This document shows, piece after piece, positions 1 through 64,000 of a stretch of 64,000 nt of DNA. Location: positions 700,521 to 764,520 of the forward strand of contig NZ_CP082286.1 of assembly GCF_019880245.1 (NCBI RefSeq), given 5' to 3'. Numbering within the stretch: position 1 is the first letter of the stretch; each line of letters begins with the position of its first letter. The DNA is from Halobaculum roseum (GTDB lineage: Archaea > Halobacteriota > Halobacteria > Halobacteriales > Haloferacaceae). The notes beneath the pieces were generated by a model. That model made no database searches and had not been told where the DNA came from. It saw only the letters and a list, made by a program, of their open reading frames with translations. A program made the translations under genes and the position numbers.

Positions 1-962
1 GTGTACGCTGACCCAACTTGCTTCACCGAGATGCCATCTGCCTCGGCTTTGTACTCTACTTGCTCGTACAGCGTTCGGAACGCCCATTTGTGCCCCCACG
101 ACGCGCCTGTCCGGTCGCGGATGTCGGTCAAGTCCTCGAACGCGATCACGTCACACTCGTATCGGAGTGCTTCATCCACGATCGCGTTCGACGCTCGGTG
201 GAGTACGTCGCGGACGTATCGAAGCGCACGTCCACTCGACTGTTCGAGTGTTCGGTGGGCGCTCCGAGTGCCGGTCTGTTGAAGTCCTGCACGCACGTTC
301 TCGAACTCGCGGAGGGTATGAGAGAGTTCGCGTCCATTGATGAATCGGGCGGTGCTAGTGACGGCGAGGTTTTCGATACCGAGGTCAACCCCGAGAACCG
401 TTCCGTCCTCGGCGGTGTTTCGCTCGGTGTCGGTCTTGGGTCGGCGAAACCCCATATGCAGGAAGTAGTCGCCGTCGCGAGTTGTGAGCGTGCTTTCTGT
501 TGGCTCCCACTCGTCGGAGTCGAGATACTGCCGTTGGTAGCCGTCGTCGGCATCGGGAAGGGCAAGCCGACACCGGATGCGACTCTCCGTTGTGGAGAGG
601 GACACCGTATCGTCGTCAAATAGTGTCATTGTCCGGGTGTCGTACTTCACCGTAGGCGCTGTGAAGGTCGGCTTGCTCACGTTCTTGCCGTTGGAGCGGC
701 GTTCGAGACAGCCGGTGATGGCTTGGGCGGCTTGGTGGGTGGCAAGAATCGCGTGCTGACTCCCGAGGTCGGTCTGGTCGCGCACGTCGTCGTAGGCGAG
801 AGGCTGTACGTCGCTTTTCGCGTTACACTTGCCCCACGCCATGTCCGTGGCGAGTTGGCAACCACGCTTCCACTCGGAGATGGTTTCCTCAAGCAACGCT
901 CGTTGCCTGCCGTTTACCGAGAGGCGGGTGATTGCCGTCCGACGCACGTAGTCGTCTGCCAC
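1..962 (-). CDS. TnpB family RNA-guided nuclease, cut by left window edge
   Basis: The minus strand is open from a GTG at 962 to base 1 (about 320 codons) with no stop, so the C-terminus lies outside the window. The RuvC-like core is visible: GVDLGIENLAV holds the first catalytic Asp and AFEDLTDIRDR the catalytic Glu. The zinc finger and last Asp would be beyond the edge. TnpB proteins are omega-RNA-guided endonucleases of IS200/IS605-type elements. A TGA two codons upstream fixes the 5' limit, and TTCTATAAG about 25-30 nt upstream is a fair TATA box. It is not closely similar to the TnpB at 7141. Whether it is still functional cannot be judged without the missing end. Confidence 0.85.
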   Translation of the reverse strand, partial: MADDYVRRTAITRLSVNGRQRALLEETISEWKRGCQLATDMAWGKCNAKSDVQPLAYDDVRDQTDLGSQHAILATHQAAQAITGCLERRSNGKNVSKPTFTAPTVKYDTRTMTLFDDDTVSLSTTESRIRCRLALPDADDGYQRQYLDSDEWEPTESTLTTRDGDYFLHMGFRRPKTDTERNTAEDGTVLGVDLGIENLAVTSTARFINGRELSHTLREFENVRAGLQQTGTRSAHRTLEQSSGRALRYVRDVLHRASNAIVDEALRYECDVIAFEDLTDIRDRTGASWGHKWAFRTLYEQVEYKAEADGISVKQVGSAY

Positions 963-1024
963 AATTCAATGTATGTACGTACCTACTTATAGAATAGTGT
1001 CTGTACTCGATACGAACGCGCTCC

Positions 1025-1071
1025 TCCCCTCCCTACTCACTCGCTCCGCTCGCTCCTTGAGGAAGGGGACT
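1025..1071 (-). repeat. Hairpin repeat upstream of the first TnpB gene
   Basis: The arms TCCCCTCCCT and AGGAAGGGGA pair around a loop rich in CGCTC. The same arms and orientation recur at 8611-8673, upstream of the second TnpB unit. On the minus strand the pattern (CCTCAAGGAGCGA, then GAGCGAGT, then AGTAGGG.GGGG) also resembles the 3' hairpin of the TnpB scaffold at 7126-7250. It is either the left end of this element or a leftover right end of another. The rest of 963-1427 holds no gene I can support. Confidence 0.5.
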
Positions 1072-1427
1072 CCGCGCTACCGCTTCAGTTGAAATACGAA
1101 ACCGACGGAAACGATGAGCCAACCGATGTACAACCGATATACTGACTTCGAAGAACTGCAGCCGACCGGCGAGGCGTCCCACATTCCGGACACGAGGCTG
1201 GACGACGGCTGTGACCGCGGCGGGTGCATGTCAGGGCAGTGGTCCGGTCCCACGCCGCGGCCGATCCCACAGACACACCCCCAGGGGATTGTTAGCAGGA
1301 AAATACGACCCAACACCCACGGCACCAGTTTTCGCATGCTCGATACACTCACGGTAACACTCTCAACGGCGAGCCGTTCGAAGATCCGGTGACGACAAGC
1401 ACCGCGGGGAAGACGGTGACCTGGCTG

Positions 1428-2930
1428 CTACACTGTGGAGTATCGCAAACCGAGAAGGGCAACCAGACCAATACTCAGTAGCCCAGTCAGTGACCCAAAT
1501 CCAGGGACCGACGTGGAAGTCGATTCTGTAGCCGTCGGGCTTCCAGACGTGCTTTCGGGAGGTGTTTCCGTCCGCTCTTCGGTGGTACTCGTCGACGTAG
1601 TCGTATCCGGCGGCCAGCCCTCAACTCGGACCTGTGTATCAAGCTCCCTGTCTTGGGCCGAGGCACCGGTATCTGACGTAGTTGTGTACAGCGTATCGAT
1701 ATCCGAGTCATGGATCCCGTTCTCGTTTCGATCCCACATGGTTAGCACGTACACCTGACCCGAATCATCGACGGCATCTTCATTAACGTAAATTGTCCGT
1801 TGGACTGTCTCGTGTTCGGGAACACTGGCAGTCTGCGCTTCCCCGTCGATGTAAAGTAGTACCAGTCCCGGTTCGGGCAGCCGAAGTGTTGATGTAACCG
1901 CAATGTCCCCTTCGTGAGGTCCTGAGGTTACCAATCGCGCAGATGTATTGTACATCTTCGGCTGCTGACCGATGAGTACTGTTCGTTCGGTCAGGACGGT
2001 TCCGTCCTTGACAACGACAATATCGACGGTATCGTTGGCATCTGCGTCGGGGAGTGACAGCCTCGTGTTGAATTCGCTCTCCCCAAAGCCAGCGGTCGAG
2101 TTGTTAGCATTGTACGTTTCGACGTCTCGGGTAACGAGCGTGGAACCGTCCGATATACTGGCTCGAACTGTCAGGCTCGTATTTGGCAAGAACGGCGTGG
2201 CACCGACAATTTGCAGATCGGTGACGGCAGACTCAGATACCGTGGGTGTTCTGTACCCATCGATTGTTGTGTCGTTGCTCGGCGTTTCTAGACTGGTTCC
2301 GATCCCCTCGAATCTCGAGGAACCGGTCAGTACGCGTGTGTCGTTCTCAGTCGGGATCTCGAGGATGACCTGAATTTCTCGGTGTTCGAGTGTCTGCCTG
2401 ATCGAGTCGCCGTCTGTCCGGTCGACAACCGAGACGGTAGATGTGTCGATTAGCAATGAGAACGTGTCTGTGTCGTCCTCGTGGAGGACTTTCACGTTAC
2501 TCCGATTCAGATTAAGCTTCGACGGGAGTTGGCTTGTGCCGTGATTTACACCGTGAATGGTGAAATTGGTATCAGTCGCTTCGAGCAAATTGAAGAATCG
2601 GTCCGTTGAATTCGTCCCGTCCGTGGCTGCGTATTCAGTAGCGACACGTTCGGATTCGAACTGGAGCGCAAGGAGATCTCCCGGAGCGAGGAATTGAGGG
2701 GAGCGAACGTGACCAGCGTCGCGTGCGTCAGCTAGCCCGTCAGAGTCGTCGATCGATTCGTACAACTGCGCCGGACCACGGAGGACTGTAATATTCCCGT
2801 CCGAATTTTCTACCTCTTCATGGGGTAAGGCTTGCTCGGGTGAATCGGGTGAGACCACCGCTGCTCCGGATGCTGACGAAGCTACGACAACGAATAGTAG
2901 CGCAAGTTGGAGGGCTCGTGCTCGGACCAT
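1428..2930 (-). CDS. Secreted surface protein with PGF-CTERM-type anchor
   Basis: This is a 500-residue exported protein. Residues 1-23 form a signal peptide (hydrophobic LALLFVVVASSASGA). The middle is a beta-rich, Asn/Thr-rich extracellular region with many N-x-S/T glycosylation sequons, resembling haloarchaeal surface-layer-associated BGTF-type domains. Around residues 435-475 a Thr/Ser/Pro/Glu stalk (TTTSTSTTEERTETPPEST) precedes SVPGFGSLTG, a hydrophobic stretch and a short basic end. That is the layout of PGF-CTERM proteins processed by archaeosortase. It likely sits on the cell surface. No enzyme motif was seen, and its ligand or partner is unknown. It is transcribed alone. Confidence 0.8.
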   Translation of the reverse strand: MVRARALQLALLFVVVASSASGAAVVSPDSPEQALPHEEVENSDGNITVLRGPAQLYESIDDSDGLADARDAGHVRSPQFLAPGDLLALQFESERVATEYAATDGTNSTDRFFNLLEATDTNFTIHGVNHGTSQLPSKLNLNRSNVKVLHEDDTDTFSLLIDTSTVSVVDRTDGDSIRQTLEHREIQVILEIPTENDTRVLTGSSRFEGIGTSLETPSNDTTIDGYRTPTVSESAVTDLQIVGATPFLPNTSLTVRASISDGSTLVTRDVETYNANNSTAGFGESEFNTRLSLPDADANDTVDIVVVKDGTVLTERTVLIGQQPKMYNTSARLVTSGPHEGDIAVTSTLRLPEPGLVLLYIDGEAQTASVPEHETVQRTIYVNEDAVDDSGQVYVLTMWDRNENGIHDSDIDTLYTTTSDTGASAQDRELDTQVRVEGWPPDTTTSTSTTEERTETPPESTSGSPTATESTSTSVPGFGSLTGLLSIGLVALLGLRYSTV

Positions 2931-2982
2931 GCGTCCAGAATTGATTGTTCCGGCAAGTGTCTTGCGTAGGCTAAAAGAACAA

Positions 2983-3285
2983 CTAATTAATCGCTTCCAG
3001 GAATGCCTCCAACGACACTCCCGGAGGGAGAGACACCAACGCTCCCGTCGGAACGTGGATCACGGGCGTCACGGAGGATATGTGCTCGACGCCGACCCGT
3101 CGAGCCCACGGTTGGGGCTACACGGTCCGCGCACTTCCGTTGTACTCCTGCGCGCTCACGTCCTCCAAGTCGAACCGTGTCATCCCCGCGCCGGTCGCCG
3201 CATCCGCCTGTAGGTCCGTGTGTTCGACTCGCAGTTCCTTCCTATCGGCCAATTCAGAGCCTATCACTGGAGTGAGACAGCACGG
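2983..3285 (-). pseudogene. Broken conserved gene, C-terminal part
   Basis: One minus-strand frame is protein-like throughout (SELADRKELRVEHTDLQ, then MTRFDLEDVSAQEYNGSART, then VTPVIHVPTGALVSLPPGVS) but is interrupted by a single TAG near 3119. It has no start; its 5' part runs into the repeat at 3229-3275. A matching upstream piece in the same frame (DTDELQDAEGEFRRPFLPF) lies right of the second repeat copy, near 5954-6030. The simplest reading is one gene split by the 2.7-kb insertion between the repeats and then decayed. I do not recognise the family. Confidence 0.5.
3229..3275. repeat. Direct repeat, left copy, of the 3.2-6.0 kb insert
   Basis: The first 30 bases here are identical to 5906-5935. 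After a short mismatch with a 1-base length difference, TATCACTGGA and TGA also match. The copies lie in the same orientation 2,677 bp apart and bracket four genes of lower GC. This copy lies inside the reading frame of the broken gene at 2983-3285. Confidence 0.8.
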
Positions 3286-3363
3286 CCCAAAACCACTTCT
3301 GAGCCGTCTCCGAGAAATTCACGAATGCCACGACGAGTGTCTTGGGACGGACGAGACAGGTCT

Positions 3364-3819
3364 TCAGGCGCTGGATGAAGACAGATCCGGGCGCGGCATC
3401 TCTTCGATGTCGCGGATGCGGTCTGTCTTCTCGACGGACTGGTACTGTCGTTTCCAGGCGTTTTCTGGGAACAGACCGTTCTTGTCGAACAGTTTGCGAG
3501 CTGGCTCAGTAAGTCGGTAGAACTTGAAGGGGTAGCCTCTGACACGGTTCCCTACTTCGAGTTCCACTTCCTCAACTACCCCCACATCCATCAGCGTCTT
3601 CAGATGCCGACGGATCGCGTCGTCACTTAGTGGAGGATTCATATAATCCAGTTCCTCCACAGTGGGGAGTCCGTTCGGATGGCCGACAATGTCCGCAAGG
3701 ATGTCGGCCCGCTTCGAATCGGTGGCTTTCTGCAGTGCCCTCCATGTATTGAACTCCTCAGTATCCTCAGTAGGGGGGTCATCAGCCTGGGGCGGGACGT
3801 GGCTCATATCCGTAGACAT
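3364..3819 (-). CDS. Winged-helix DNA-binding protein
   Basis: This is a 151-residue protein counted from the ATG at 3819; the frame stays open further upstream, but that extension looks non-native. Residues 35-100 look like a winged helix: a helix pair (ADILADIVGHPNGLPTVEEL), a recognition helix (LSDDAIRRHLKTLMDVGVV) and a wing (RGYPFKFYRLT). The acidic N-terminus and Ser-rich end are haloarchaeal in style. It is divergent from the gene starting near 3933, sharing about 110 bp, so it could regulate that gene and itself. No effector domain is visible. Confidence 0.7.
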   Translation of the reverse strand: MSTDMSHVPPQADDPPTEDTEEFNTWRALQKATDSKRADILADIVGHPNGLPTVEELDYMNPPLSDDAIRRHLKTLMDVGVVEEVELEVGNRVRGYPFKFYRLTEPARKLFDKNGLFPENAWKRQYQSVEKTDRIRDIEEMPRPDLSSSSA

Positions 3820-3932
3820 GTTCCCGACCAGCATAAACACTTGCATCAGAATGAGGTCGGTAGCACAAATACTATCACAACTAATTGGACGGAGATACCA
3901 TAATTGAAGTGGTGAACGGACAGTGGACACCT

Positions 3933-4538
3933 ATGGATAGTGGCGAACGATCGGGGGACGAAGACGATTGGGAGAGAGCACAGATCCCGGATGCAGACGA
4001 GATCATGGACGGGATTGAGAGTATCAGCCTGACGCCAACGGAGCACCAACGGATCAAGGACCTCCTCAACGGTGAACGCCTGAATCGAATCAAACGGTTC
4101 GACCGCCGATACCTCGTCGTCGGGGCGGGTGGGGATACAGCAGCAGCCGAGCGCCGGATGATCGTCTACGACCTGCTCGACGAGCGTACTGATCCCCCGG
4201 CTATTGCTACCCGTTTGGAAGACTTCGGCCTCACCCCGGAAGACATCCGTCTGTGGGGACGCGTCTTCGATATTCTCTGCGGGGAGGCGACGCACATTGT
4301 CGGAGTACTCGAGGATTTCGACGGCGGCTACGTCTGGGAACTAGGCCTGCTATTTGCACCGGAGTACCGCCAGAAGGTATGGATTCTCAAACGGGCATAT
4401 GAGAGCGAACAGGAGGAACGCAGGCGATACGAGAACGGGATGGCAGCCTCACACGTCGAATTGCTTCTGACGGGAGAGCAGAGCGTTGAATGGGTAGATG
4501 TTGAAGACCTGAAGGCGGCGACGAACAAGATTCCATGA
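3933..4538 (+). CDS. Rossmann-like protein of possible nucleotide-processing or TIR-like fold
   Basis: This is about 201 residues from the ATG at 3933; in-frame GTG and TTG codons lie up to 48 bp upstream. The second half alternates strands and helices: YLVVGAGGDTAAAERR, then ILCGEATHIVGVLEDFDGGY, then VWELGLLFAPEYRQKVWILK. A buried hydrophobic strand followed by Gly-Gly-Tyr-x-x-Glu-Leu-Gly recalls nucleoside deoxyribosyltransferase or TIR-like proteins, where a Glu on that helix is catalytic. This is a fold guess, not a family identification. The stop TGA at 4536-4538 is the first base triplet of a TnpB scaffold remnant, so the natural C-terminus may have been altered. It diverges from a winged-helix gene. 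Confidence 0.6.
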   Translation: MDSGERSGDEDDWERAQIPDADEIMDGIESISLTPTEHQRIKDLLNGERLNRIKRFDRRYLVVGAGGDTAAAERRMIVYDLLDERTDPPAIATRLEDFGLTPEDIRLWGRVFDILCGEATHIVGVLEDFDGGYVWELGLLFAPEYRQKVWILKRAYESEQEERRRYENGMAASHVELLLTGEQSVEWVDVEDLKAATNKIP

Positions 4539-4653
4539 ACTACCCTACCCTGCCGCTCGGCTGACGGCTCGCGCTTGAGAGTGGGGCTTCCTGCTTCGAT
4601 GGCGCGCTTTGCAGATGAGGAAGTGTCTATAGGGAGTGCAGTCTCCACAGGCG
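4536..4653 (-). ncRNA. Solo TnpB scaffold (omega RNA) remnant, copy C
   Basis: On the minus strand this matches the last 37 codons and 3' end of the TnpB gene at 7141. It would encode VETALPIDTSSSAKR then VEAGSPTLK-like sequence, and then has a GGGTAGTTCA terminus. No nuclease gene is attached. By analogy with TnpB elements the transcript would be a scaffold whose guide is the next roughly 16-20 nt to the left, here the complement of the 3' end of the gene at 3933-4538. Copy C is the most diverged of the three (ATGAAC where the others have GTGAAC). Confidence 0.6.
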
Positions 4654-5412
4654 TGTCTCCAGGTTATTCCTTCATCGCAAGCGAGAACCGAGGATACGTC
4701 TACCGGCTCTGTTGAACCCTCAGAAGATGACCAGAATGGTGTGCAAGATACAGTCGAAATACCGAACCCAAAGGGTATAGATGGGATGTCCTTACAATGG
4801 GTCAAAATGGCTAGAATTGATGCCACTATCGAGACGTTACAGGAGTACACTTTCGTTCTCAAAATCCTCTTGTTGGTTCTTAGTGCGGTTTCAATAATCG
4901 GAGGTTCAAACCTTCTTTCGACCAAACCTGTCTTGGGAGGGACTCTGATTTTTTCCGGTATTCTTCTCGACTTTGGTGTGTTGTTAATATATAAATGGGA
5001 GATTGAGACGGTTCAGGACGAGATAGAGGACACTCAGACGGAAATTAACCAAACCAAAAGTGAGGTGAACGCCACCAAGAATGAGATTGCCCAAACCAAG
5101 GAAGAAGTAAACGCTACAGGAGAGAAAGTAGAGGGAGTTCAGGACTCTATTTATGAGAAGTTCGGAAGATACCGAGGCAGGGACAGTCTGGAGGGTCGAA
5201 CAAATGAGTTAGAGGAGCAGATCGAGGATGTTGAGGAGGAATTAGAAGAATTGAATGATACTCTGTTTTCCCTCAGTGGAAGATACAGAGGGCGAGATAG
5301 CATTGAAGAACGAATTGATGAACTCGAAGAGACGATTGAAAGTCTAAAAAGTGAACTGAACGACTGGGAGAAAGAAATGGGCGGAAAAGGACGCCGTTTC
5401 AAGCGCTTGTGA
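4636..5412 (+). CDS. Membrane-anchored coiled-coil protein
   Basis: The frame is open from a GTG at 4636, inside the scaffold remnant; alternative starts are GTG 4741 and ATG 4786. Residues before ATG 4786 are protein-like and hydrophilic, so the gene may have lost its original start to the remnant. After a short cytoplasmic-type segment come two membrane helices (FVLKILLLVLSAVSIIGG and GGTLIFSGILLDFGVLLIY), then roughly 140 residues of charged heptad coiled coil. The coil contains two copies of GRYRGRDS spaced about 48 residues apart. Base composition is clearly lower in GC than the flanks, which suggests transfer. No catalytic motif was seen. A structural, sensor or pore-type role is possible but unproven. 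Confidence 0.65.
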   Translation: MQSPQACLQVIPSSQARTEDTSTGSVEPSEDDQNGVQDTVEIPNPKGIDGMSLQWVKMARIDATIETLQEYTFVLKILLLVLSAVSIIGGSNLLSTKPVLGGTLIFSGILLDFGVLLIYKWEIETVQDEIEDTQTEINQTKSEVNATKNEIAQTKEEVNATGEKVEGVQDSIYEKFGRYRGRDSLEGRTNELEEQIEDVEEELEELNDTLFSLSGRYRGRDSIEERIDELEETIESLKSELNDWEKEMGGKGRRFKRL

Positions 5413-5643
5413 TTTCATCACCGAAAGCAACGGTTCCCCCTGTGCGAAGACGTACCAATCCGTACAGTTGTGCAAATTGATTGAAGTTTATACCGCGGTA
5501 GAAGCGTGCCTCACCCTCGGCATGTACAAGAGATATATTCAGAAGAGTGGTATCAACATTGACGAGTGAAATAAGAGCCCTATATGAACTCTCGGTTGAA
5601 CAAGTGACCTGAGGTTCAAGTTTAAACGGTGGATTTCACGAGC

Positions 5644-5880
5644 ATGAATAAAACAATATTAATAATCGATTTGATCTTGGCTCTGCTCATTTCCTCGATC
5701 ATTACGTCTGCTCTAGGTCCTGTATTTGAGTTGGGGTACACACAATGGATGGGTGCTGATGGGAGCGATTGGCCGTTACTAACCCGAATTGTATGGACAC
5801 TGGTGGGACTCTTCTTGTATAACCTACCAAATCTGATGGCGGTGTTTTCAATCATTGAAATAATACGGGCAAAATATTGA
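5644..5880 (+). CDS. Small two-helix membrane protein
   Basis: This is 78 residues from ATG 5644 (a GTG at 5629 is also in frame). Two membrane spans are evident: residues 4-28 (ILIIDLILALLISSIITSAL) and about 47-72 (VWTLVGLFLYNLPNLMAVFS). A short tryptophan-containing outside loop joins them. It lies about 230 bp after the coiled-coil gene on the same strand, within the low-GC insert. No family was recognised. A small membrane protein beside a coiled-coil membrane protein could be an effector or immunity partner, but nothing in the sequence proves that. Confidence 0.55.
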   Translation: MNKTILIIDLILALLISSIITSALGPVFELGYTQWMGADGSDWPLLTRIVWTLVGLFLYNLPNLMAVFSIIEIIRAKY

Positions 5881-5905
5881 TCATTTGAACAAGTACTACC
5901 CAGAT

Positions 5906-5953
5906 TCGCAGTTCCTTCCTATCGGCCAATTCAGATGCATATCACTGGAATGA
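5906..5953. repeat. Direct repeat, right copy, of the 3.2-6.0 kb insert
   Basis: This is the partner of 3229-3275 (30 identical bases, then a near match). Right of this copy, minus-strand codons near 5954-6030 read DTDELQDAEGEFRRPFLPF, which would join in frame to the broken gene left of the other copy. That supports an insertion that duplicated its target. Positions 5954-6122 hold no other feature apart from a likely promoter for the next gene. Confidence 0.75.
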
Positions 5954-6122
5954 AGGGGAGGAATGGCCTTCTGAATTCACCCTCTGCATCCTGCAACTCG
6001 TCGGTGTCTGATTTCGACTGGAAGTGACTCTATATCCCAATTCAGCGGTCGGCGCCCCCTCGGTAGCTCCCCTCACGAGTGGGTCACGTAGGCTTATTAC
6101 GTACTATTGCAGTCTATTACAC

Positions 6123-6443
6123 ATGCCCATCAGCATCGACCACTTCGAGGACGATCCCCCGGACGTCCTCGATATCCAGGAGGGGACGCAACCGTATCGC
6201 ATTCTTCAGTTCCTTGCCGAGAACAGCGAGCAGGCGTTCACGCAGACGGAGATTCACGAAGCGACAGACATCAATCGCGGGAGCGTTGGAGCTGCGCTGT
6301 CGCGCTTGGAGGACCGCGGCCTCGTCCGCCACCGCGGGCGGTACTGGGCCATCGCAGAGGATGACCGCCTCGCCTCGTACGCGGCGCAAATGAACGCCAG
6401 CTCTGTCTCGACGACTGACGATTCCTACGGGGATAAGGCCTGA
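6123..6443 (+). CDS. MarR-like winged-helix regulator
   Basis: This is 106 residues from the ATG at 6123; the longer open frame upstream lies in promoter DNA (GGCTTATTACG). Residues 25-75 form a clear winged helix: YRILQFLAENSEQAFTQTEI, then a recognition helix NRGSVGAALSRLEDRGLV, then the wing RHRGRYWAI. The protein has no other domain and a Ser/Thr/Asp-rich tail. Haloarchaeal proteins of this kind are often first genes of two-gene toxin-antitoxin operons, but the following DNA (6444-6515) holds no intact partner and runs straight into a TnpB scaffold remnant. A lost partner is therefore possible. Confidence 0.75.
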   Translation: MPISIDHFEDDPPDVLDIQEGTQPYRILQFLAENSEQAFTQTEIHEATDINRGSVGAALSRLEDRGLVRHRGRYWAIAEDDRLASYAAQMNASSVSTTDDSYGDKA

Positions 6444-6515
6444 TCTCGGCGTCCTCCCAAAACTGGTCGGCTACGGTGACCAGTGAACTCGCGCTGTTCC
6501 CTTCGATGTGGCTCT

Positions 6516-6633
6516 GGTGAACTACCCCACCCTACCGCTCACCCGACGCCTCGCGCTTGAGAGTGGGGCTTCCTGCTTCCACGACGCGCTTTGCAGGTAC
6601 GGACGTATCCACAGGGAACGCAGTCTCCACAGG
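6516..6633 (-). ncRNA. Solo TnpB scaffold (omega RNA) remnant, copy B
   Basis: This copy is close to the 3' end of the TnpB gene at 7141. The minus strand would read PVETAFPVDTSVPAKR, then EAGSPTLKREASGER and a stop at the same place as the intact gene, then GGGTGGGGTAGTTCACC. No transposase or nuclease gene accompanies it. The potential guide is the complement of the bases left of 6516 (starting CAGAGCCACATCGAAGGG). Conservation beyond the coding part argues that the scaffold rather than the peptide is what persists. Confidence 0.65.
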
Positions 6634-6686
6634 TGTCTGATTGATGGAGTCGAACCTAAGTATGTGTAGACTCCACACATGCAAGA

Positions 6687-7082
6687 ATGGCAGAAGAGAG
6701 AACCCGCGTCGATTTCAACGCTCCGACGTCCCTCGTCGAACGCGCAGACAGCGTCGTTGAGATCCTCGACATCTCTCGAACACGGCTCCTCATCGATGCC
6801 CTCGAGGACGAACTCGAAGAACTCGCAACCAACGAGGAGTTTCGGCGGCGGCTCAGCGACGCCTACTACGACGGCCGTATCGACTACGACACCGTCGAAT
6901 CCGTCCTGGGCCGTGAGGAAGCGCTCCGAATGAAACTCCTGCGAGAATCGATCGACCGGGCGCCCCCTGAGCCCCAACTTGAAGATGGCCTGCCGAGCGA
7001 CGATGCGTTCTACGATGACGATCTCCCAGAGTGGACGGACTCGCAGTCATCTGAATCGTCGGACGATGAGTCGCACGCCTGA
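6687..7082 (+). CDS. Ribbon-helix-helix antitoxin (VapB-type)
   Basis: This is a 131-residue protein. Residues 5-45 fit a ribbon-helix-helix fold: strand TRVDFNAPTSLVERA, helix VVEILDISRTRLLIDALED. A long acidic tail follows (DDAFYDDDLPEWTDSQSSESSDDE), of the kind that wraps and inhibits a toxin. The next ATG, three bases after the stop, opens a PIN-domain frame (vapC) that is interrupted after 14 codons, so this antitoxin is probably an orphan now. The ATG at 6687 is preceded by ATGCAAGA, and the gene is probably leaderless or nearly so. Confidence 0.8.
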   Translation: MAEERTRVDFNAPTSLVERADSVVEILDISRTRLLIDALEDELEELATNEEFRRRLSDAYYDGRIDYDTVESVLGREEALRMKLLRESIDRAPPEPQLEDGLPSDDAFYDDDLPEWTDSQSSESSDDESHA

Positions 7083-7085
7083 GGA

Positions 7086-7130
7086 TGTCGGAGAAAGCCG
7101 TTGCGGTTGTTGATACCAACTATTGGTGAA
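7086..7130 (+). pseudogene. vapC PIN toxin, cut off by a TnpB element end
   Basis: The frame reads MSEKAVAVVDTNYW and then a stop. VVDTN is the classical first strand of a VapC PIN ribonuclease, and its Asp is the first metal ligand. The last sense codon and the TGA stop (7128-7130) are formed by the TnpB right end (GGTGAAC), so the gene stops exactly at the insertion. The remaining PIN domain is not found across the element: beyond the left hairpin at 8611-8673 lies an unrelated gene. Position directly after a VapB-type gene supports the call. Confidence 0.75.
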
Positions 7131-7250
7131 CTACCCCACCCTACTCGCTCACCGCTGACGCGGTTCGCTCCTTGAGGGTAGGGCTTCCTGCTTCCACGAC
7201 GCGCTTTGCAGATACGGACGTATCCACAGGGAGCGCAGTCTCCACAGGCA
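7126..7250 (-). ncRNA. TnpB scaffold (omega RNA) 3' region, nuclease-linked copy A
   Basis: On the minus strand this covers the last codons of tnpB and the bases beyond its stop, ending GGGTGGGGTAGTTCACC. The arms CCCTACCCTCAAG and GAGTAGGGTGGGG can fold into the terminal hairpin. In TnpB systems the transcript overlapping this end serves as guide RNA, and the guide begins just after the element end. Here the guide would read into the beginning of vapC, so intact vapC alleles (empty sites) would be natural targets. The RNA itself is inferred, not seen. Confidence 0.65.
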
Positions 7251-8370
7251 TTGATTCGGAGTGAACCACCCCTACTTCTTCGAGACCGCGAGACAGAATA
7301 TTCCATGCCGCATTCGCGTCCCTATCCGCCTCAAACCCACACGAAGGACACGAGTGTTCACGAACCCACAGCGGTTTGTCTGTCTTGACGCCGCAGGACG
7401 CACACTCTTTCGTCGTATCTTTCGGGTCAACTGCGGCGAAGTGCGTTCCTTCGCGTTCACACTTGTATTTGAGCATCCGAAGGAATGTCCCCCACGCCGC
7501 GCCTGCCCGGTTCCGCGAGTTGCCCGGCAGTTCGACCAGCCCCTTCGCGTCCAAGTCCTCGACCGCCACGAAGTCGTACTCGGTGGCGTAGTAGTTCGAG
7601 AGTTTGTGTAAGAAGTCTCGCCGCTTGTGCTTCAGGTCGGCGTGACGTTCGGCAACGACCTTCCGTTGTTTCTCCCAATTCGCAGAGCCGTGTTCCTTCC
7701 GCGAGAGGTTGCGTTGAGCGCGTTCCAACCGGTCGCGCTCGTCGCTGAAATCGGGACTTTCGATGGCGTATCCGTCGGTGTCGTGGGCGTACTTCAGGAT
7801 ACCAACGTCGATTCCAACGACTCGTTCGGGAGTCTCCGGTTTCCTGGGCGTTGCTTCGTCTACGTCGATACCGAACGTGGCATACCACTCCCCTGTCGGT
7901 TCCTGCTTGACCGTGACCTGTTTGATGGTCGCGTTCTCGGGGATGTCGCGGTGAAGGTGAATCGAAATCTCACCGATTTTACTCAACCACAACGTAGGCC
8001 GACCACTCGTATTCTTGAGTTTGAAGCCGGACTGGTTGTAGGTGAGCGACCGATACTCCCGAGGCGGTTTCCACTTGAGCATTCCCACGGCGCGTCCGTT
8101 CTCCTTCTGCGCTGTGAGCGTGGAGAGGTTGTCGTAAACGCGCTTGACGACCATCTGGAGGACTTTCGAGTGAACATCTCCGAGGTCGTCCCACCACGAT
8201 TTGAGGTCGGGAAGCCGTCCCTGAACCTCGTAGCGAGCAGGAATGTCGTCTGCCTCGTTGAGCAGGTAGAGGATGTGGTTGTACAGTTGTCTACAAGTAT
8301 CGACTTGGTGTAGAAGTGTCTCGGTGAGGGTGTCTGACGGGTCGAGTCGATACTTGTAGTTGTAGTGCAT
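7141..8370 (-). CDS. tnpB: TnpB family RNA-guided DNA endonuclease, complete
   Basis: This is 409 residues, the usual length. All key parts are present: first RuvC Asp at 188 (VVGIDVGI), Glu at 271 (VAVEDLDAKGL), zinc finger Cys 323/326/341/344 (CASCG and CPSCG) and the final Asp at 351 (DRDANAAWNI). TnpB cleaves DNA next to a short element-specific motif, guided by an RNA from the element's own 3' end. It thereby helps the transposon stay in place. It follows a DUF2080 gene by three bases. There is no TnpA transposase nearby, so movement would need one in trans. The C-terminus overlaps scaffold copy A. Confidence 0.93.
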   Translation of the reverse strand: MHYNYKYRLDPSDTLTETLLHQVDTCRQLYNHILYLLNEADDIPARYEVQGRLPDLKSWWDDLGDVHSKVLQMVVKRVYDNLSTLTAQKENGRAVGMLKWKPPREYRSLTYNQSGFKLKNTSGRPTLWLSKIGEISIHLHRDIPENATIKQVTVKQEPTGEWYATFGIDVDEATPRKPETPERVVGIDVGILKYAHDTDGYAIESPDFSDERDRLERAQRNLSRKEHGSANWEKQRKVVAERHADLKHKRRDFLHKLSNYYATEYDFVAVEDLDAKGLVELPGNSRNRAGAAWGTFLRMLKYKCEREGTHFAAVDPKDTTKECASCGVKTDKPLWVREHSCPSCGFEADRDANAAWNILSRGLEEVGVVHSESMPVETALPVDTSVSAKRVVEAGSPTLKERTASAVSE

Positions 8371-8373
8371 GGA

Positions 8374-8520
8374 CTATTCGTTTGAGTCGGGTTCGGAGAC
8401 TCGCACGACTTTCACGTCGGCTCCGCGCCAGCGTTTGGGGACAATGACGTGGGCACTGTTCCCCGACGGTTTTGCGGTTCCGTCGAGGACTTCTTGGCCT
8501 TCGATTTCAAACCTATCCAT
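8374..8520 (-). CDS. DUF2080 transposase-associated protein
   Basis: This is 48 residues from the ATG at 8520. The core GTAKPSGNSAHVIVPKRWRG is typical of DUF2080, small proteins found almost only ahead of haloarchaeal TnpB genes. The P-S-G-N-S-A-H-V-x-V-P pattern resembles swapped-hairpin AbrB-like DNA-binding strands, so autoregulation of the element is a fair guess. The longer open frame reaching 8679 runs through the hairpin repeat and is not supported. On the minus strand TTTATG and TATATAC upstream could act as promoter elements. Confidence 0.85.
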   Translation of the reverse strand: MDRFEIEGQEVLDGTAKPSGNSAHVIVPKRWRGADVKVVRVSEPDSNE

Positions 8521-8610
8521 CACCGATGTATATACTATGGATAGACATAAAGGTAGCGGTGGGCCTGTGAGTCGAGCGGTGGACGTGTTTGAGAATCGTG
8601 CGGCGCTGTA

Positions 8611-8673
8611 TCCCCTCCCTACTGCGCTACTCGGTCGCTTCGCTCCCTGCGTTGCTGCTTGAGGAAGGGGACT
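8611..8673 (-). repeat. Hairpin repeat upstream of the DUF2080-tnpB pair
   Basis: TCCCCTCCCTACT and CTTGAGGAAGGGGACT match 1025-1071 in sequence and orientation. The arms pair and the loop differs (GCTACTCGGTCGCTTCGC). It lies about 90 bp upstream of the first gene of the unit, as does the other copy relative to its TnpB gene. It probably marks the left side of this element; an alternative is the right end of a deleted neighbour. Confidence 0.5.
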
Positions 8674-8688
8674 TAGCACCTAATTCCA

Positions 8689-9501
8689 TTAAATCGTCAT
8701 TGAGTTCCGTTCTACCCGTCCATCCGTTATCGTGACTGTGTCTTTCTCTTTCAGTCGCCTCACAACCTCCTGTACGTCCGCTGCAGGCCAGTGAAGTTCT
8801 TGTTGCAGGTCACCCACTGATTTCGGTTCGTCAAGCGCGTGCAGCATTTCGAGTTCCTCATAGACGCGCTCGGTGATCTCCGCAACGGGCTCGTGCAATG
8901 GCGTCGTTACATTGTGTTGCTCGGAAAGATCAGTCAGCGCCTCGTTCACGTACGTCACGAAGAGCTCTTGATTTAATAGATCAACCTGCGTTTTGAGTTC
9001 TGCTTCGACGACGTCGAACTCGAGCCCGGTCTGCATCAACGAAAACATATCCTCGATGTCGTTCACCCGACCGGCGACTGCTTTGAACAAGAAGATGTCT
9101 TCTGGACCTACGAGCTGGACCACCAGGTTACCTGGGTTGAGATACCGTTCGCTCCGCTCACGAATACCTTGAGAAAGAATCAGTTTGCCAATCACCTGCT
9201 GGTTGAATACGTCGATACGACACCCATCATCGTTCTCGAGGATTCGTTGGGCACCGAGTTCTTCATACTCTTCGTTCGGTTCCCTGACGATATCGTATCC
9301 CAGTTCGAGGAGCACCGCTTGGAGCTGACTCAGATCATTGCCAGAGGAGACGATGAGGTCGATGTCTTTTGTGGTTTCTTTGAGTTCACGAAACGCCATC
9401 GACCCTCCGCCAATCATGAAGACGGTGAGTGGGTTGTCCAGCTGCGTGCCGATACGCTCGAGTTCTGAGCGAATGTATGAGCGATCGAACCTCGCTCTCA
9501 T
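8689..9501 (-). CDS. Nucleotidyltransferase-fold protein, AbiEii-like toxin candidate
   Basis: This is 270 residues. The nucleotidyltransferase signature is clear: MIGGGSMAF (residues 29-37), then TTKDIDLIV with the two metal-binding Asp, and a third acidic strand in CRIDVF near residue 100. A C-terminal segment (residues 205-265) looks like a winged helix (SVGDLQQELHWPAADVQEVV). The ATG overlaps the upstream gene's stop as ATGA, so the two are co-translated. A wHTH protein followed by such a transferase is the arrangement of AbiE-type toxin-antitoxin systems. Assignment as the toxin is inference from order and fold. It is often annotated as a DUF6036-type nucleotidyltransferase. Confidence 0.75.
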   Translation of the reverse strand: MRARFDRSYIRSELERIGTQLDNPLTVFMIGGGSMAFRELKETTKDIDLIVSSGNDLSQLQAVLLELGYDIVREPNEEYEELGAQRILENDDGCRIDVFNQQVIGKLILSQGIRERSERYLNPGNLVVQLVGPEDIFLFKAVAGRVNDIEDMFSLMQTGLEFDVVEAELKTQVDLLNQELFVTYVNEALTDLSEQHNVTTPLHEPVAEITERVYEELEMLHALDEPKSVGDLQQELHWPAADVQEVVRRLKEKDTVTITDGRVERNSMTI

Positions 9502-10421
9502 ACGGTCACCTCGTATTCGTCTGCCAGTTCCTGGAAGTCCTCCCACTCAGGTAGCCGGGACGTCCGCTGGTCACCGCTGGTGTCGAGATATGTGCATAGT
9601 TCCTCGACGGCGTCGTCGACGCCGTACGTGGCGGCTTGGGCCCGGAGTTTGTCGCGGTCGATGTCGACCTGACTGAGCAAGAGCAGGCAGTACGACTGCG
9701 CCCGTGTACCCGAATCGATCACGAGCATGTGACAGCACAATGTCTCCGGCGAGAGCTCATTCGTCGACTCCGAGTAGAAGTAGTATCGACGTTCACGTGC
9801 CAACAGCGGGAGGCCATATCGCTGGAATTGGTCTGGACCTGTCGGAAGGAACTGTTCCTGGGCGATCTCAGTCGTCGTCTGGACAAGGAATTCATCGAGA
9901 GACTCCCACAGAATGGTGTACGTGTGGGTCTGTTCTTCGACAGTGTTGCGGTGAGTGTGATGGGCCAACTCACGAGCGAGTACGCTCAGCTGTTCGAAGC
10001 CGTCATTCAGTACATACGCTCCGTCGTCAGTTTGGTAGACGATTCCGCGATGTTGAAGCGGGGCTAGTGCACGGTGGACGGTGCTTCTGTGGACGTCGGC
10101 ATGGCATGCGAGGTCGGTCACGGTCCGTGGGATGTCGAGATAGTAGCACACACGGAGGGTTGCACCAGACAACAGTTCCGGCCAGTCAATGTGTGAATAC
10201 TGCTGCGTGAGGTCCGTGAGTACCTCGAGTGCCTTTGCGTCCGACAGCCGGAGTTGCTTTGTTTTCCCCTTTCGGCGTGTCTCGACGAGACCAGCCCGTT
10301 CGAGCCGTTGAAGCAGTTCAGAGGTGTAGCTGAGACTTCGATCGAGATTCGTTGCGAGTTCAGAGAGCGTTTGCTCACCATGGAGAGCACTGAGGGCGCG
10401 AACTTCACCTGCTGTGAGCAT
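9498..10421 (-). CDS. Two-winged-helix regulator, AbiEi-like antitoxin candidate
   Basis: This is 307 residues. The first winged helix is at 1-60 (TLSELATNLDRSLSYTSELL and wing TRRKGKTKQLRL). A second lies near 85-150 (DIPRTVTDLACHADVHRSTV and a GIVYQTDDGAYVL wing). The remaining 150 residues have no recognised motif. It is the first gene of a pair with the nucleotidyltransferase at 8689, overlapping it by four bases. AbiEi antitoxins also combine an N-terminal wHTH with a larger C-terminal domain and repress their own operon. The start region has TATATAAAT about 30 bp upstream on the complementary side. Confidence 0.75.
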   Translation of the reverse strand: MLTAGEVRALSALHGEQTLSELATNLDRSLSYTSELLQRLERAGLVETRRKGKTKQLRLSDAKALEVLTDLTQQYSHIDWPELLSGATLRVCYYLDIPRTVTDLACHADVHRSTVHRALAPLQHRGIVYQTDDGAYVLNDGFEQLSVLARELAHHTHRNTVEEQTHTYTILWESLDEFLVQTTTEIAQEQFLPTGPDQFQRYGLPLLARERRYYFYSESTNELSPETLCCHMLVIDSGTRAQSYCLLLLSQVDIDRDKLRAQAATYGVDDAVEELCTYLDTSGDQRTSRLPEWEDFQELADEYEVTV

Positions 10422-10476
10422 GCTATTGCATACTAGCGAATCGATATATAAATCATTTCGGTATTTTGCAACACCG

Positions 10477-10539
10477 ATGGACGCACTCGAGGGCGAAAAG
10501 ATACCACTGAAAGTCCTCCGTTCAGAAAGCCCTGGTGAA
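10477..10539 (+). pseudogene. Short start of a gene interrupted by an element end
   Basis: Downstream of a good TATA box (GATATATAAATC near 10443), an ATG at 10477 opens MDALEGEKIPLKVLRSESPG. At 10534 the sequence enters an insertion-sequence right end and loses any gene character. The promoter, start and protein-like beginning suggest a formerly intact gene divergent from the regulator at 9498-10421. The family cannot be named from about 20 codons. Confidence 0.35.
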
Positions 10540-10600
10540 CTGCCTCGGGGTCAAGCCCCGAGGCACTCGGCCTGTTCCGTCTGTAGATGGGTTCCTGATG
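10534..10600 (-). repeat. Solo IS200/IS605-type right end with perfect hairpin
   Basis: TGCCTCGGGG and CCCCGAGGCA form a perfect 10-bp stem with a five-base loop (10541-10565). It is directly followed on the minus strand by AGTTCACC, the same terminus as the TnpB scaffold copies A and B. No TnpB or TnpA gene is attached. It therefore looks like a remnant of a second TnpB family with a different scaffold but the same cleavage-site sequence. The outer limit near 10600 is a guess. Confidence 0.55.
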
Positions 10601-10617
10601 GTGACCGACAGCCCCTG

Positions 10618-12000
10618 CTATGCGTTCGTCTCAGTAGTCAGCAGGTCAGACAATTCGAAAAGCCGGACGTCAGCTCGTCTGTCAGCGGTGTGTTGGAGGT
10701 CGTCAGTGTACCCGGAGCGGCTGAACAAGACGTACAGCGTCTCCCCGTCTGCCGGCTCTTCTGACCATCGGACTTCCGACACTGTTCGCTCGAGGTCGGC
10801 GAGGACGCCTTCGCTTACGGGTTGGGATGTGAATTTACACTCGCCAGCGACGAGGCCATCGCTGGTGAGGCCGAGGACATCCAGTTCGTGTTCCTTGAAC
10901 CACCACTGTCCGAGGTCACGGAATTGCCGATCGATGAGGTCTGGGAGCGCTCGCTGGCAAAGCCGTTCGAACAGCGGGCTCACGTAATCCGCTAGGTCAG
11001 GTTCGACGAGTTCGTCGTACGCATCGTCCTCGAGCATCCGAAGCTGGTCCTGGTTCCCGTAGACGAATCGGAACCAAAATCGAAACAGCGGCGCAGCGAT
11101 ACGATACCGGCCGCGTTTCGACGCCGTCGGTGATTCCGTTACGGGGATGTGGCGTTCGACGAGACGGAGGCGGCGGAGTTTCTGGAGGTACGTGCTGAGC
11201 GACCCTGACTCCACGCCGGCCATACCGGCGATTTCGTTCGGGGTGCGTCGCCCGTGGGCGAGCGCTCGGAGGATGCTGAAGTACGTATTCGGCTGTCGGA
11301 GTTCGGTTCGGAGCAGGAACTCGGGTTCGGAGTATAGGAGCCCGCGCTCCGAGAGGATCCCCTGCTGGACGTTCGTTCCAAGCGACTGATCAGGATCGAT
11401 GGTCTGGAGGTAGTAGGGAGTGCCGCCGTAGATCGACCATGCCGTGATGGCTGTCTCCGGATCGTACTCTGGGAAGAACTGGCGCGCGTCGGGTACATCG
11501 AGGGGCTTGAGATCGATCGTCGCGGTCCGCCGGCCGTACAGCGGTGCGCTTCCCGAGAGCACCTTATCCTCCATGACACTGATCGATGAGCCGACGAGCA
11601 CGAGCGTCATCCCAGTCTCCTGTAGCTCCAAGTCCCAGACTCGCTGGATCCGTGACGGGAGCGATTCGTCCTCCCCGATAAGGAACGGAAACTCGTCGAT
11701 AACGACGACGGCGTCTTGGTCGCCGAGTGTGTCGAGAAGTACCTCCCAGTCGCGGCGGACGTTCTGCAACGATGGGAACTGTGCAGTGGCGGTGTCGACA
11801 AACTGTTCGAGTTGGTTCTGTGCCGTGGACTCGACGGCCTGGTAGTAGACAGCGTCATCCCGATCAATGATAGACTGGCGAACGAGCTCGCTTTTGCCGA
11901 GGCGACGACGACCATAGATGACGACGAAGTCTGCAGTCTCGGACTCGTAGCAGTCCGTGAGTTGATCGAGTTCGACATCTCGATCAATGAATTGCTCCAT
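10618..12000 (-). CDS. Archaeal ATPase_2 / DUF234 protein
   Basis: This is 460 residues from the ATG at 12000, which has a strong ribosome site (GGAGG five bases ahead) and beats the ATG 24 bases upstream. Walker A is VIYGRRRLGKSEL (residues 28-40) and Walker B AVVVIDEFPFL (about 97-107). A winged helix (RTPNEIAGMAGVESGSLSTY) precedes a C-terminal DUF234 region with DVLGLTSDGLVAGECKFT. That segment has the D...E-x-K pattern of PD-(D/E)xK nucleases. This family is widespread in archaea and common in mobile regions, and its biological role is poorly known. It is transcribed alone and cytoplasmic. Confidence 0.85.
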   Translation of the reverse strand: MEQFIDRDVELDQLTDCYESETADFVVIYGRRRLGKSELVRQSIIDRDDAVYYQAVESTAQNQLEQFVDTATAQFPSLQNVRRDWEVLLDTLGDQDAVVVIDEFPFLIGEDESLPSRIQRVWDLELQETGMTLVLVGSSISVMEDKVLSGSAPLYGRRTATIDLKPLDVPDARQFFPEYDPETAITAWSIYGGTPYYLQTIDPDQSLGTNVQQGILSERGLLYSEPEFLLRTELRQPNTYFSILRALAHGRRTPNEIAGMAGVESGSLSTYLQKLRRLRLVERHIPVTESPTASKRGRYRIAAPLFRFWFRFVYGNQDQLRMLEDDAYDELVEPDLADYVSPLFERLCQRALPDLIDRQFRDLGQWWFKEHELDVLGLTSDGLVAGECKFTSQPVSEGVLADLERTVSEVRWSEEPADGETLYVLFSRSGYTDDLQHTADRRADVRLFELSDLLTTETNA

Positions 12001-12334
12001 ACCTCCGATACTATCCCCATTCAAATAGAACTCCCGATTTTGGAAATCATAGTTTCAGAAATCTCGATTTCTATCTGCTGTTTGCCTCAGGGCTCTCAGG
12101 TGCTCACTCCAACGTTGGTCACCTGCAACGCACAGCCCTTCGACCAGATACGCGTCGCCGTGGTCCAGCGACAGTGCGAGTCGGTCACGGGAGAGTAGCC
12201 GTATTTGAGCCGATCGAACCGGACAGTACAGCCGTTTCAGTCATCGAATCGGCGCTGTTCGGGCGTGTTACGTAGAATCAAGAACGTCTCCATTCTCCGC
12301 ACATCCCACAAAAAATACTCTCCCCGGACTGACG
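12001..12334. other. Gap without an intact gene
   Basis: No complete gene was found. A minus-strand frame ending near 12056 is protein-like for about 45 codons (ALSLDHGDAYLVEGLCVAGD) but lacks a start, so a decayed fragment is possible. The first 60 bases include the ribosome site of the ATPase_2 gene. Confidence 0.4.
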
Positions 12335-14752
12335 CTACGCCAGACTTGGTTCACCAAGCGCATCCCGCAGATGCTTCATGGTGAACACCTCGGTCAGCCC
12401 GGCGCAGTCGATCGCATCGTTCACGTCACGCATCGGCGTTCGTTGACTATACGAACTCTCGATCCGTGGCTCCCCATCAGCGGGGTCAGAGAGCGGCCCG
12501 ATAATTGCGTGGTGGGCAGCCTTCCGGGTGACGGCCGCCCACAACACCTCCGAGGCTCCCAACTCGGCCATCTTATCGAAGTCTCGCGGAGCGGCCTCCG
12601 CAGCGTCGTTGTTCTTGCGTTCGCCTTCGCCAGCGACGACGACGGTTCCATCACCATCAACGCCGGCGACATCGACACGAAACGCCACCTCTGGCGGTTC
12701 ATGATACGGGATCACCCGCTCGACTGGTGACTCCTCACTGTGCTTGTACTCCGTCACAATATAGCGACGCAGCGCCTCGACTAACGCCCGGTGGGTGGCA
12801 GTCTCCTCGAGGTCGCCGTAGCCGTCGCCATGATCGATCCCCTCGCGATTGTGCTCGTTCAACAGCGCGCGACCCTCGCGAGTCACGGTGTACAGCGTCG
12901 CACGCAGGCCGTCGTCTCGCTTCACCAGGCCCGCATCCAGCAACTCATCGAGCTCGTCACGAGAGAGCCCACAGTACTTGCGCAACTCGACCATCGAGTC
13001 GTGCACGAGGTCGTACTCCGCCGGCGAGTAGACACCCCGGGTCGCATTGAGGACGACCTGGAGGAACACCATCCCACGGACGGAGACATGCGCCGCTGCG
13101 ACCTCCTCGGGCGACAGCTTCAGCCGTGCCTCGATCGTCGGGATCGACTCCGGCGCAATGTCACCCAGCGAGTGGTGACACCGCACGGCTTCCAACAGCC
13201 CCGTATACGACGGGTCGTACAGCCGCGAACACGAGGGATGCTCACAGGCGATCGCGTGGTGGGAGTCGGCATACGAAACACAGTCGGGCAACACCGATGT
13301 CACCGGCAGTGTCGTCCCTGTCTGGATAACCGACGGCGCGTCCGACGGCTCGGAGGCGTCCGCGACAGTGACGTGTTCGTATGCGTTCGGGTGGATCCCG
13401 CACTCCTGGCGCGTCCGCTCGATGAGTTCCTCCAATGTTGCATCAAGTTCCCGACGCTCGTCAGCCGACAAGGGCCGCGCACTGTCGGGATACCCCGCAG
13501 GCAACTCCGGCGACCGGATCGGCACCGTCGTCGCCGAGCGCCCGTCGAACGTCTCGGGCGGTGGCCGAAACAGCCACCGCCCCTGTGGCAGCGCACTCAA
13601 CACCTGCTGTGTCTCTGCGGGCGACATGCTTCGGACCGACAACTGACTCGCCAACACGGGATCGTCGGGAATCTGCCCGGCGATGAACGCGTGTGACTCC
13701 GTCACCAGTTCGCGATACAGCCGGTCAGGTGCATGCGAGTCATGTTTGGCCTGGCCGGGGAACTGCATCGAGGCAATAAGCGACAGCCCGTAGCCGCGGC
13801 CCTCCGAGAGCATCTCCGACAACAAGGGTGTCAACGCGATGTTGGCCACCTCCTCGATGTGCACGAGCACGTGTCCCGGCGTCACGTCGAAGGCGAGTCG
13901 CGAGCTCCGGCGTTGCAACGCGAACCACAGCGACGCCAACACGACGATCGCGATTGCCCGTTGGGCAGCGCCCGCGATCCCGCCCAGATCGAACAGGACG
14001 GTCACATCTTCATCCAGCACCTCCTCGAAGGTGAACTGGGGCGTGGACTCGTCAGTCGCGACGTGATTGAAGATCGCCGCGAGATCAGCCTGCCCGGAGA
14101 CACGCTCCAGGCTCGTCACGACACCAGCCATAGTCGCACTCCGGAGGTCTTCACGCTCTTGGGCGAGCCCCTCCAACACACGTGCAGCCCGGTCGCTGGA
14201 GACGGCCGGCACCGAATCGCCGTGTTGGATGGCACGCGCTTCCTCGAGCAAGGCGCTGTGGCGAAACGTCTCACTCCCGTGTGCCGGGTCGAAGGCCGCA
14301 CGGATCAACGCGCGAATGGTCGTTTCCGTTCGCTTGCCGAACTCGCCGTCACCGACGAGATAGCGGATCACCTCCAGATACCGATCAGCCCGGTTCTCGA
14401 TGGCTCGCGACCGCTCGATCCCCGCGTCGAGATCTGCGCGAATGTCGAAGAACGACAGCGCGGGCAACACCTCAGCGACGGGGATGTACACAACGGAGTC
14501 GAGATCCTCCCCGCGGGCAACCAGCGACCGAATGATCCGTTCGCTCATTCCGTCGCCTTTGCCATCGATGAGGATCCGTGGCCCCGCCAGTTCTTGGTGT
14601 GCCGAGGCGAACAGCGCCTCACCGAGGACTGACTTGCCGGTGTTGGTCTTGCCACACACCAGCGTGTGAAACGGCAGACACTCCACGGGGATCTCGACGG
14701 GCCGCAGTCCGTCACCGCGTCGCTGCTCGATCTGGCCGATCGTGAACCCCAC
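12335..14752 (-). CDS. Conjugation-type ATPase (VirD4/HerA-like) with wHTH and nuclease-like tail
   Basis: This is 805 residues with a GTG start overlapping the previous stop by one base (TAGTG). N-terminal ATPase: Walker A LVCGKTNTGKSVL (31-43), Walker B HVLVHIEEVANI (294-305), and a sensor-like SLIASMQFPGQ (324-334), all as in DNA-pumping coupling ATPases. A Cys/His cluster (CEHPSCSRLYDP, 503-514) may bind zinc. A winged helix spans about 580-635. The end (690-745) contains FRVDVAG, then VVVAGEGERK, the D...E-x-K layout of PD-(D/E)xK nucleases. With its membrane partner upstream it is probably the DNA-transfer engine of an integrated conjugative element. Confidence 0.8.
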   Translation of the reverse strand: MGFTIGQIEQRRGDGLRPVEIPVECLPFHTLVCGKTNTGKSVLGEALFASAHQELAGPRILIDGKGDGMSERIIRSLVARGEDLDSVVYIPVAEVLPALSFFDIRADLDAGIERSRAIENRADRYLEVIRYLVGDGEFGKRTETTIRALIRAAFDPAHGSETFRHSALLEEARAIQHGDSVPAVSSDRAARVLEGLAQEREDLRSATMAGVVTSLERVSGQADLAAIFNHVATDESTPQFTFEEVLDEDVTVLFDLGGIAGAAQRAIAIVVLASLWFALQRRSSRLAFDVTPGHVLVHIEEVANIALTPLLSEMLSEGRGYGLSLIASMQFPGQAKHDSHAPDRLYRELVTESHAFIAGQIPDDPVLASQLSVRSMSPAETQQVLSALPQGRWLFRPPPETFDGRSATTVPIRSPELPAGYPDSARPLSADERRELDATLEELIERTRQECGIHPNAYEHVTVADASEPSDAPSVIQTGTTLPVTSVLPDCVSYADSHHAIACEHPSCSRLYDPSYTGLLEAVRCHHSLGDIAPESIPTIEARLKLSPEEVAAAHVSVRGMVFLQVVLNATRGVYSPAEYDLVHDSMVELRKYCGLSRDELDELLDAGLVKRDDGLRATLYTVTREGRALLNEHNREGIDHGDGYGDLEETATHRALVEALRRYIVTEYKHSEESPVERVIPYHEPPEVAFRVDVAGVDGDGTVVVAGEGERKNNDAAEAAPRDFDKMAELGASEVLWAAVTRKAAHHAIIGPLSDPADGEPRIESSYSQRTPMRDVNDAIDCAGLTEVFTMKHLRDALGEPSLA

Positions 14753-16107
14753 TAATCGTCACCCTTGAACATATCATCAAGGTCGTCATCGTCGTTGTCG
14801 TGGTCCAAGCCGCTCTGATCGAGCGCCCCCGTATTTGCGTCCGTCTCCGAGGCAACGATGTCGATCACACCCGCCGGGAGGACGATCGGCGTCCGCTTCT
14901 CGCGAAGCGGGTTCCCGAACGGGCCCGGCAGCGAGATATCCTGCTTGACGATCGATCTGGACCCGTCCCAGACACAGTTCGGACTGAGCACCGCCGGCGG
15001 TGACCGGCGAGCCGACCGCACAGACTGGCTGTTGATGTGGATCGTCGCCTTCAGTCCCGGCGTTCGGTCGATGTAGGCCTTGATGTCGCCCAAGGCAGAG
15101 TTGAGTGCGCTGATCCCATCGGATTTGCGACCGACAGCGAAGCCGACAGCCGTCGCCTGAAACTGGCCGGTCGTAGTTTCAGCACGCTCCACGATGTCCG
15201 CTGTTTCTGGATGGGCACTGTCTCGCTTCCCCAACTGTCTGAGGCGGAGCGGTGGGATGTCGATAGGCACGAGGCGGACCTCAACGCCGGCATACGGGAC
15301 GTCCGCGTCCCGAAGTGTCCGTACCACTCGTTCGCCGGGGATCTGGTTCAGGTCATCCTGCGAGTTTGCCTCAGGGACGATGATCGCCCCCGGGCTCTCC
15401 GCTGAGACCGTAATATATCCAGTACACAGCGTCCGGGTGTCCGAGGCCTTCCCGCAGGCGTCAGTCGCGGCCGCATGCAGCGTTGCATGTGTCGAAGGGC
15501 CACTGTCTACATCCCGACCCAGACTTTTGTTCACGACCGCATCGACATCGATGTCGCCGTCAGCGCCAATGGTCGCTTCGACCCCGGAGTCCGTTTTGAC
15601 TACTGTGCTCCGGGCGGTTGACTCGGACGTCATCCCGCGAGTCATCGACGGGATGAGCACCATGATGCACCCTATCACGAACAGCACTGTCACAACCGCC
15701 AAGACGCCGATCACCCGCCCCCCGGAGAGCGGGAATGTCCAGAGTGCGGTTCTGATGAGCGGGTGGAGTGTTCCAGGCAGATACTGTATTGGGCTTGTGG
15801 GGTCGACGAACGCCCACACCGCGCCCACAACCGCGACGACGATGCTAATTGCAATCGGGAGGGTGATCACCCCGACCCACCGGTTTTTCGTCCGCAGTTC
15901 GTCTCGAACCGGTTCTGCGACAATCCCACAGACTGCTGTGAGCCGCTCGAGCGCCCGGGTGAACAGTGACCGGCCCGGAACGCCGTGGTGTAGCTCCTCG
16001 CCGAATTTGCTCGCGATCACCTCATCCGACAGCCTGTCGATCAGTGAATGCGCTCGCGCCGATACGTCAGATCTAGAGTTGCGATCTTTCTTCATTTCTT
16101 CTCGCAA
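14752..16107 (-). CDS. Membrane partner of the conjugation-type ATPase
   Basis: This is 451 residues (a second ATG five codons in is possible). A basic N-terminus is followed by two membrane helices at about 80-103 (VITLPIAISIVVAVVGAVWA) and 133-153 (GGRVIGVLAVVTVLFVIGCI). About 290 residues of soluble domain follow, ending in an Asp-rich tail (DHDNDDDDLDDMFKGDD). No enzyme motif was found. It is the first gene of the two-gene unit with the ATPase at 12335 (1-base overlap), which fits a membrane component that docks the ATPase. It is a conserved type in haloarchaeal elements, without an established name. Confidence 0.7.
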   Translation of the reverse strand: MREEMKKDRNSRSDVSARAHSLIDRLSDEVIASKFGEELHHGVPGRSLFTRALERLTAVCGIVAEPVRDELRTKNRWVGVITLPIAISIVVAVVGAVWAFVDPTSPIQYLPGTLHPLIRTALWTFPLSGGRVIGVLAVVTVLFVIGCIMVLIPSMTRGMTSESTARSTVVKTDSGVEATIGADGDIDVDAVVNKSLGRDVDSGPSTHATLHAAATDACGKASDTRTLCTGYITVSAESPGAIIVPEANSQDDLNQIPGERVVRTLRDADVPYAGVEVRLVPIDIPPLRLRQLGKRDSAHPETADIVERAETTTGQFQATAVGFAVGRKSDGISALNSALGDIKAYIDRTPGLKATIHINSQSVRSARRSPPAVLSPNCVWDGSRSIVKQDISLPGPFGNPLREKRTPIVLPAGVIDIVASETDANTGALDQSGLDHDNDDDDLDDMFKGDD

Positions 16108-17862
16108 TTTCGGTGTTGAGAATCATGGCATATAAAAACTAGTCTGTTTATTTGATAGGTGCAAGTGAATTTCTCGCAAGAATGTGCCGGAGTCGCACGG
16201 TTTTCTTGTCGATATTGAATATCTGTAAAACTGATAAGTCGGGCATTCATCGCGTGCAGATCACTGTCGTCGAAGTGGTCCAGGTCGCTCCGGCAGACAC
16301 TCGAAGGATAGTTCACCGATCCCCACCCCTTCGTTTCTACTCCACAGCTACGTCAGGGGACGATCGCCGATTGTGAGAGGCTCTATGCCCAGGATCGCTC
16401 GTCCACAGGCTGCATGACGCTCCGCAATAGGGAAGAGGAAATCCAAAAAGAGAGCAATACAGTACAGACAGCCACAGACGCGACACGGGGGCCAGGGCCC
16501 CGCACATCGCTGCCGCCGGAGCATCGACGGAACCGGAGGACAGCGATGTGACGCGTCTTGGCAGTGATCACGTCCCACGTCCGGATGGGACATCGGTCTA
16601 CATGGTCGGCCCGATTCGGTGGGGACCACTGTCGCCACAGAGAGCCACAGCCGTGTATTTGGGACAGAGAGTCTGTGGAACGGTAGATCTGCTATTTACC
16701 GCTGGTGGATGGCGACAGTCGGTGCAGTCCGTGGACCTCGCATCGACCGTGGGTGAACCGGTGTTCGGTGCGGCAATTGCAGTTTGTCGTGGCTACAGTG
16801 TGGGCGGCGGTACAGTCGGGCGCACACCTCCCTCGCTGATGTTCCTCAGTAGCCTTGCTGTGACGGACAGGGAGCGCTCCTAGATCGTTCCTAGTCAACT
16901 GAGTGTTCGGTGCATCACCAACCGATGTCGTGTGTCGATACGGACGTTGTCGTCTCCAGCGGTTCCAGCCCGTTGTGGTTCCGACGCTCGAACTGAAGCC
17001 GAGGCAATAGCTCCCACCGCTCGGCGTGACACAACGTCCAACCCCACTCTATAGGGAAGCATGCAGTCGGATGCGTCGCCGTCGAAACAAGCCACGCCAC
17101 CGCAACGGGGTACAACAGGTTCTCCAAGTCCAAGCAGGGTGCTCACGCCCACGAGTAGGGATCACTGTTGCACCAGATACAGCCAGCCAAGGCGGTTCCA
17201 CAGAGTCACACACCGGCTCACTCGTGCAATCGCCGGCGGTGTGAGTTCTTCGCTGTCTGCTCGCCGCCTCCGACAGCCGTCATCTCAAAACTGGCAGGGC
17301 ACCATCCTCTGCTCTGGTGGTATCTCCGGTCACTGCGATGGCTTGTCACCCTCTCGGAACACAGCGAACAGGTGTATCTTCTTCACCGATGCCACGTCAA
17401 CCGGGACTGTGTGTGAATCGGTCGGTCTCGCGACCGTGGCGTCGTCGCGTGTGGCCCACCGCGCGTCGCTTCCGTTGGGGGTGGGCTCGTTTACTAGTGT
17501 TTGTTGTTGTTGGTACTCTCTCCTCTTGCGGACCCCGTGTCAAAACGTGAACCGTCCGACTAGATTCAACATCCACTTACTGAGCCTTTGATTGGTTCAC
17601 CGTCCTGTGGAAGGACTTCAGAACCAGACTGGAACTATTTGGCTGACGGTGCGTTGAGACAGTAAACCGGTGGTAGAGACCTTCCACAGGCCATATTCGA
17701 CTGTGGAATTCTACCGATGAGTCTGTGGAATCTGGTATTGTGGGACCCGTAGGTGTCGCTGCATCATAGTTGGACGATCTCACACGGAACGAGGTCACCG
17801 TCTCGCTACCGGACTCGATTCGTCCCGGGCTGCCAGGTATGGCGAACTGCCGAACTCGTGTC
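16108..17862. other. Long non-coding stretch
   Basis: For 1.75 kb no frame has convincing gene character. The best is a minus-strand frame 16915-17133 with a TTG start (FPIEWGWTLCHAERWELLPR), which might be a gene remnant. Six copies of TGTGGAA/TTCCACA lie at 16674-17730. Its place upstream of a conjugation-type gene pair fits an origin of replication or transfer, or a decayed part of the element. No replication initiator gene (Orc/Cdc6 or Rep) is adjacent. Confidence 0.5.
16674..17730. repeat. Six dispersed TGTGGAA motifs
   Basis: TGTGGAA occurs at 16674, 17606, 17702 and 17724 on the plus strand and as TTCCACA at 17196 and 17682. Four of the six fall within 125 bp (17606-17730), and two share the longer core CTGTGGAAT. 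Chance expectation for a 7-mer on both strands of 1.75 kb is about 0.2. They could be iterons or protein-binding sites. Confidence 0.5.
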
Positions 17863-18756
17863 TCAGTGGTAGTTTTCTAACACGTCGGGGACACTCCGGA
17901 GGAGCGTCCCTACGTGGTCGGCATCATCGAGCACTCGAAGCTGCGCGGTCGGAATTCGAGACTGGAGCCGCCGAACGCTTTCGATCGGAACGTTGGTGTC
18001 AGTGTCGCCGTGCCAGAACCGAGTTTCCGTATCGAGATCCGACAGTGGAACTTCCCAGTCCGTCGCTGCAGCCCGGAATTCGGTTATTGCGCCGGAGCGA
18101 CAGCGGGCAAAGGCTTCGAGGAAGTCTGCCCTGACAAGCCGGGCGACGTCCTCGGGGACGGCATCCGTGTTTCCCGACGCCGTGTACTGGTCGACGACGA
18201 CCGACGGATCGGACCGCTCGGCGAGCCATGCCTGACCGCGAAGGAGTCCATCGAGGACGACGGGTGCCTTCGTCGCCAGTCCCGAGAGGAGTCGTTGGGT
18301 GACAGGCGGGTCCTCGGTGACGCTCGGCGGGGTGGCACCGGCGACGATGTCGATCTCACGAACACGGGACCCGTGTGTGGCGGCGGCTGCAAGCGCGTGA
18401 GGACTCCCACCCGAGAAGGCGATGATCCCGGCGGTCTCCACGTTCGCGTCGTCGAGGACGGCACTGACGATCGTTCCAGCGTCGCGTATCGAGCGGTCCG
18501 ACCACGGCTCCGACCGGCCGAACCCCGGCCGGTCGGGGGCGATCACTCGGATACCTCGCTCACGCGCGGCCGGCGCTAGGAGCGCCCCGAGCCGGCGCGA
18601 CCCGGGCGTCCCGTGGAGAAAGAGGACCGGCGTCCCGTCGGCATCGCCGTACTGGGCGTAGGCGAGTTGGTTGTCGTCTTCGAGCGTAACTGTCCGATAC
18701 TGGTCACCGGGGTTGTTCCCTGAGGAACGCGGGGAATCGGGGACTGAGTGTTGCAT
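17863..18756 (-). CDS. Alpha/beta hydrolase
   Basis: This is 297 residues. The oxyanion-hole strand VLFLHGTPGSRR is near residue 45 and the nucleophile elbow is IIAFSGGSPHAL near 115, with Ala in place of the first Gly of G-x-S-x-G. The acidic residue is probably in WHGDTDTNVP and the catalytic His in DDADHVGTLL near the end. The cap region is helical. It has no signal peptide, so it is cytoplasmic. The substrate cannot be predicted; the family covers esterases, epoxide hydrolases and haloperoxidase-like enzymes. It is monocistronic, at the border between the mobile island and the metal block. Confidence 0.85.
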   Translation of the reverse strand: MQHSVPDSPRSSGNNPGDQYRTVTLEDDNQLAYAQYGDADGTPVLFLHGTPGSRRLGALLAPAARERGIRVIAPDRPGFGRSEPWSDRSIRDAGTIVSAVLDDANVETAGIIAFSGGSPHALAAAATHGSRVREIDIVAGATPPSVTEDPPVTQRLLSGLATKAPVVLDGLLRGQAWLAERSDPSVVVDQYTASGNTDAVPEDVARLVRADFLEAFARCRSGAITEFRAAATDWEVPLSDLDTETRFWHGDTDTNVPIESVRRLQSRIPTAQLRVLDDADHVGTLLRSVPDVLENYH

Positions 18757-19015
18757 TGGGTTCGGGAGGGGCGCGTTTCGAGGTAGCGTGCTGTCGGGTC
18801 AAGCGATCGGCGTGGCGACACGAGACGGCGGCACCGCACTGGACTCGCCAATGGACCGGAGGGGTATTATTATCCAACGGAACGAGCTGTCTGCCGGGAC
18901 TCGGTTCCATGGCAATACGGACGAACTGTCGGTGAAGCCGTCGTTGAAGCTCGGTTTCGAACCGTGAGTTCGACCCGAGTGGTCGCGGTCGGAATCCCGT
19001 CGGGGTCGGTGGCGA

Positions 19016-21298
19016 TCAGTCTCCGGGCTGGGCCTCGGTGGATGCTGCGACTCCCGGAAGGCTAGGGACAGACAGATCGACGCGCCGGAGCAGCTGCGCG
19101 TTGATCGCGACGATCACCGTGCTCAGCGACATCAAGAGCGCACCCACGGCGGGCGACAGCAGGATCCCGATCGGAGCCAACACGCCCGCCGCAAGCGGGA
19201 TCGCGAGGACGTTGTACCCGGCCGCCCAGACGATGTTCTCCTGCATCTTCCGGTAGCTCGCTTTGCTGAGTTTCACGAGCCGGACCACGTCCATCGGGTT
19301 GTTCTGGACGAGGATGACGTCCGCCGACTGGACCGCGATGTCGGTGCCGCTCCCGATGGCGATGCCCACGTCGGCCCGCGTCAGCGCCGGCGCGTCGTTC
19401 ACGCCGTCTCCGACCATCCCGACGAGCTTCCCCTGGTCCTGGAGTTCCTGCACCGTCTCGTCTTTGTCCTCGGGGAGGACCTCCGCGAACACCGTCTCGA
19501 TGCCCAACTCGTCGGCGACGGCGTCGGCGACATCCCGAGAATCGCCGGTCAGCATCGCCACCTCGATGCCCAGGTCGTGGAGGGCCTCGACCACGCGGAA
19601 ACTCTCCTCGCGGATCACGTCGGCCATCGCGAACGCGGCGATCAGCTCCCCGTCACGAACGAGATACACCACGGTCCGTGCGTTCTCGCCGGCCTCGTCG
19701 GCGAACTGCCGGAGGTGGTCCGGGACCTCGCTATCGAGTTGAGTCAACAGGTTCGGCCCGCCGACGTACACCTCGTTCCCTTCGACGGTCGCGCGGACGC
19801 CCCTGCCCTTGATCGCCTCGAAGTCGGTCGCATCAGGTGCGCTGAGATCGCGCTCCTCGGCTGCCTCGCGGATGGCTCGCGCGATCATGTGCTCCGAATC
19901 GCGCTCGACGGCCGCCGCCAGCGCGAGTGCGTCGGCCTCGGTTACGCCGTCGACGGTCGCCATGTCGACGACGCCGTGTTCGCCTCGGGTGAGCGTCCCC
20001 GTCTTGTCGAAGACGATGGCGTCCAGATTCCGTGCCTCCTCCATCGCGATCCGGTCGCGGACGAGCATCCCGTTGCGAGCCGCGAGCGACGTGTTGATCG
20101 CGACCACGAGGGGGATAGCGAGCCCGAGCGCGTGCGGGCAGGCGATGACGAGCACCGTGACGACGCGCTCGATGACGGTCGCGTCGAACGAGACCGCGAG
20201 CGTCCACGCGATCGCCGTCACGACGGCCGCCCCGAGCGCGACGTAGAACAGCCACCCGGCCGCGCGGTCGGCCAGCACCTGCGTCTCGGATTCGCTCTGC
20301 TGGGCTTCCTCGACGAGGCGCATGATGCCCGCGAGCGTCGCCTCCTCGCCCGTCGCACCGACACGGACGCGGAGACTGCCGTCGCCGTTGATCGTCCCGC
20401 CGATGACCTCGTCGCCGGGCTCCTTCGAGACCGGGTTCGACTCGCCGGTGATCATCGACTCCTCGACGTCGGAATCGCCCTCCTCGACGGTCCCGTCGGC
20501 AGGGACGCTCGCGCCCGGCCGGACGAGCACGAGGTCGCCCTCGGAGAGGTCGCTGACGGGGACCTCCTCGGTCTCACCGTCGTCGGTGATCCGCTCGGCG
20601 GTATCGGGCATCAGCTTCGCGAGCTCGTCGACCGCGCTCGAAGCCCGGCGTACCGATCGCATCTCGATCCAGTGCCCCAGTAGCATGATGTCGATCAGCG
20701 TGACGAGCTCCCAGAAGAACGCCGACTGCGTCGGGAAGGCCACGCTGGCGAGGCTGTAGACGAACGCGACGCTGATCGCCATCGAGATGAGCGTCATCAT
20801 CCCCGGCGACCGGTCCTTTAGCTCCGGCACCGCCATCCGGAGGAACGGGATCCCGCCGTACGCGAACACGATCACGGCGAAGACGGGGTTGATCCACTCG
20901 CTGCCCGGGAACGCGGGGACGGAGAACCCGAGCCACTCCTGCAGCATGTCGCTGTACAGGAGGACGGGGATCGACAGGAGCGTCGAGACGAAGAAACGCC
21001 GACGGAACATCCGTTCGTGCCCTTCGTGCATCCCGCCGTGGCCCTCACCGTGCCCCTCGTGGGAACCGTGACCGTGCCCTCCCTCGTGTCCGTCGTGCTC
21101 GTGCCCCTCGTGGAGCGCCGTCTCATCCGCTGCGGCTGGCTGCGTCTCCTCCTCTAGTAGCCCCCGTTCGACCCGGTGCTCATCAGCCCCGTCGACCGCC
21201 TCATCGTGGTGACCGGCCCCCTGTTGGTGGTGACTGCCGTTGTCCTGCTGGGTTCCGTCTCCCGTCGGGTTTTCATCTGTATCGTGGTGGTCGTCCAT
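19016..21298 (-). CDS. copB: Copper-exporting P1B-type ATPase, CopB-like
   Basis: This is 760 residues. It starts with about 95 residues very rich in His, Gly, Glu and Asp (repeats such as [16 protein letters not shown]), a metal-sensing or metal-binding tail in place of CxxC domains. The transmembrane metal site is CPH (387-389, [10 protein letters not shown]), typical of P1B-3 CopB pumps for Cu(II)/Cu(I). TGES (284-287) is the actuator loop, DKTGTLT (431-437) holds the phosphorylated Asp, and [12 protein letters not shown] is the hinge. It acts in the cytoplasmic membrane to export copper (possibly silver). A CopZ-like chaperone gene lies just upstream on the same strand. Confidence 0.92.
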
Positions 21299-21440
21299 GG
21301 GTCATGTTCTCTATTGAGGTAGTTCCGCCGGCATCCTGAACGTTCGGCCCCCGCAACCGTGCAGCAGGGTCAGTGTGGGTGTACTCCGAAGAGAATGGTG
21401 AGTCGTTCACTTCGGAGCGTTCTGTGCCATCAACAGATCG

Positions 21441-21644
21441 TTATACTCGGGCGTGAGCGGTATACCCCGCGTCTTCGACGGCCTCCACGAGCGCCGAGAC
21501 ATCTGCCTCACCATTGACGCTCGCCTGTTCGCTCTCCCTATCAACGGTCACGTCAGTCACGCCGGAGACCTCTCGGAGCGCGTCCTCGACCGTTTGCTCA
21601 CAGTGACCGCACGACATTCCCTCTACGTTGATGGTTGTCGTCAT
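21441..21644 (-). CDS. Copper chaperone CopZ-like (HMA domain)
   Basis: This is 67 residues from the ATG at 21644; the frame opens four codons earlier without need. It is a single heavy-metal-associated domain: VEGMSCGHCEQTVEDAL carries the CxxC metal site, and the rest gives the usual beta-alpha-beta-beta-alpha-beta pattern ending in AVEDAGYTA. It would carry Cu(I) in the cytoplasm and hand it to the neighbouring CopB-like pump. It is same-stranded with that gene, 140 bp away. Confidence 0.9.
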   Translation of the reverse strand: MTTTINVEGMSCGHCEQTVEDALREVSGVTDVTVDRESEQASVNGEADVSALVEAVEDAGYTAHARV

Positions 21645-21975
21645 ACAGGAGTACATACGGCCCCCTCTCTTTAGCGGGTTTCCCCTTCGATCATACTGGT
21701 ATCGCGGGGGTCAAACTTTAGATTCGAAGCGGTACCTGCGGACGTAACGGACCGATCTCGGGTTCTCCAGCCGTCGGCGGCGAAAGGATTCATGATTCGG
21801 CGTGCCGCTCTCTGTAGGTCTTCGCCGCTACGAAGACAGATACTGCGTCGATAGCCAGAATGCCCGAGCGGAATCGTTCGTTCCATTCTATCGAGACCGG
21901 GGCAGTCCGGACAGTAGCCGCTTCGAACCTGACCCGACACACGGAAGCCGCGTTTCGAACGGGCGTCCCGAATAC
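21645..21975. other. Gap upstream of copZ
   Basis: No gene is supported. A minus-strand 40-codon frame near 21670-21790 has no recognisable features. The right part trails off the DUF7521 gene end. The promoter of the chaperone gene is expected just right of 21644. Confidence 0.4.
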
Positions 21976-22251
21976 TCAGGGGTTCGGGGCATACAGGGCA
22001 TAGAGGATAGACAGCATCCCCGCCGCAGTGACGAGTGCTGCGACGGTTCCCGCTTCGAAGATCGACACCCGGAGGAGTTCGAAGAGGACGCCTTCGAGGA
22101 GGCCGCCGAGCCCGATCAGTGCGAAGCCGGCGGCGACGTACAGGAGTAACTGCGTGTGATGCCGTCGGTACCCGCGATAGGCCTGGTAGGCGATGACCAG
22201 CGCCAGCGCGGTCGTGAACAGTTTGCCGATGACGAATAGCGTGTGTTCCAT
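21976..22251 (-). CDS. DUF7521-type three-helix membrane protein
   Basis: This is 91 residues with three hydrophobic segments (KLFTTALALVIAYQAYRGY; LLLYVAAGFALIGLGGLL; AGTVAALVTAAGMLSILYAL). Haloarchaeal proteins of this size and pattern (DUF7521) are regularly encoded next to a small winged-helix regulator, as here: the regulator ends three bases upstream. It may be a membrane sensor or signal partner for that regulator. The function is not established. Confidence 0.75.
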   Translation of the reverse strand: MEHTLFVIGKLFTTALALVIAYQAYRGYRRHHTQLLLYVAAGFALIGLGGLLEGVLFELLRVSIFEAGTVAALVTAAGMLSILYALYAPNP

Positions 22252-22254
22252 GAG

Positions 22255-22605
22255 TCAGTCTCCCCGCATCTCCTCGAAGATGGTCGCGATCCGGTCGGCG
22301 GGGTCCGGCCGGACGTCGATGGTGACGTCGAACCCCTCCGCCCGCAGGAGAACCTCGATGCGTTCGAGGCGCGCCTCGTACTCGCTGTAGTGGCGCCCTC
22401 CCGGGTCGACGTGCGTGTATTCCTCGAGGAGGCCCTGCTCGACGAGGCGCGAGACACGCCGCGAGACGGTCGGACGCGACATGTCGCATACCTCGCTGAG
22501 TTCCTTCGCGGACAGCCGGTCGGTCTTCGTCGCCACGAGGATGTCGCGGGCGTACTCGTCGTCGAGTGTCGCGAAGACCGCCGGCGGATCGGGCTCCTCG
22601 GTCAC
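22255..22605 (-). CDS. ArsR-like winged-helix regulator
   Basis: This is about 116 residues from the GTG at 22605 (GTG 22611 and TTG 22614 are in frame too). Winged helix at 10-75: FATLDDEYARDILVATKTDR, recognition helix SRPTVSRRVSRLVEQGLLEE, and wing YTHVDPGGRHYSEYEA. A C-terminal segment (IEVLLRAEGFDVTIDVRPDP) may form dimer contacts. It is divergent from the doxX gene across about 115 bp, so it is placed to control both that gene and its own DUF7521 partner, possibly in response to metal or redox stress. Confidence 0.8.
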   Translation of the reverse strand: MTEEPDPPAVFATLDDEYARDILVATKTDRLSAKELSEVCDMSRPTVSRRVSRLVEQGLLEEYTHVDPGGRHYSEYEARLERIEVLLRAEGFDVTIDVRPDPADRIATIFEEMRGD

Positions 22606-22719
22606 ACGCACCAACTCGCGACAGGAGGGTAATATAACTCGCCGGTTTTCCGACTCGGAACGCCGGCTCGCTGCTATATCGTCTCTCCCGGCCTACTGAT
22701 AGTTGTAGGTGAAGTAAGT

Positions 22720-23280
22720 ATGTCCACACTCGACTCCGGCATGAACCAACTCGAGAGCAGAGTCGGCGGCCTGACCGTCGGCGGGAAAGTCCACAGCCTG
22801 AGCGCGTGGTTCGTGCTCGCGCTCCGTCTCATGATGGGCTACGCGTTCGCGTACTCCGGATTCACGAAGATCACCGGCGAGTTCGCCGCCGGCGGCTACC
22901 TGGCGAACGTCGCGGCGACGAACGGCAACCCCCTCGCGGGCCTGTTCGCGTGGATGGGGTCGACGCCGTGGTTCGTCGAGTTCGCGAACGTCGCCGTCCC
23001 GTGGGGCGAGCTGTTCATCGGCCTCGGCCTGCTCGTCGGCGCGTTCGTCCGCCTCGCGGCGTTCTTCGGCGCGCTCATGATGCTCATGTTCTACTTCGGG
23101 AACTGGGACATGGCTCACGGGTTCATCAACGGGGACTTCGCGTACATGCTCGTGTTCCTCGCGGTCGCCGCGTTCGCCGCGGGCCGCATCCTGGGCCTCG
23201 ACCAGTACATCGAACAGTACGAGATCGGCGGAGAGGCGCTCGTCGAGCGCTACCCCGCTCTCGAATACGTTCTCGGCTAA
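22720..23280 (+). CDS. DoxX family membrane protein
   Basis: This is 186 residues. It has four membrane helices in DoxX arrangement with the signatures LRLMMGYAFAYSGFTKI and PWGELFIGLGLLVGAFVRLA, and a late LVFLAVAAFAAGRILGLDQY. DoxX proteins are membrane components linked to oxidative stress, sulfur or quinone chemistry; the exact reaction here is unknown. It is followed by a SHOCT-domain gene 28 bp downstream, probably in one transcript, and faces a divergent wHTH regulator. Confidence 0.85.
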   Translation: MSTLDSGMNQLESRVGGLTVGGKVHSLSAWFVLALRLMMGYAFAYSGFTKITGEFAAGGYLANVAATNGNPLAGLFAWMGSTPWFVEFANVAVPWGELFIGLGLLVGAFVRLAAFFGALMMLMFYFGNWDMAHGFINGDFAYMLVFLAVAAFAAGRILGLDQYIEQYEIGGEALVERYPALEYVLG

Positions 23281-23308
23281 CCACGCCGAGCACTGTAGGA
23301 GTACAACG

Positions 23309-23701
23309 ATGCGAAATCCGATTCGAGCACGCGGGATTCGTTCTCTGGGGCTCATCGTCATTGGAGCACTGTCGCTGGCCGTCATCGCCGGAACGGCGCT
23401 GACGCAGGCGGCCGTCCCGAGTACAATGATGTGGGACTGGCACGACGGCATGTGGACCGGCGGCCACATGGAGGGATGGAGTGGCTGGGGGATGGTCCTG
23501 TTCGGTCTCCTGTGGATGGGACTCCTCGTCGCCCTCCCGACCGCTCTCGTCTACTGGCTGGCAACGCGGTCGCGATCGGACGGCCAAGCCGAGGATAGCG
23601 CACTCGCTGTCCTCGAAAGGCGGTACGCTCGCGGCGAGATCGACGACGAGGAATTCGACCGCCGCCGCGCCCGGCTCGTGTCCGGTGGCGGCCGGTACTG
23701 A
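23309..23701 (+). CDS. SHOCT-domain membrane protein 1
   Basis: This is 130 residues. Two hydrophobic segments (SLGLIVIGALSLAVIAGTAL; WGMVLFGLLWMGLLVALPTA) flank a Met/His/Trp-rich loop (MMWDWHDGMWTGGHMEG) that could bind copper or another soft metal. A C-terminal SHOCT motif follows (VLERRYARGEIDDEEFDRRR). SHOCT modules are short helical oligomerisation segments. It is co-oriented with doxX and is the first of three SHOCT genes in this block. Confidence 0.85.
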   Translation: MRNPIRARGIRSLGLIVIGALSLAVIAGTALTQAAVPSTMMWDWHDGMWTGGHMEGWSGWGMVLFGLLWMGLLVALPTALVYWLATRSRSDGQAEDSALAVLERRYARGEIDDEEFDRRRARLVSGGGRY

Positions 23702-23810
23702 CTCCGGTGCCGGTGAACCACGAGGAGCTGCCTACGGGCGTCGTCGAGGGTGCCGCCGTGTTCACGTATCCGTCAGCCGTTCGGCAAGCACCGAGTTGTT
23801 CACCGGCTGG

Positions 23811-24061
23811 TCACTCAGATCGTTCGAGCTTGTCCCGGCGGGCTTCGAACTCCTCGTCGGTGAGATGTCCGCGGGCGGACGCCAGACGCAATTCCGCCAT
23901 CGCGGGATCTGGGACGTTCCTGCGCCGCTCACCCACCTGAGGAGGAAGACGAGCGGGACAGCCATTCCGACGACGGGCCACCAGCCGCCGGCTCTTCCGT
24001 AGTGACCCATGAACGCCCCGAGGATCAGGAGGAGTATCGTCGTGGTGTCCAGTTGATCCGA
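23811..24061 (-). pseudogene. SHOCT-domain gene 2, frameshifted
   Basis: The minus strand encodes ILLLILGAFMGHYGRAGG then VVGMAVPLVFLL in one frame. Near 23935-23945 it must shift frame to continue DPAMAELRLASARGHLTDEE then FEARRDKLERSE and a stop. Both halves fit one small SHOCT membrane protein, so a short deletion in the second membrane helix broke the gene. There is no ATG upstream in frame: it begins right after the stop of the DUF302 gene, suggesting former co-translation. A sequencing error is a possible alternative. Confidence 0.7.
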
Positions 24062-24076
24062 TGAAGCCGTCGACGA

Positions 24077-24493
24077 TCAGGCCTCCCGCGCGGGGTCGAA
24101 CTCGTCCGAAACGGCTGCCAGTACGCGATGGAATCGTTCGGCGACCTCGGTCGCGATGGAATCGAGCGCGTCGTTATCAGCGATCCCGACGAGCTGCTCC
24201 GGATCGACCGCGCGTACCGCGATGTCGCCGTCATCGGTCTCATAGACGATGACGTTACAGGGCAACAGCGCGCCGAGCTCGATCTCCTCGGTTAACCCTT
24301 CGTACGCCAGCGGCGGATTGCACGCACCGAGAATGCGATACTGGCGGAACTCCTCGCCGAGCTTCTCCTTGAGCGTCGCCCGAATGTCGATGTCACAGAG
24401 GACGCCGAATCCCTCGTCCTTCAGTGCAGCGTTCGTTGCCTCGACGACGTCGTCGAAGTCACCAGTGACTACGGTCTGTATTGTGTATTCCAT
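24077..24493 (-). CDS. DUF302 family protein
   Basis: This is 138 residues from the ATG at 24493; the open frame extends further but in promoter-like DNA. DUF302 signatures are evident: EGFGVLCDIDIRATLKEKLG, then YRILGACNPPLAYEGL, then IELGALLPCNVIVYE. The two Cys are characteristic. The family is frequent next to copper and sulfur genes, and its activity is unknown. It is probably followed in the same transcript by the broken SHOCT gene. Confidence 0.88.
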   Translation of the reverse strand: MEYTIQTVVTGDFDDVVEATNAALKDEGFGVLCDIDIRATLKEKLGEEFRQYRILGACNPPLAYEGLTEEIELGALLPCNVIVYETDDGDIAVRAVDPEQLVGIADNDALDSIATEVAERFHRVLAAVSDEFDPAREA

Positions 24494-24760
24494 GGGATAC
24501 CATATCCTGTCCGCCGGGTTAACTGTTGGGTTCTCAACAGCGACCGTTGGGGGAGTCCAATGGTTCGGGGGCAACAGCAACGATTGCGCCCTTTCAGTGG
24601 ATTCAATCGGGTTCGCTGACGATTCGTTCTGCCCCATATTGATCCGCAGAGACACCTGTTCGTCTCCGAGCGTTCGTGAACAATCGGTGCCTCGGTCTTG
24701 AATAAAAACTACAATCTCAGTGGCGGAATCCGGACAAGATTCGATATCGTGAGTCGGCGT

Positions 24761-26155
24761 TCACTGGTGGTCGTGACCCTGTGACGCTCCCGCCTCCGGG
24801 TGTTGATGGGTGAATGCAGCGGGGCGATCCTCGAACGATCGCTTGCAGGTCTTCGAACAGAAGTAGTACGTCTCGCCATCGTGGGTCAGACTCGGCCCAC
24901 TGTCGTCGGTTCGCATCCCGCAGACGGGGTCACGGTACTGGCCGGGTGCACCGAGGCCACGGCGATACACGTACAGGAGGAAGCCGGAGAGCGCGAACGC
25001 GACGAGGTTGAGGTAGAACGTGTAGTCGAGTTCGAAGTACGTCCGCTCGGTCGCCGTCTCTCCGCCGGCCAGATCCGGAACGATACCGAGCGCGTCGAAC
25101 AGCGACTCCATGAGGAAGCCGGTGAATGCCATCGTCACGAAGAAGACGCCGAGGATGTACAGCATGACGTTCCAGCCGTAGTACTTCCGATAGACGTTCA
25201 ATACGGGGATCGTGATGAGGTCGGCGTAGACGAACGCGATGATGCCGGCGAAGCTGACACCGCCGCCCCAGAGCGCGACCGCGAACGGAACGTTGCCCAT
25301 ACTGCCGACGAAACTGAGGACGGCGATCGCGACGCCCATGATCGCGTTCTCAGCCGTCACGAGCAGGCCATCGCCCTGGATGAACAGCGTGTTCCACACC
25401 CGCTGCGGGACGAAGACGATGACGAACCCCGAGATGAGAAAGCCGGCGACGATGTCCTTCCAGATCATCGACCACTCCTTGCGGTACTGGTTCCCGACCT
25501 TGTACCAGCCGCCCCACGACAGTAGTTCCTCGCGCCACCCGCCACGACTCGACGTCTCTTGCTGGTAGGTCTCCATACACCCCTCGGAGCAGAACGTGAG
25601 CGTCTCACCGCCGTCGGTCGTGAGGGAATATTCGTCTTTGCCTTCCATCCCGCAGGTCGGGTCTTCGGTGACACCAGCCTCACGGTCGCGCTCGTTGAGC
25701 GTCTCTCGGACCTCGTCGAACAGGTTCTCGGGGAGCGTGAGGTGGACGATCATCGCCATCACGGCGATGAGAACGAGGCCACCGAGCAGCTCCGCGAGGA
25801 GGAACTCCCAGCCCAACAGGATCAGGATCATCAACCCGAGTTCGACGATGAGGTTCGTCGACGCGAACATGAACGCGAGGAAGTTCACCGCGTGTGCCCC
25901 CTTCTTGAACAACCCTTTCCCGATCGCGACGGCGCCGAAACTGCAGCCGCTACTCGCCGCGCCGAACGCGGTCGCCTTGGCGAGCCCGCTCAGGTCACCG
26001 TCACCGAGCACCTGTGCCATTCGCTCCTTGGAGACGTAGACCTGGACGAGGCTCGTGACTGTGAGGCCCATAATGATCGCCCACGCCGCCGTCCACAGGA
26101 AGCCGACCCCGATGCGAAGCGCTTCCAGGACGCCCTCGATCATCGTCGCTACCAT
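24761..26155 (-). CDS. Permease with two YHS metal-binding domains
   Basis: This is 464 residues (an ATG at 26143 is an alternative start). About eight membrane helices fall in two halves, as in SO_0444/UPF0718-type permeases, with conserved GAASSGCSFGAVAIGKGLF near residue 65-85 and SFVGSMGNVPFAVALWGGG in the second half. Two YHS (TRASH-like) modules are inserted: DPTCGM...FCSEGC at about 160-195 and DPVCGM...YFCSKTC near the C-terminus, each with Cys pairs for a metal. The tail is His-rich (HDHQ). It is likely a metal or metalloid exporter or a copper-handling permease; the substrate is inferred from neighbours only. Confidence 0.85.
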   Translation of the reverse strand: MVATMIEGVLEALRIGVGFLWTAAWAIIMGLTVTSLVQVYVSKERMAQVLGDGDLSGLAKATAFGAASSGCSFGAVAIGKGLFKKGAHAVNFLAFMFASTNLIVELGLMILILLGWEFLLAELLGGLVLIAVMAMIVHLTLPENLFDEVRETLNERDREAGVTEDPTCGMEGKDEYSLTTDGGETLTFCSEGCMETYQQETSSRGGWREELLSWGGWYKVGNQYRKEWSMIWKDIVAGFLISGFVIVFVPQRVWNTLFIQGDGLLVTAENAIMGVAIAVLSFVGSMGNVPFAVALWGGGVSFAGIIAFVYADLITIPVLNVYRKYYGWNVMLYILGVFFVTMAFTGFLMESLFDALGIVPDLAGGETATERTYFELDYTFYLNLVAFALSGFLLYVYRRGLGAPGQYRDPVCGMRTDDSGPSLTHDGETYYFCSKTCKRSFEDRPAAFTHQHPEAGASQGHDHQ

Positions 26156-26204
26156 AGGGACAGTATCGGGAGGATTCTCTTTTGCAGTTTTCCTTCAGAC
26201 TATT

Positions 26205-26214
26205 CGGTTAACCG
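26205..26214. promoter_or_regulatory. Palindrome between the permease and SHOCT gene 3
   Basis: CGGTTAACCG is a perfect 10-bp palindrome in the 180-bp divergent spacer, about 50 bp ahead of the permease start and 120 bp ahead of the SHOCT gene. It is placed for a metal-responsive regulator, but no binding evidence exists. Confidence 0.35.
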
Positions 26215-26336
26215 ACGCATTGAGCATGGATTCAAAATGAAAACGGCCTCCAGAACACGCAAAAGAAAGCCACAACCGCATTGAATAGTCAGTGCGTAGT
26301 AGTATTCGAGACCCATACTCACGGAGGGACCTCAAT

Positions 26337-26723
26337 ATGCCCACAAAAACAGACGATACGAGTCTTGTCACGCTCCTCCTCGGAATCATCGCCGCCCTCA
26401 TCATCTTCCCGTTGTTCTTCATGGGCTTCGGGATGATGGGATTCGGACCGATGATGGGCGGGATGTGGGGCGGTGGAATGTGGGGCGACGGCACGATGCC
26501 CGGCTGGCTGTTCGTCGTCGGGATCGTGATGCAGCTCCTGTTCCTGGTCGCCCTCGTCGGTGGCGGGTACCTCATCTACCGCGCGATCACGGGGGATGCG
26601 AGTGACGCTGACCACGCACTCGAAGAACTCCGGCTCGCGTACGCCCGGGGAGAGCTGACCGACGAGGAATACGAACAGCGACGCGAGGCACTCGAACGAG
26701 ACACCTCCTCACGTTCCGACTGA
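26337..26723 (+). CDS. SHOCT-domain membrane protein 3
   Basis: This is 128 residues from the ATG at 26337. First membrane helix SLVTLLLGIIAALIIFPLFF, then a Met/Gly-rich stretch (GFGMMGFGPMMGGMWGGG) that could bind copper. A second helix (FVVGIVMQLLFLVALVGGGY) and a C-terminal SHOCT motif (ALEELRLAYARGELTDEEYE) follow. It is divergent from the YHS permease and eight bases ahead of the next membrane protein gene, with which it probably forms an operon. Confidence 0.88.
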   Translation: MPTKTDDTSLVTLLLGIIAALIIFPLFFMGFGMMGFGPMMGGMWGGGMWGDGTMPGWLFVVGIVMQLLFLVALVGGGYLIYRAITGDASDADHALEELRLAYARGELTDEEYEQRREALERDTSSRSD

Positions 26724-26730
26724 ACTGAGA

Positions 26731-27372
26731 ATGGCCGGATCCTCCGACCACCGTCAACGCACGGCGCATCCACCACTCCCCTCGTGGCTCGCCCGATACA
26801 CGACGCTGGGGTTGTACGGACTCCTCATCGGGACGGGACTCAGTCTGCTCGCGTTCGTCACCAACCCGGTTCCCGATCCCTCGTTCCCGTGGGCGACGCT
26901 TCCCGAGCGGGTACGGGTTCCGGTTGCACAGCCCCGAATCGAGCACTGGCCGGTAACTTACACGCTCGGCATCTGGCTGTGGGTCTTCTGCTTCCCCGCC
27001 CTCTTCCTGGCTGGATACCGGCGATACGGCGACATGGAGCGTGGGGCGGCGGTGTGGCTCGTCGGGTTGCCGACCGTCGCGATGCTAGGTTGGACCACGT
27101 ACTGCCGGCTCTTCTGGCCGAAGCTCCATCCGCCGACCTGGAACGCCCCGGCCTACACGTTCGTTTGCTGGCTGTACTGTTCGACCTACGACGTGCTCTG
27201 GAGCAACACGGCATACATCATTGCGCTGTTCGGCGTCGTCACGACGGTCCTCGTCGTGCGACAGCGGGATACGGGCCGGTATGCCCTGCTCGGGTTTGGG
27301 CTCCTCGCACTTCCGCTCGGAGTACCGGCTCTGTACGAAGGATATCGGCGGGTGACGCGAACCGGGACCTGA
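26731..27372 (+). CDS. Multi-span membrane protein, unknown function
   Basis: This is 213 residues with about five hydrophobic segments (TTLGLYGLLIGTGLSLLAF; YTLGIWLWVFCFPALFLAGY; VWLVGLPTVAMLGW; AYIIALFGVVTTVLVV; LLGFGLLALPLGVPALY). Aromatic- and Cys-containing loops join them (WTTYCRLFWPK; VCWLYCSTYD). No known family was recognised. It is co-oriented with the SHOCT gene, eight bases away, so probably part of the same metal-linked unit. Confidence 0.7.
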   Translation: MAGSSDHRQRTAHPPLPSWLARYTTLGLYGLLIGTGLSLLAFVTNPVPDPSFPWATLPERVRVPVAQPRIEHWPVTYTLGIWLWVFCFPALFLAGYRRYGDMERGAAVWLVGLPTVAMLGWTTYCRLFWPKLHPPTWNAPAYTFVCWLYCSTYDVLWSNTAYIIALFGVVTTVLVVRQRDTGRYALLGFGLLALPLGVPALYEGYRRVTRTGT

Positions 27373-27635
27373 GGAGCCGTGAACAGGTGCCGGTTTCGGC
27401 GGCGGTAGCAACAGCGGGGGAACTACTGCCGATACGAGGGAGGTCTTCACAGCCAGAGGAACCGCTTTCAGTGAGAGCCTCGTCAATGCAAGGACGTCGA
27501 CGACCGTCTCAACACCCGAAACGGACGAGACAGGTGCGTACTGTGGATCCCTGGTCTTCGATCACGACCCGAACTGCGTCCGCAATCGCGATGACGACTG
27601 TGGCTCACCCACGTATTTCCGTACATCCCAACGCT

Positions 27636-27673
27636 CGGGAATCCTCGCCCTTCAGGGCGAGGAGGATGTCAAC
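27636..27673 (+). repeat. Solo IS200/IS605-type right end (GAAT-hairpin-TCAA)
   Basis: Plus-strand order: GGGAAT, then a perfect 8-bp stem CCTCGCCC/GGGCGAGG with loop TTCA (27643-27662), then AGGATGTCAA. The IS608 type element is known to use a GAAT guide before its right hairpin and a TCAA cleavage site after it, and this fits closely. No transposase or TnpB gene is attached. The bases TCA at 27669-27671 supply the stop of the converging PQQ-repeat gene. The rest of 27373-27635 holds no gene. Confidence 0.65.
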
Positions 27674-28787
27674 GAACTGTATACAACGTCCCGTCGTTGC
27701 CCGGAACGTACAACGTCTCATCGACCAAGATCGGATATTGGCCGCCCCGGATCGCCGTCGCCTTCCACCGCTCGGCACCCGTCTCCCGGTCGAACCCGCG
27801 AAGCACACCCGCTCCGAGATAGAGCATCTCGTCGGTTACGATCGGGCGTGCATCGCCGGACCGCGGAACCGAAACCGACCACTGCTCGACCCCGTCGGCC
27901 GCACTCACGGAGTACACCTCGTCACCGGCGGTTGCGAAGTAGACAGCTCCGTCGGCGACTGCCGGGGAGGACGTGATCGACGGAGCCCCGGAGGTCGTGT
28001 TGACCGCCGTGGGCCGGAACCGCCACTCGACTGCCCCGGTCGTCGCATCGAGTGCATACAACAGCCCGTCCCCGGATCCGACGTATGCGGTTCCGTTCTC
28101 GACGGCGATCGCGTTCCGCGTTCCGCCGCCGGGTGGCGCGTCGAACAGGTCGTGATCGTCGGTTTCGAACCACCAGCGTCGGGTGCCATCGTCCGCATCG
28201 ATCGCATAAATGTACTCCCCGCCGCCTACGTACACCGTGCCGTCGACTACTGCGGGTGGCGAGAAGATGTCGCCGAGCGTCTCGTACGTCCACTCGATCT
28301 CGCCGGACGCCACACTGAGCGCGTACAGTGTTTGATCGGTACAGCCGACATACACGGTGCCATCGACAACGGTCGGGGCCGCGAGAACACAGTCGTCCGT
28401 CTCCGTTCGCCATCTCACAGCACCAGTATGGCGATTGAGTGCAGTGATCGCGCCGGCGGTCTCGCCGTCGAATGGAGTCCGACTCTCGACGACGATCAGC
28501 GTGTCTCCAGTGATCGCGAGCGATTGTGCATCGACTGAATCCACAGCCGCGTTCCACCGGACGCTCCCGTCCGCCGTGTCGATCGCATACACGTGGGTGT
28601 CGTCATCGGGATACCCGTTCTCGCCGATATACAGCGTGTCATCGATGTGGACGGGGCCCCCTGTAAGCGACTGTTCCGTCTCAACGAGCGGTGAGACGAC
28701 GACGGTTTCAGTCGGCCCCGTTCCGTTGACCGCGGATGTCTGTGCGGCGTCCGGCCCGTGCATCAGCCATTCCGACGACTCACTCAT
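27669..28787 (-). CDS. PQQ-type beta-propeller repeat protein
   Basis: This is 372 residues of repeated blades with the pattern DGTVYVGxxxxxLYALxxxxGxxxW (for example VDGTVYVGCTDQTLYALS, NGTAYVGSGDGLLYALD, DGAVYFATAGDEVYSVS). This is the fold of PQQ-binding-like and BamB-like domains. No PQQ-enzyme active site is visible, so it is likely a scaffold or binding protein. It lacks a signal peptide, unusual since many homologues are exported. The stop codon lies inside an insertion-sequence end, so the last residues may be altered or missing. Confidence 0.85.
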   Translation of the reverse strand: MSESSEWLMHGPDAAQTSAVNGTGPTETVVVSPLVETEQSLTGGPVHIDDTLYIGENGYPDDDTHVYAIDTADGSVRWNAAVDSVDAQSLAITGDTLIVVESRTPFDGETAGAITALNRHTGAVRWRTETDDCVLAAPTVVDGTVYVGCTDQTLYALSVASGEIEWTYETLGDIFSPPAVVDGTVYVGGGEYIYAIDADDGTRRWWFETDDHDLFDAPPGGGTRNAIAVENGTAYVGSGDGLLYALDATTGAVEWRFRPTAVNTTSGAPSITSSPAVADGAVYFATAGDEVYSVSAADGVEQWSVSVPRSGDARPIVTDEMLYLGAGVLRGFDRETGAERWKATAIRGGQYPILVDETLYVPGNDGTLYTVR

Positions 28788-29074
28788 CGCGGAACACCGC
28801 CCGAACTACTCCGTGGGATTCGCGGTCGCTTCCATGTCGGCGAGGAGACATTGACATACACACGACATGATTCTCGAATAAACGTTTTGGCTACGGTGGA
28901 GCCCGATAGCTCAGGAGTCAGTGCCGTCCATCCGACCGCCGTACCAGTCGGTGAGCGCAGGTACCGTCAGCCCCCCCGAGTCAGTCGGTAGTGGCCGTCC
29001 CCTCAGTTCGTGTCGCCCCGCAGCCAGCATCGACAGTGGGGAGTACGACTACGTCCCGAAAGACCTTGCCGAGG

Positions 29075-30673
29075 TCAATCGTCCGCCGTCGGCACGTCCG
29101 GTGACGAGCCCGCGGACTTCGGGTCGAGACCGCGACGCCGGGCGTCGAACTCCGAGAGGCCGTAGACGAGCCCGATCAGCGCCAGCACGCCGACCGGGAG
29201 CAGCACGAACGGGGAGATCCGGGTGAATCCCCACACGAGCATCAGCCCGGCCACCACGACCACGACGGTGACCGCGTAGTAGATCTGCGTCCGGACGTGG
29301 TCGATGAGGTCCGCGCCGGTGAACGTCGAGGACAGCACCGTCGTGTCCGAGATCGGCGAGGAGTGGTCGCCGAAGATGGCCCCGGAGAAGACCATCCCGA
29401 CCATGACCGCGACCATGGTGTGGGTGCCGGCGATGTTCCACGCGACGGGCACGGCGATCGGGGTCACGATGCCCATCGTTCCCCAGGAGCTCCCCGTCGA
29501 GAAGGCGATGAACGCGGCGGTGAACAGCACGACGACCGGGAGCAGTTCCGCCGAGAGGCCGGCCGACTCGGCCCAGGCGGCGACCACGTCGCCCGTGCCG
29601 AGCGTCTCGACGACGTTGCCGATCCCCCACGCGAGCACGAGGATCGTCACCGCCGTCAGCATGATGCCGAAGCCGTCGATGGTGGTGTCGACGCTCTCGC
29701 CCAGCGAGAGCAGCCCGTATGCGTACCCGAGCGCGTACGTCGTCACCACCATCGCGAACGACCCGAAGATCAGCGCGACCGCGTAGTCGGCGCCGGTGAC
29801 CATGTCGTACAGCGTCGCCCCGGGCCCGTAGCCCGTCCATAGCGCCGAGCCGACGGTGACCCCGATCAGCACCAGGATGGGCAGAAAGAACGACAGCAGC
29901 TTCGGGTCGTCGACGTTCGGTTCGCCGAGCTCCGACTCGACGTCCTGCATGGGCCGGGCGTCGTCGCGGGTCACCTTGCCGGTCTCGGCGGCACGGTGTT
30001 CGGCCGTGAGCATCTCCCCGTAATCGCGCTGGCTGATCACGACGATCCCGACCATCACGATCGCCAGGATCGCGTACATGTTGTACGGGATCGACTGCAG
30101 GTACACCTCGAAGGTGTCCGGGATCTCGTCGGCGGCCAACCCCGTCGCCTCGTAGCCCGACTCGATCATCGACAGCTGGAACGCGACCCACGAGGAGATC
30201 GCGAGCGTCGCGACCGGCGCCGCCGTGGAGTCGACGAGATAGGACAGCTTCTCCCGGGAGACCTTCAGGTGGTCGGAGACGTCCTTCATCGTGCTCCCGA
30301 CGACGGCCGTGTTGGCGTAGTCGTCGAAGAACAAGACGATGCCCAGGAGCCACGCCGCGACGCCCGCCTTTCGTTTCGTGTCGATGCGGTCGATCGCCCA
30401 GTTCCGGACGGCGTGTGAGCCGCCCAGCCGCCAGATCATCGCCACCGCCGACCCCAGCAGCAGGGTGAAGATGACGATCTGGGCGTGGAACACGCTGTCG
30501 CCGATCGCGGCGGCGATCCAGTCGAAGGTCTGTCCGAGCCCGAGCCCGCCCGTGACGATGACGCCGCCGGACCAGATGCCCAGGAACAGCGACAGCACCG
30601 CCTTCCGGGTCGCGATCGCGAGCACGATGGCCAGCAGCGGCGGGACGAGCGAGAGCGCGCCGAATTCTGGCAT
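29075..30673 (-). CDS. NhaC-family Na+/H+ antiporter
   Basis: This is 532 residues with about 12 membrane helices. Signatures are LGIVLFFDDYANTAVVGSTM near residue 113 (acidic ion-binding pair) and FSTGSSWGTMGIVTPIAVP near 410, plus GAIFGDHSSPISDTTVLSS, all typical of NhaC transporters. It would exchange sodium for protons across the cytoplasmic membrane, a core task in a halophile; some relatives carry organic acids instead. Transcribed alone. The 287-bp spacer before the PQQ gene holds nothing else recognised. Confidence 0.9.
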   Translation of the reverse strand: MPEFGALSLVPPLLAIVLAIATRKAVLSLFLGIWSGGVIVTGGLGLGQTFDWIAAAIGDSVFHAQIVIFTLLLGSAVAMIWRLGGSHAVRNWAIDRIDTKRKAGVAAWLLGIVLFFDDYANTAVVGSTMKDVSDHLKVSREKLSYLVDSTAAPVATLAISSWVAFQLSMIESGYEATGLAADEIPDTFEVYLQSIPYNMYAILAIVMVGIVVISQRDYGEMLTAEHRAAETGKVTRDDARPMQDVESELGEPNVDDPKLLSFFLPILVLIGVTVGSALWTGYGPGATLYDMVTGADYAVALIFGSFAMVVTTYALGYAYGLLSLGESVDTTIDGFGIMLTAVTILVLAWGIGNVVETLGTGDVVAAWAESAGLSAELLPVVVLFTAAFIAFSTGSSWGTMGIVTPIAVPVAWNIAGTHTMVAVMVGMVFSGAIFGDHSSPISDTTVLSSTFTGADLIDHVRTQIYYAVTVVVVVAGLMLVWGFTRISPFVLLPVGVLALIGLVYGLSEFDARRRGLDPKSAGSSPDVPTADD

Positions 30674-30819
30674 ATGTGAACATACACCAAGATATTATGT
30701 AAATTCCTCCGGAGATCCCACCGTCGCGAGATCGTACTGTGTCGGTCGCCGAAGATGCTGGATGACTGAGGGATCGGTTCCGTTCGACTGGGTTGCGCTG
30801 TCGCGGCGGGAACCGGTCC

Positions 30820-31959
30820 CTACCCACTGATCCCGCTTCGGAACCCCTTACGGACCGTCATCGCGTGCGCGTAGTCCGATTCGGTCAGGATACCGACGAG
30901 CTCGCCCGCCTCCTCGACGATGGCGGTCGACCCGCCTGCCTGGTTCAACGTGGCGAGCGTGTCGAAGGCGTCCGCGCTCGCGCCGACCCGCGGAACTTCC
31001 TGCATCACCGCCTCGACCCGAGTCGACCCGCGGTCGTCCCCCCGAACCGAGCGGAGCCCGGACAGCGAGACGAGCCCGACGACCGCCCCGGCGTCGTCCG
31101 TGACGAGGTGGACGGTCTGCCGGTCGCGAAGCATCCGGGAGCCCAGCTCCTCGATCGTGGTGTCCACCGAGACGGTCGGGGGATCGCGAGTCATGATGTC
31201 GCCGACGGTGATCCCCTCGAGGAGTTCGTCCAGCAGGACCGTCCGCGACTCCGTCGTCGCGGCGCCGTAGATGAAGAACGCCAGCAGGAGCATGACGATG
31301 TTGAACGAGACGACGCCGACGATGGCGAACAGGAAGGCGAAGACGACGCCGACCCGTGCGGCGATCCGCGTCGCCGTGCCGTACGGTCGAGTGCGGGCCA
31401 GGAGCGCCCGGAAGATGCGGCCGCCGTCCATCGGGAACGCGGGCAGCAGGTTGAATCCGGCCAACAGGAGGTTCGTGAACGCGAGATACCCGAGGACGAA
31501 CCGCGTGACCGGGATCGAGCCCGGGGCGACGAGCGCGCCCGCGTAACACACGCCGGCGACGAGCACGCTCACGACCGGGCCGGCGATGGCGATCCAGAAC
31601 TCGCGGTTCCACTCCCTGGGCACCGACTCTAAGGCGGCGAGCCCGCCGAGGATCCACAGCGTGATCGACTCGATCCCGATGCCGTAGCGTAACGCGACCC
31701 ACGAGTGTCCGAGTTCGTGGAGGGTGACGCTCACGAACAGGCCGACCGCGGCCGCGATGCCGATGACCCACGGCGTCGCGCCGGCGCCGAGGACGGCCAG
31801 GTCGAACCCGACCCCGGTGAACCCCTCGATGATCCCGGCGTAGAACGCGATCTGCTGGCCGCTTCCGATGAGCCACGCGAGCACGGGTAGGAAGATCAAC
31901 AGCGAGGTGTTGACGCGGATCGGGATGTCCCAGACCCTGGTGACGGTGTAGCTTCGCAC
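30820..31959 (-). CDS. M50 (S2P-type) membrane metalloprotease with CBS pair
   Basis: This is 379 residues from the GTG at 31959; the frame extends 15 codons with no membrane or domain sense. Zinc site SVTLHELGHSWVALRYG near residue 80 and the third ligand in FNLLPAFPMDGGRIFRALL near 180, both within membrane helices. The C-terminal third has two CBS domains (VGDIMTRDPPTVSVDTTIEE; TAIVEEAGELVGILTESDY) that usually bind adenine nucleotides. It would cut membrane-embedded substrates under energy control; the substrate is unknown. Architecture matches haloarchaeal site-2 proteases. Confidence 0.9.
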   Translation of the reverse strand: MRSYTVTRVWDIPIRVNTSLLIFLPVLAWLIGSGQQIAFYAGIIEGFTGVGFDLAVLGAGATPWVIGIAAAVGLFVSVTLHELGHSWVALRYGIGIESITLWILGGLAALESVPREWNREFWIAIAGPVVSVLVAGVCYAGALVAPGSIPVTRFVLGYLAFTNLLLAGFNLLPAFPMDGGRIFRALLARTRPYGTATRIAARVGVVFAFLFAIVGVVSFNIVMLLLAFFIYGAATTESRTVLLDELLEGITVGDIMTRDPPTVSVDTTIEELGSRMLRDRQTVHLVTDDAGAVVGLVSLSGLRSVRGDDRGSTRVEAVMQEVPRVGASADAFDTLATLNQAGGSTAIVEEAGELVGILTESDYAHAMTVRKGFRSGISG

Positions 31960-32312
31960 GGTTGGCGTTCTCGTTCTGGAGGGGTAAGTGACGTGTACGG
32001 ACACGGACAGTCGAGCGGTCCGACCGCAACGGAGTTCGCCGTCGACGTGTGTGAGCGAGACGGTCGGCCCGATCCTGGTGAGAGTACACTACCCGGTCTG
32101 CGGACCGAGGTATTCAGCAGGTACGCTCGGGCTACCCGAATCCGCGGGATCGAACTGTTCGGCGGTCGCGTTCGGCCTGCCGGGACCCGATCCCACCGGG
32201 CGCCTGTTCCGGAGAGGCGAGGGGAACGCCCCGCCGTCTAGAGCGGGTCACGTGAAGCCATCACACTCATCCGCCGAGGGGGACCATGCTACTCGCCGGG
32301 TCCGGCCACCCG
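31960..32312. other. Intergenic spacer
   Basis: No gene, repeat or hairpin was recognised in this 353-bp stretch between the protease start and the end of the unknown gene at 32313. Possible promoter DNA for the protease is at its left side. Confidence 0.4.
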
Positions 32313-33179
32313 TTACCCCGTGGCTCCCCGCACGAACGCCGCGACGCGCCGGGCGAGTGCGCTCCGGAGGTCCTCGATATCGAACGGCGTCTCGCTGTGA
32401 GTGAGGCGCCGGAACTCCGCCCGCAGCGTTCGATCGAGTACGGCATCGGTCACGACCGACACGCTCGCGGGGGAGTCGCGCTCCCCGATCAACGACGTGA
32501 GCACCTCCGCCGACGCGACGGTCGCGGCGTATTCGTCGACAGCCGATCTGATCGGCTCCGCCTCCGGTGGGTCTCCCGCATACTCGCTCGCGACCGTCCG
32601 CGCGAGGCCGCCGCCCTTCTTGCGATACAGGACCCCGTAGGCAGTCCCCTCGCCCCACCGTGTCTCGGGTGGTGTGTCCCCACGCGAGTCGATATCCCGC
32701 ACGTGGACTTCCGTGTCGAGTGTCGGCAGGGTTGGAACCCCGAACTCCGCGAACACGCGTTCGAGTTCGTGGGGGAGCAACTCCGACCCGGGAGCCGTGA
32801 CGTCGACGCCCACGACCGGCGGCGCCCGCGACCAGTCGTATCCACGGTGGCGGCGATGGACCGCGAGACAGCGGAGGGTGACCGTCGTCGGGTCATCGAC
32901 CGCACGGCGGACGGCGCCCCGATCGAGTCGCGAAACGAGTGCTCGTACTGCAAACCCGAACACCGGAGGGACCTCGTCGGCATCGACCCACCGATGCGGC
33001 TGTCCCGAGTGTTCGCCGACCGCGAACGCGACCTGCAGTCGGTTGTTGGCGTCGAGACGTGCCTCGAACGGCGTCCCGTCGGGGTACTCATACAGCCAGA
33101 GGTGGCCCGCTTCGAGGAACTCCGAACCGACGGATCTCAGTCGGGGTGGGACCGGTTCGTCAACGGGCGGGTCTGACAC
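32313..33179 (-). CDS. Conserved-type hypothetical protein
   Basis: This is 288 residues with a GTG start at 33179. Soluble, with no signal or membrane segment. Visible pieces are FLEAGHLWLYEYPDGTPFEA, RWVDADEVPPVFGFAVRAL, and WGEGTAYGVLYRKKGGGLAR. The last, an E-G-x-x-Y-x-x-x-x-R-K-K-G motif, is faintly like motif IV of RNA/DNA ligases, but no KxDG nucleotidylation motif is seen, so I do not assign that role. Amino-acid and codon use match the chromosome. Monocistronic. Confidence 0.65.
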   Translation of the reverse strand: MSDPPVDEPVPPRLRSVGSEFLEAGHLWLYEYPDGTPFEARLDANNRLQVAFAVGEHSGQPHRWVDADEVPPVFGFAVRALVSRLDRGAVRRAVDDPTTVTLRCLAVHRRHRGYDWSRAPPVVGVDVTAPGSELLPHELERVFAEFGVPTLPTLDTEVHVRDIDSRGDTPPETRWGEGTAYGVLYRKKGGGLARTVASEYAGDPPEAEPIRSAVDEYAATVASAEVLTSLIGERDSPASVSVVTDAVLDRTLRAEFRRLTHSETPFDIEDLRSALARRVAAFVRGATG

Positions 33180-33364
33180 GAGAGCACAGTCTCCCGTTCG
33201 CGACGTGAAGCTTCGGTCTGCCCCAACGGGGAGCGAGACTGTGAACAGCGGCGACTACTCGACGGCCGCCGATTCGGGTCCCGGCGGGAGGCCGGCGTCT
33301 CGGACCGCGGTTGATCTCGGCTCTCGAGGCGGTCCCGGGCTCGACCTCCTCCCCGCATTGAAGA

Positions 33365-33477
33365 CAGGGCTGTCTCCGTGTCTCTCAATGATGTCGATGT
33401 CCGCTGTCGATCTCGATCGTCCAGTGAGGATCGCGACGTACCCACGGACGAGAACGTAGTCGACCACGGAGGCGTGG
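33365..33477 (-). pseudogene. Relic of a nucleotidyltransferase-fold gene
   Basis: One minus-strand frame reads ASVVDYVLVRGYVAILTGRS then RSTADIDIIERHGDSP. This is the start of a nucleotidyltransferase fold (normally VLVGGYVA...STxDIDxII) with one Gly of the GG pair changed to Arg. After about 40 codons resemblance ends and no start or full domain exists. It sits downstream of the iclR gene in 33180-33478, which otherwise holds nothing. It resembles the AbiEii-like gene at 8689 only in motif. Confidence 0.5.
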
Positions 33478-33478
33478 C

Positions 33479-34273
33479 TCACCCGCGCAGGTCGGTCCGG
33501 ATCGTCCGCGCCGTGCTTATCACCTGCCCGGCGATGTCCTCCTCGAGTTGTCGTCCACGCAGTCGTTCCCCCGGGCCGCAGATGCCGACCGCCGCCGCTG
33601 GCGCGCGCTCGAGGGGGGAGATCGGCGCGGCGACGCCGATCGTGTCCGCCGACTGTTCGCCTCTGCAAAACACCACCCCGTTCTCACGGATGCTCCCGAG
33701 CTGTGCGGCGAGGTCCGCCCGCTCCGTGACGGTCTTGTCCGTCATCCGGTCGAGTCCGCGGTCGTCGACGATCTCGTCGACCCTCGCCTCGTCGAACGTC
33801 GAGAGTATCGCCTTCCCCGGGGCGGTAACGTGAAGGGGGATCCGACTCCCGCTCGTGTACTCCGGCGTCCACGCGTCGCTGCCCGGAGCGACGTAGACAC
33901 AGACGCCCACGCCGTCCTCCCCGACGAACAGAGTCGCGACCTCCCCCGTGACGCGAGCGAGATTGTCGACGCGACGTCGCACCCGATCGAACTGCGGGAG
34001 CTGTCGTCGGGCACCGTCCCCGAGGCTGACGAGACCGAAGGAGGGGAGATACGACTGTTCCTCCTTCCGGACGTACCCGAGGTCGACGAGCGTGTTGAGG
34101 TGGGTGTGGACGACGCCCTTCGAGAGGTCGACCGTGTCGGCGAGTTCGGTCACCCCGAGCGGGCGTCCGGCCTCGACCAGCCGCTCCAGTATTCGGACGG
34201 AGTGCACCGTCGCCTGGACCCGTTGTGAACCACGGCCGGTCATCCCTATCCCGTGCGAACGACTACCACCCAT
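33479..34273 (-). CDS. IclR-family transcriptional regulator
   Basis: This is 264 residues (ATG 34243 is an alternative start). N-terminal winged helix: SVRILERLVEAGRPLGVTEL, then DLSKGVVHTHLNTLVDLGYV. The C-terminal IclR ligand domain has LHVTAPGKAILSTFDEARVD and a late VGICGPGERL. Such regulators sense small metabolites, often sugars or sugar acids, and control divergent catabolic genes. It is divergent from the sugar-use cluster starting at 34523, which it probably regulates. An inverted repeat lies directly at its 5' end. Confidence 0.88.
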   Translation of the reverse strand: MGGSRSHGIGMTGRGSQRVQATVHSVRILERLVEAGRPLGVTELADTVDLSKGVVHTHLNTLVDLGYVRKEEQSYLPSFGLVSLGDGARRQLPQFDRVRRRVDNLARVTGEVATLFVGEDGVGVCVYVAPGSDAWTPEYTSGSRIPLHVTAPGKAILSTFDEARVDEIVDDRGLDRMTDKTVTERADLAAQLGSIRENGVVFCRGEQSADTIGVAAPISPLERAPAAAVGICGPGERLRGRQLEEDIAGQVISTARTIRTDLRG

Positions 34274-34275
34274 TT

Positions 34276-34287
34276 AGAACTTGTTCT
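34276..34287. promoter_or_regulatory. Inverted repeat at the iclR 5' end
   Basis: AGAAC-TT-GTTCT starts two bases upstream of the regulator's start codon, inside the 249-bp divergent spacer. This is a possible autoregulatory operator. On the other side, CTTTATCATG about 40 bp before the dehydrogenase ATG at 34523 is a plausible TATA region. Confidence 0.4.
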
Positions 34288-34522
34288 CCACAGCAAAATC
34301 GAGCGGTCCCGATCCCGGCTCGATATCCCGAGTGAGACAAAGTCACACGGAGCGGATCTCTCGGTTAACAAACAATTATGACGGTTCGAGAACGCGTGTT
34401 TTGCTATGAAAAACACCTCCACACCCCAGTTTTTGGCGACTAGAGTGCCTCTATCCCCAATATCCGTCTCTCGCCGATGGCTTTATCATGATCTTTGGGT
34501 GGGGCCCTGACGCGGTGAGCCA

Positions 34523-35548
34523 ATGAAAACCGCCACCCTAACCGACGCCCGCACGATCGAGGCGAACGACCGGCAGCGACCGGACCCCGATCCGCACGAG
34601 GTACTCGTCGCGATCGGTGCGTGTGGGGTCTGTACCACGGACCTGCACATGTACAGCGGATCGTTCACGGTCGAGTACCCGCTGGTGCCGGGACACGAGA
34701 GCGCCGGCGAGGTCGTCGCGACCGGCGACGCCGTCGCCGACATCGACGAGGGGGACCGTGTCGCGATCAACCCCTCGGTTCCGTGTCACGACTGTCGGGC
34801 GTGTACGGCCGGTCGCGAGAACCTCTGTCGGGATCTCACGTCGATCGGTGGCGCGGCCGAGCACGTCATCGACGGGGCGTTCGCCGAGTACGTGGCCGTC
34901 CCGGCCGGGAACGTCGAACGGATCGGGGACCTCGAGTACCGAACGGCGGCGCTCGCGGAGCCGCTCGGATGCTGTATCCAGGGCGTCGACCAGGTCGACC
35001 TGACGACCGGCGAAACGGTCGCCGTGGTCGGCGGGGGGTTCATCGGCCTGTTGCTCGTCCAGCTGCTTCGGACGAGCGGTGCCGGGACCGTCGTCGTCTC
35101 CGAACCGATCGAGGAACGCCGTGCGGCGGCGCTCGACCTCGGGGCCGACCACGTGGTCGACCCGACGGACGAGGACCCGACGAGCGCCGTCCCCGACCTC
35201 GTCGGCGACGTCGACGTCGCCATCGAGGCCGTCGGGGTCCCGACGGTGACCGAACAGGCCCACGCGCTCACGGGACCGGGAGGCCGAACGCTCGTGTTCG
35301 GTGTTCCCCCCGAGGACGCGACGATCGAACTCTCGCCGTTCGACCTGTTCTACGAGGAACGGGAGGTCATCGGGACCTACTCGCTCACGCCCGACACGTT
35401 CGCGCGGGCGGTGACGCTGCTCGAGAACGGCCGGATCGACGTCGAACGGCTCATCACCGACGAGTTCGGGCTCGACGGTCTCGAGGAGGCGTTCGCCCAG
35501 ATGGAGAACCGACAGGGACTGAAGAAGATGGTGTACCCCGATCGGTGA
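34523..35548 (+). CDS. Zinc-dependent alcohol/sugar dehydrogenase
   Basis: This is 341 residues of the medium-chain dehydrogenase family. Catalytic zinc region GACGVCTTDLHMYSG and VPGHESAGEVVATG; structural zinc CHDCRACTAGRENLC; Rossmann nucleotide site VAVVGGGFIGLLLVQLL with an acidic residue (SEPIEE) suggesting NAD. It would oxidise a sugar, polyol or sugar acid alcohol group. First gene of the run 34523-42421, 46 bp before the binding-protein gene and divergent from iclR. Substrate not readable from sequence. Confidence 0.88.
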   Translation: MKTATLTDARTIEANDRQRPDPDPHEVLVAIGACGVCTTDLHMYSGSFTVEYPLVPGHESAGEVVATGDAVADIDEGDRVAINPSVPCHDCRACTAGRENLCRDLTSIGGAAEHVIDGAFAEYVAVPAGNVERIGDLEYRTAALAEPLGCCIQGVDQVDLTTGETVAVVGGGFIGLLLVQLLRTSGAGTVVVSEPIEERRAAALDLGADHVVDPTDEDPTSAVPDLVGDVDVAIEAVGVPTVTEQAHALTGPGGRTLVFGVPPEDATIELSPFDLFYEEREVIGTYSLTPDTFARAVTLLENGRIDVERLITDEFGLDGLEEAFAQMENRQGLKKMVYPDR

Positions 35549-35594
35549 CTCGGATAGCTCGCTAACCAGCCAACGCAACCCACAGAACACGACC

Positions 35595-37034
35595 ATGACG
35601 GACACATACGATCGACGGACGCTACTGAAAACGGCCGCGGGAACCACGCTCGGAACGGCACTCGCCGGGTGTACTCGCGGCGGAGACCAATCCGGAGGCA
35701 GTACCGACGGCGGCGGCGACGGTTCCGACGGCGGATCCGGCGGCGGCTCCGACGGCGGGTCGGACGACCTCGTCATTCCGCTGAGCGAGTACGACGCCGA
35801 CATCGACTGGGAGCAGTTCGAGGGCACGCAGATCAACATCGGCGCGGTCCAGCATCCGTGGGTGGACGCGATCGAGCCCGCGATTCCGGTGTTCGAGGAA
35901 CTGACCGGGATCGAGGTCGTCTGGAACGTCCTCCCGGAGCAGCAGTTCCGGACCAAACGCCAGACGGACGTGAGTACCGGCGCGGGCCAGTTCGACGTCT
36001 TCTTCATGGACCAGGTGGTGAACCAGTTCCGCAGCGAAGGGTGGATCCAGCCCCTCGACCCGTACTTCGAGGACGACAGCATGTACGACGAGGACTGGTA
36101 CAAGCCGGACGACCTCTTCGAGTCGTCCCGGTGGCAGGCCCACGGGGGCGGCTACAGCGACACGTGGACCGGCCTCCCGATCACCGTCGAGGTGCAGACC
36201 CAGTTCTACCGGACGGACCTCTACGAGGAACACGACCTCGAGGTCGCCGAGACGCTCGAGGAGTTCGTCGCGAACGCGCGGACGATCCACGAGAACGAGG
36301 AGGACGTCGTCGGCACGGCCGGCCGCGGGGAGAAGGGCTACGGGATGAACATCTACATCCTGAACACGTTCATCCGCGAGCACGGCGCACAACTCTGGAG
36401 CGACTTCCCCGACGACTCCGGCCTCGACACGGAGGGCGTCATCGAGGCGGCAGAGTGGTACACGGGCCTGCTCCAGGACTACGGCCCGGACGGCGCCTCG
36501 ACGCAGACGTGGTCGGACGCCCTCTCGACGATGCAGGAGGGTCGAGCCGGCCACATCGTGTCCGACGCCAACCTGTTCTGGCCCGGCCTGACCGGGTCGG
36601 ACTCCTCGGTCGCCGACAGTGTCGGCATCGCGAAGGTGCCGCGACCGTCCGACGGCGAGTTCGCTCCCAACGCGTACAACTGGCAGATATCCACCTCGAA
36701 GAACGCGGAGAACTCCGAACAGGGCTTCCTGTTCATGCTGTGGGCGACCTCACAGCCGACCAACGACTGGATGCACCTGGAGAACGAGGCGGCGTTCTCC
36801 GTGCGCCAGTCCGTCTGGGAGAACGACGAGTTCCGCTCGCGCGTCGGCGACAACTTCGCCCAGGTGACGCTCGAATCGCTGCAGGAGGCCGCCCCGGACC
36901 CGTTCGACCGGAAGTACCCCGAGTGGGGCCAGCGCTACTCGGAGGAGCTTCAGCGGGCGATCGCCGGCCAGAAATCCGCGGAGGCCGCGATGACCGACGC
37001 CGCGGCGATCGCCGAGGACATCTACGACGAATAA
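35595..37034 (+). CDS. ABC sugar-binding lipoprotein (Tat-exported)
   Basis: This is 479 residues. The N-terminus has a twin-arginine signal (YDRRTLLKTAAGTTLGTALA) and lipobox LAGC, so it is folded inside, exported and anchored outside by lipid. A Gly/Ser/Asp linker (GGSTDGGGDGSDGGSGGGSD) precedes the mature family-1 solute-binding domain, with typical VFEELTGIEVVWNVLPEQQF and a late SAEAAMTDAAAIAEDI. It captures a sugar for the importer encoded next door. Confidence 0.92.
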   Translation: MTDTYDRRTLLKTAAGTTLGTALAGCTRGGDQSGGSTDGGGDGSDGGSGGGSDGGSDDLVIPLSEYDADIDWEQFEGTQINIGAVQHPWVDAIEPAIPVFEELTGIEVVWNVLPEQQFRTKRQTDVSTGAGQFDVFFMDQVVNQFRSEGWIQPLDPYFEDDSMYDEDWYKPDDLFESSRWQAHGGGYSDTWTGLPITVEVQTQFYRTDLYEEHDLEVAETLEEFVANARTIHENEEDVVGTAGRGEKGYGMNIYILNTFIREHGAQLWSDFPDDSGLDTEGVIEAAEWYTGLLQDYGPDGASTQTWSDALSTMQEGRAGHIVSDANLFWPGLTGSDSSVADSVGIAKVPRPSDGEFAPNAYNWQISTSKNAENSEQGFLFMLWATSQPTNDWMHLENEAAFSVRQSVWENDEFRSRVGDNFAQVTLESLQEAAPDPFDRKYPEWGQRYSEELQRAIAGQKSAEAAMTDAAAIAEDIYDE

Positions 37035-37085
37035 CGTCGCCACACCGCCAGCCTTGGATCCGCAACACGACCCACCCGAACCCAC

Positions 37086-38024
37086 ATGAGCACCCCAACA
37101 CAGACGGAGGCGCCGACGAAGAACGAGCCGCGGTTCGCCCGCGTGCGGGACCTGTGGAACGACTACCTCCCGTACTGGTTCATGGCGCCGATGGTGATCG
37201 TCATGGCGATGATCACCTTCTTCCCCGGCGCCTACGACCTGTATCTCAGCCTGATCGCCGAGCCGACGCTGAACGTCCTGAACGCCGAGTTCGTCGGCCT
37301 GAGTAACTACGAGACGGCGTTCACGCGCGGCGGCGCGATACACTCGTTCGTCATCACGATCGCCGTCGTCGCCAGCGCGTTGCTCCTCGAGAGCGTCCTG
37401 GGGTTCGTCCTGGCCGCGCTCGTCGCGGGCGTGGACTCGTCGGGCGCCAAGTCGTTCTATCGGGTCCTGTTCATCGTGCCGATGGCCGTCGCCCCCGTGT
37501 CGCTGGCGACGATCGGCCGGATCATGTTGAACAGCGAGATCGGGGTCGTCCCGTATCTCATCGACACGGCGACCCCGTTCGCTGCGCCGGCGTTCCTCTC
37601 CGATGTGCCGCTGTTGACCGTCATCCTGCTCGACACGTGGAACTGGACGCCGTTCATGTTCATCATCTTCTACGCCGGCCTCTCGTCGGTGCCCGAGACC
37701 CTGATCGAGGCGTCACGGGTCGACGGCGCGCCGCTGTGGCGACGGTACCTCCACGTCATCATCCCGTACATGAAGCCCGTGGTGTTCGTCGCCATGCTCA
37801 TTCGGATGATCGACCTGTTCCGGACGTTCGGCGTCGTCTACGGGCTGACCGGGGGCGGCCCCGGGACGGCCACACAGCTGGTGAGCATCAACATCTACGA
37901 ACAGATGTTCATCAACAACCAACCGGGCGTGGCGGCCGCCATGGCGGTCGTCTACCTCGTCCTCGTGGTGGCGCTCGCGAACGTCGTCATCGCGAAGGTC
38001 GGCTTCGAGGGGGTGTGGGACTGA
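37086..38024 (+). CDS. ABC sugar permease, MalF/UgpA-type
   Basis: This is 312 residues with six membrane helices. The coupling-helix motif is LIEASRVDGAPLWRRYLHVI (E-A-x-x-x-D-G-A). First helix WFMAPMVIVMAMITFFPGA. It pairs with the second permease, whose ATG overlaps this stop by one base, to form the membrane channel of the sugar importer. The ATPase at 39012 would energise both. Confidence 0.93.
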   Translation: MSTPTQTEAPTKNEPRFARVRDLWNDYLPYWFMAPMVIVMAMITFFPGAYDLYLSLIAEPTLNVLNAEFVGLSNYETAFTRGGAIHSFVITIAVVASALLLESVLGFVLAALVAGVDSSGAKSFYRVLFIVPMAVAPVSLATIGRIMLNSEIGVVPYLIDTATPFAAPAFLSDVPLLTVILLDTWNWTPFMFIIFYAGLSSVPETLIEASRVDGAPLWRRYLHVIIPYMKPVVFVAMLIRMIDLFRTFGVVYGLTGGGPGTATQLVSINIYEQMFINNQPGVAAAMAVVYLVLVVALANVVIAKVGFEGVWD

Positions 38025-38908
38025 TGGCGACCCAGGACGGGACCGCCGAGTCGGCGACCGGCTCCCAACGCCTCGAGAAGGGGACCCGCGAGACCCTCGT
38101 CCGGGTCGCCCGCCACGGGGTCCTCCTCACGTGGTCGTTCGTCGTGTTGTTCCCCCTCTACTGGGTGGTGTCCATGTCGCTAAAGCCGCCGGGACAGGCC
38201 AACTCGCTCCCGCCGGACTGGGTGTTCCTGCCGACGGTGTACAACTACATCCAGTTGGCCCAGCGCGGCGAGTTCGTCGCGGCGTTCGCGAACAGCGTGA
38301 TCATGGTCGCCGCGTCGGTGGTGCTCGTGTTGTTGATCGGCGTGCCCGCCGCCTACGTGCTCTCGCGGTGGGACATCCCGAGAGAACGGGACGTGCTCGT
38401 GTGGATCCTCTCCTCGCGCATGCTCCCGCCCATCGCCGTCGTCATTCCGTTCTTCGTCATCTTCCGGGCGCTGAACCTGTTCGATACGCGGATCGGGATG
38501 GTGCTCATGTACATCAGCATCAACCTCTCGCTGGTGGTGTGGGTGATGAAGGCGTTCTTCGACGGTATCCCGGAGACGCTCGAGGAGGCCGCTCGCGTCG
38601 ACGGCGCCACCCGGTTCCAGAGCTTCCGGAAGGTGATCCTCCCGGCGGCCAAGCCCGGGATCTTCTCGGTCGCGATTATCAGCTTCATCTTCGCGTGGAT
38701 CGAACTGCTGTTCGGGCTGGTGTTGACGAGCTTCGAGGCCGTTCCGGTGACGCTGTACGTCTACTCGTTCATCGGCTCGCGCTCGATCGAGTGGGGCATG
38801 CTCGCGGCCGCCTCCACGGCGATGATCGTCCCCGTGGTGATCTTCCTCATCGCGGTGAACAAGTACCTCGCCGCGGGGCTCAGCTTCGGCGTGGTGATCA
38901 AGGAATGA
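38024..38908 (+). CDS. ABC sugar permease, MalG/UgpE-type
   Basis: This is 294 residues from the ATG overlapping the previous stop (TGATG). Six helices; first HGVLLTWSFVVLFPLYWVVS. The coupling motif is TLEEAARVDGATRFQSFRKV, with the usual late LAAASTAMIVPVVIFLIAVN. It is the second channel subunit of the importer. The overlap indicates coupled translation with the first permease. Confidence 0.93.
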   Translation: MATQDGTAESATGSQRLEKGTRETLVRVARHGVLLTWSFVVLFPLYWVVSMSLKPPGQANSLPPDWVFLPTVYNYIQLAQRGEFVAAFANSVIMVAASVVLVLLIGVPAAYVLSRWDIPRERDVLVWILSSRMLPPIAVVIPFFVIFRALNLFDTRIGMVLMYISINLSLVVWVMKAFFDGIPETLEEAARVDGATRFQSFRKVILPAAKPGIFSVAIISFIFAWIELLFGLVLTSFEAVPVTLYVYSFIGSRSIEWGMLAAASTAMIVPVVIFLIAVNKYLAAGLSFGVVIKE

Positions 38909-39011
38909 CTGGCGATCGACGACCGACTCACGACACGGGCAGGCGGGGCGAATCGACCGTGAATCACCCCACAGCGGCGGGGGCGGACAGCCGCACTACG
39001 GAGGGCAACTA

Positions 39012-40184
39012 ATGGCAAGCATCACACTCGACAGCGTAACGAAGCGGTTCGGGGACGACGAGTCGATCGTCGCGGTCGACGACGTCTCCCTCGACATCGA
39101 GGACGGCGAGTTCGTCGTCTTCGTCGGCCCGTCCGGGAGCGGGAAGTCGACGCTCATGCGGATCGTGGCCGGCCTGGAGACGCAGACGGAGGGCGACGTG
39201 CACATCGGCGACTCGCTCGTCAACGAACTCGGTCCGCGGGCGCGGGACATCGCGATGGTGTTCCAGAACTACGCGCTGTACCCGAACATGACCGTCGAGG
39301 AGAACATGTCCTTCGGGCTGAAGATGTCTACCTCGATGTCCGAGGCCGAGATCGAAGAACAGGTCACGTCCACCGCGGAGATGATGGACATCGGCGAGCT
39401 GCTCGACAACACGCCGGGCGAACTCTCCGGCGGGCAACAGCAGCGCGTCGCGCTGGGGCGGGCGATCGTTCGCGACCCCAACGTGTTCCTGATGGACGAG
39501 CCGCTGTCGAACCTGGACGCCAAGCTCCGGACGACGATGCGGACGGAGATCAACCGGCTCCAGAACGACCTGGGCGTGACCACCCTCTACGTCACTCACG
39601 ACCAGACCGAGGCGATGACGATGGGCGACCGGCTCGTCGTGCTCGACCAGGGCGAACTCCAGCAGATCGGCACGCCGCTGGAGTGCTTCTATCGGCCGGC
39701 GAACCGCTTCGTCGCGGGGTTCATCGGGTCGCCCTCGATGAACTTCTTCGACGCCACCGTCGAGAGCGACACGCTCTCGTGTGACGGCTTCACCTACGAA
39801 CTCTCCGACCGGATGGGATCGAGCGTGGGCGATCGGGAGGCGGTGACGCTGGGTGCACGGCCCGAGGACATCGACCTCACGGACGACCCCGTCGAGGCGA
39901 ACAGTTTCGAGGTGGAAGTCGACGTGGTCGAGCCGATGGGGAGCATCTCGTACGTGTACGCCAAGCCGGTCGACCAGTCGCACGACGACACGTTCGTCGT
40001 CGAGATCGACGGCCAGCGGCCGATCACGGAGGGTCGCCGGCTGTACGCGCACGCGCCGGCGACGGACGTCCACCTGTTCGACGCGCGAACCAGCGAGACG
40101 ATCCACCAGCGGAAACTGAACGAGAAGGCCCGGGAGGCGCTCTCCCAGCGACTCCAGCAGGACGCGACCGTCGGCGACGACTGA
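39012..40184 (+). CDS. ABC sugar importer ATPase, MalK/UgpC-type
   Basis: This is 390 residues. Walker A FVGPSGSGKSTLMR (residues 37-50), signature ELSGGQQQRVALGR, Walker B VFLMDEPLSNLDAKLR, switch His in LYVTHDQTEAMTM. The C-terminal part (about 245-370) is the MOI/TOBE regulatory domain found in carbohydrate importers. It hydrolyses ATP for uptake by the two permeases encoded upstream; the 100-bp spacer holds no gene. Confidence 0.93.
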   Translation: MASITLDSVTKRFGDDESIVAVDDVSLDIEDGEFVVFVGPSGSGKSTLMRIVAGLETQTEGDVHIGDSLVNELGPRARDIAMVFQNYALYPNMTVEENMSFGLKMSTSMSEAEIEEQVTSTAEMMDIGELLDNTPGELSGGQQQRVALGRAIVRDPNVFLMDEPLSNLDAKLRTTMRTEINRLQNDLGVTTLYVTHDQTEAMTMGDRLVVLDQGELQQIGTPLECFYRPANRFVAGFIGSPSMNFFDATVESDTLSCDGFTYELSDRMGSSVGDREAVTLGARPEDIDLTDDPVEANSFEVEVDVVEPMGSISYVYAKPVDQSHDDTFVVEIDGQRPITEGRRLYAHAPATDVHLFDARTSETIHQRKLNEKAREALSQRLQQDATVGDD

Positions 40185-40302
40185 CCGCCGCGCGCCTCCC
40201 GCACGCGGGTCCGTCGGTCGCCGCTCGTCACCAGTCCGTACAGCACCAGTCGGCACACAGCACCGATCTGCACCCATCACGACCTACCACTCATCACGAT
40301 CC

Positions 40303-40956
40303 ATGGATTCACAGGACACCTCACAGTACGAAGCACGGCAATCCATCTGCGAGTTCGGTCGCAGTTTGCTCGACGACGACCTGACCACCGGAACCGGCGG
40401 GAACCTCAGCGTCCGCCTCGACGACGACCACATCGCGATCAGTCCCTCGGGCGTCCCCTACGGGGATATCGAGCCCTCGGACGTTCCCGTCGTCCGGACC
40501 GACGGGACGGTCGTCGCGGGCGACGTGGACCCGTCGACGGAGCTCCCGATGCACCGCGCGGTCTACGACCGACGCCCGGACGTGGGCGGCGTCGTCCACA
40601 CCCACTCGCCGTACGCGACCACGTTCGCGTCGCTCGGGCAACCGATCCCGGCCTCGCACTACCTGCTCGCGTTCGCCGGCACGGAGGTCCCGGTGACGGA
40701 GTACGAGACGCACGCCACCGAGGAACTCGGTGAGGAGGCGGTCGAGGCGCTCGGCGACTCGACCAACGCGACGCTGCTGCGGAACCACGGCGTGTTGACG
40801 ACCGAGTCGTCGCTGGCCGACGCGTACTCGGTCGCGCAGATGGTGGAGTACTGCGCCCGCATCCACTACCAGGCGAGCGTCATCGGCGACCCGGAGATAC
40901 TGCCCGACGAGGAACTCCACCGGATCCAGGGGAAACTGGACAGCTACGGCAACTAG
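40303..40956 (+). CDS. Class II sugar-phosphate aldolase (fuculose/rhamnulose-phosphate type)
   Basis: This is 217 residues, the size of L-fuculose-1-phosphate aldolase. Phosphate-binding TGTGGNLSVRLDDD and SPSGVPYGDI; acid residue in STELPMHRAVY; zinc His in GVVHTHSPYATTFA and LRNHGVLTT. It would split a ketose-1-phosphate into dihydroxyacetone phosphate and an aldehyde. Four bases ahead of the kinase that would make its substrate. Family members also include epimerases, less likely here. Confidence 0.88.
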   Translation: MDSQDTSQYEARQSICEFGRSLLDDDLTTGTGGNLSVRLDDDHIAISPSGVPYGDIEPSDVPVVRTDGTVVAGDVDPSTELPMHRAVYDRRPDVGGVVHTHSPYATTFASLGQPIPASHYLLAFAGTEVPVTEYETHATEELGEEAVEALGDSTNATLLRNHGVLTTESSLADAYSVAQMVEYCARIHYQASVIGDPEILPDEELHRIQGKLDSYGN

Positions 40957-40960
40957 ACCG

Positions 40961-42421
40961 ATGCAGCACGTCGCTATCGACATCGGCGCCAGCGGGGGAA
41001 CGGTGTACCTCGGGACGATCACGCCCACGGAGTTCGCGGTCGAGGAGGTGCACCGGTTCGACAACCGTCCCGTCGAACGGGACGGCCGCTACGTCTGGGA
41101 TCTCGACGCCCTTCGCGAGCGCATGATCGACGGACTACGGGCGGCCGCCGAGCGGGTCGATACCGTCGACGTGGTCGGGATCGACACGTGGGGGCTCGAC
41201 TTCGGGCTCGTGGCCGACGGGGAGGTGCTGCGCGACCCCACCTCCTACCGCGACCCGAACGCGACGGCGACCCGCGACGCCCTCTTCGAGACGGTGGGGC
41301 GGCGCCGGATCTTCGAGGCGACCGGCATCACGAACTGGCGCACGCCGAACACGCTGTGGCAACTCCACACGCTCGCCCGCGACGACCCGGCGTTGCTCGA
41401 CCGCGCCGACGGGCTCCTCATGATGCCCCAACTACTGACATCGCTGCTGGGTGGACGCGAGTGCGGCGAGGTGACGATCGCGTCCACGACACAGATGGTC
41501 GATCCCGAGGAGCGCACTTGGGCGAGGGACCTCCTCGAGGAGCTGTCGCTCCCGACGGACCTGCTCCCGCCGCTCGATGAGCCGGGGCAGCACCTCGGCC
41601 CCGTCGGCGACGACGTCGCCGCGGCGCTCGGGTCGACCCCCGAACTTGTCACCCCCGCGAGCCACGACACGGCGGCGGCCGTCGCCGGCCTTCCGGTTGC
41701 CGACGACGCCGCCTTCCTCAGTACTGGGTCATGGTTTATTCTCGGCGTCGAGCGAGCGGGCCCTGTCCGGAGCGACGCCGCCTTCGAGCACGCCGTCTCG
41801 AACGAACTCGGCGTCGACGGGACCGTCCGGCTCCTGAAGAACGTGAACGGCTTCTTCCTCCTCGAGGAGTGCCGCGAGGCCTGGCAGGAGGAGGGGCGGC
41901 CGGTCGACTACGACAGCCTCCTGTCGGCCGCAGAGGAGGCCCCGGCACGTGCCGCGCTCGTCGACCCCGACGCGGAGACGTTCGGCATCGACGCGCCGAT
42001 GCCCGAGCAGATCCGGTCGTACTGCCGGGAGACCGACCAGCCCGTGCCCGACGGTCGCGGGGAGGTCGTCCGGTGTCTCCTCGACAGTCTCGTGACGAAG
42101 ACCGCGATCGCCCTCGACGGCATCGAGGCGGTCATCGACGACCGTCCGAAGAGCATCAGCCTCGGGGGCGGCGGGGTCCGAAACGAGCTGTTCTGCCGAC
42201 TCCTCGCCGACGCGACCGACCGGCCCGTCGTCGCCGGGCCGGTCGAGGCGACCGCGGTGGGGAACCTCCTGACGCAGGCGCTTGCCACGGGGACGGTCGA
42301 AGACCTGGAGAGCGGCCGCCGGTTGATCGAGTCGGCGTTCTCCCCCACGCGGTACGAGCCGGCCGGGACCGCCGAGTGGGCGGCGGCGAAACGGCGGCTG
42401 AAGGCGCTGTCCGCGGAGTGA
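40961..42421 (+). CDS. FGGY kinase, rhamnulokinase family
   Basis: This is 486 residues, as in RhaB. N-terminal AIDIGASGGTVYLG and HRFDNRPVERDGRYVWDLDA resemble rhamnulokinase; VDVVGIDTWGLDFGLVADG is the family's first ATPase-fold signature and ISLGGGGVRNELFCRLLAD the C-terminal one. It would phosphorylate L-rhamnulose, L-fuculose or a similar ketose with ATP. It directly follows the aldolase. No matching sugar isomerase gene is in the window. Confidence 0.88.
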   Translation: MQHVAIDIGASGGTVYLGTITPTEFAVEEVHRFDNRPVERDGRYVWDLDALRERMIDGLRAAAERVDTVDVVGIDTWGLDFGLVADGEVLRDPTSYRDPNATATRDALFETVGRRRIFEATGITNWRTPNTLWQLHTLARDDPALLDRADGLLMMPQLLTSLLGGRECGEVTIASTTQMVDPEERTWARDLLEELSLPTDLLPPLDEPGQHLGPVGDDVAAALGSTPELVTPASHDTAAAVAGLPVADDAAFLSTGSWFILGVERAGPVRSDAAFEHAVSNELGVDGTVRLLKNVNGFFLLEECREAWQEEGRPVDYDSLLSAAEEAPARAALVDPDAETFGIDAPMPEQIRSYCRETDQPVPDGRGEVVRCLLDSLVTKTAIALDGIEAVIDDRPKSISLGGGGVRNELFCRLLADATDRPVVAGPVEATAVGNLLTQALATGTVEDLESGRRLIESAFSPTRYEPAGTAEWAAAKRRLKALSAE

Positions 42422-42499
42422 CGACCCGACGAGCGTCGGCCGTTCGCGTAACAGCCACGACGGCCGTCCCGTGCCAACCCACCGCCACCGGAGATCGCG

Positions 42500-43279
42500 T
42501 CAGCGGGAGGTGTACCCGCCGTCGATGACGACCGTCGACCCCGTCATGTACGATGAGGCGTCGGAGGCGAGATAGACGACGAGTTCCTCGAGCTCCTCCG
42601 GGCGACCGAGCCGACCCATCGGCGTGTTCTCCAGCCACTCCTCCGCCATCTCGGGGTTCTCCTCCAACACCTCGTCGACGAGGTCCGTCCGCATGTACCC
42701 CGGAGCGATGGCGTTGACCCGGACGCCGCGGTCGCCCCACTCGACGGCCAGCGACTGGGTCAACATCCGGACCCCGGCCTTCGTCGTGTTGTAACTGGCC
42801 TGCTTCTGGGGGACGTTGACGTCGAAGCCGGACATCGAGGAGATGTTGACGATGCGTCCCTCGCCGCGCTCCAGCATCTGCTGGCCGACCTGTTTCGCAC
42901 AGAGGAAGACGCCGTCGAGGTTGACGGCGACGACGCGCCGCCACGACTCGATGTCCGTCTCCTCGGCCGGGGCGTTCTCGACGATACCGGCGTTGTTCAC
43001 GAGGACGTCGATCGGGCCGAGCCGGTCGGTGACGGTTTCGACCATCGACGTGACCGACGCCTCGTCTGTCACGTCGACGTCGACGGCGACCACCTCCGAC
43101 TCGGCGCCCTCCCCGAGGGCCGTCGCCGTTCGCTCGGCCTTCTCGGCGTTCACGTCCGCGATGGCGACATCCGCCCCCACGTCGACGAGCGCGCTCGCCA
43201 TCTGTCTGCCGAGCCCCTGCGCCGCACCGGTGACGACCGCCGTCTCCCCGTCGAGCGAGAAACTGTCGAGTACGCTCAT
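42500..43279 (-). CDS. Short-chain dehydrogenase/reductase
   Basis: This is 259 residues from the ATG at 43279. Nucleotide site VTGAAQGLGRQMASAL, NNAGIV, catalytic Ser in NISSMSGFD and YNTTKAGVRML with the Tyr-x-x-x-Lys pair. An Asp in IADVNAE suggests NAD preference. C-terminal YMTGSTVVIDGGYTSR is classic. It converges on the kinase gene and diverges from the dehydrogenase at 43448. It is probably a sugar or polyol dehydrogenase in the same catabolic locus. Confidence 0.9.
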   Translation of the reverse strand: MSVLDSFSLDGETAVVTGAAQGLGRQMASALVDVGADVAIADVNAEKAERTATALGEGAESEVVAVDVDVTDEASVTSMVETVTDRLGPIDVLVNNAGIVENAPAEETDIESWRRVVAVNLDGVFLCAKQVGQQMLERGEGRIVNISSMSGFDVNVPQKQASYNTTKAGVRMLTQSLAVEWGDRGVRVNAIAPGYMRTDLVDEVLEENPEMAEEWLENTPMGRLGRPEELEELVVYLASDASSYMTGSTVVIDGGYTSR

Positions 43280-43447
43280 TGTCCGTGCCAACCCCCGCTC
43301 CACACCACCATATCAGTACTCCCTCACGACGCAGTTCGACCCCCGCCCGTCCGGCGCGACGACTGTCGCCGATGAGGCCCGCATTGCAGCCGCTTGGACT
43401 GCTCCGATCGGCATCTTTTCGTCGGGTCAGTGTGTCAGCAGTTATCA

Positions 43448-44476
43448 ATGCGGACCGTTGTTTTGCACGAGCCCGGCCAGTTCGAGATGCGGGAACGGGA
43501 GCGACCGGAGCCGGCCGCCGACGAGGTCCTCGTCGCCGTCAGGGACGTGGGCATCTGCGGCTCCGACGTTCACTACTACGAGCACGGTCGGATCGGCGAC
43601 TACGTCGTCGAGGACCCGCTTATTCTGGGCCACGAGAGCGCGGGAGAGGTTGTCGCCGTCGGCGAGAACGTCGAAACGCTGGCGCCGGGCGCCCGCGTGA
43701 CGCTCGAACCGGGGGTCCCGTGTCGGCAGTGCCGCCACTGCAAGCGCGGGGAGTACCACCTCTGCACGGACGTCGAGTTCATGGCGACGCCGCCCCACGA
43801 CGGGGCCTTCGCCGAGTACGTCTCCTGGCCGGCGGACTTCGTCTACGAACTCCCGGAGGCCGTCTCGATGCGGGAGGGCGCGTTATGTGAGCCCCTGAGC
43901 GTCGGCATCCACGCCTGTCGCCGCGGCGATGTCGGCGTCGGCGACACGGTGCTCGTCACGGGCGCCGGCCCGATCGGGATGCTCGCGATGGAGGCCGCAC
44001 GCGCGGCCGGGGCGACCGATATCCTCGTCTCCGACGTCGTCGGGTCGAAACTGGACCGTGCGCTCGACCGGGGAGCCGACCGCGTCATCCATGTCACGGA
44101 GACCGACCTCGACGCGGCCGTCGACGAGTACACCGACGGCGTCGGCGCGGACGTCGTCGTCGAGGCGTCCGGCGCCGAGCCGTCCATCGAGTCGACGCTC
44201 GACGCCGTGCGACGCGGCGGGACAATCGTCCTCGTCGGGCTCGCCGACGAGGCGGAGGTTCCCCTCGACGTCCTCGAGATCATCGACAACGAACTCGACG
44301 TCCACGGGTCGTTCCGCTACGCGAACACCTACGACGCCGCCGTCGACCTCCTCGCCGACGGAACCGTCGACGTGGAGGGGATCGTCGACTTCACGGATCC
44401 CCTCGAGGAGATCGACGCCGCGTTCCGACGCTCGATGGAGCGAGACACCGTCAAGGGGATGATCTCGATCCGCTGA
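43448..44476 (+). CDS. Sorbitol/xylitol-type zinc dehydrogenase
   Basis: This is 342 residues from the ATG at 43448. The stretch GICGSDVHYYEHGRIGDYVV and LGHESAGEVVAVGENV is typical of polyol dehydrogenases. Structural zinc CRQCRHCKRGEYHLC; Rossmann VLVTGAGPIGMLAMEAA. It is a second MDR enzyme, distinct from that at 34523. It likely oxidises a polyol or reduces a ketose with NAD. It is divergent from the SDR gene across 168 bp, where a shared promoter region is expected. Confidence 0.88.
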   Translation: MRTVVLHEPGQFEMRERERPEPAADEVLVAVRDVGICGSDVHYYEHGRIGDYVVEDPLILGHESAGEVVAVGENVETLAPGARVTLEPGVPCRQCRHCKRGEYHLCTDVEFMATPPHDGAFAEYVSWPADFVYELPEAVSMREGALCEPLSVGIHACRRGDVGVGDTVLVTGAGPIGMLAMEAARAAGATDILVSDVVGSKLDRALDRGADRVIHVTETDLDAAVDEYTDGVGADVVVEASGAEPSIESTLDAVRRGGTIVLVGLADEAEVPLDVLEIIDNELDVHGSFRYANTYDAAVDLLADGTVDVEGIVDFTDPLEEIDAAFRRSMERDTVKGMISIR

Positions 44477-44539
44477 GGCGACCCGATCGCCGGTCGAACG
44501 ACCGATTCCGGACGTAGCGGGTGTCGCGCCGAACCCCCC

Positions 44540-45691
<1,152 letters not shown>

Positions 45692-45897
45692 ACCGCCGTA
45701 TCTCCGAGGGGCGACTTGAATGATGGGCTGCAAACGGGGACGGGAGCAGGCTCGGACTCTCGACCGCCGTCCCACGCGGACGTACCGGCGGACTCACACG
45801 GAGGTGAGAAGGACCGTTCGCCGTTCGCCGTCGCGGTCTCCCTTCGGTCGACCGCGCTCTCGCCGCGCTTATTCGCGTCCACCACCCATTCGGAGGT

Positions 45898-46419
45898 ATG
45901 AGCGCCCCCCACCGCAACGACATCGCACCCGCGAGCGTCTCGGTCTCCCTCCGCGAGGAGGGTGTCGAGGTCGAGTACCTCGACGGCCGCGTCACCTTCT
46001 ACCACGGCGTCCCGAAGGTCGTCGAGGACACCCTCACCACCCCGCCGGGCAAGGAGACCCACGTGCTCGTCACCGACCCCTCCGAAACCGAGGGCGTGTT
46101 GCTGTACGTGAACGACCTGAAGACGCACGACGACATCCTCGAGCAGACCGGCGTCGGCCGCGTCATCCTCGGCGAGGGCGACGAGGAGGAGCTGTTCCCG
46201 GGCGTCACCGCTCGGCGTCCGGGCGGCCAGCGCACCGAGATCGAGGCCGACCCCGAGGTCGCCGGCGGGCGCGTGTTCGCCTTCGTCGAGGACGACTGGG
46301 GCGAACAGAGCTACGAGTTCGCCGCGGGCGACGACGGCGCCGACGCGCGCGACGCGGACGGCGAGTCGAGGACGGACGCGGACCGCGCCGGCGACGCCGG
46401 AAGCGACGGGGACGAGTGA
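45898..46419 (+). CDS. DUF5796 family protein
   Basis: This is 173 residues. The first 135 form a compact conserved part (VSVSLREEGVEVEYLDGRVT, FYHGVPKVVEDTLTTPPGKE, VLLYVNDLKTHDDILEQTGV) typical of haloarchaeal DUF5796. The last 40 are low-complexity and acidic (DARDADGESRTDADRAGDAG). Soluble; function unknown. One base separates it from the next gene, so the two are co-transcribed. Confidence 0.85.
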   Translation: MSAPHRNDIAPASVSVSLREEGVEVEYLDGRVTFYHGVPKVVEDTLTTPPGKETHVLVTDPSETEGVLLYVNDLKTHDDILEQTGVGRVILGEGDEEELFPGVTARRPGGQRTEIEADPEVAGGRVFAFVEDDWGEQSYEFAAGDDGADARDADGESRTDADRAGDAGSDGDE

Positions 46420-46420
46420 G

Positions 46421-46654
46421 ATGAGCCTCCGGAAACCGTGGCGGGATCTGGACCGATCGGCGGCCGCGGCCGCGCCGGACCGCTTCGGCGTCTACGAGCT
46501 GGGCGACGACGACGGGGAGCCGGTCGGGTACGGGGTCGGCGTCCTCCGCGACGAAGTGAAGGAGGCGCTGGGCTATGGCGACGCCGCGAAGGTGCGCTGG
46601 CTCGTCGCGGAGTCGCGCGAGCACGCCGAGCGGCTCGCTGACGACCGGTTCTGA
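46421..46654 (+). CDS. DUF7508-type small protein
   Basis: This is 77 residues (RFGVYELGDDDGEPVGYGVG, LRDEVKEALGYGDAAKVRWL). The VYELGD...G-x-G-V-L-R-DEV pattern resembles GIY-YIG-like small haloarchaeal proteins filed under DUF7508, but catalytic GIY-YIG residues are not complete. Directly follows the DUF5796 gene in the same transcript. Function unknown. Confidence 0.8.
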   Translation: MSLRKPWRDLDRSAAAAAPDRFGVYELGDDDGEPVGYGVGVLRDEVKEALGYGDAAKVRWLVAESREHAERLADDRF

Positions 46655-46702
46655 TCCCCCCTCTTCGCCGTCGGAACCGCGACGATGCGGCGGTGACGGA
46701 CG

Positions 46703-46837
46703 TTACTGGAGGTACGAGGGGTCCTCCGCGTCGCAGTGTTCCTCGTGCTGTTCGGCGTCGTCGGGGTCGTCGAACAGCAGGCCGCAGGCGTCACACTGGT
46801 ACCAGGTCATGTCGTCACGCTCCGTTGCCGTGACCAT
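46703..46837 (-). CDS. Small zinc-finger protein (44 residues)
   Basis: ATG at 46837, stop at 46703. The reading frame contains TWYQCDACGLLFDDPDDAEQ and HEEHCDAEDPSYLQ: a CxxC pair followed by a His...His/Cys group, so a single C2H2-like zinc finger with acidic flanks. Such very small zinc fingers are common in haloarchaea. It may bind nucleic acid or protein; the role is unknown. Converges on the DUF7508 gene. Confidence 0.75.
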   Translation of the reverse strand: MVTATERDDMTWYQCDACGLLFDDPDDAEQHEEHCDAEDPSYLQ

Positions 46838-46923
46838 AGGTAGCATTCGACTCGCCGAGGGTAAATCGCTACCGGCGGCGCGCCGTCATCTCCGTCGGCG
46901 CCGGCGCCGGCGCCGTCCGGGGG

Positions 46924-47376
46924 TCAGAAGTCGGGGAGGTCGTCGGGCGCTTCGAACTCGCTCTCCCAGTCGACGTACTCCTCCTTCAGCACCTCGCAGA
47001 CGACCTGTCCGAACTCGGTGAGGGCGGCGTTGATCGCCGACACCTGCCCCCAGCTTTCGAGGTCCGGGTGGAGGTCGCGCTCCTTCCAGTCCTCGGGGAT
47101 GCCCGGCGCGTGGTAGCCGACGCGGTCGGCGAAGTCGTCCCAGAAGAAGTCGAACCGCTCGAACAGCCCCAGGTCGCCGGCGATCCGCCACGTGTCGGCG
47201 TCGATGTCGGCGTCCGCTGCCCACCGGTCGAACGCCTCCTCCCACGCGCCCTCCTCCAGAAACGTCTCCAGCTCCTCGCGGTGGTACTCGTCGCCGGCGA
47301 CCTCCGTGTCGTCGTACTGGCTCGGGTCGACCGTCGACAGGGTCGGCGTCGGCGGGGTGTCGGCGTCGAGGCTCAT
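46924..47376 (-). CDS. Haloarchaeal hypothetical protein
   Basis: This is 150 residues from the ATG at 47376. Acidic and soluble, rich in Trp and Phe: YHREELETFLEEGAWEEAFD, FERFDFFWDDFADRVGYHAP, LHPDLESWGQVSAINAALTE, VCEVLKEEYVDWESEFE. It is helical with a clear conserved-protein look but no motif I can tie to a function. It diverges from the protease gene at 47541. Confidence 0.75.
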   Translation of the reverse strand: MSLDADTPPTPTLSTVDPSQYDDTEVAGDEYHREELETFLEEGAWEEAFDRWAADADIDADTWRIAGDLGLFERFDFFWDDFADRVGYHAPGIPEDWKERDLHPDLESWGQVSAINAALTEFGQVVCEVLKEEYVDWESEFEAPDDLPDF

Positions 47377-47540
47377 GCCCGTGCGTACCCCCGCGCGGGG
47401 CAAATGCCTGCCGGAGCGATCGGCCGCGATCGGGTCGGTTCCCCTCGGACAGCCTCGGACCGCCTCGGACCGCGACCCCCCAACGGGACACGGTGGCCGA
47501 GAGCGCCGGAGTTATTCGGATCAGGGCCATAGCGTGGTTC

Positions 47541-48647
47541 ATGCCAACACGACGCGACGTTTTGGCGGGGCTCGCGAGCGCGGGCGCCGTCGGCGCCGCC
47601 GGCTGCGTGCAGGTGGGCTCCTCCGACGCCGCGCCGCGGGCGACCGACACGAACGGGACGGCGGGCGCCGACGCCGACGGAAACGGCGCCGCGTCGGCGG
47701 GGACAGAGACCGACGTGTACCGGTCGACCATCGAGTCGGTCGTCGGGATCCTCAACTACGGCCCGAGCGGCCCCCAGGGGAGCGGCTCCGGCTTCGTCGC
47801 GGGCGACGGCTACGTCGTCACGAACCAGCACGTCGTCGCCGGCGCGAGCGAGGTGAAGCTCCGGTTCCAGGGGAACACGTGGCGCGACGCCGAGATCGTC
47901 GGCACCGACGCCTACTCGGATCTCGCGGTGTTGCGCGCCGAGGACCGCCCCGAGTCGGCGACGCCGCTGTCGTGGGTCGACACCGACCCCGAGCCGCCGG
48001 TCGGAACGCCCGTCATGGCGATCGGCTCGCCGTACGGCTTCAGCGGCTCCGCCTCCACAGGGATCATCTCCGGCGTCGACCGAGTGCTGTCGGCGCCGAA
48101 CAACTTCACCGTCGCCGACTCGGTGCAGACCGACGCGGCGCTCAATCCCGGCAACTCCGGCGGGCCGCTGGTCACCGACGACGGGGACGTCGCGGCGGTC
48201 GCCGCCCGCGGCGGCGGCGACAACATCGGCTTCGGCGTCTCCGCGGAGCTGTCGAAGCGCGTCGTCCCCGAACTCGCCGAGAGCGGGGAGTACGACCACC
48301 CCTACATGGGGGTGCGCCTGATCGAGGTGAGTCCGGTCATCGCCGAAGCGTACGATATCGACGACGTGGGCGGCGTGCTCATCGTCGAGGTCGTCGAGGA
48401 CGGGCCCGCCGCCGGCACCCTCCGGGGGACGGAGGGATCGACCTCCGTCGACGGCGTCAGCGTGCCCACCGGCGGCGACGTGGTCGTCGGGATCGGCGGC
48501 ACCGACGTGGAGGTGCAAGCGGACCTCTCGAACTACCTCGCGTTGGAAGCCTCCCCCGGCGAGTCGGTGGAGTTCACCGTGCTTCGCGACGGGTCCGAAA
48601 CGACCGTCTCGTTCGAACTCGGGGAGCGTCCCGACCCCGGCGTCTGA
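47541..48647 (+). CDS. HtrA/DegP-type serine protease, Tat lipoprotein
   Basis: This is 368 residues from the ATG at 47541. Twin-arginine signal PTRRDVLAGLASAGAVGAAG with lipobox AAGC, so outward-facing and lipid-anchored. Trypsin-like triad: His in VVTNQHVVAGA, Asp in DAYSDLAVLRA, Ser in LNPGNSGGPLVTD. A C-terminal PDZ domain (VLIVEVVEDGPAAGTLRGTE) recognises substrate ends. It would degrade or refold damaged proteins outside the membrane. A Thr/Ala/Gly linker follows the lipobox. Confidence 0.92.
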   Translation: MPTRRDVLAGLASAGAVGAAGCVQVGSSDAAPRATDTNGTAGADADGNGAASAGTETDVYRSTIESVVGILNYGPSGPQGSGSGFVAGDGYVVTNQHVVAGASEVKLRFQGNTWRDAEIVGTDAYSDLAVLRAEDRPESATPLSWVDTDPEPPVGTPVMAIGSPYGFSGSASTGIISGVDRVLSAPNNFTVADSVQTDAALNPGNSGGPLVTDDGDVAAVAARGGGDNIGFGVSAELSKRVVPELAESGEYDHPYMGVRLIEVSPVIAEAYDIDDVGGVLIVEVVEDGPAAGTLRGTEGSTSVDGVSVPTGGDVVVGIGGTDVEVQADLSNYLALEASPGESVEFTVLRDGSETTVSFELGERPDPGV

Positions 48648-48682
48648 ACTCCGGTCGACTCCCCTGAATTTCGGCCGACTCG

Positions 48683-51208
48683 CTATCGTCCGTCGGGGTC
48701 CGTCCCGTTCGCGTCGCCGCTCGTCCCGTTCGCGTCGCCGCTCGTTCCGTTCGTCTCGCCGCTCGTTCCGTTCGTCTCGCCGCTCGTCCCGTTCGCGTCG
48801 CGCTCCTTCCCGTTCGTCTCGCCACCGTCCGCGACCGCCGATCCCTCGTCGAACTCGACGCCGTCGGGGTCGTCGACCGCGTCCTCGGCCGTAGGGGGCG
48901 CCGCGCCGCCCTCGGCCGTGTCCTCGGCGGCGGTCTCGAAGCTCCCGGCCAGCTCCCGCAGGTCGGCCGCCCGCTCGGCAAGGCGCTCGACCTCGCCGCT
49001 CACCTGGTTCAGCGACGCGGACTGCTCGGCGGCCGCCGCCGACACGCTCTCGGCCTCCGCGGCCGCCTCCTCGCTCACGCTCGCGACCTCGTCGGCCATG
49101 GCGACGACCTCCTCGGCGCTGGCGGCCTGGTCGTCGGCGGCCGTGGAGATCGACTGGACGCCGTCGTTGGCCTCCTCGACGGCCTCGACCACGTCGCCCA
49201 GCGCGCCAAGGCCGGCCTCGATCGTCTCGGCGCCCTCCTCGACGCGCTCGGTGGTCTCCTCGATGTCGTCCACGGCGTCCGCGGTCGACGACTGTACCGC
49301 CTCGATCCGGTCGGCGATCCGGCCGGTTGCCTCTCGCGTCTCGGTGGCGAGCGTCTTGACCTCCTCGGCGACGACGGCGAAGCCGTCGCCCTCCGCGCCG
49401 GCACGGGCGGCCTCGATGGAGGCGTTCAGCGCCAGCGTGTTCGTCTGCTCGGCGATGTCGTCGATCAGGTCCACGATGTCGCCGATCGCGGTCACCTCGG
49501 ATTCGAGGCCGCGGACGACCTCGGCGGTCGTCTCGGTCTGATCCTCGATGGCTTCCATCTCCGCGACGGCGTCGTCCGCGAGCGCGGCGCCGCGCTCGCC
49601 GCGTTCGGCGGCCTCCTCGCTCACGTCCGCGACCTGGTCGGCGGTGGCTGCGACCTCCTCGACGGCCGCCGAGAGGTCGGACATCTCGCCGGTCACCTCC
49701 TGGAGGTGGCTCACCTGCTCGTCGACGCCCGCGGCGATCTCGTCGGTCGAGTCGGCGACCTCGCCGGCCGCGCGCTCGGCCTCGGCGACGCCGGCGTCGG
49801 CCTCCGCGCTCGCGCTCGCGACCGCGGCGGCGACGCGGTCGACCTCGCCGACGGTCGCCGACAGCTCGTCCATCATCTCGTTGAACTCCGTCGCGATCCG
49901 GGCCATCGACTCGTCGTCGACATCGGCGTCCATCCGGGCGGTGAGGTCGCCCTCGGCGGCCCGCTCCATGGTCTCGCCGTACGACTCGGCGGCGTCGGCG
50001 AGCGCCTCGTTCGTCGCCCGCATCTCCGCGATCAGCGACCGGAGGTCCTCGCGCATCTCCGCGAGCGCGTCGCCGAGGTCGCCCGGCACGTCACGGTCGA
50101 GCACCGGGGCGTCGAACTCGCCGTCGGCGACGACGGTCGCCTGCGCGGTCGCGGTCGCGAGGTAGCGGCGGACCTCCTCGAAGGATCCCTGGACCGCGCC
50201 GACCTCGTCGATCCGGTCATCCGCGTCGCCGCCGGCCGCGTCGGTGTCGCCGGCAGCCAGCGCCTCCGCCCGGGCCGCGAGATCGCGCAGCGTCCGCGAG
50301 GTCGACCGGCCCATCGTCACGCCGATGAGCAGGAAGCCGAGCGCGGCGAGGCCGATGACGGATCCCAGCGCCGTCTGCACCTGCGTCACGAGCCCGTAGG
50401 CGACCGACTGCGGCACCGACCTGACGACGACCCAGTCGGTCCCCTCGACGGGCGCGTACGCCATCACGGTGCCCGACTCGGCCATGTCGTGGGCGCCGGC
50501 GGTCTCGGCCCCCTCGGTGATCGCGTGGGAGTCGACGCCGCCGGCGAACGTCCCGGTCAACGCCGCGGGATCGGAGGCGAGGTGGATCGCGGCGTCCTCG
50601 CTGTCGACGACGCGGAGGCTCCCGTCCGACTCGACCGTCGTCCCGCCGGCGACCGCGCTCGCGTCGACGGTCATCACGACCGCGTTCGCGGTGCCGGGAA
50701 CCCAGCTCGCGAACGCGATCCGGTGGGCCCCTTCGTGCTCGTAGGTCTTCGAGAGCACGGAGCCCGTCGGCGGGATCGCGGCGAGGTCGCTCGCGCCGGA
50801 CTCCCACCGGATGTGGTCCAGCGAGGACCCGACGGCGTCGTCGCTCGTGCTCCGCTCGACGCGCATCGAGTCCTTGTTCACGTAGTGGAGGGCGGCGACC
50901 GAGTCCGGGAGCTTCCGGTGTTCGAGCTCGATCGTCGTCTTGACCGCGTCGGCGTCGCCGGCGTCGGCCTTCAGCTGCTGGGAGACGAGCCGGACGGTCC
51001 GCTCGTTGTTGTCGATCCAGATCGACACCTCGCTGGCGGTCGTCTCGGCGTTCGCGGTCAGGTCGTCGTGGGTTCGATCCGTCAACTGTGCGGCGACCTG
51101 TCCCTGGAGAACGACCCCGGCGCCCGTGACGATCAACAGCGTCGCCAGCGTGAGCGCCGTGAACTTCCGGAGGTACGTCCGTCTGAGGACGTCTGGAATA
51201 CGGCTCAT
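48683..51208 (-). CDS. Htr methyl-accepting chemotaxis transducer
   Basis: This is 841 residues. Membrane helix about 18-40, an extracellular dCache-like sensor to about 275 ([40 protein letters not shown]), second helix near 283-303, two HAMP-like segments, then a long signalling coil whose tip contains [20 protein letters not shown] and [20 protein letters not shown]. It would sense an external ligand and control CheA. The C-terminus has a 7-residue tandem repeat ([14 protein letters not shown]). Ligand unknown. Confidence 0.92.
48703..48808 (-). repeat. 21-bp tandem repeats at the 3' end of the transducer gene
   Basis: About four to five in-frame copies of a 21-base unit (CGTTCGCGTCGCCGCTCGTC and variants with CGTTCGTCTC) encode the heptad [14 protein letters not shown]. 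Copy number is likely to vary between strains without changing the frame. Confidence 0.75.
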
Positions 51209-51347
51209 ATCCCTCGTTTTCGCGAGGGGTATTTACGCCTCAGCCCTCGGCTATCAGTTCGGAAAACTGCCGTATCGGCGCGTGTTAGCGCCGGGCATGG
51301 GTCGAACGCCCGGCGTGGACGCCCGGCGTGTTCGGCCGGGATCGGCG

Positions 51348-51890
51348 TCAGCCGAGCCGTTCGCTCACGTCGGCCAACTGTGCCCGCCGTTCCTCGGTCG
51401 CCTCCGCGCGCAGCGCCGCCTCCTCGGGCGTCGGGCAGTCGAGGTCCGGGACGGGCGTCGGCGAGCCCTCCTCGTCGAGCGCGACGAAGGTCAGAAACGA
51501 GGTGGTCGTCCGCCGCTCCTCGCCCGTTCGGGGGTTCTCGGCGCGCACGTCGACCTTCACGTCGACGCTGGTGCGGCCGGTGTTGAACACGTACGCCTCC
51601 AGCACCGCCACCTCGCCGAGATCGATGGGCGCGATGAAGTCGACATGGTCCATCGAGGCCGTCACGCACTGGCGCCGCGAGAAGCGCATCGCCGCGATGG
51701 CGCCGCAGATGTCCATCCAGTGCAGCACCGCGCCCCCGAGCGCCCGCCCGAGGTTGTTGGTGTCGTTGGGGAGCAGCAGCTCCGTCATCTCGGTGTAGGA
51801 GGCCGCGAGCGTTCCCTCGCCGTCCTCGTGGTCGTCATCGTCGCCGGGTCGGTCGACGGTTCCGTCGACGGTCTCGTCGGCGTCACTCAT
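51348..51890 (-). CDS. Acyl-CoA thioesterase (hotdog fold)
   Basis: This is 180 residues from the ATG at 51890; the longer upstream frame is a shadow. Hotdog core: YTEMTELLLPNDTNNLGRAL, GAVLHWMDICGAIAAMRFSR, VTASMDHVDFIAPIDLGEVA, EAYVFNTGRTSVDVKVDV. The N/D-Asn-x-x-Gly region and the central helix match YciA/BFIT-type acyl-CoA hydrolases, which release CoA from acyl-CoAs in the cytoplasm. Acidic N-terminal 25 residues are extra. Confidence 0.88.
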   Translation of the reverse strand: MSDADETVDGTVDRPGDDDDHEDGEGTLAASYTEMTELLLPNDTNNLGRALGGAVLHWMDICGAIAAMRFSRRQCVTASMDHVDFIAPIDLGEVAVLEAYVFNTGRTSVDVKVDVRAENPRTGEERRTTTSFLTFVALDEEGSPTPVPDLDCPTPEEAALRAEATEERRAQLADVSERLG

Positions 51891-51974
51891 ACCGCGTCCT
51901 TCCGACGGCGCCGGTATCAAGCCCTGCGGTCCGCCCGAACCGTTATGCGGCGCTCCATCGAAGAATGACCCGTG

Positions 51975-52175
51975 ATAACGAACCGCGAGATATCGTCGCG
52001 GGCGGTGTTCGAGGAGGCCCTCGACGAGCTGGTCGAGTCGGCGCGCGCGAACGACGTTCCCGACGAGGCGCTGGCGGAGGCGCTGCGCACGCGGGCGGTC
52101 GGAGTCGACGAGGGCGGAGCCGAGGAGAGCAGCGAAACCGACCGGAGCGCCGCCGCCGGCGACGCTCAGCGGTAG
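51975..52175 (+). CDS. Small conserved haloarchaeal protein
   Basis: This is about 66 residues. The core ITNREISSRAVFEEALDELV, ESARANDVPDEALAEALRTR is strongly helical and has the look of a conserved haloarchaeal small protein. Start is uncertain: GTG 51972 or ATA/other; an overlapping ATG at 51965 is in another frame. The tail is acidic and converges with the bifunctional-nuclease gene (10-bp overlap of ends). Function unknown. Confidence 0.6.
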   Translation: MTNREISSRAVFEEALDELVESARANDVPDEALAEALRTRAVGVDEGGAEESSETDRSAAAGDAQR

Positions 52176-52708
52176 CGGAAGTCGTCGTCCGCGTCCGACT
52201 CCGAGCGCCCCGCATCGCGGTCGTCGGGGTCGGTACCGTGCGGTCGGTGGTCGTCGTCGTCGGGGTCGCCGTCGTCGTCGACATCGACCGACTCCGGCGG
52301 CTGTCCGGCGGCGTCGACCACCTCGTCGCTGACGCGGATCGGGCACTCGAGGCGCGCGGCGATGGCGATGGCGTCGCTCGGACGCGCGTCGAACACGAAC
52401 CGGTCGGGCTCGCCGTCGACGTAGCGTTCGGCTGTGAGCTTGCCGTAGAAGGTTCCCTCGACGATGTCGTCGATCCGGACGGAGTCGACGGCGCCGCCGA
52501 ACTCCGTCACCATCTCGACGAGCAGGTCGTGGGTGAGCGGGCGGTCGAACTGGTCGCCCGCGAGCGCGCCGCGGATGGAGCGCGCCTGGTCCGGTGTCAC
52601 GAAGATCGGGAGGTACTCCCCGCGCGCCCGGAGCACGACCGCGGGCACCTCCTCGCCGCCCGGCCCCGCCCCCACGCCGATGCCGGCGACCTCGGCCTCG
52701 TGGTCCAT
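52166..52708 (-). CDS. Bifunctional nuclease (DUF151) family protein
   Basis: This is 180 residues from the ATG at 52708. DUF151 core: VVLRARGEYLPIFVTPDQAR, THDLLVEMVTEFGGAVDSVR, FYGKLTAERYVDGEPDRFVF, ARPSDAIAIAARLECPIRVS. The DARPSDAIAIA motif is diagnostic. Plant and bacterial relatives have nuclease activity; archaeal function is not settled. Asp/Arg-rich C-terminal tail of about 40 residues. Confidence 0.88.
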   Translation of the reverse strand: MDHEAEVAGIGVGAGPGGEEVPAVVLRARGEYLPIFVTPDQARSIRGALAGDQFDRPLTHDLLVEMVTEFGGAVDSVRIDDIVEGTFYGKLTAERYVDGEPDRFVFDARPSDAIAIAARLECPIRVSDEVVDAAGQPPESVDVDDDGDPDDDDHRPHGTDPDDRDAGRSESDADDDFRYR

Positions 52709-52884
52709 ACGCACACCACGCGGCCCGGGCTTGAATACCTACCGCGGCGTCCCGAACCGGGGCAATCGGTCAGCCCGACGACCACCCGCGACCCGGGAGA
52801 TGAGACTCCGACAGGCGTATACGGACCGGACGGAAAGACGCCGCCAATGACCACCGGAACCGGACCGTACGCGGGGTGGCGGCC

Positions 52885-54726
52885 GTGAGCCGCGACCCCG
52901 ACGCCGCGGACATCCCCGCCTCCGACGCGGCCGGCGACCGCACGTCCGACGCGGGCGGTGCCCCCGCGTCCGCCCCGCAGGCCGCCGACGCCCCCGCCCG
53001 CGCCGGCGGGCCGAACCCCTCCAACGAGCGCGGCGAGGGGAGCGTCCGCGTCGTCGGCACGGCCCACGTCTCGGAGGCGTCCGTCCGCGAGGTCGAGGAG
53101 ACCGTCGCCGAGGAGCGCCCGGACATCGTCGCCGTCGAGCTGGACGAGGGGCGGTACCGCCAGATGAAGGGGGAGACGCCCGACGACCTCGACCCGGGCG
53201 ACCTCCTCAAGGGGAACACCGTCTTCCAGTTCCTCGCGTACTGGATGCTCTCGTACGTCCAGACGCGGCTGGGCGACCGCTTCGACATCGAACCCGGAGC
53301 CGAACTGCTGGCGGCCGTCGAGACCGCCGAGGACTTGGGGATCTCCGTCGCGCTCGTCGACCGCGACATCCAGACGACGATCCAGCGTTTCTGGGCCCGG
53401 CTCTCGCCCATCGAGAAGCTGCGGATGGTCGGCGCGCTCGCGTTCGGCGTCACCGACCCCCGCGTCGCCGGGATCACCTTCGGCCTGCTCGTCGGCGTCC
53501 TGCTCGGCCCGGCGATCGGGCTGTTCGGCGGCGCCGTCGGGATCACCGACGCCGTCCTCACGCGCGTCGGCGTCGGCGCGCTCGCGGGGCTCGTCGCCGG
53601 CTACCTCGGCTACCGCGCCGCGTCGCTGTCGCTGGGCGGCGGCGCCGACGCGGATTCCCCGGCCGATGGTGACGCCCCGGGCGGCGTCACGACGCTCGGG
53701 TTCGCCGCGGTCGTCGCCGTCGCGGTTGCCGGCGCGGTGACCGTCACCGGCGCCGGCGTCGACGCGGTCGCCGGGCTGCTCTCGGGCACCATCGTGCGTG
53801 CGGTCGGGAGCCTCGGACTGGGCCTCCTCGCGGGCGTGGGCGTCGGCGCCGTGGTCGCCGTCGCGATCGGCGCGCTCGGACTCGCGCCCGCCGGCGACGC
53901 GGACGAGCTCGACGACTTCGACCCCCACGAGCTGACCGACACCGACGTCGTGACGGCGATGATGGAGGAGTTCCGGGAGTTCTCCCCGGGCGGCGCGGAG
54001 GCGCTCATCGACGAGCGCGACGCCTACATCGCCCACCAGCTCGTCGGGCTCCGCAACGAGGGGTACGACGTGGTCGCGGTCGTCGGCGCGGGCCACCGCG
54101 AGGGCATCGAGTCGTACCTCGCGGAGCCCGAGTCGCTCCCGCCGATGGAGGGGCTCGTCGGGGCGGCGAAGTCGGGCGGGATCCCGTGGGGCAAGATCGC
54201 CGCGTTCGCCATCTCCGCGGCGTTCATCGGCTTCTTCGTGCTGCTGGCGATGGCGGGCGTGCGCAACGAACAGCTGCTCACGCTGTTTGCCGCGTGGTTC
54301 CTGATCAACGGCGTCTTCGCGGCCGGGCTGGCGAAGCTCGCGGGCGCGCGCTGGCGGTCGGCGGGCGTCGGCGGCGCCGTCGCGTGGATGACCTCGGTGA
54401 ACCCGCTGCTGGCGCCGGGGTGGTTCACGGGCTACATGGAGCTTCGCCACCTCACGGTGAACGTCGCGGACATCGGCACGCTGAACGAACTGCTGTCGGA
54501 CGAGTCGCGGCCGATCCGCGCCGTCTTCTCCGACATGCTCGACGTGCCGCTGTTCCGGCTGATCGTCGTCGTCGCGGCGACGAACGTCGGGAGCGTCATC
54601 GCGTCGCTGCTGTTCGCCGCGTACGTCGTCCCCGTGTTCGCCGGGTCGCTCGACGCGAGCATCACCGACCTCATGATCCGGGGCGCACGCGAGTCCGCGC
54701 GGATCCTCTGGGGGGCCGTCGCGTGA
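52885..54726 (+). CDS. TraB/PrgY-like membrane protein
   Basis: This is 613 residues with a GTG start at 52885. An Ala/Asp/Pro-rich N-terminal extension is followed by the TraB domain: VRVVGTAHVSEASVREVEET, VAVELDEGRYRQMKGE, and ISVALVDRDIQTTIQRFWAR. The H, E and D/R residues match the proposed metallo-site. It is interrupted by several membrane helices (FGLLVGVLLGPAIGLFGGAV and others) and ends in four more. Related archaeal proteins are widespread; roles in pheromone or signal peptide turnover are proposed from bacteria. Its stop overlaps the next gene's GTG. Confidence 0.85.
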   Translation: MSRDPDAADIPASDAAGDRTSDAGGAPASAPQAADAPARAGGPNPSNERGEGSVRVVGTAHVSEASVREVEETVAEERPDIVAVELDEGRYRQMKGETPDDLDPGDLLKGNTVFQFLAYWMLSYVQTRLGDRFDIEPGAELLAAVETAEDLGISVALVDRDIQTTIQRFWARLSPIEKLRMVGALAFGVTDPRVAGITFGLLVGVLLGPAIGLFGGAVGITDAVLTRVGVGALAGLVAGYLGYRAASLSLGGGADADSPADGDAPGGVTTLGFAAVVAVAVAGAVTVTGAGVDAVAGLLSGTIVRAVGSLGLGLLAGVGVGAVVAVAIGALGLAPAGDADELDDFDPHELTDTDVVTAMMEEFREFSPGGAEALIDERDAYIAHQLVGLRNEGYDVVAVVGAGHREGIESYLAEPESLPPMEGLVGAAKSGGIPWGKIAAFAISAAFIGFFVLLAMAGVRNEQLLTLFAAWFLINGVFAAGLAKLAGARWRSAGVGGAVAWMTSVNPLLAPGWFTGYMELRHLTVNVADIGTLNELLSDESRPIRAVFSDMLDVPLFRLIVVVAATNVGSVIASLLFAAYVVPVFAGSLDASITDLMIRGARESARILWGAVA

Positions 54727-55439
54727 GCCGCGCGGGCGGCCCCGGCGGCGCTTCGGGCCGGCGCGGATCCGGAGGCGGACGCGACGGCGACGCCGCCGCG
54801 GTGGTCGCGGGACTGTCCTTCTCCGGTCGCGAGCTTCGCGACCTCCTGCTCGCGTGGATCGCGCTGTCGGTCGCGTTCGCGGTGTTCTTCGCCGGCGGCG
54901 GCACCGTCGTGATCAACACGCTCGCTTCGGGCGCGCTCGGCTCGCTGGGCGGTCTGTTCGTCGTGAGCCTCGTCACCGCCGGCGTCGCGTTCCTGCTGCA
55001 CGAACTGGGACACAAGGTCACGGCGGTGCGGTACGGACAGCAGGCGGCCTTCCGCGCGGACTACGGGATGCTGTTCCTCGCGGTCGTCGCCGCGACCGCG
55101 GGCTTCCTGTTCGCCGCGCCGGGCGCGGTCCACCACGTCGGCCGGATCACCAAGCGCCAGAACGGGCTCATCGCGCTGGCCGGCCCGGTCGTCAACCTCG
55201 TGCTCGCGGTCGTGTTCGCGCCGCTGCTGGTGATCGGGGTCGCGGGATTCTCCGGGCTCGCGTTGACTGTCGGAACCTACGGCGTCGCCGTGAACCTCCT
55301 GCTCGCGGCGTTCAACCTCATCCCGTTCGGCCCGCTCGACGGCGCGACCGTCCGGGCGTGGTCGACGCCCGTGTGGCTCGCGACGTTCGTTTCCAGCGCC
55401 GCCCTCGCCGTCGGGTTCGCGCTGTTCGTGCTGTTCTGA
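54723..55439 (+). CDS. M50-type membrane metalloprotease, short
   Basis: This is 238 residues with a GTG start overlapping the traB-like stop (GTGA), so translation is coupled. Zinc motif VAFLLHELGHKVTAVRYG and a second site in FNLIPFGPLDGATVRAWS (Asp in P-L-D-G). Four to five helices and no CBS or PDZ module, unlike the M50 protein at 30820. The overlap suggests joint action with the TraB-like protein in membrane proteolysis. Confidence 0.88.
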   Translation: MSRAGGPGGASGRRGSGGGRDGDAAAVVAGLSFSGRELRDLLLAWIALSVAFAVFFAGGGTVVINTLASGALGSLGGLFVVSLVTAGVAFLLHELGHKVTAVRYGQQAAFRADYGMLFLAVVAATAGFLFAAPGAVHHVGRITKRQNGLIALAGPVVNLVLAVVFAPLLVIGVAGFSGLALTVGTYGVAVNLLLAAFNLIPFGPLDGATVRAWSTPVWLATFVSSAALAVGFALFVLF

Positions 55440-55517
55440 CTCGCCGTCCCCGCGGGCGATTCTCGGCCGGCGGGTCCGGGCCACACGCCTTTGGCGACGG
55501 CCCGTGTGACACCACCC

Positions 55518-56939
55518 ATGGAGAGTGTCAACCCCGCGACGGGAGACGTGATCGCGACGTACGACGGCCACGACAGGGCGGCGGTCGAGTCGGCGCTCTC
55601 GGACGCCGCCGAACGGTTCGAGTCGTGGGCCGCGCGGCCGATCCAGGAACGGTGTCGGCTGCTCGAACGCACGGCCGACCTCCTGCGCGAGCGGGTCGAC
55701 GAGTACGCCGAGCTGATGACCCGCGAGATGGGCAAGCCGGTCGACCAGGCCCGCGCGGAGGTCGAGAAGTGCGCGTGGGTGTGCGACTACTACGCCGAGC
55801 GCGCGCCCGAACAGCTCGCGGACGAGGTGATCGGCACCGAGGCCGACGCCCGGACGCTGGTGAGCTACGAGCCCCTCGGGCCGGTGCTGGCGGTGATGCC
55901 GTGGAACTTCCCGTTGTGGCAGGTGTTCCGCTTCGCCGCGCCGAACCTCGTGGCCGGCAACGTCGGCCTGCTGAAACACGCGTCGAACGTCCCCGGCTGC
56001 GCGCTCGCGATCGAGGAGGTGTTGCACGACGCCGGCGTCCCCGAGGGCGCGTTCACCACGCTGCTGATCGGCTCGGACCGCGTCGACGACGTGATCGCCG
56101 ACGGCCGCGTCCGCGCCGTCACGCTCACCGGGAGCGAGCCCGCGGGCCGGGCGGTCGCCGAGACGGCGGGCCGGGAGCTGAAGAAGACGGTGCTGGAGCT
56201 CGGGGGGTCGGACCCGTTCGTCGTCCTCGACGACGCGCCGATAGCCGAAACCGCCGAGAAGGCGGCGTACGCGCGCACCCAGAACAACGGCCAGTCGTGC
56301 ATCGCCGCCAAGCGGTTCGTCGTCCACACGGACGCCTACGACGAGTTCGTCGGCGCGTTCGCGTCGGAGCTGGACGCGCTGACCGTCGGCGACCCGACGG
56401 ACGAGGACACCGACGTGGGGCCGCAGGCGCGCGAGGACCTCATGCGCGAGCTTCACGACCAGGTCGAGCGGACCGTCGAGGCGGGAGCGACGCTGTCGCT
56501 CGGGGGCGAACCGCTCGACCGCGAGGGGCCGTACTACCCGCCGACGCTGCTCACCGACGTGCCCGTGGACAGCCCGGCCGCCACCGAGGAGACGTTCGGC
56601 CCGGTCGCGGCCGTGTTCGAGGTCGCCGACGAGGCCGAGGCGCTCGCGCTCGCGAACGACACGAGCTTCGGGCTCGGCGCGAGCGTCTGGACGGACGACC
56701 TCGACCGGGGCGAGCGGTTCGCCCGCCGATTCGACGCCGGCTGCTGTTTCGTCAACGAGTACGTGAAGTCCGACCCCCGGGTGCCCTTCGGCGGCGTGAA
56801 GAACTCGGGGTACGGGCGCGAGCTGTCGCGTCACGGCATCCGCGAGTTCGTGAACCGCAATACGATCTGGGTCCAACACGGGCTCGCCGCCGACGGCGAC
56901 GATGACGGGCCGGCGACCGACCGCGGGGACGGGTCGTGA
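55518..56939 (+). CDS. NAD(P)-dependent aldehyde dehydrogenase (succinate-semialdehyde type)
   Basis: This is 473 residues from the ATG at 55518. Catalytic elements: nucleotide site VTLTGSEPAGRAVAETAG, Glu in KKTVLELGGSDPFVVLDDA, Cys in NNGQSCIAAKRFVVH, late ETFGPVAAVFEVADEAEALA and PFGGVKNSGYGRELSRHGIR. Similarity is strongest to GabD-like enzymes. It oxidises an aldehyde to an acid. The stop overlaps the GTG of the next gene (GTGA), so the two are coupled. Confidence 0.9.
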   Translation: MESVNPATGDVIATYDGHDRAAVESALSDAAERFESWAARPIQERCRLLERTADLLRERVDEYAELMTREMGKPVDQARAEVEKCAWVCDYYAERAPEQLADEVIGTEADARTLVSYEPLGPVLAVMPWNFPLWQVFRFAAPNLVAGNVGLLKHASNVPGCALAIEEVLHDAGVPEGAFTTLLIGSDRVDDVIADGRVRAVTLTGSEPAGRAVAETAGRELKKTVLELGGSDPFVVLDDAPIAETAEKAAYARTQNNGQSCIAAKRFVVHTDAYDEFVGAFASELDALTVGDPTDEDTDVGPQAREDLMRELHDQVERTVEAGATLSLGGEPLDREGPYYPPTLLTDVPVDSPAATEETFGPVAAVFEVADEAEALALANDTSFGLGASVWTDDLDRGERFARRFDAGCCFVNEYVKSDPRVPFGGVKNSGYGRELSRHGIREFVNRNTIWVQHGLAADGDDDGPATDRGDGS

Positions 56940-58519
56940 GCCGTCGCGTCTCCGACCTCGTCGTCGACAGCCTCGCCGCCGAGGGCGTCGAGTACGTGTT
57001 CGGCCTGCCGGGCGAGGAACTGGAGGACCTCCTCTTCTCGCTGCGCGACAGCGACGTGCGGTTCGTCCCCGTGCGCCACGAGCAGGGGGCGGCGTTCATG
57101 GCCGACGTTCACGGCCGGCTCACCGGCGACGCGGGCGTCTGTCTCGCGACGCTCGGGCCGGGCGCGACGAACCTGATCACCGGCGTCGCCGACGCCCACC
57201 TCGACAAGGCCCCGCTGGTCGCGATCACGGGACAGGGGAGTCGCGAGCGCCTCAACAAGGAGAGCCACCAGAAGCTCGACGTCGTCCACGCGTTCGAGCC
57301 GGTGGTGAAGTGGAACGCCCAGCTGTCGGACCCGGAGGGCGTCGCCGAGTCGGTACGCAAGGCGTTCAAGATCGCCGAGTACGAGAAGCCCGGCGCGACC
57401 CACCTCGAACTCCCCGAGGACGTCGCGAGCGAGCCGACCGACGACGAGCCGCTGCCGGTGCGTCCGCGGGTCGCCCGCCCCGCCCCGAACGACGACGCGC
57501 TCGCGGCCGCCGCCGGAGCGATCGCGGACGCCGACCGGCCGCTCGTGCTCGCGGGCAACGGCGCGGTGCGGGCCGACGCCGCGAGCGCGCTCGCCGCGTT
57601 CGTCGAGGCGACCGGGATCCCCGTCGTCTCGACGTACATGGGGAAGGGCGCGCTGTCGGACCGCGACGAGCGGTCGCTGATGACCCTCGACTCCGGACCC
57701 GCGGGGGAGGCCGGCGGGGCGGTCGCGGCCGCCGACTGCGTGCTCGCGGTCGGCTACGACATCGCCGAGCACGACCCCGCGGGCTGGAACCCGGACCGCG
57801 ACAAGACGGTCGTCCACCTCGACAGCGAGCCGGCGGAGGTGTACGCTCACTACAACCCGACGGTGGAGGTGGTCGCCGATCCCTCGATCGGGCTCGACCG
57901 CCTCGCGGCGGCCGTCGACCGGCGGTGGGACGCGTGGTGCGTCGACGCCCACGAGCGGGTGTACGACCACGCGACCGCCCGCCCCGACCCCGGCGACCCC
58001 GTGACGGTCGGGGGCGTGCTCCCCCTGCTGCGTGAGGCCATGGCCGACGCCGACGTGCTCATCTCCGATGTCGGGAGCCACAAGATGGCGATCGCCCGGC
58101 GGTTCCCCGTGTACGAGCCGGGCCGGTGTGTGATCTCGAACGGCCTCGCGAGCATGGGGATCGCGGTTCCGGGGGGCGTCGCGGCCGACCTCGCGGTCGA
58201 CGCGAACGTCGTCGTCGCGACCGGCGACGGCGGGTTCCTGATGAACGCCGCCGAGCTGGAGACCGCGAAGCGGCTCGACTGCTCGTTCACGACCGTCGTG
58301 TTCCGCGACGACGACTACGGCCTCATCTCCGAGAAGCAGGCCGAGCACCGCGGGGAGTCGTTCGGCACCGAGTTGGGGAACCCCGACCTCGTCGCGTTCG
58401 CCGAGAGCTTCGGCGTCGACGCCCGCCGGGCCGCGTCCGTCGAGGAGGTGGAGGCGGCGTTCGCCGAGACCGTCGACGGCGACGACCTCTCGCTGATCGA
58501 CGTGCCGATCGCCCGGTGA
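56936..58519 (+). CDS. Acetolactate synthase-like ThDP enzyme
   Basis: This is 527 residues with a GTG start. Three-domain ThDP enzyme: N-terminal VEYVFGLPGEELEDLLFSLR with catalytic Glu in VPVRHEQGAAFMADVHGRLT, central domain ADRPLVLAGNGAVRADAASA, and C-terminal ThDP/Mg site VVVATGDGGFLMNAAELETA (GDG...). Similar to large subunits of acetolactate synthase. No small regulatory subunit is next to it, and its coupling to an aldehyde dehydrogenase suggests a catabolic 2-oxo-acid or aldehyde role instead of branched amino-acid synthesis. Confidence 0.85.
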   Translation: MSRRVSDLVVDSLAAEGVEYVFGLPGEELEDLLFSLRDSDVRFVPVRHEQGAAFMADVHGRLTGDAGVCLATLGPGATNLITGVADAHLDKAPLVAITGQGSRERLNKESHQKLDVVHAFEPVVKWNAQLSDPEGVAESVRKAFKIAEYEKPGATHLELPEDVASEPTDDEPLPVRPRVARPAPNDDALAAAAGAIADADRPLVLAGNGAVRADAASALAAFVEATGIPVVSTYMGKGALSDRDERSLMTLDSGPAGEAGGAVAAADCVLAVGYDIAEHDPAGWNPDRDKTVVHLDSEPAEVYAHYNPTVEVVADPSIGLDRLAAAVDRRWDAWCVDAHERVYDHATARPDPGDPVTVGGVLPLLREAMADADVLISDVGSHKMAIARRFPVYEPGRCVISNGLASMGIAVPGGVAADLAVDANVVVATGDGGFLMNAAELETAKRLDCSFTTVVFRDDDYGLISEKQAEHRGESFGTELGNPDLVAFAESFGVDARRAASVEEVEAAFAETVDGDDLSLIDVPIAR

Positions 58520-58705
58520 ACCGGGTACGGGCGCCCGAACACCCCGCTCGACCCTCGCTGTTTTTAGGCCGAGACTTCCCTTTGATCGGTCTCGCCGGTT
58601 CTGTCTGCGGAGCGACTCAGGACCGCTCCGCCGTCCTTCCGAGGCCTCGCTTCGCTCGGCCTCGCTGTCGGAGCGCTTTTGCTCCCGCCGGAACCCCGCT
58701 CACAC

Positions 58706-59719
58706 ATGACCGACGACGCCGCGGGGGACGACGCAGACGCCGAGGAAGAGACGGAGGAACTCACCTACGCCGACGCCGGCGTCGACATCGACGCCAGCGA
58801 GGCCGCGACCGCGGCGCTCGTGTCGGCTGTCGGCGACGCCGGCGCGGAGGGCAGCGACTACGCCGGGTTACTCGACATCGGCGACCGCTACCTCGCGCTC
58901 GCCACCGACGGCGTCGGCACGAAGCTCATCGTCGCCGAGGCGCTCGGCGACTACTCGACGGTCGGCATCGACTGCATCGCGATGAACGCCAACGACCTCG
59001 TCGCCGCCGGCGTCGACCCGGTCGCGTTCGTCGACTACCTCGCGGTCGACGAGCCCGACGAGACGTTCTCCGAACAGGTCGGCGCCGGCCTCCGCGAGGG
59101 CGCCGAGCGCGCGGGTATCGCCCTCGTCGGCGGCGAGACCGCGGTGATGCCCGAGGTGATCAAGGGGCTGGACCTGGCGGGCACCTGCGCGGGCCTCGTC
59201 GCGAAGGACGCCGTCTTCGACGGGCACGCCGAGCCGGGCGACGCCCTCGTCGGCTGGGCGTCGTCGGGCATCCACTCGAACGGGCTCACGCTCGCACGCG
59301 AGGCCGCCACCCGCGACCACGAGTACACCGACCCGTATCCCTTCGAGGGGTACGACACCGTCGGCGAGGCGCTGCTGGAGCCGACGCGCATCTACGCCGA
59401 CCTGCTGGAGCCGATGCGCGAGCACGGCGTCCGCGGCGCCGCCCACGTCACAGGCGGCGGATGGACCAACCTGGAACGACTGGGCGACAATCGCTACGAG
59501 GTCACCGACCCGTGGCCGGTCCAGCCCGTCTTCGAGTTCGTGGCCGAGGAGGGGAACGTCGCGGACGAGGAGATGCACCGCACGTTCAACATGGGAACCG
59601 GGTTCGTCGCCGCCGTCGACCCCGCCGAGGCCGAGTCGCTGGCGGCCGACACCGACGGCCGCGTGATCGGCGAGGTCGTCAAGGGCGACGGCGTCGCGAT
59701 CCGCGGCCTGGAGCTGTAG
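58706..59719 (+). CDS. purM: Phosphoribosylformylglycinamidine cyclo-ligase (AIR synthetase)
   Basis: This is 337 residues from the ATG at 58706. PurM hallmarks: LALATDGVGTKLIVAEALGD, GIDCIAMNANDLVAAGVDPV, FVDYLAVDEPDE, ALVGGETAVMPEVIKGLDLA, VGWASSGIHSNGLTLAREA, HVTGGGWTNLERLG, FNMGTGFVAAVDP. It closes the imidazole ring in purine synthesis using ATP. An acidic insert of about 18 residues near the start is haloarchaeal. Monocistronic; the 186-bp leader contains a GC-rich inverted repeat (GAGGCC...GGCCTC). Confidence 0.93.
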   Translation: MTDDAAGDDADAEEETEELTYADAGVDIDASEAATAALVSAVGDAGAEGSDYAGLLDIGDRYLALATDGVGTKLIVAEALGDYSTVGIDCIAMNANDLVAAGVDPVAFVDYLAVDEPDETFSEQVGAGLREGAERAGIALVGGETAVMPEVIKGLDLAGTCAGLVAKDAVFDGHAEPGDALVGWASSGIHSNGLTLAREAATRDHEYTDPYPFEGYDTVGEALLEPTRIYADLLEPMREHGVRGAAHVTGGGWTNLERLGDNRYEVTDPWPVQPVFEFVAEEGNVADEEMHRTFNMGTGFVAAVDPAEAESLAADTDGRVIGEVVKGDGVAIRGLEL

Positions 59720-59795
59720 CGTCGTCCGGCTCCGACCGCCGGGATCGCACGACTGTGCCGGACCCCTCTTGGTCGCCCCGCTCCAACGGCCCCGC

Positions 59796-60584
59796 ATGAC
59801 CCAGGAGTTCTCGCTCGTCGGCGACCTCGTCGACCGCGAGCGCCGCAGCGAGCGTCCCGCCCTCCACGCGGCCGCGCTCGATCGGACGTACAGCTACTTC
59901 GACCTGTGCAACACCGCCGCCAAGGCCGGCAACGTCCTCAGCCACGTGGGCGTTCGCGAGGGCGACCGACTCGTCGTCGACGCCGACCCCCACCCGCAGG
60001 CGGTGTTCACCTTCCTCGGGGCCGCGCTGCTGGGCGCAGTTACGGAGTTCGCGTCCGACATCGACCCCGAGTGCGACGCCCGCGCGGTCGTCGTCCCGGT
60101 CGAACGGGAGGGCGAGTTCGACCTCCCCGGGGGATCGAAGCTCGTCGCGTTCGGCGGCGACCCCGACCGCCCGGGGACGACCCACTGGGAAGGGGAGGTG
60201 TGGAGCGAGAACCCCGCGTTCCCGCCGACGTTCCACGACCCGGCCGACCCGGTTCTCCGCGGTCGCGTCGGCGATGCCGCCGGCGACGCGGCCGGAGAGA
60301 GGGCCACCGACGACGACCGGGCGTACTCGCACGCCGACCTGCTCGCCGCCGCCGGCGAGGCGGTCGACGCGCTCGACCTCGACGCGGACTCCCGGGTCGC
60401 CGTGCGGGCCCCGCTGTCGGACCCGCGGGCGGTCGCGGCGGGCGTGCTCGCGCCGCTGGTCGCGGGCGGGGCGATCGCCCTCCCGAACGGGGACGCCCCG
60501 TTCGACGCGACGGCTACGGTCGTCGCGGCCCGCGGGGGCGACGACGAGTCCGCCGTCCTCGACGTGGCGGACGTGCGACTGTGA
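59796..60584 (+). CDS. AMP-ligase-superfamily-like protein without visible active site
   Basis: This is 262 residues from the ATG at 59796. The N-terminus resembles acyl-CoA ligases (LVDRERRSERPALHAAALDR, TYSYFDLCNTAAKAGNVLSH, VREGDRLVVDADPHPQAVFT), but the ATP-binding (T/S)SGTTGxPK loop and the C-terminal catalytic lobe are missing. The later part repeats a ligase-like strand pattern (RAYSHADLLAAAGEAVDALD, VAAGVLAPLVAGGAIALP). It is probably a conserved non-catalytic derivative. No partner identified; downstream of purM. Confidence 0.7.
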   Translation: MTQEFSLVGDLVDRERRSERPALHAAALDRTYSYFDLCNTAAKAGNVLSHVGVREGDRLVVDADPHPQAVFTFLGAALLGAVTEFASDIDPECDARAVVVPVEREGEFDLPGGSKLVAFGGDPDRPGTTHWEGEVWSENPAFPPTFHDPADPVLRGRVGDAAGDAAGERATDDDRAYSHADLLAAAGEAVDALDLDADSRVAVRAPLSDPRAVAAGVLAPLVAGGAIALPNGDAPFDATATVVAARGGDDESAVLDVADVRL

Positions 60585-60659
60585 GCGATCGTCGCGTGCG
60601 ACCGCGGGTCGGCGTCGGCGACGGTTCTCGGGCGCGCTCGTGTCGGTCTTCCCGTCGGG

Positions 60660-61529
60660 TCACTCGTAGGTGAGCGTCATCCCGCCGTCGAACGGCAGGT
60701 CGCCGCCGTTCAGGTGGCGGGCGTGCGTCGAGAAGCCGAAGACGAACAGGTTGGCGACGTCGACCGGGTCCATCATCTCCTTGACGCGCGACTGGCCGAG
60801 CATCACGTCGTCGATCACCTCGTCGACCGTCAGGCCGCGTTGCTCCGCAGTGTCCGGGATCTGGCCGGTGACGAGCGGCGTCTTCACGTAGCCCGTGCTG
60901 ATCGAGAACGACCGAAGGTCGCCGTCGCCCTCCGCGGCGATCGACTGGGTGAGCCCCCGGAGCCCGAACTTCGAGACGTTGTAGCCGACCTTGTCGGCGG
61001 TGACGTAGTGGCCGTGGACGGACGCCATGTTCCCGACCGCGCCGACGCCGTCGTCGGTCGCCCGAACGTGGGGGATCGTCCGCTTCGCGAGGTGCAGCGG
61101 GGCGCGCACCATCACGTCGTGCATGCGGTCGTACTGCTCCATCGGGAAGTCCTCGATGGCGTCGATGTGCTGCATGCCGGCGACGTTCGCGAGGTAGCGG
61201 AGGTCGCCGTGTCCCGCGGCCGTCTCGACGATCCGCTCGATGTCCCCGTCGTCGGTCAGGTCGCCGGCGACCGTCTCGACGCCCCCCGGCGCGGCGAGGT
61301 CGGCCGCCATGTCCACCGTCTCCGCGAGTCCGTCCTCGTCGACGTCGGTCGCCACGGCGGTCAGGCCGTTCGTCGCCATCGCGAGGGCGGTCGCCCGACC
61401 GATGCCGGAGGCGCCGCCGGTGACGAGACACACCGAGTCCGACGTGAAGTGGTCGTCGTCGACGGTCAACACCGTCTCGGCGTTCACCGGGCGCGCCTCG
61501 AGTCGCTCCGGCGTGTCGGAGTCCGTCAT
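60660..61529 (-). CDS. Short-chain dehydrogenase, 3-hydroxybutyrate-dehydrogenase-like
   Basis: This is 289 residues. SDR motifs: CLVTGGASGIGRATALAM, ATDVDEDG (Asp for NAD), NVAGMQHIDAIEDFP, catalytic Ser in MASVHGHYVT and YNVSKFGLRGLTQS. The end FDGGMTLTYE is a variant of the usual VDGG. The first 30 residues are an added acidic N-terminus. The NVAGMQ and FPMEQYDRM segments resemble 3-hydroxybutyrate dehydrogenases; the substrate remains a guess. Confidence 0.88.
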   Translation of the reverse strand: MTDSDTPERLEARPVNAETVLTVDDDHFTSDSVCLVTGGASGIGRATALAMATNGLTAVATDVDEDGLAETVDMAADLAAPGGVETVAGDLTDDGDIERIVETAAGHGDLRYLANVAGMQHIDAIEDFPMEQYDRMHDVMVRAPLHLAKRTIPHVRATDDGVGAVGNMASVHGHYVTADKVGYNVSKFGLRGLTQSIAAEGDGDLRSFSISTGYVKTPLVTGQIPDTAEQRGLTVDEVIDDVMLGQSRVKEMMDPVDVANLFVFGFSTHARHLNGGDLPFDGGMTLTYE

Positions 61530-61710
61530 TGGCGATCGGTCGACCGCCGTCCCCGAATAACGGCGGGTTCACATGTATACCGACCGTCCCCCCCGACCAT
61601 ACCGACCGTCCCCCGACGGTCCGCCAGACCCGTCTTCGCCCGTCGACGGTCTCGCCCGCGAGGAGTAGCTTTATGAAACGATACCCGAGACACTCCGGGA
61701 GGTGTGCTAA

Positions 61711-62430
61711 ATGATATCACTGCAGATGGACATGGTCCAGTACGACTGTCCGTACATCGACACGACCGTCGACCACGACGTGTCCTTCTCCGCCAAGCAG
61801 TGGGACTTCAACACCGCCAGGGAGCTGTTGGAAACCAGGATCATGGTGAGAGGGGCCGACTGGGGGGCGCTCGATAACGCGCTCTCGACGCTCCGGGCAC
61901 ACGACAACATGCGCGGCTACGACCTGATCAAGCGGGAGGGGGAGGTCGCGTTGATCCGTTCGAGAATCGGCCAGACGGACGCGATGCGGGTGATCCGCGA
62001 CCGGGACGGCTACATCACCGGGCCGTTCGAGATCGCCGACGGCAGCGAGACCTGGCACGTCGGGTTCGATCGACGGTCGACGGCCGACGGCGCGCTCTCG
62101 GCGCTGTCGAGGAACAACGACTTCTCCGTCGAGTCGCGCGACTCGATGGACCTGGAGGAGTACTCCGACCTCATGCGGAACGTCGGGGCCGCGACGACCC
62201 TGCTGAACGCGTGTCGTGACCTGTCGACCGTCGAACGGGAGACGCTGCGGACGGCCGTCTCGGACGGGTATTTTACGACCCCGAGGGACGCGACGCTGTC
62301 GACGCTCGCGGACGAGTTCGACGTCTCGAAGATGGCCGTCTCGAAGAACCTCCGTCGCGGCCAACGGAAGCTCCTCGGGCAGGTGACGGAGGCGATGGAC
62401 GACATCGATGTCGACGACGCCCCAGACTGA
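61711..62430 (+). CDS. HTH-10 (bacterio-opsin activator type) regulator
   Basis: This is 239 residues, ATG with ribosome site GGGAGGTG about seven bases upstream. The C-terminal HTH-10 domain is clear: RETLRTAVSDGYFTTPRDAT, LSTLADEFDVSKMAVSKNLR, RGQRKLL. The N-terminal 150 residues are a haloarchaeal sensing region of alpha/beta type without named ligand. Such proteins are haloarchaeal transcription factors. Divergent neighbour is the SDR gene; target genes not evident. Confidence 0.9.
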   Translation: MISLQMDMVQYDCPYIDTTVDHDVSFSAKQWDFNTARELLETRIMVRGADWGALDNALSTLRAHDNMRGYDLIKREGEVALIRSRIGQTDAMRVIRDRDGYITGPFEIADGSETWHVGFDRRSTADGALSALSRNNDFSVESRDSMDLEEYSDLMRNVGAATTLLNACRDLSTVERETLRTAVSDGYFTTPRDATLSTLADEFDVSKMAVSKNLRRGQRKLLGQVTEAMDDIDVDDAPD

Positions 62431-62484
62431 TTCACGGTCGGCCGGCGCCCGCGGTCGCGGCAGCGATCGGCGGCGCCACTGCCC

Positions 62485-63231
62485 TTACTCCCGGCCGCTG
62501 CCCTGCATCAGCTTCGTCAGCTCCTCGTCCCCGACGATCGGCTCCGGCTCGCCCCGGGCGACGATCTCGCCGCGTTCGATGACCGCGAGCTCGTCGACGA
62601 TCTCGGGGACGTGCGTCGCGTTCGACTCCGCGATCAGCACCGCGATCCCGCGTTCGTTGATGTCCCGGATGTACCCCTTCAGCTTCTCGACGACGACCGG
62701 GGCCAGGCCCTCCAGCGGCTCGTCGAGGATGAGCAGGTCGGGGCGGAGCGCGAGCGCCCGTCCGATCGCGACCATCTTCGCCTGGCCGCCGCTGAGGTTC
62801 TCGACCTTCGCCTCGCGCCTGTCGTCGAGTTCGTCGAGCAGGTCGTACACCTCCTCGACGACGGCGTCCTCGTCGTCGATGCCGCGCGCGTCGCCGGCAG
62901 ACCAGATCGGGAGCCGGAAGTTCTCGTCGACGGACATCCCGGAGAACAGCTTCCGGTCCTCGGGCTGATAGCCGATCCCGCGCTTCGGGACGAGTTCCGG
63001 CCGGACGTCCGTCAACTCCTCGCCGCGGAACCGAACGGAACCGGACAGCACCTCGGCCAGTCCCATGATCCCCCGGAAGGTCGTCGTCTTGCCGGCGCCG
63101 TTGCGGCCGACGAGCCCGATCGCCTCGCCGCGATCGACCTCGAGAGAGACGCCCTCGGTCACCGGGAACCCCTCGACTGCGGCCTCCAGCCCCTCCACCG
63201 AGAGGAGGGGCTCGGCGTCCTCGTGGCTCAT
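62485..63231 (-). CDS. livF: ABC branched-chain amino-acid-type ATPase LivF
   Basis: This is 248 residues. Walker A LVGRNGAGKTTTFRGIMG, signature NLSGGQAKMVAIGRALALRP, Walker B LLILDEPLEGLAPVVVEKLK, family-typical GIGYQPEDRKLFSGMSVDEN. It lies downstream of livG with ATGA overlap. It energises uptake of branched-chain amino acids or, in haloarchaea often, other amides or acids. Confidence 0.92.
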   Translation of the reverse strand: MSHEDAEPLLSVEGLEAAVEGFPVTEGVSLEVDRGEAIGLVGRNGAGKTTTFRGIMGLAEVLSGSVRFRGEELTDVRPELVPKRGIGYQPEDRKLFSGMSVDENFRLPIWSAGDARGIDDEDAVVEEVYDLLDELDDRREAKVENLSGGQAKMVAIGRALALRPDLLILDEPLEGLAPVVVEKLKGYIRDINERGIAVLIAESNATHVPEIVDELAVIERGEIVARGEPEPIVGDEELTKLMQGSGRE

Positions 63232-63977
63232 TCCTCCACCCCCAACAGTACCCGCCGGAGGCGGTCATCGGTCTCCAGGATCGAGGGGCCACCCTCCCCG
63301 AGGACGCCGCCCCGGTGGAGCGCGATCACGCGGTCGGCGTACGCGCTGACGATGTCCATGTCGTGTTCGATCGCGACGGTCGTGACCCCCTGGGCCTCGC
63401 CCACCTCGACAATCGTCTCGATGACGTGTTCGGTCTCCTCGGCGGAGACCCCCGCGGTCGGCTCGTCGAGGAGCAGGTACTTCGGATCGAGCCCGAACGA
63501 CATCGCGACGTCGAGCAGCTTTCGGTCCCCGTGCGGGAGCGTCTCGGCGATCTCGTGTTCCCGGTCCCGGAGCCGGAAGCGGTCGACCAGGTCGTCGACC
63601 GCGGACTCGACCTCCTCGTGTTCGTCGCTGAAACTGAACGCGCTCCGGGTCTTCCCCCGCTCGGAGAGCACGGCCGTCCGGAGGTTCTCGCGGACGGTCA
63701 TCTCCTCGAAGACGTGAACGACCTGGAAGCTCCGGACGAGCCCCTCGTGGACCCGCTCGTCGGGGCGGAGCCCGCCGATGTCGGTTCCGTCGAGGACGAC
63801 GCTGCCCGAGTCCGGGGAGAGCAGCCCCGTCAGGAGGTTCACCAGCGTCGTCTTCCCCGCGCCGTTCGGGCCGACGATGAACACCATCTCGCCGTCCTCG
63901 CGGCCGAACTCCACGGTGACGTCGTCCGTCGCGACCAGCTTTCCGAATCGTTTGGTTAGGTTGCGTGCTTCGAGCAT
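63228..63977 (-). CDS. livG: ABC branched-chain amino-acid-type ATPase LivG
   Basis: This is 249 residues. Walker A IVGPNGAGKTTLVNLLTG, Q-loop RSFQVVHVFEEMTVRENLRT, signature-like TLPHGDRKLLDVAMSFGLDP (variant of LSGGQ), Walker B YLLLDEPTAGVSAEETEHVI, switch VAIEHDMDIVSAYADRVIAL. The QVVHVF and AGVSAEE motifs are typical of LivG. Its gene end overlaps livF. The upstream permease gene ends five bases before its ATG. Confidence 0.92.
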   Translation of the reverse strand: MLEARNLTKRFGKLVATDDVTVEFGREDGEMVFIVGPNGAGKTTLVNLLTGLLSPDSGSVVLDGTDIGGLRPDERVHEGLVRSFQVVHVFEEMTVRENLRTAVLSERGKTRSAFSFSDEHEEVESAVDDLVDRFRLRDREHEIAETLPHGDRKLLDVAMSFGLDPKYLLLDEPTAGVSAEETEHVIETIVEVGEAQGVTTVAIEHDMDIVSAYADRVIALHRGGVLGEGGPSILETDDRLRRVLLGVEE

Positions 63978-63981
63978 CCGT

Positions 63982-64000
63982 TCAGTTCACCCCGAACAGG
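63982..64000 (-). CDS. Probable LivM-type permease, last residues only
   Basis: On the minus strand the last codons before a TGA at 63982-63984 read LFGVN, the kind of short end seen in LivM permeases that precede livG. The stop is four bases from the livG ATG. Nearly all of the gene is beyond the window, so this rests on gene order. Confidence 0.35.

What the first reader, a model, noticed from the sequence alone, without database searches (positions are those of the whole stretch)
16108..17862. Long non-coding block with clustered TGTGGAA motifs: origin candidate
Six TGTGGAA/TTCCACA copies fall in about 1.06 kb, four in 125 bp near 17606-17730, against about 0.2 expected by chance in the whole 1.75-kb gap. 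The block lies upstream of the conjugation-type gene pair. This is what iterons, a transfer origin or a replication origin would look like.
Basis: seen in the sequence. Interest (0 to 1): 0.5.

Follow-up and report, generated by a model that had tools for sequence, protein, structure and literature searches.

The report
Haloarchaeal DNA-transfer site candidate
A gene-free stretch of DNA in a salt-loving microbe carries a fixed layout of short protein-binding signals that recurs beside DNA-pumping motor genes in several relatives, so it may be the spot where a motor is loaded to process or move DNA.

Summary
The block (16108-17862; Halobaculum sp. chromosome) is non-coding and carries six CTGTGGAA, against 0.07 per shuffle; TGTGGAA is absent from 18 kb of other ORF-poor gaps nearby. 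The boxes form a layout kept almost to the base in 4 of 11 Halobaculum genomes: left arm TCCACAG-61-TCCACAG-20-CCGCAAKA, right arm CTCTTGCGG-160-TCCACAG..CTGTGGA..CTGTGGA, centre of variable length. The block lies upstream of a split VirD4/HerA-like ATPase and its membrane partner.

CCGCAAGA, taken from Halobaculum, is enriched just downstream of the unsplit relatives in other haloarchaea, often with the same box-13 bp-CCGCAAGA arm and as a convergent pair. Most relatives show no detectable element. On a Haladaptatus plasmid a version with TCCACA boxes shares the replicon with VirB4- and VirB6-like genes. Solitary copies occur elsewhere.

Best reading: a cis-acting DNA-processing or transfer site read by this ATPase family, working like Streptomyces TraB/clt. 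Binding and transfer are untested. A cdc6-type origin is not supported; a plasmid origin or partition site remains possible. My literature searches listed no description of it.

The parts
16108..17766 (.). conserved non-coding block (cis-acting site)
   Evidence: Alignable to G005 up to 17766; no codon periodicity
16341..16347 (-). left arm, outer box TCCACAG
   Evidence: 61 bp before the next box in all four genomes
16402..16408 (-). left arm, inner box TCCACAG
   Evidence: 20 bp (start to start) before CCGCAAKA in all four genomes
16422..16430 (+). left arm, CCGCAATAG motif
   Evidence: CCGCAAGA recurs beside unsplit relatives
16673..16680 (+). inner CTGTGGAA box
   Evidence: kept in G005, not seen in H. 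gomorrense or G002
17196..17203 (-). inner CTGTGGAA box (reverse)
   Evidence: kept in G005, not seen in H. gomorrense or G002
17523..17531 (-). right arm, CTCTTGCGG motif (reverse of CCGCAAGAG)
   Evidence: Present in all four genomes, 160-161 bp before the three-box array
17605..17612 (+). right arm, CTGTGGAA box
   Evidence: last base differs in G005
17682..17689 (-). three-box array, box 1 (TTCCACAG)
   Evidence: Array spacing identical in four genomes; exact array in 4 of 391 genomes
17701..17708 (+). three-box array, box 2 (CTGTGGAA)
17723..17730 (+). three-box array, box 3 (CTGTGGAA)
14752..16107 (-). 451-aa protein with two hydrophobic stretches (by eye), probable membrane partner
   Evidence: relatives in 3 of 391 genomes, and an equivalent in G179 seen by reading
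12335..14752 (-). 805-aa VirD4/HerA-like ATPase with winged helix and a possible nuclease-like C-terminal domain
   Evidence: relatives in 251 of 391 genomes

Best explanation
The block is a cis-acting nucleoprotein site. Short boxes (CTGTGGAA here) and a second motif (CCGCAAKA) form two inward-facing arms. It belongs, probably, to a haloarchaeal element family linked to VirD4/HerA-like ATPases that carry their own winged helix. Most likely (inferred) the ATPase, or a partner encoded beside it, binds the arms, loads as a ring on double-stranded DNA, possibly cuts through its C-terminal nuclease-like domain, and pumps the DNA toward the membrane partner. That would make it a relaxase-less transfer or processing origin working like Streptomyces TraB/clt. 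Shown: box statistics, conserved geometry, statistical linkage to the ATPase genes, domain architecture by prediction, T4SS-like genes on one plasmid that carries the element. Inferred: binding, loading, cutting, transfer. Solitary copies would be former or additional entry points.
For: Box clustering far above shuffles and other gaps. Same distances within each arm in four genomes while the centre varies from 452 to 1101 bp. CCGCAAGA, defined in Halobaculum, occurs 14 times in 18.9 kb just downstream of 19 unsplit ATPase relatives against 6 in 252 kb around them, and CCGCAAKA 16 in 42 kb against 18 in 391 kb in 42 further loci. Arm matrix on those 42 loci: 14 hits downstream against 6 elsewhere. 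Convergent arm pairs 13 against 3, 2, 2 for other orientations. Centre matrix from six copies, five of them not beside an ATPase: 25 hits downstream against 16 elsewhere. ATPase motor resembles VirB4, TrwB and HerA; winged helix. Element plus VirB4/VirB6-like genes on one plasmid.
Against: At the thresholds used, 50 of 61 ATPase loci show no convergent arm pair within 1 kb downstream and 42 of 60 no centre. The Halobaculum blocks lack the central motif, and their right arm has only a degenerate box at the 13-bp position (by eye). G002 has the block without the split pair; its nearest ATPase of the family is 45 kb away. This genome's own unsplit ATPase (L175) has no CCGCAAKA downstream. 11 of 22 strict arm matches are solitary. 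In Halobaculum the site is upstream of the pair, in the others downstream of the gene. No binding, nicking or transfer data. I did not search this genome for VirB4 or relaxase genes.
Confidence: 0.42

Rival explanations
1. Replication origin of an integrated plasmid-type element: initiator boxes on both sides of a centre that opens, not of the orc/cdc6 class.
For: Inverted boxes around a centre; an ORF family matching the NrS-1 polymerase helix-bundle domain lies near the ATPase in 14 of 61 loci; plasmid-borne examples.
Against: The nearest cdc6 gene is 320 kb away here and 28 kb in G002; no AT-rich centre; several solitary copies in one genome; the linkage is to a VirD4-like pump.
Confidence: 0.2
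2. Partition or chromosome-organising site (centromere-like) bound by a segregation protein, with the HerA-like ATPase acting on it.
For: Fixed arrays of inverted boxes with helical phasing (61 against 70-72 bp); solitary copies dispersed in genomes.
Against: I noticed no ParA/ParB gene beside the site (only 18 window proteins were scanned with Pfam); present in only 4 of 11 Halobaculum genomes; the ATPase looks like a coupling protein.
Confidence: 0.12
3. Recombination or transposition ends: two end-specific arrays bound by a recombinase, with variable cargo between them.
For: Arms fixed, centre variable in length; block found at non-syntenic places in different species.
Against: Single copy per Halobaculum genome; interiors of copies in one genome not alike; no cargo gene; no direct repeat of 9 bp or more between 3151-3450 and 17651-17950.
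Confidence: 0.08
4. Operator cluster or regulatory RNA region controlling the ATPase pair.
For: The block lies directly upstream of the 451-aa gene; a winged-helix regulator gene lies at 9498-10421; some 120-nt windows fold better than shuffles.
Against: Boxes lie 0.2-1.6 kb from the gene start; in unsplit relatives the element is downstream of the gene; solitary copies exist; the low-energy windows of the four genomes do not form one consistent pattern; no Rfam match in the window.
Confidence: 0.09

Closest known systems
Streptomyces TraB / clt (cis-acting locus of transfer)
   Same: 8-bp repeats in non-coding DNA near a ring ATPase with a C-terminal helix-turn-helix; clt-like sequences also dispersed in the chromosome (passages read in PMC5365140 and PMC12857230).
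   Different: Two inward-facing arms with a second motif and fixed spacing; a VirD4/HerA-like rather than FtsK-like motor, with an extra nuclease-like domain; binding and transfer untested; different repeat sequence.
VirD4-type coupling protein with relaxase oriT (e.g. TrwB of R388)
   Same: Motor fold (TrwB Z 25.2, rmsd 3.6, 362 aligned); weak TraG-D_C match.
   Different: No relaxase seen among the window proteins scanned; winged helix and nuclease-like domain within the ATPase.
Thermus TdtA / ICEth1 transjugation
   Same: HerA-like dsDNA pump on an integrated element acting with a nuclease (passages read in PMC5365140).
   Different: TdtA has no detected DNA-binding domain and no defined cis-site.
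Thermococcus pT33-3 conjugative plasmid
   Same: VirB4/VirD4-like genes and no relaxase identified (passages read in PMC12857230).
   Different: Not compared by sequence; no cis-site is mentioned in the passages I saw.
Haloarchaeal orc/cdc6-adjacent origins (ORBs)
   Same: Inverted protein-binding boxes around a centre (passages read in PMC3528665).
   Different: No adjacent orc/cdc6 gene, no G-string, no AT-rich centre.

Membership tests
Haloarchaeal orc/cdc6-adjacent replication origin | orc/cdc6 gene directly adjacent | tested here: not met
   Nearest Cdc6_C match to the block about 320 kb (G000) and 28 kb (G002)
Haloarchaeal orc/cdc6-adjacent replication origin | ORB with G-string | tested here: not met
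   No run of G after the boxes in the block, by eye; criterion from passages of PMC3528665
Haloarchaeal orc/cdc6-adjacent replication origin | AT-rich unwinding region between boxes | tested here: not met
   16500-17499 is 60.9% GC
TraB/clt-type transfer locus | cluster of 8-bp repeats in non-coding DNA next to the pump gene | tested here: met
TraB/clt-type transfer locus | pump with motor and DNA-reading winged helix | tested here: met
   Predicted only: motor, MarR-like winged helix Z 8.4, rmsd 2.1, 70 aligned
TraB/clt-type transfer locus | pump binds the repeats and moves dsDNA | not testable with these tools
   Needs binding and mating assays
VirD4/TraG coupling-protein family (Pfam/NCBIfam) | match above the curated cut-off | tested here: not met
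   Window protein TraG-D_C 19.8 bits against 22; NCBIfam matches far below cut-off; 19 of 23 relatives match TrwB_AAD_bind at E <= 0.01
VirD4/TraG coupling-protein family (Pfam/NCBIfam) | coupling-protein motor fold | tested here: met
   VirB4 Z 27.2, TrwB 25.2; DndH-C 28.1 and HerA 24.6 are as close, so the subfamily is not resolved
Relaxase-type oriT | relaxase gene and nic site | not tested
   No relaxase search was made in this genome; a nic site cannot be seen by these tools
PD-(D/E)XK nuclease | fold and catalytic residues | tested here: inconclusive
   YaeQ Z 7.5, AF1548 Z 7.4; E709 and E711 invariant in 23 sequences
Dispersed miniature transposon (MITE) | copies in one genome alike over their whole length | tested here: not met
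   Four G066 units 61-67% alike, three G029 units 63-65%, the same range as between species

The most novel reading that the evidence does not exclude
The block is one member of a haloarchaea-wide family of two-armed DNA elements (box-13 bp-CCGCAAGA arms facing each other, often with a central box) that serve as entry points for VirD4/HerA-like dsDNA pumps carrying their own winged helix and nuclease. That would be a relaxase-free origin of plasmid and chromosome transfer in haloarchaea, with lineage-specific box words (TTCATAATCGG, TTCACAA, TCCACA, CTGTGGAA) that co-vary with the pump.
Probability: 0.3. Interest if true: 0.85.

Novelty: new variant of a known kind. Interest (0 to 1): 0.66.

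Why it matters
Relatives of this ATPase are widespread in haloarchaea (251 of 391 genomes). Yet the typing given with the plasmid collection calls all 141 matching plasmids 'non-mobilizable', and a recent review says of the archaeal conjugative plasmids it discusses that no relaxase has been identified by sequence similarity (PMC12857230, passages). A defined cis-site linked to the pump would make the question 'where does transfer start?' directly testable and give a sequence handle for finding mobile elements in haloarchaeal chromosomes.

Tried and rejected
Rejected: (1) chance or compositional clustering. (2) Hidden protein gene or pseudogene: no clear 3-periodicity, mostly non-triplet indels. 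(3) Structured RNA: low-energy windows form no consistent pattern across genomes, no Rfam match at gathering score in the window; no covariation test was made. (4) MITE: interiors not shared. (5) cdc6-type origin. (6) Viral origin of the box array: two viral contigs matched it, but on reading one and part of the other they hold TTATCCACA clusters, which I recognise from memory as DnaA boxes and take as chance; the exact TTCATAATCGG-N9-CCGCAAGA arm had 0 matches in viral contigs. (7) No blastn relative of the window block in plasmid or phage records, nor of the G002 block in plasmid records. (8) Enriched 8-mers in all gaps around 22 loci gave many GC-rich, codon-like words and was not informative by itself; the G179 cluster was picked from it after the fact. 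(9) Direct repeats of 9 bp or more between 3151-3450 and 17651-17950: none. (10) A centre-motif script found nothing because its regular expression was wrong by one base; corrected. (11) The 451-aa search (3 of 391) missed G179, whose equivalent was seen only after fetching the locus, so that count is a lower bound. (12) The G002 block as query mostly hit a common 53-nt repeat, which I take from memory for an IS200/605-type end, and was re-run without it; that query did not recover G000 or G005, so blastn misses diverged copies.

Rows dropped or doubled: L075 (split type) left out. L158, whose two arms are identical to those of L198, is counted but dropped. L084 dropped (overlaps a training site). 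The arm matrix differs from that in one training site (one L085 site in place of the L090 site), and four of its 11 positive loci supplied training sites. The centre matrix overlaps the CCGCAAGA word at some loci, so searches are not fully independent. ATPase loci were taken from the E-value-ranked list, not at random. Fold-search families absent from the lists are not excluded.

Full report
What was checked. The six TGTGGAA copies are present as reported. The shared word is CTGTGGAA, six copies, with CTGTGGA at two more places, 16341 and 16402. Shuffles give 0.066 CTGTGGAA on average, and none of 1000 reaches six. Elsewhere in 164 kb of this chromosome TGTGGAA never exceeds one per 1,755 bp, and 18.0 kb of other ORF-poor gaps contain none.

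Non-coding and conserved. A congener, G005, has the block at 87% identity at the end of a 14.5-kb segment alignable over window 3272-17766. In 250-bp bins the stretch 4000-12000 is 99-100% identical except one bin of 96.8%, the gene pair 89-99% and the block 84-91%. Substitutions in the block show no clear codon periodicity and most indels are not multiples of three. Five of the six CTGTGGAA are unchanged in G005; the sixth differs in its last base.

Fixed geometry. The three-box array TCCACAG-N11-YTGTGGA-N15-CTGTGGA was sought in 391 genomes of the class with up to two mismatches. Exact matches occur only in four Halobaculum genomes (G000, G005, G001, G002), one each; three other hits have two mismatches and look like chance, two of them the same sequence. 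H. gomorrense and G002 share the block at 74% over 743 and 72% over 324 columns, in a syntenic region with surface-glycan genes (by reading). Aligning the four shows a left arm TCCACAG-61-TCCACAG-20-CCGCAAKA and a right arm CTCTTGCGG-160/161-TCCACAG, then two CTGTGGA (the middle box is TTGTGGA in H. gomorrense), with the same distances to within one base in all four, while the distance between arms varies: 1101, 1093, 700, 452 bp.

The neighbouring pair. The 451-aa gene and the 805-aa ATPase gene read away from the block. The ATPase has relatives in 251 of 391 genomes, in the fetched loci mostly single proteins of about 1,150-1,370 aa whose last 800 aa match it. The 451-aa partner was found in G000, G005 and G001 (3 of 391), three of the four genomes with the block; an equivalent pair in G179 was seen by reading, with six GTCTGTG in a 1.7-kb gap upstream (0 of 1000 shuffles). 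AlphaFold (23-row alignment, pLDDT 83.9) gives a motor matching DndH-C (Z 28.1, rmsd 3.2, 337 aligned), VirB4 (27.2, 3.2, 335), TrwB (25.2, 3.6, 362) and HerA (24.6, 3.8, 311). The C-terminal 328 residues alone (pLDDT 86.0) give a MarR-like winged helix (2fxa Z 8.4, rmsd 2.1, 70 aligned) and weak matches of the last part to YaeQ (Z 7.5, rmsd 3.8, 115 aligned) and AF1548 (Z 7.4, rmsd 4.0, 109 aligned). I recall both as PD-(D/E)XK-type; that label comes from no call. E709 and E711 are invariant in 23 sequences.

A wider element. CCGCAAKAG was defined in Halobaculum before the relatives' flanks were examined for it. Around 19 unsplit relatives (20 loci fetched, the split one left out) CCGCAAGA occurs 14 times in 18.9 kb directly downstream of the gene, 5 times in 176 kb upstream, 0 times in 67.8 kb of gene and once in 7.7 kb further down. 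Nine of 19 loci have it, the most of 560 letter permutations (next: 6) and of all 8-mers (next: 8). Before half of these sites (7 of 14 by the script), 13 bp away as in Halobaculum, stands a box such as TTCATAA, TTCACAA or TCCATAA. A matrix of this arm (those seven plus three Halobaculum sites) tested on 42 further loci gave, at threshold 12, 14 hits in 42 kb downstream against 1 upstream, 1 in genes and 4 further down, in 10 of 42 loci, two of which carry identical arms. The bare word CCGCAAKA is 16 in 42 kb against 18 in 391 kb there, in 13 of 42 loci; the strict box-13-CCGCAAKA pattern matches downstream in only 1 of 42. With a near-identical matrix, arms come as convergent pairs: 13 against 3, 2 and 2 for the other orientations, ten of the 13 being 342-420 bp apart; 11 of 61 loci have such a pair starting 54-362 bp after the stop codon, and letter-shuffled flanks gave 0.0.

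Solitary copies. The strict arm pattern in 25 genomes gave 22 matches against 7 for the reversed pattern. Six lie within 1.5 kb of an ATPase gene, one at 1.9 kb, four are the Halobaculum blocks, and eleven (nine units) are solitary, four units of them in G066. Of 15 units read in full, 8 show an outer box 70-72 bp from the inner one on at least one side (61 bp in Halobaculum, about one helical turn less), and several a central motif AAAACCGATAGACGG..CCGATTATGAA. A matrix of that centre, trained on six copies of which five are not beside an ATPase, was tested on 60 ATPase loci without the overlapping one: 25 hits in about 60 kb downstream against 16 elsewhere, in 18 of 60 loci. Copies in one genome do not share interiors. 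The Halobaculum blocks lack the centre. One G218 unit has TCCACAA 13 bp before CCGCAAGA, one letter from the window's TCCACAG.

Link to conjugation genes. On Haladaptatus plasmid NZ_CP119783.1 the ATPase gene is followed by a 689-bp gap with six TCCACA (0.6 per shuffle; 0 of 1000 reach six), both arms (with CCGGAAG in place of CCGCAAG) and the centre (for the identical L198 arms, 127, 128). The plasmid also encodes a VirB4-like protein (NF045971, E 1.3e-41, below that family's cut-off), TrbL/VirB6 (PF19590, E 1.8e-19, above cut-off) and a weakly TrsD-like protein. A Halarchaeum plasmid has a VirB4-like gene 12 kb from the same ATPase type, but no arm was detected in its gap. Across 61 loci, recurrent ORF families near the ATPase include one with a borderline OB-fold match in one of three members tested (18 loci), one with the NrS-1 polymerase helix-bundle domain in two of two tested (14 loci) and one with below-cut-off ArdC-N matches in two of two tested (9 loci).

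Mechanism. Shown: clustered boxes, conserved geometry, statistical linkage to the ATPase genes, predicted domains. Inferred: the ATPase or its partner reads the boxes, loads on duplex DNA and moves or cuts it. This resembles Streptomyces, where TraB reads 8-bp clt repeats through a C-terminal helix-turn-helix and clt-like sequences are spread over the chromosome (passages in PMC5365140 and PMC12857230). Against it stand G002 (block without the split pair), the majority of ATPase loci without a detectable element, this genome's own unsplit ATPase without one (L175), and the solitary copies. A plasmid replication origin, a partition site, a recombination site and an operator cluster remain open.

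Literature. Searches for haloarchaeal VirD4 or integrative elements (3 papers; 12 of 330 listed), archaeal type IV secretion (1), haloarchaeal oriT (8 of 626 listed) and the literal motif words (1, unrelated; 10 of 22 listed, unrelated) showed no description of this element. The library lacks most subscription papers and only the listed papers were seen. I read passages, not whole papers, of PMC3528665, PMC5365140 and PMC12857230; all others were seen only in listings.

Noticed in passing
window 4000-12000: This stretch (TnpB-type gene, regulators, archaeal ATPase) is almost identical to G005 while the gene pair and the block differ by 1-16%: a sign of recent exchange or conversion.
   Followed up: no
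window 4536-4654, 6515-6636, 7124-7256: Three copies of an about 120-bp repeat around a TnpB/IS605-type gene (7141-8370), also in G005 on two replicons; each later copy carries two CTGTGGA words 18 bp apart.
   Followed up: partly
window 17863-26723: Right of the block lies a probable metal-resistance island (P-type ATPase, ArsP-like permease with YHS/TRASH domains, DoxX); its best matches in G005 lie on other replicons.
   Followed up: partly
L075:8152-9853 (G179): Another split ATPase pair has a 1.7-kb upstream gap with six GTCTGTG (0 of 1000 shuffles), a possible lineage-specific box.
   Followed up: partly
L095:8060-8112 (G002): A 53-nt stretch near the G002 block (query 260-312 of L095:7800-9420) recurs at 94-100% identity in hundreds of haloarchaeal genomes; I take it from memory for an IS200/605-type end.
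   Followed up: no
L073, L074: Two viral contigs carry dense TTATCCACA clusters (recalled DnaA-box word) whose spacing matches the array by chance; a possible DnaA-type origin in those phages.
   Followed up: no
L021:8065-8463 (H. gomorrense): Apparent remnant of the glycosyltransferase gene that is whole in G002 (L095:5477-7003), beside the block.
   Followed up: no
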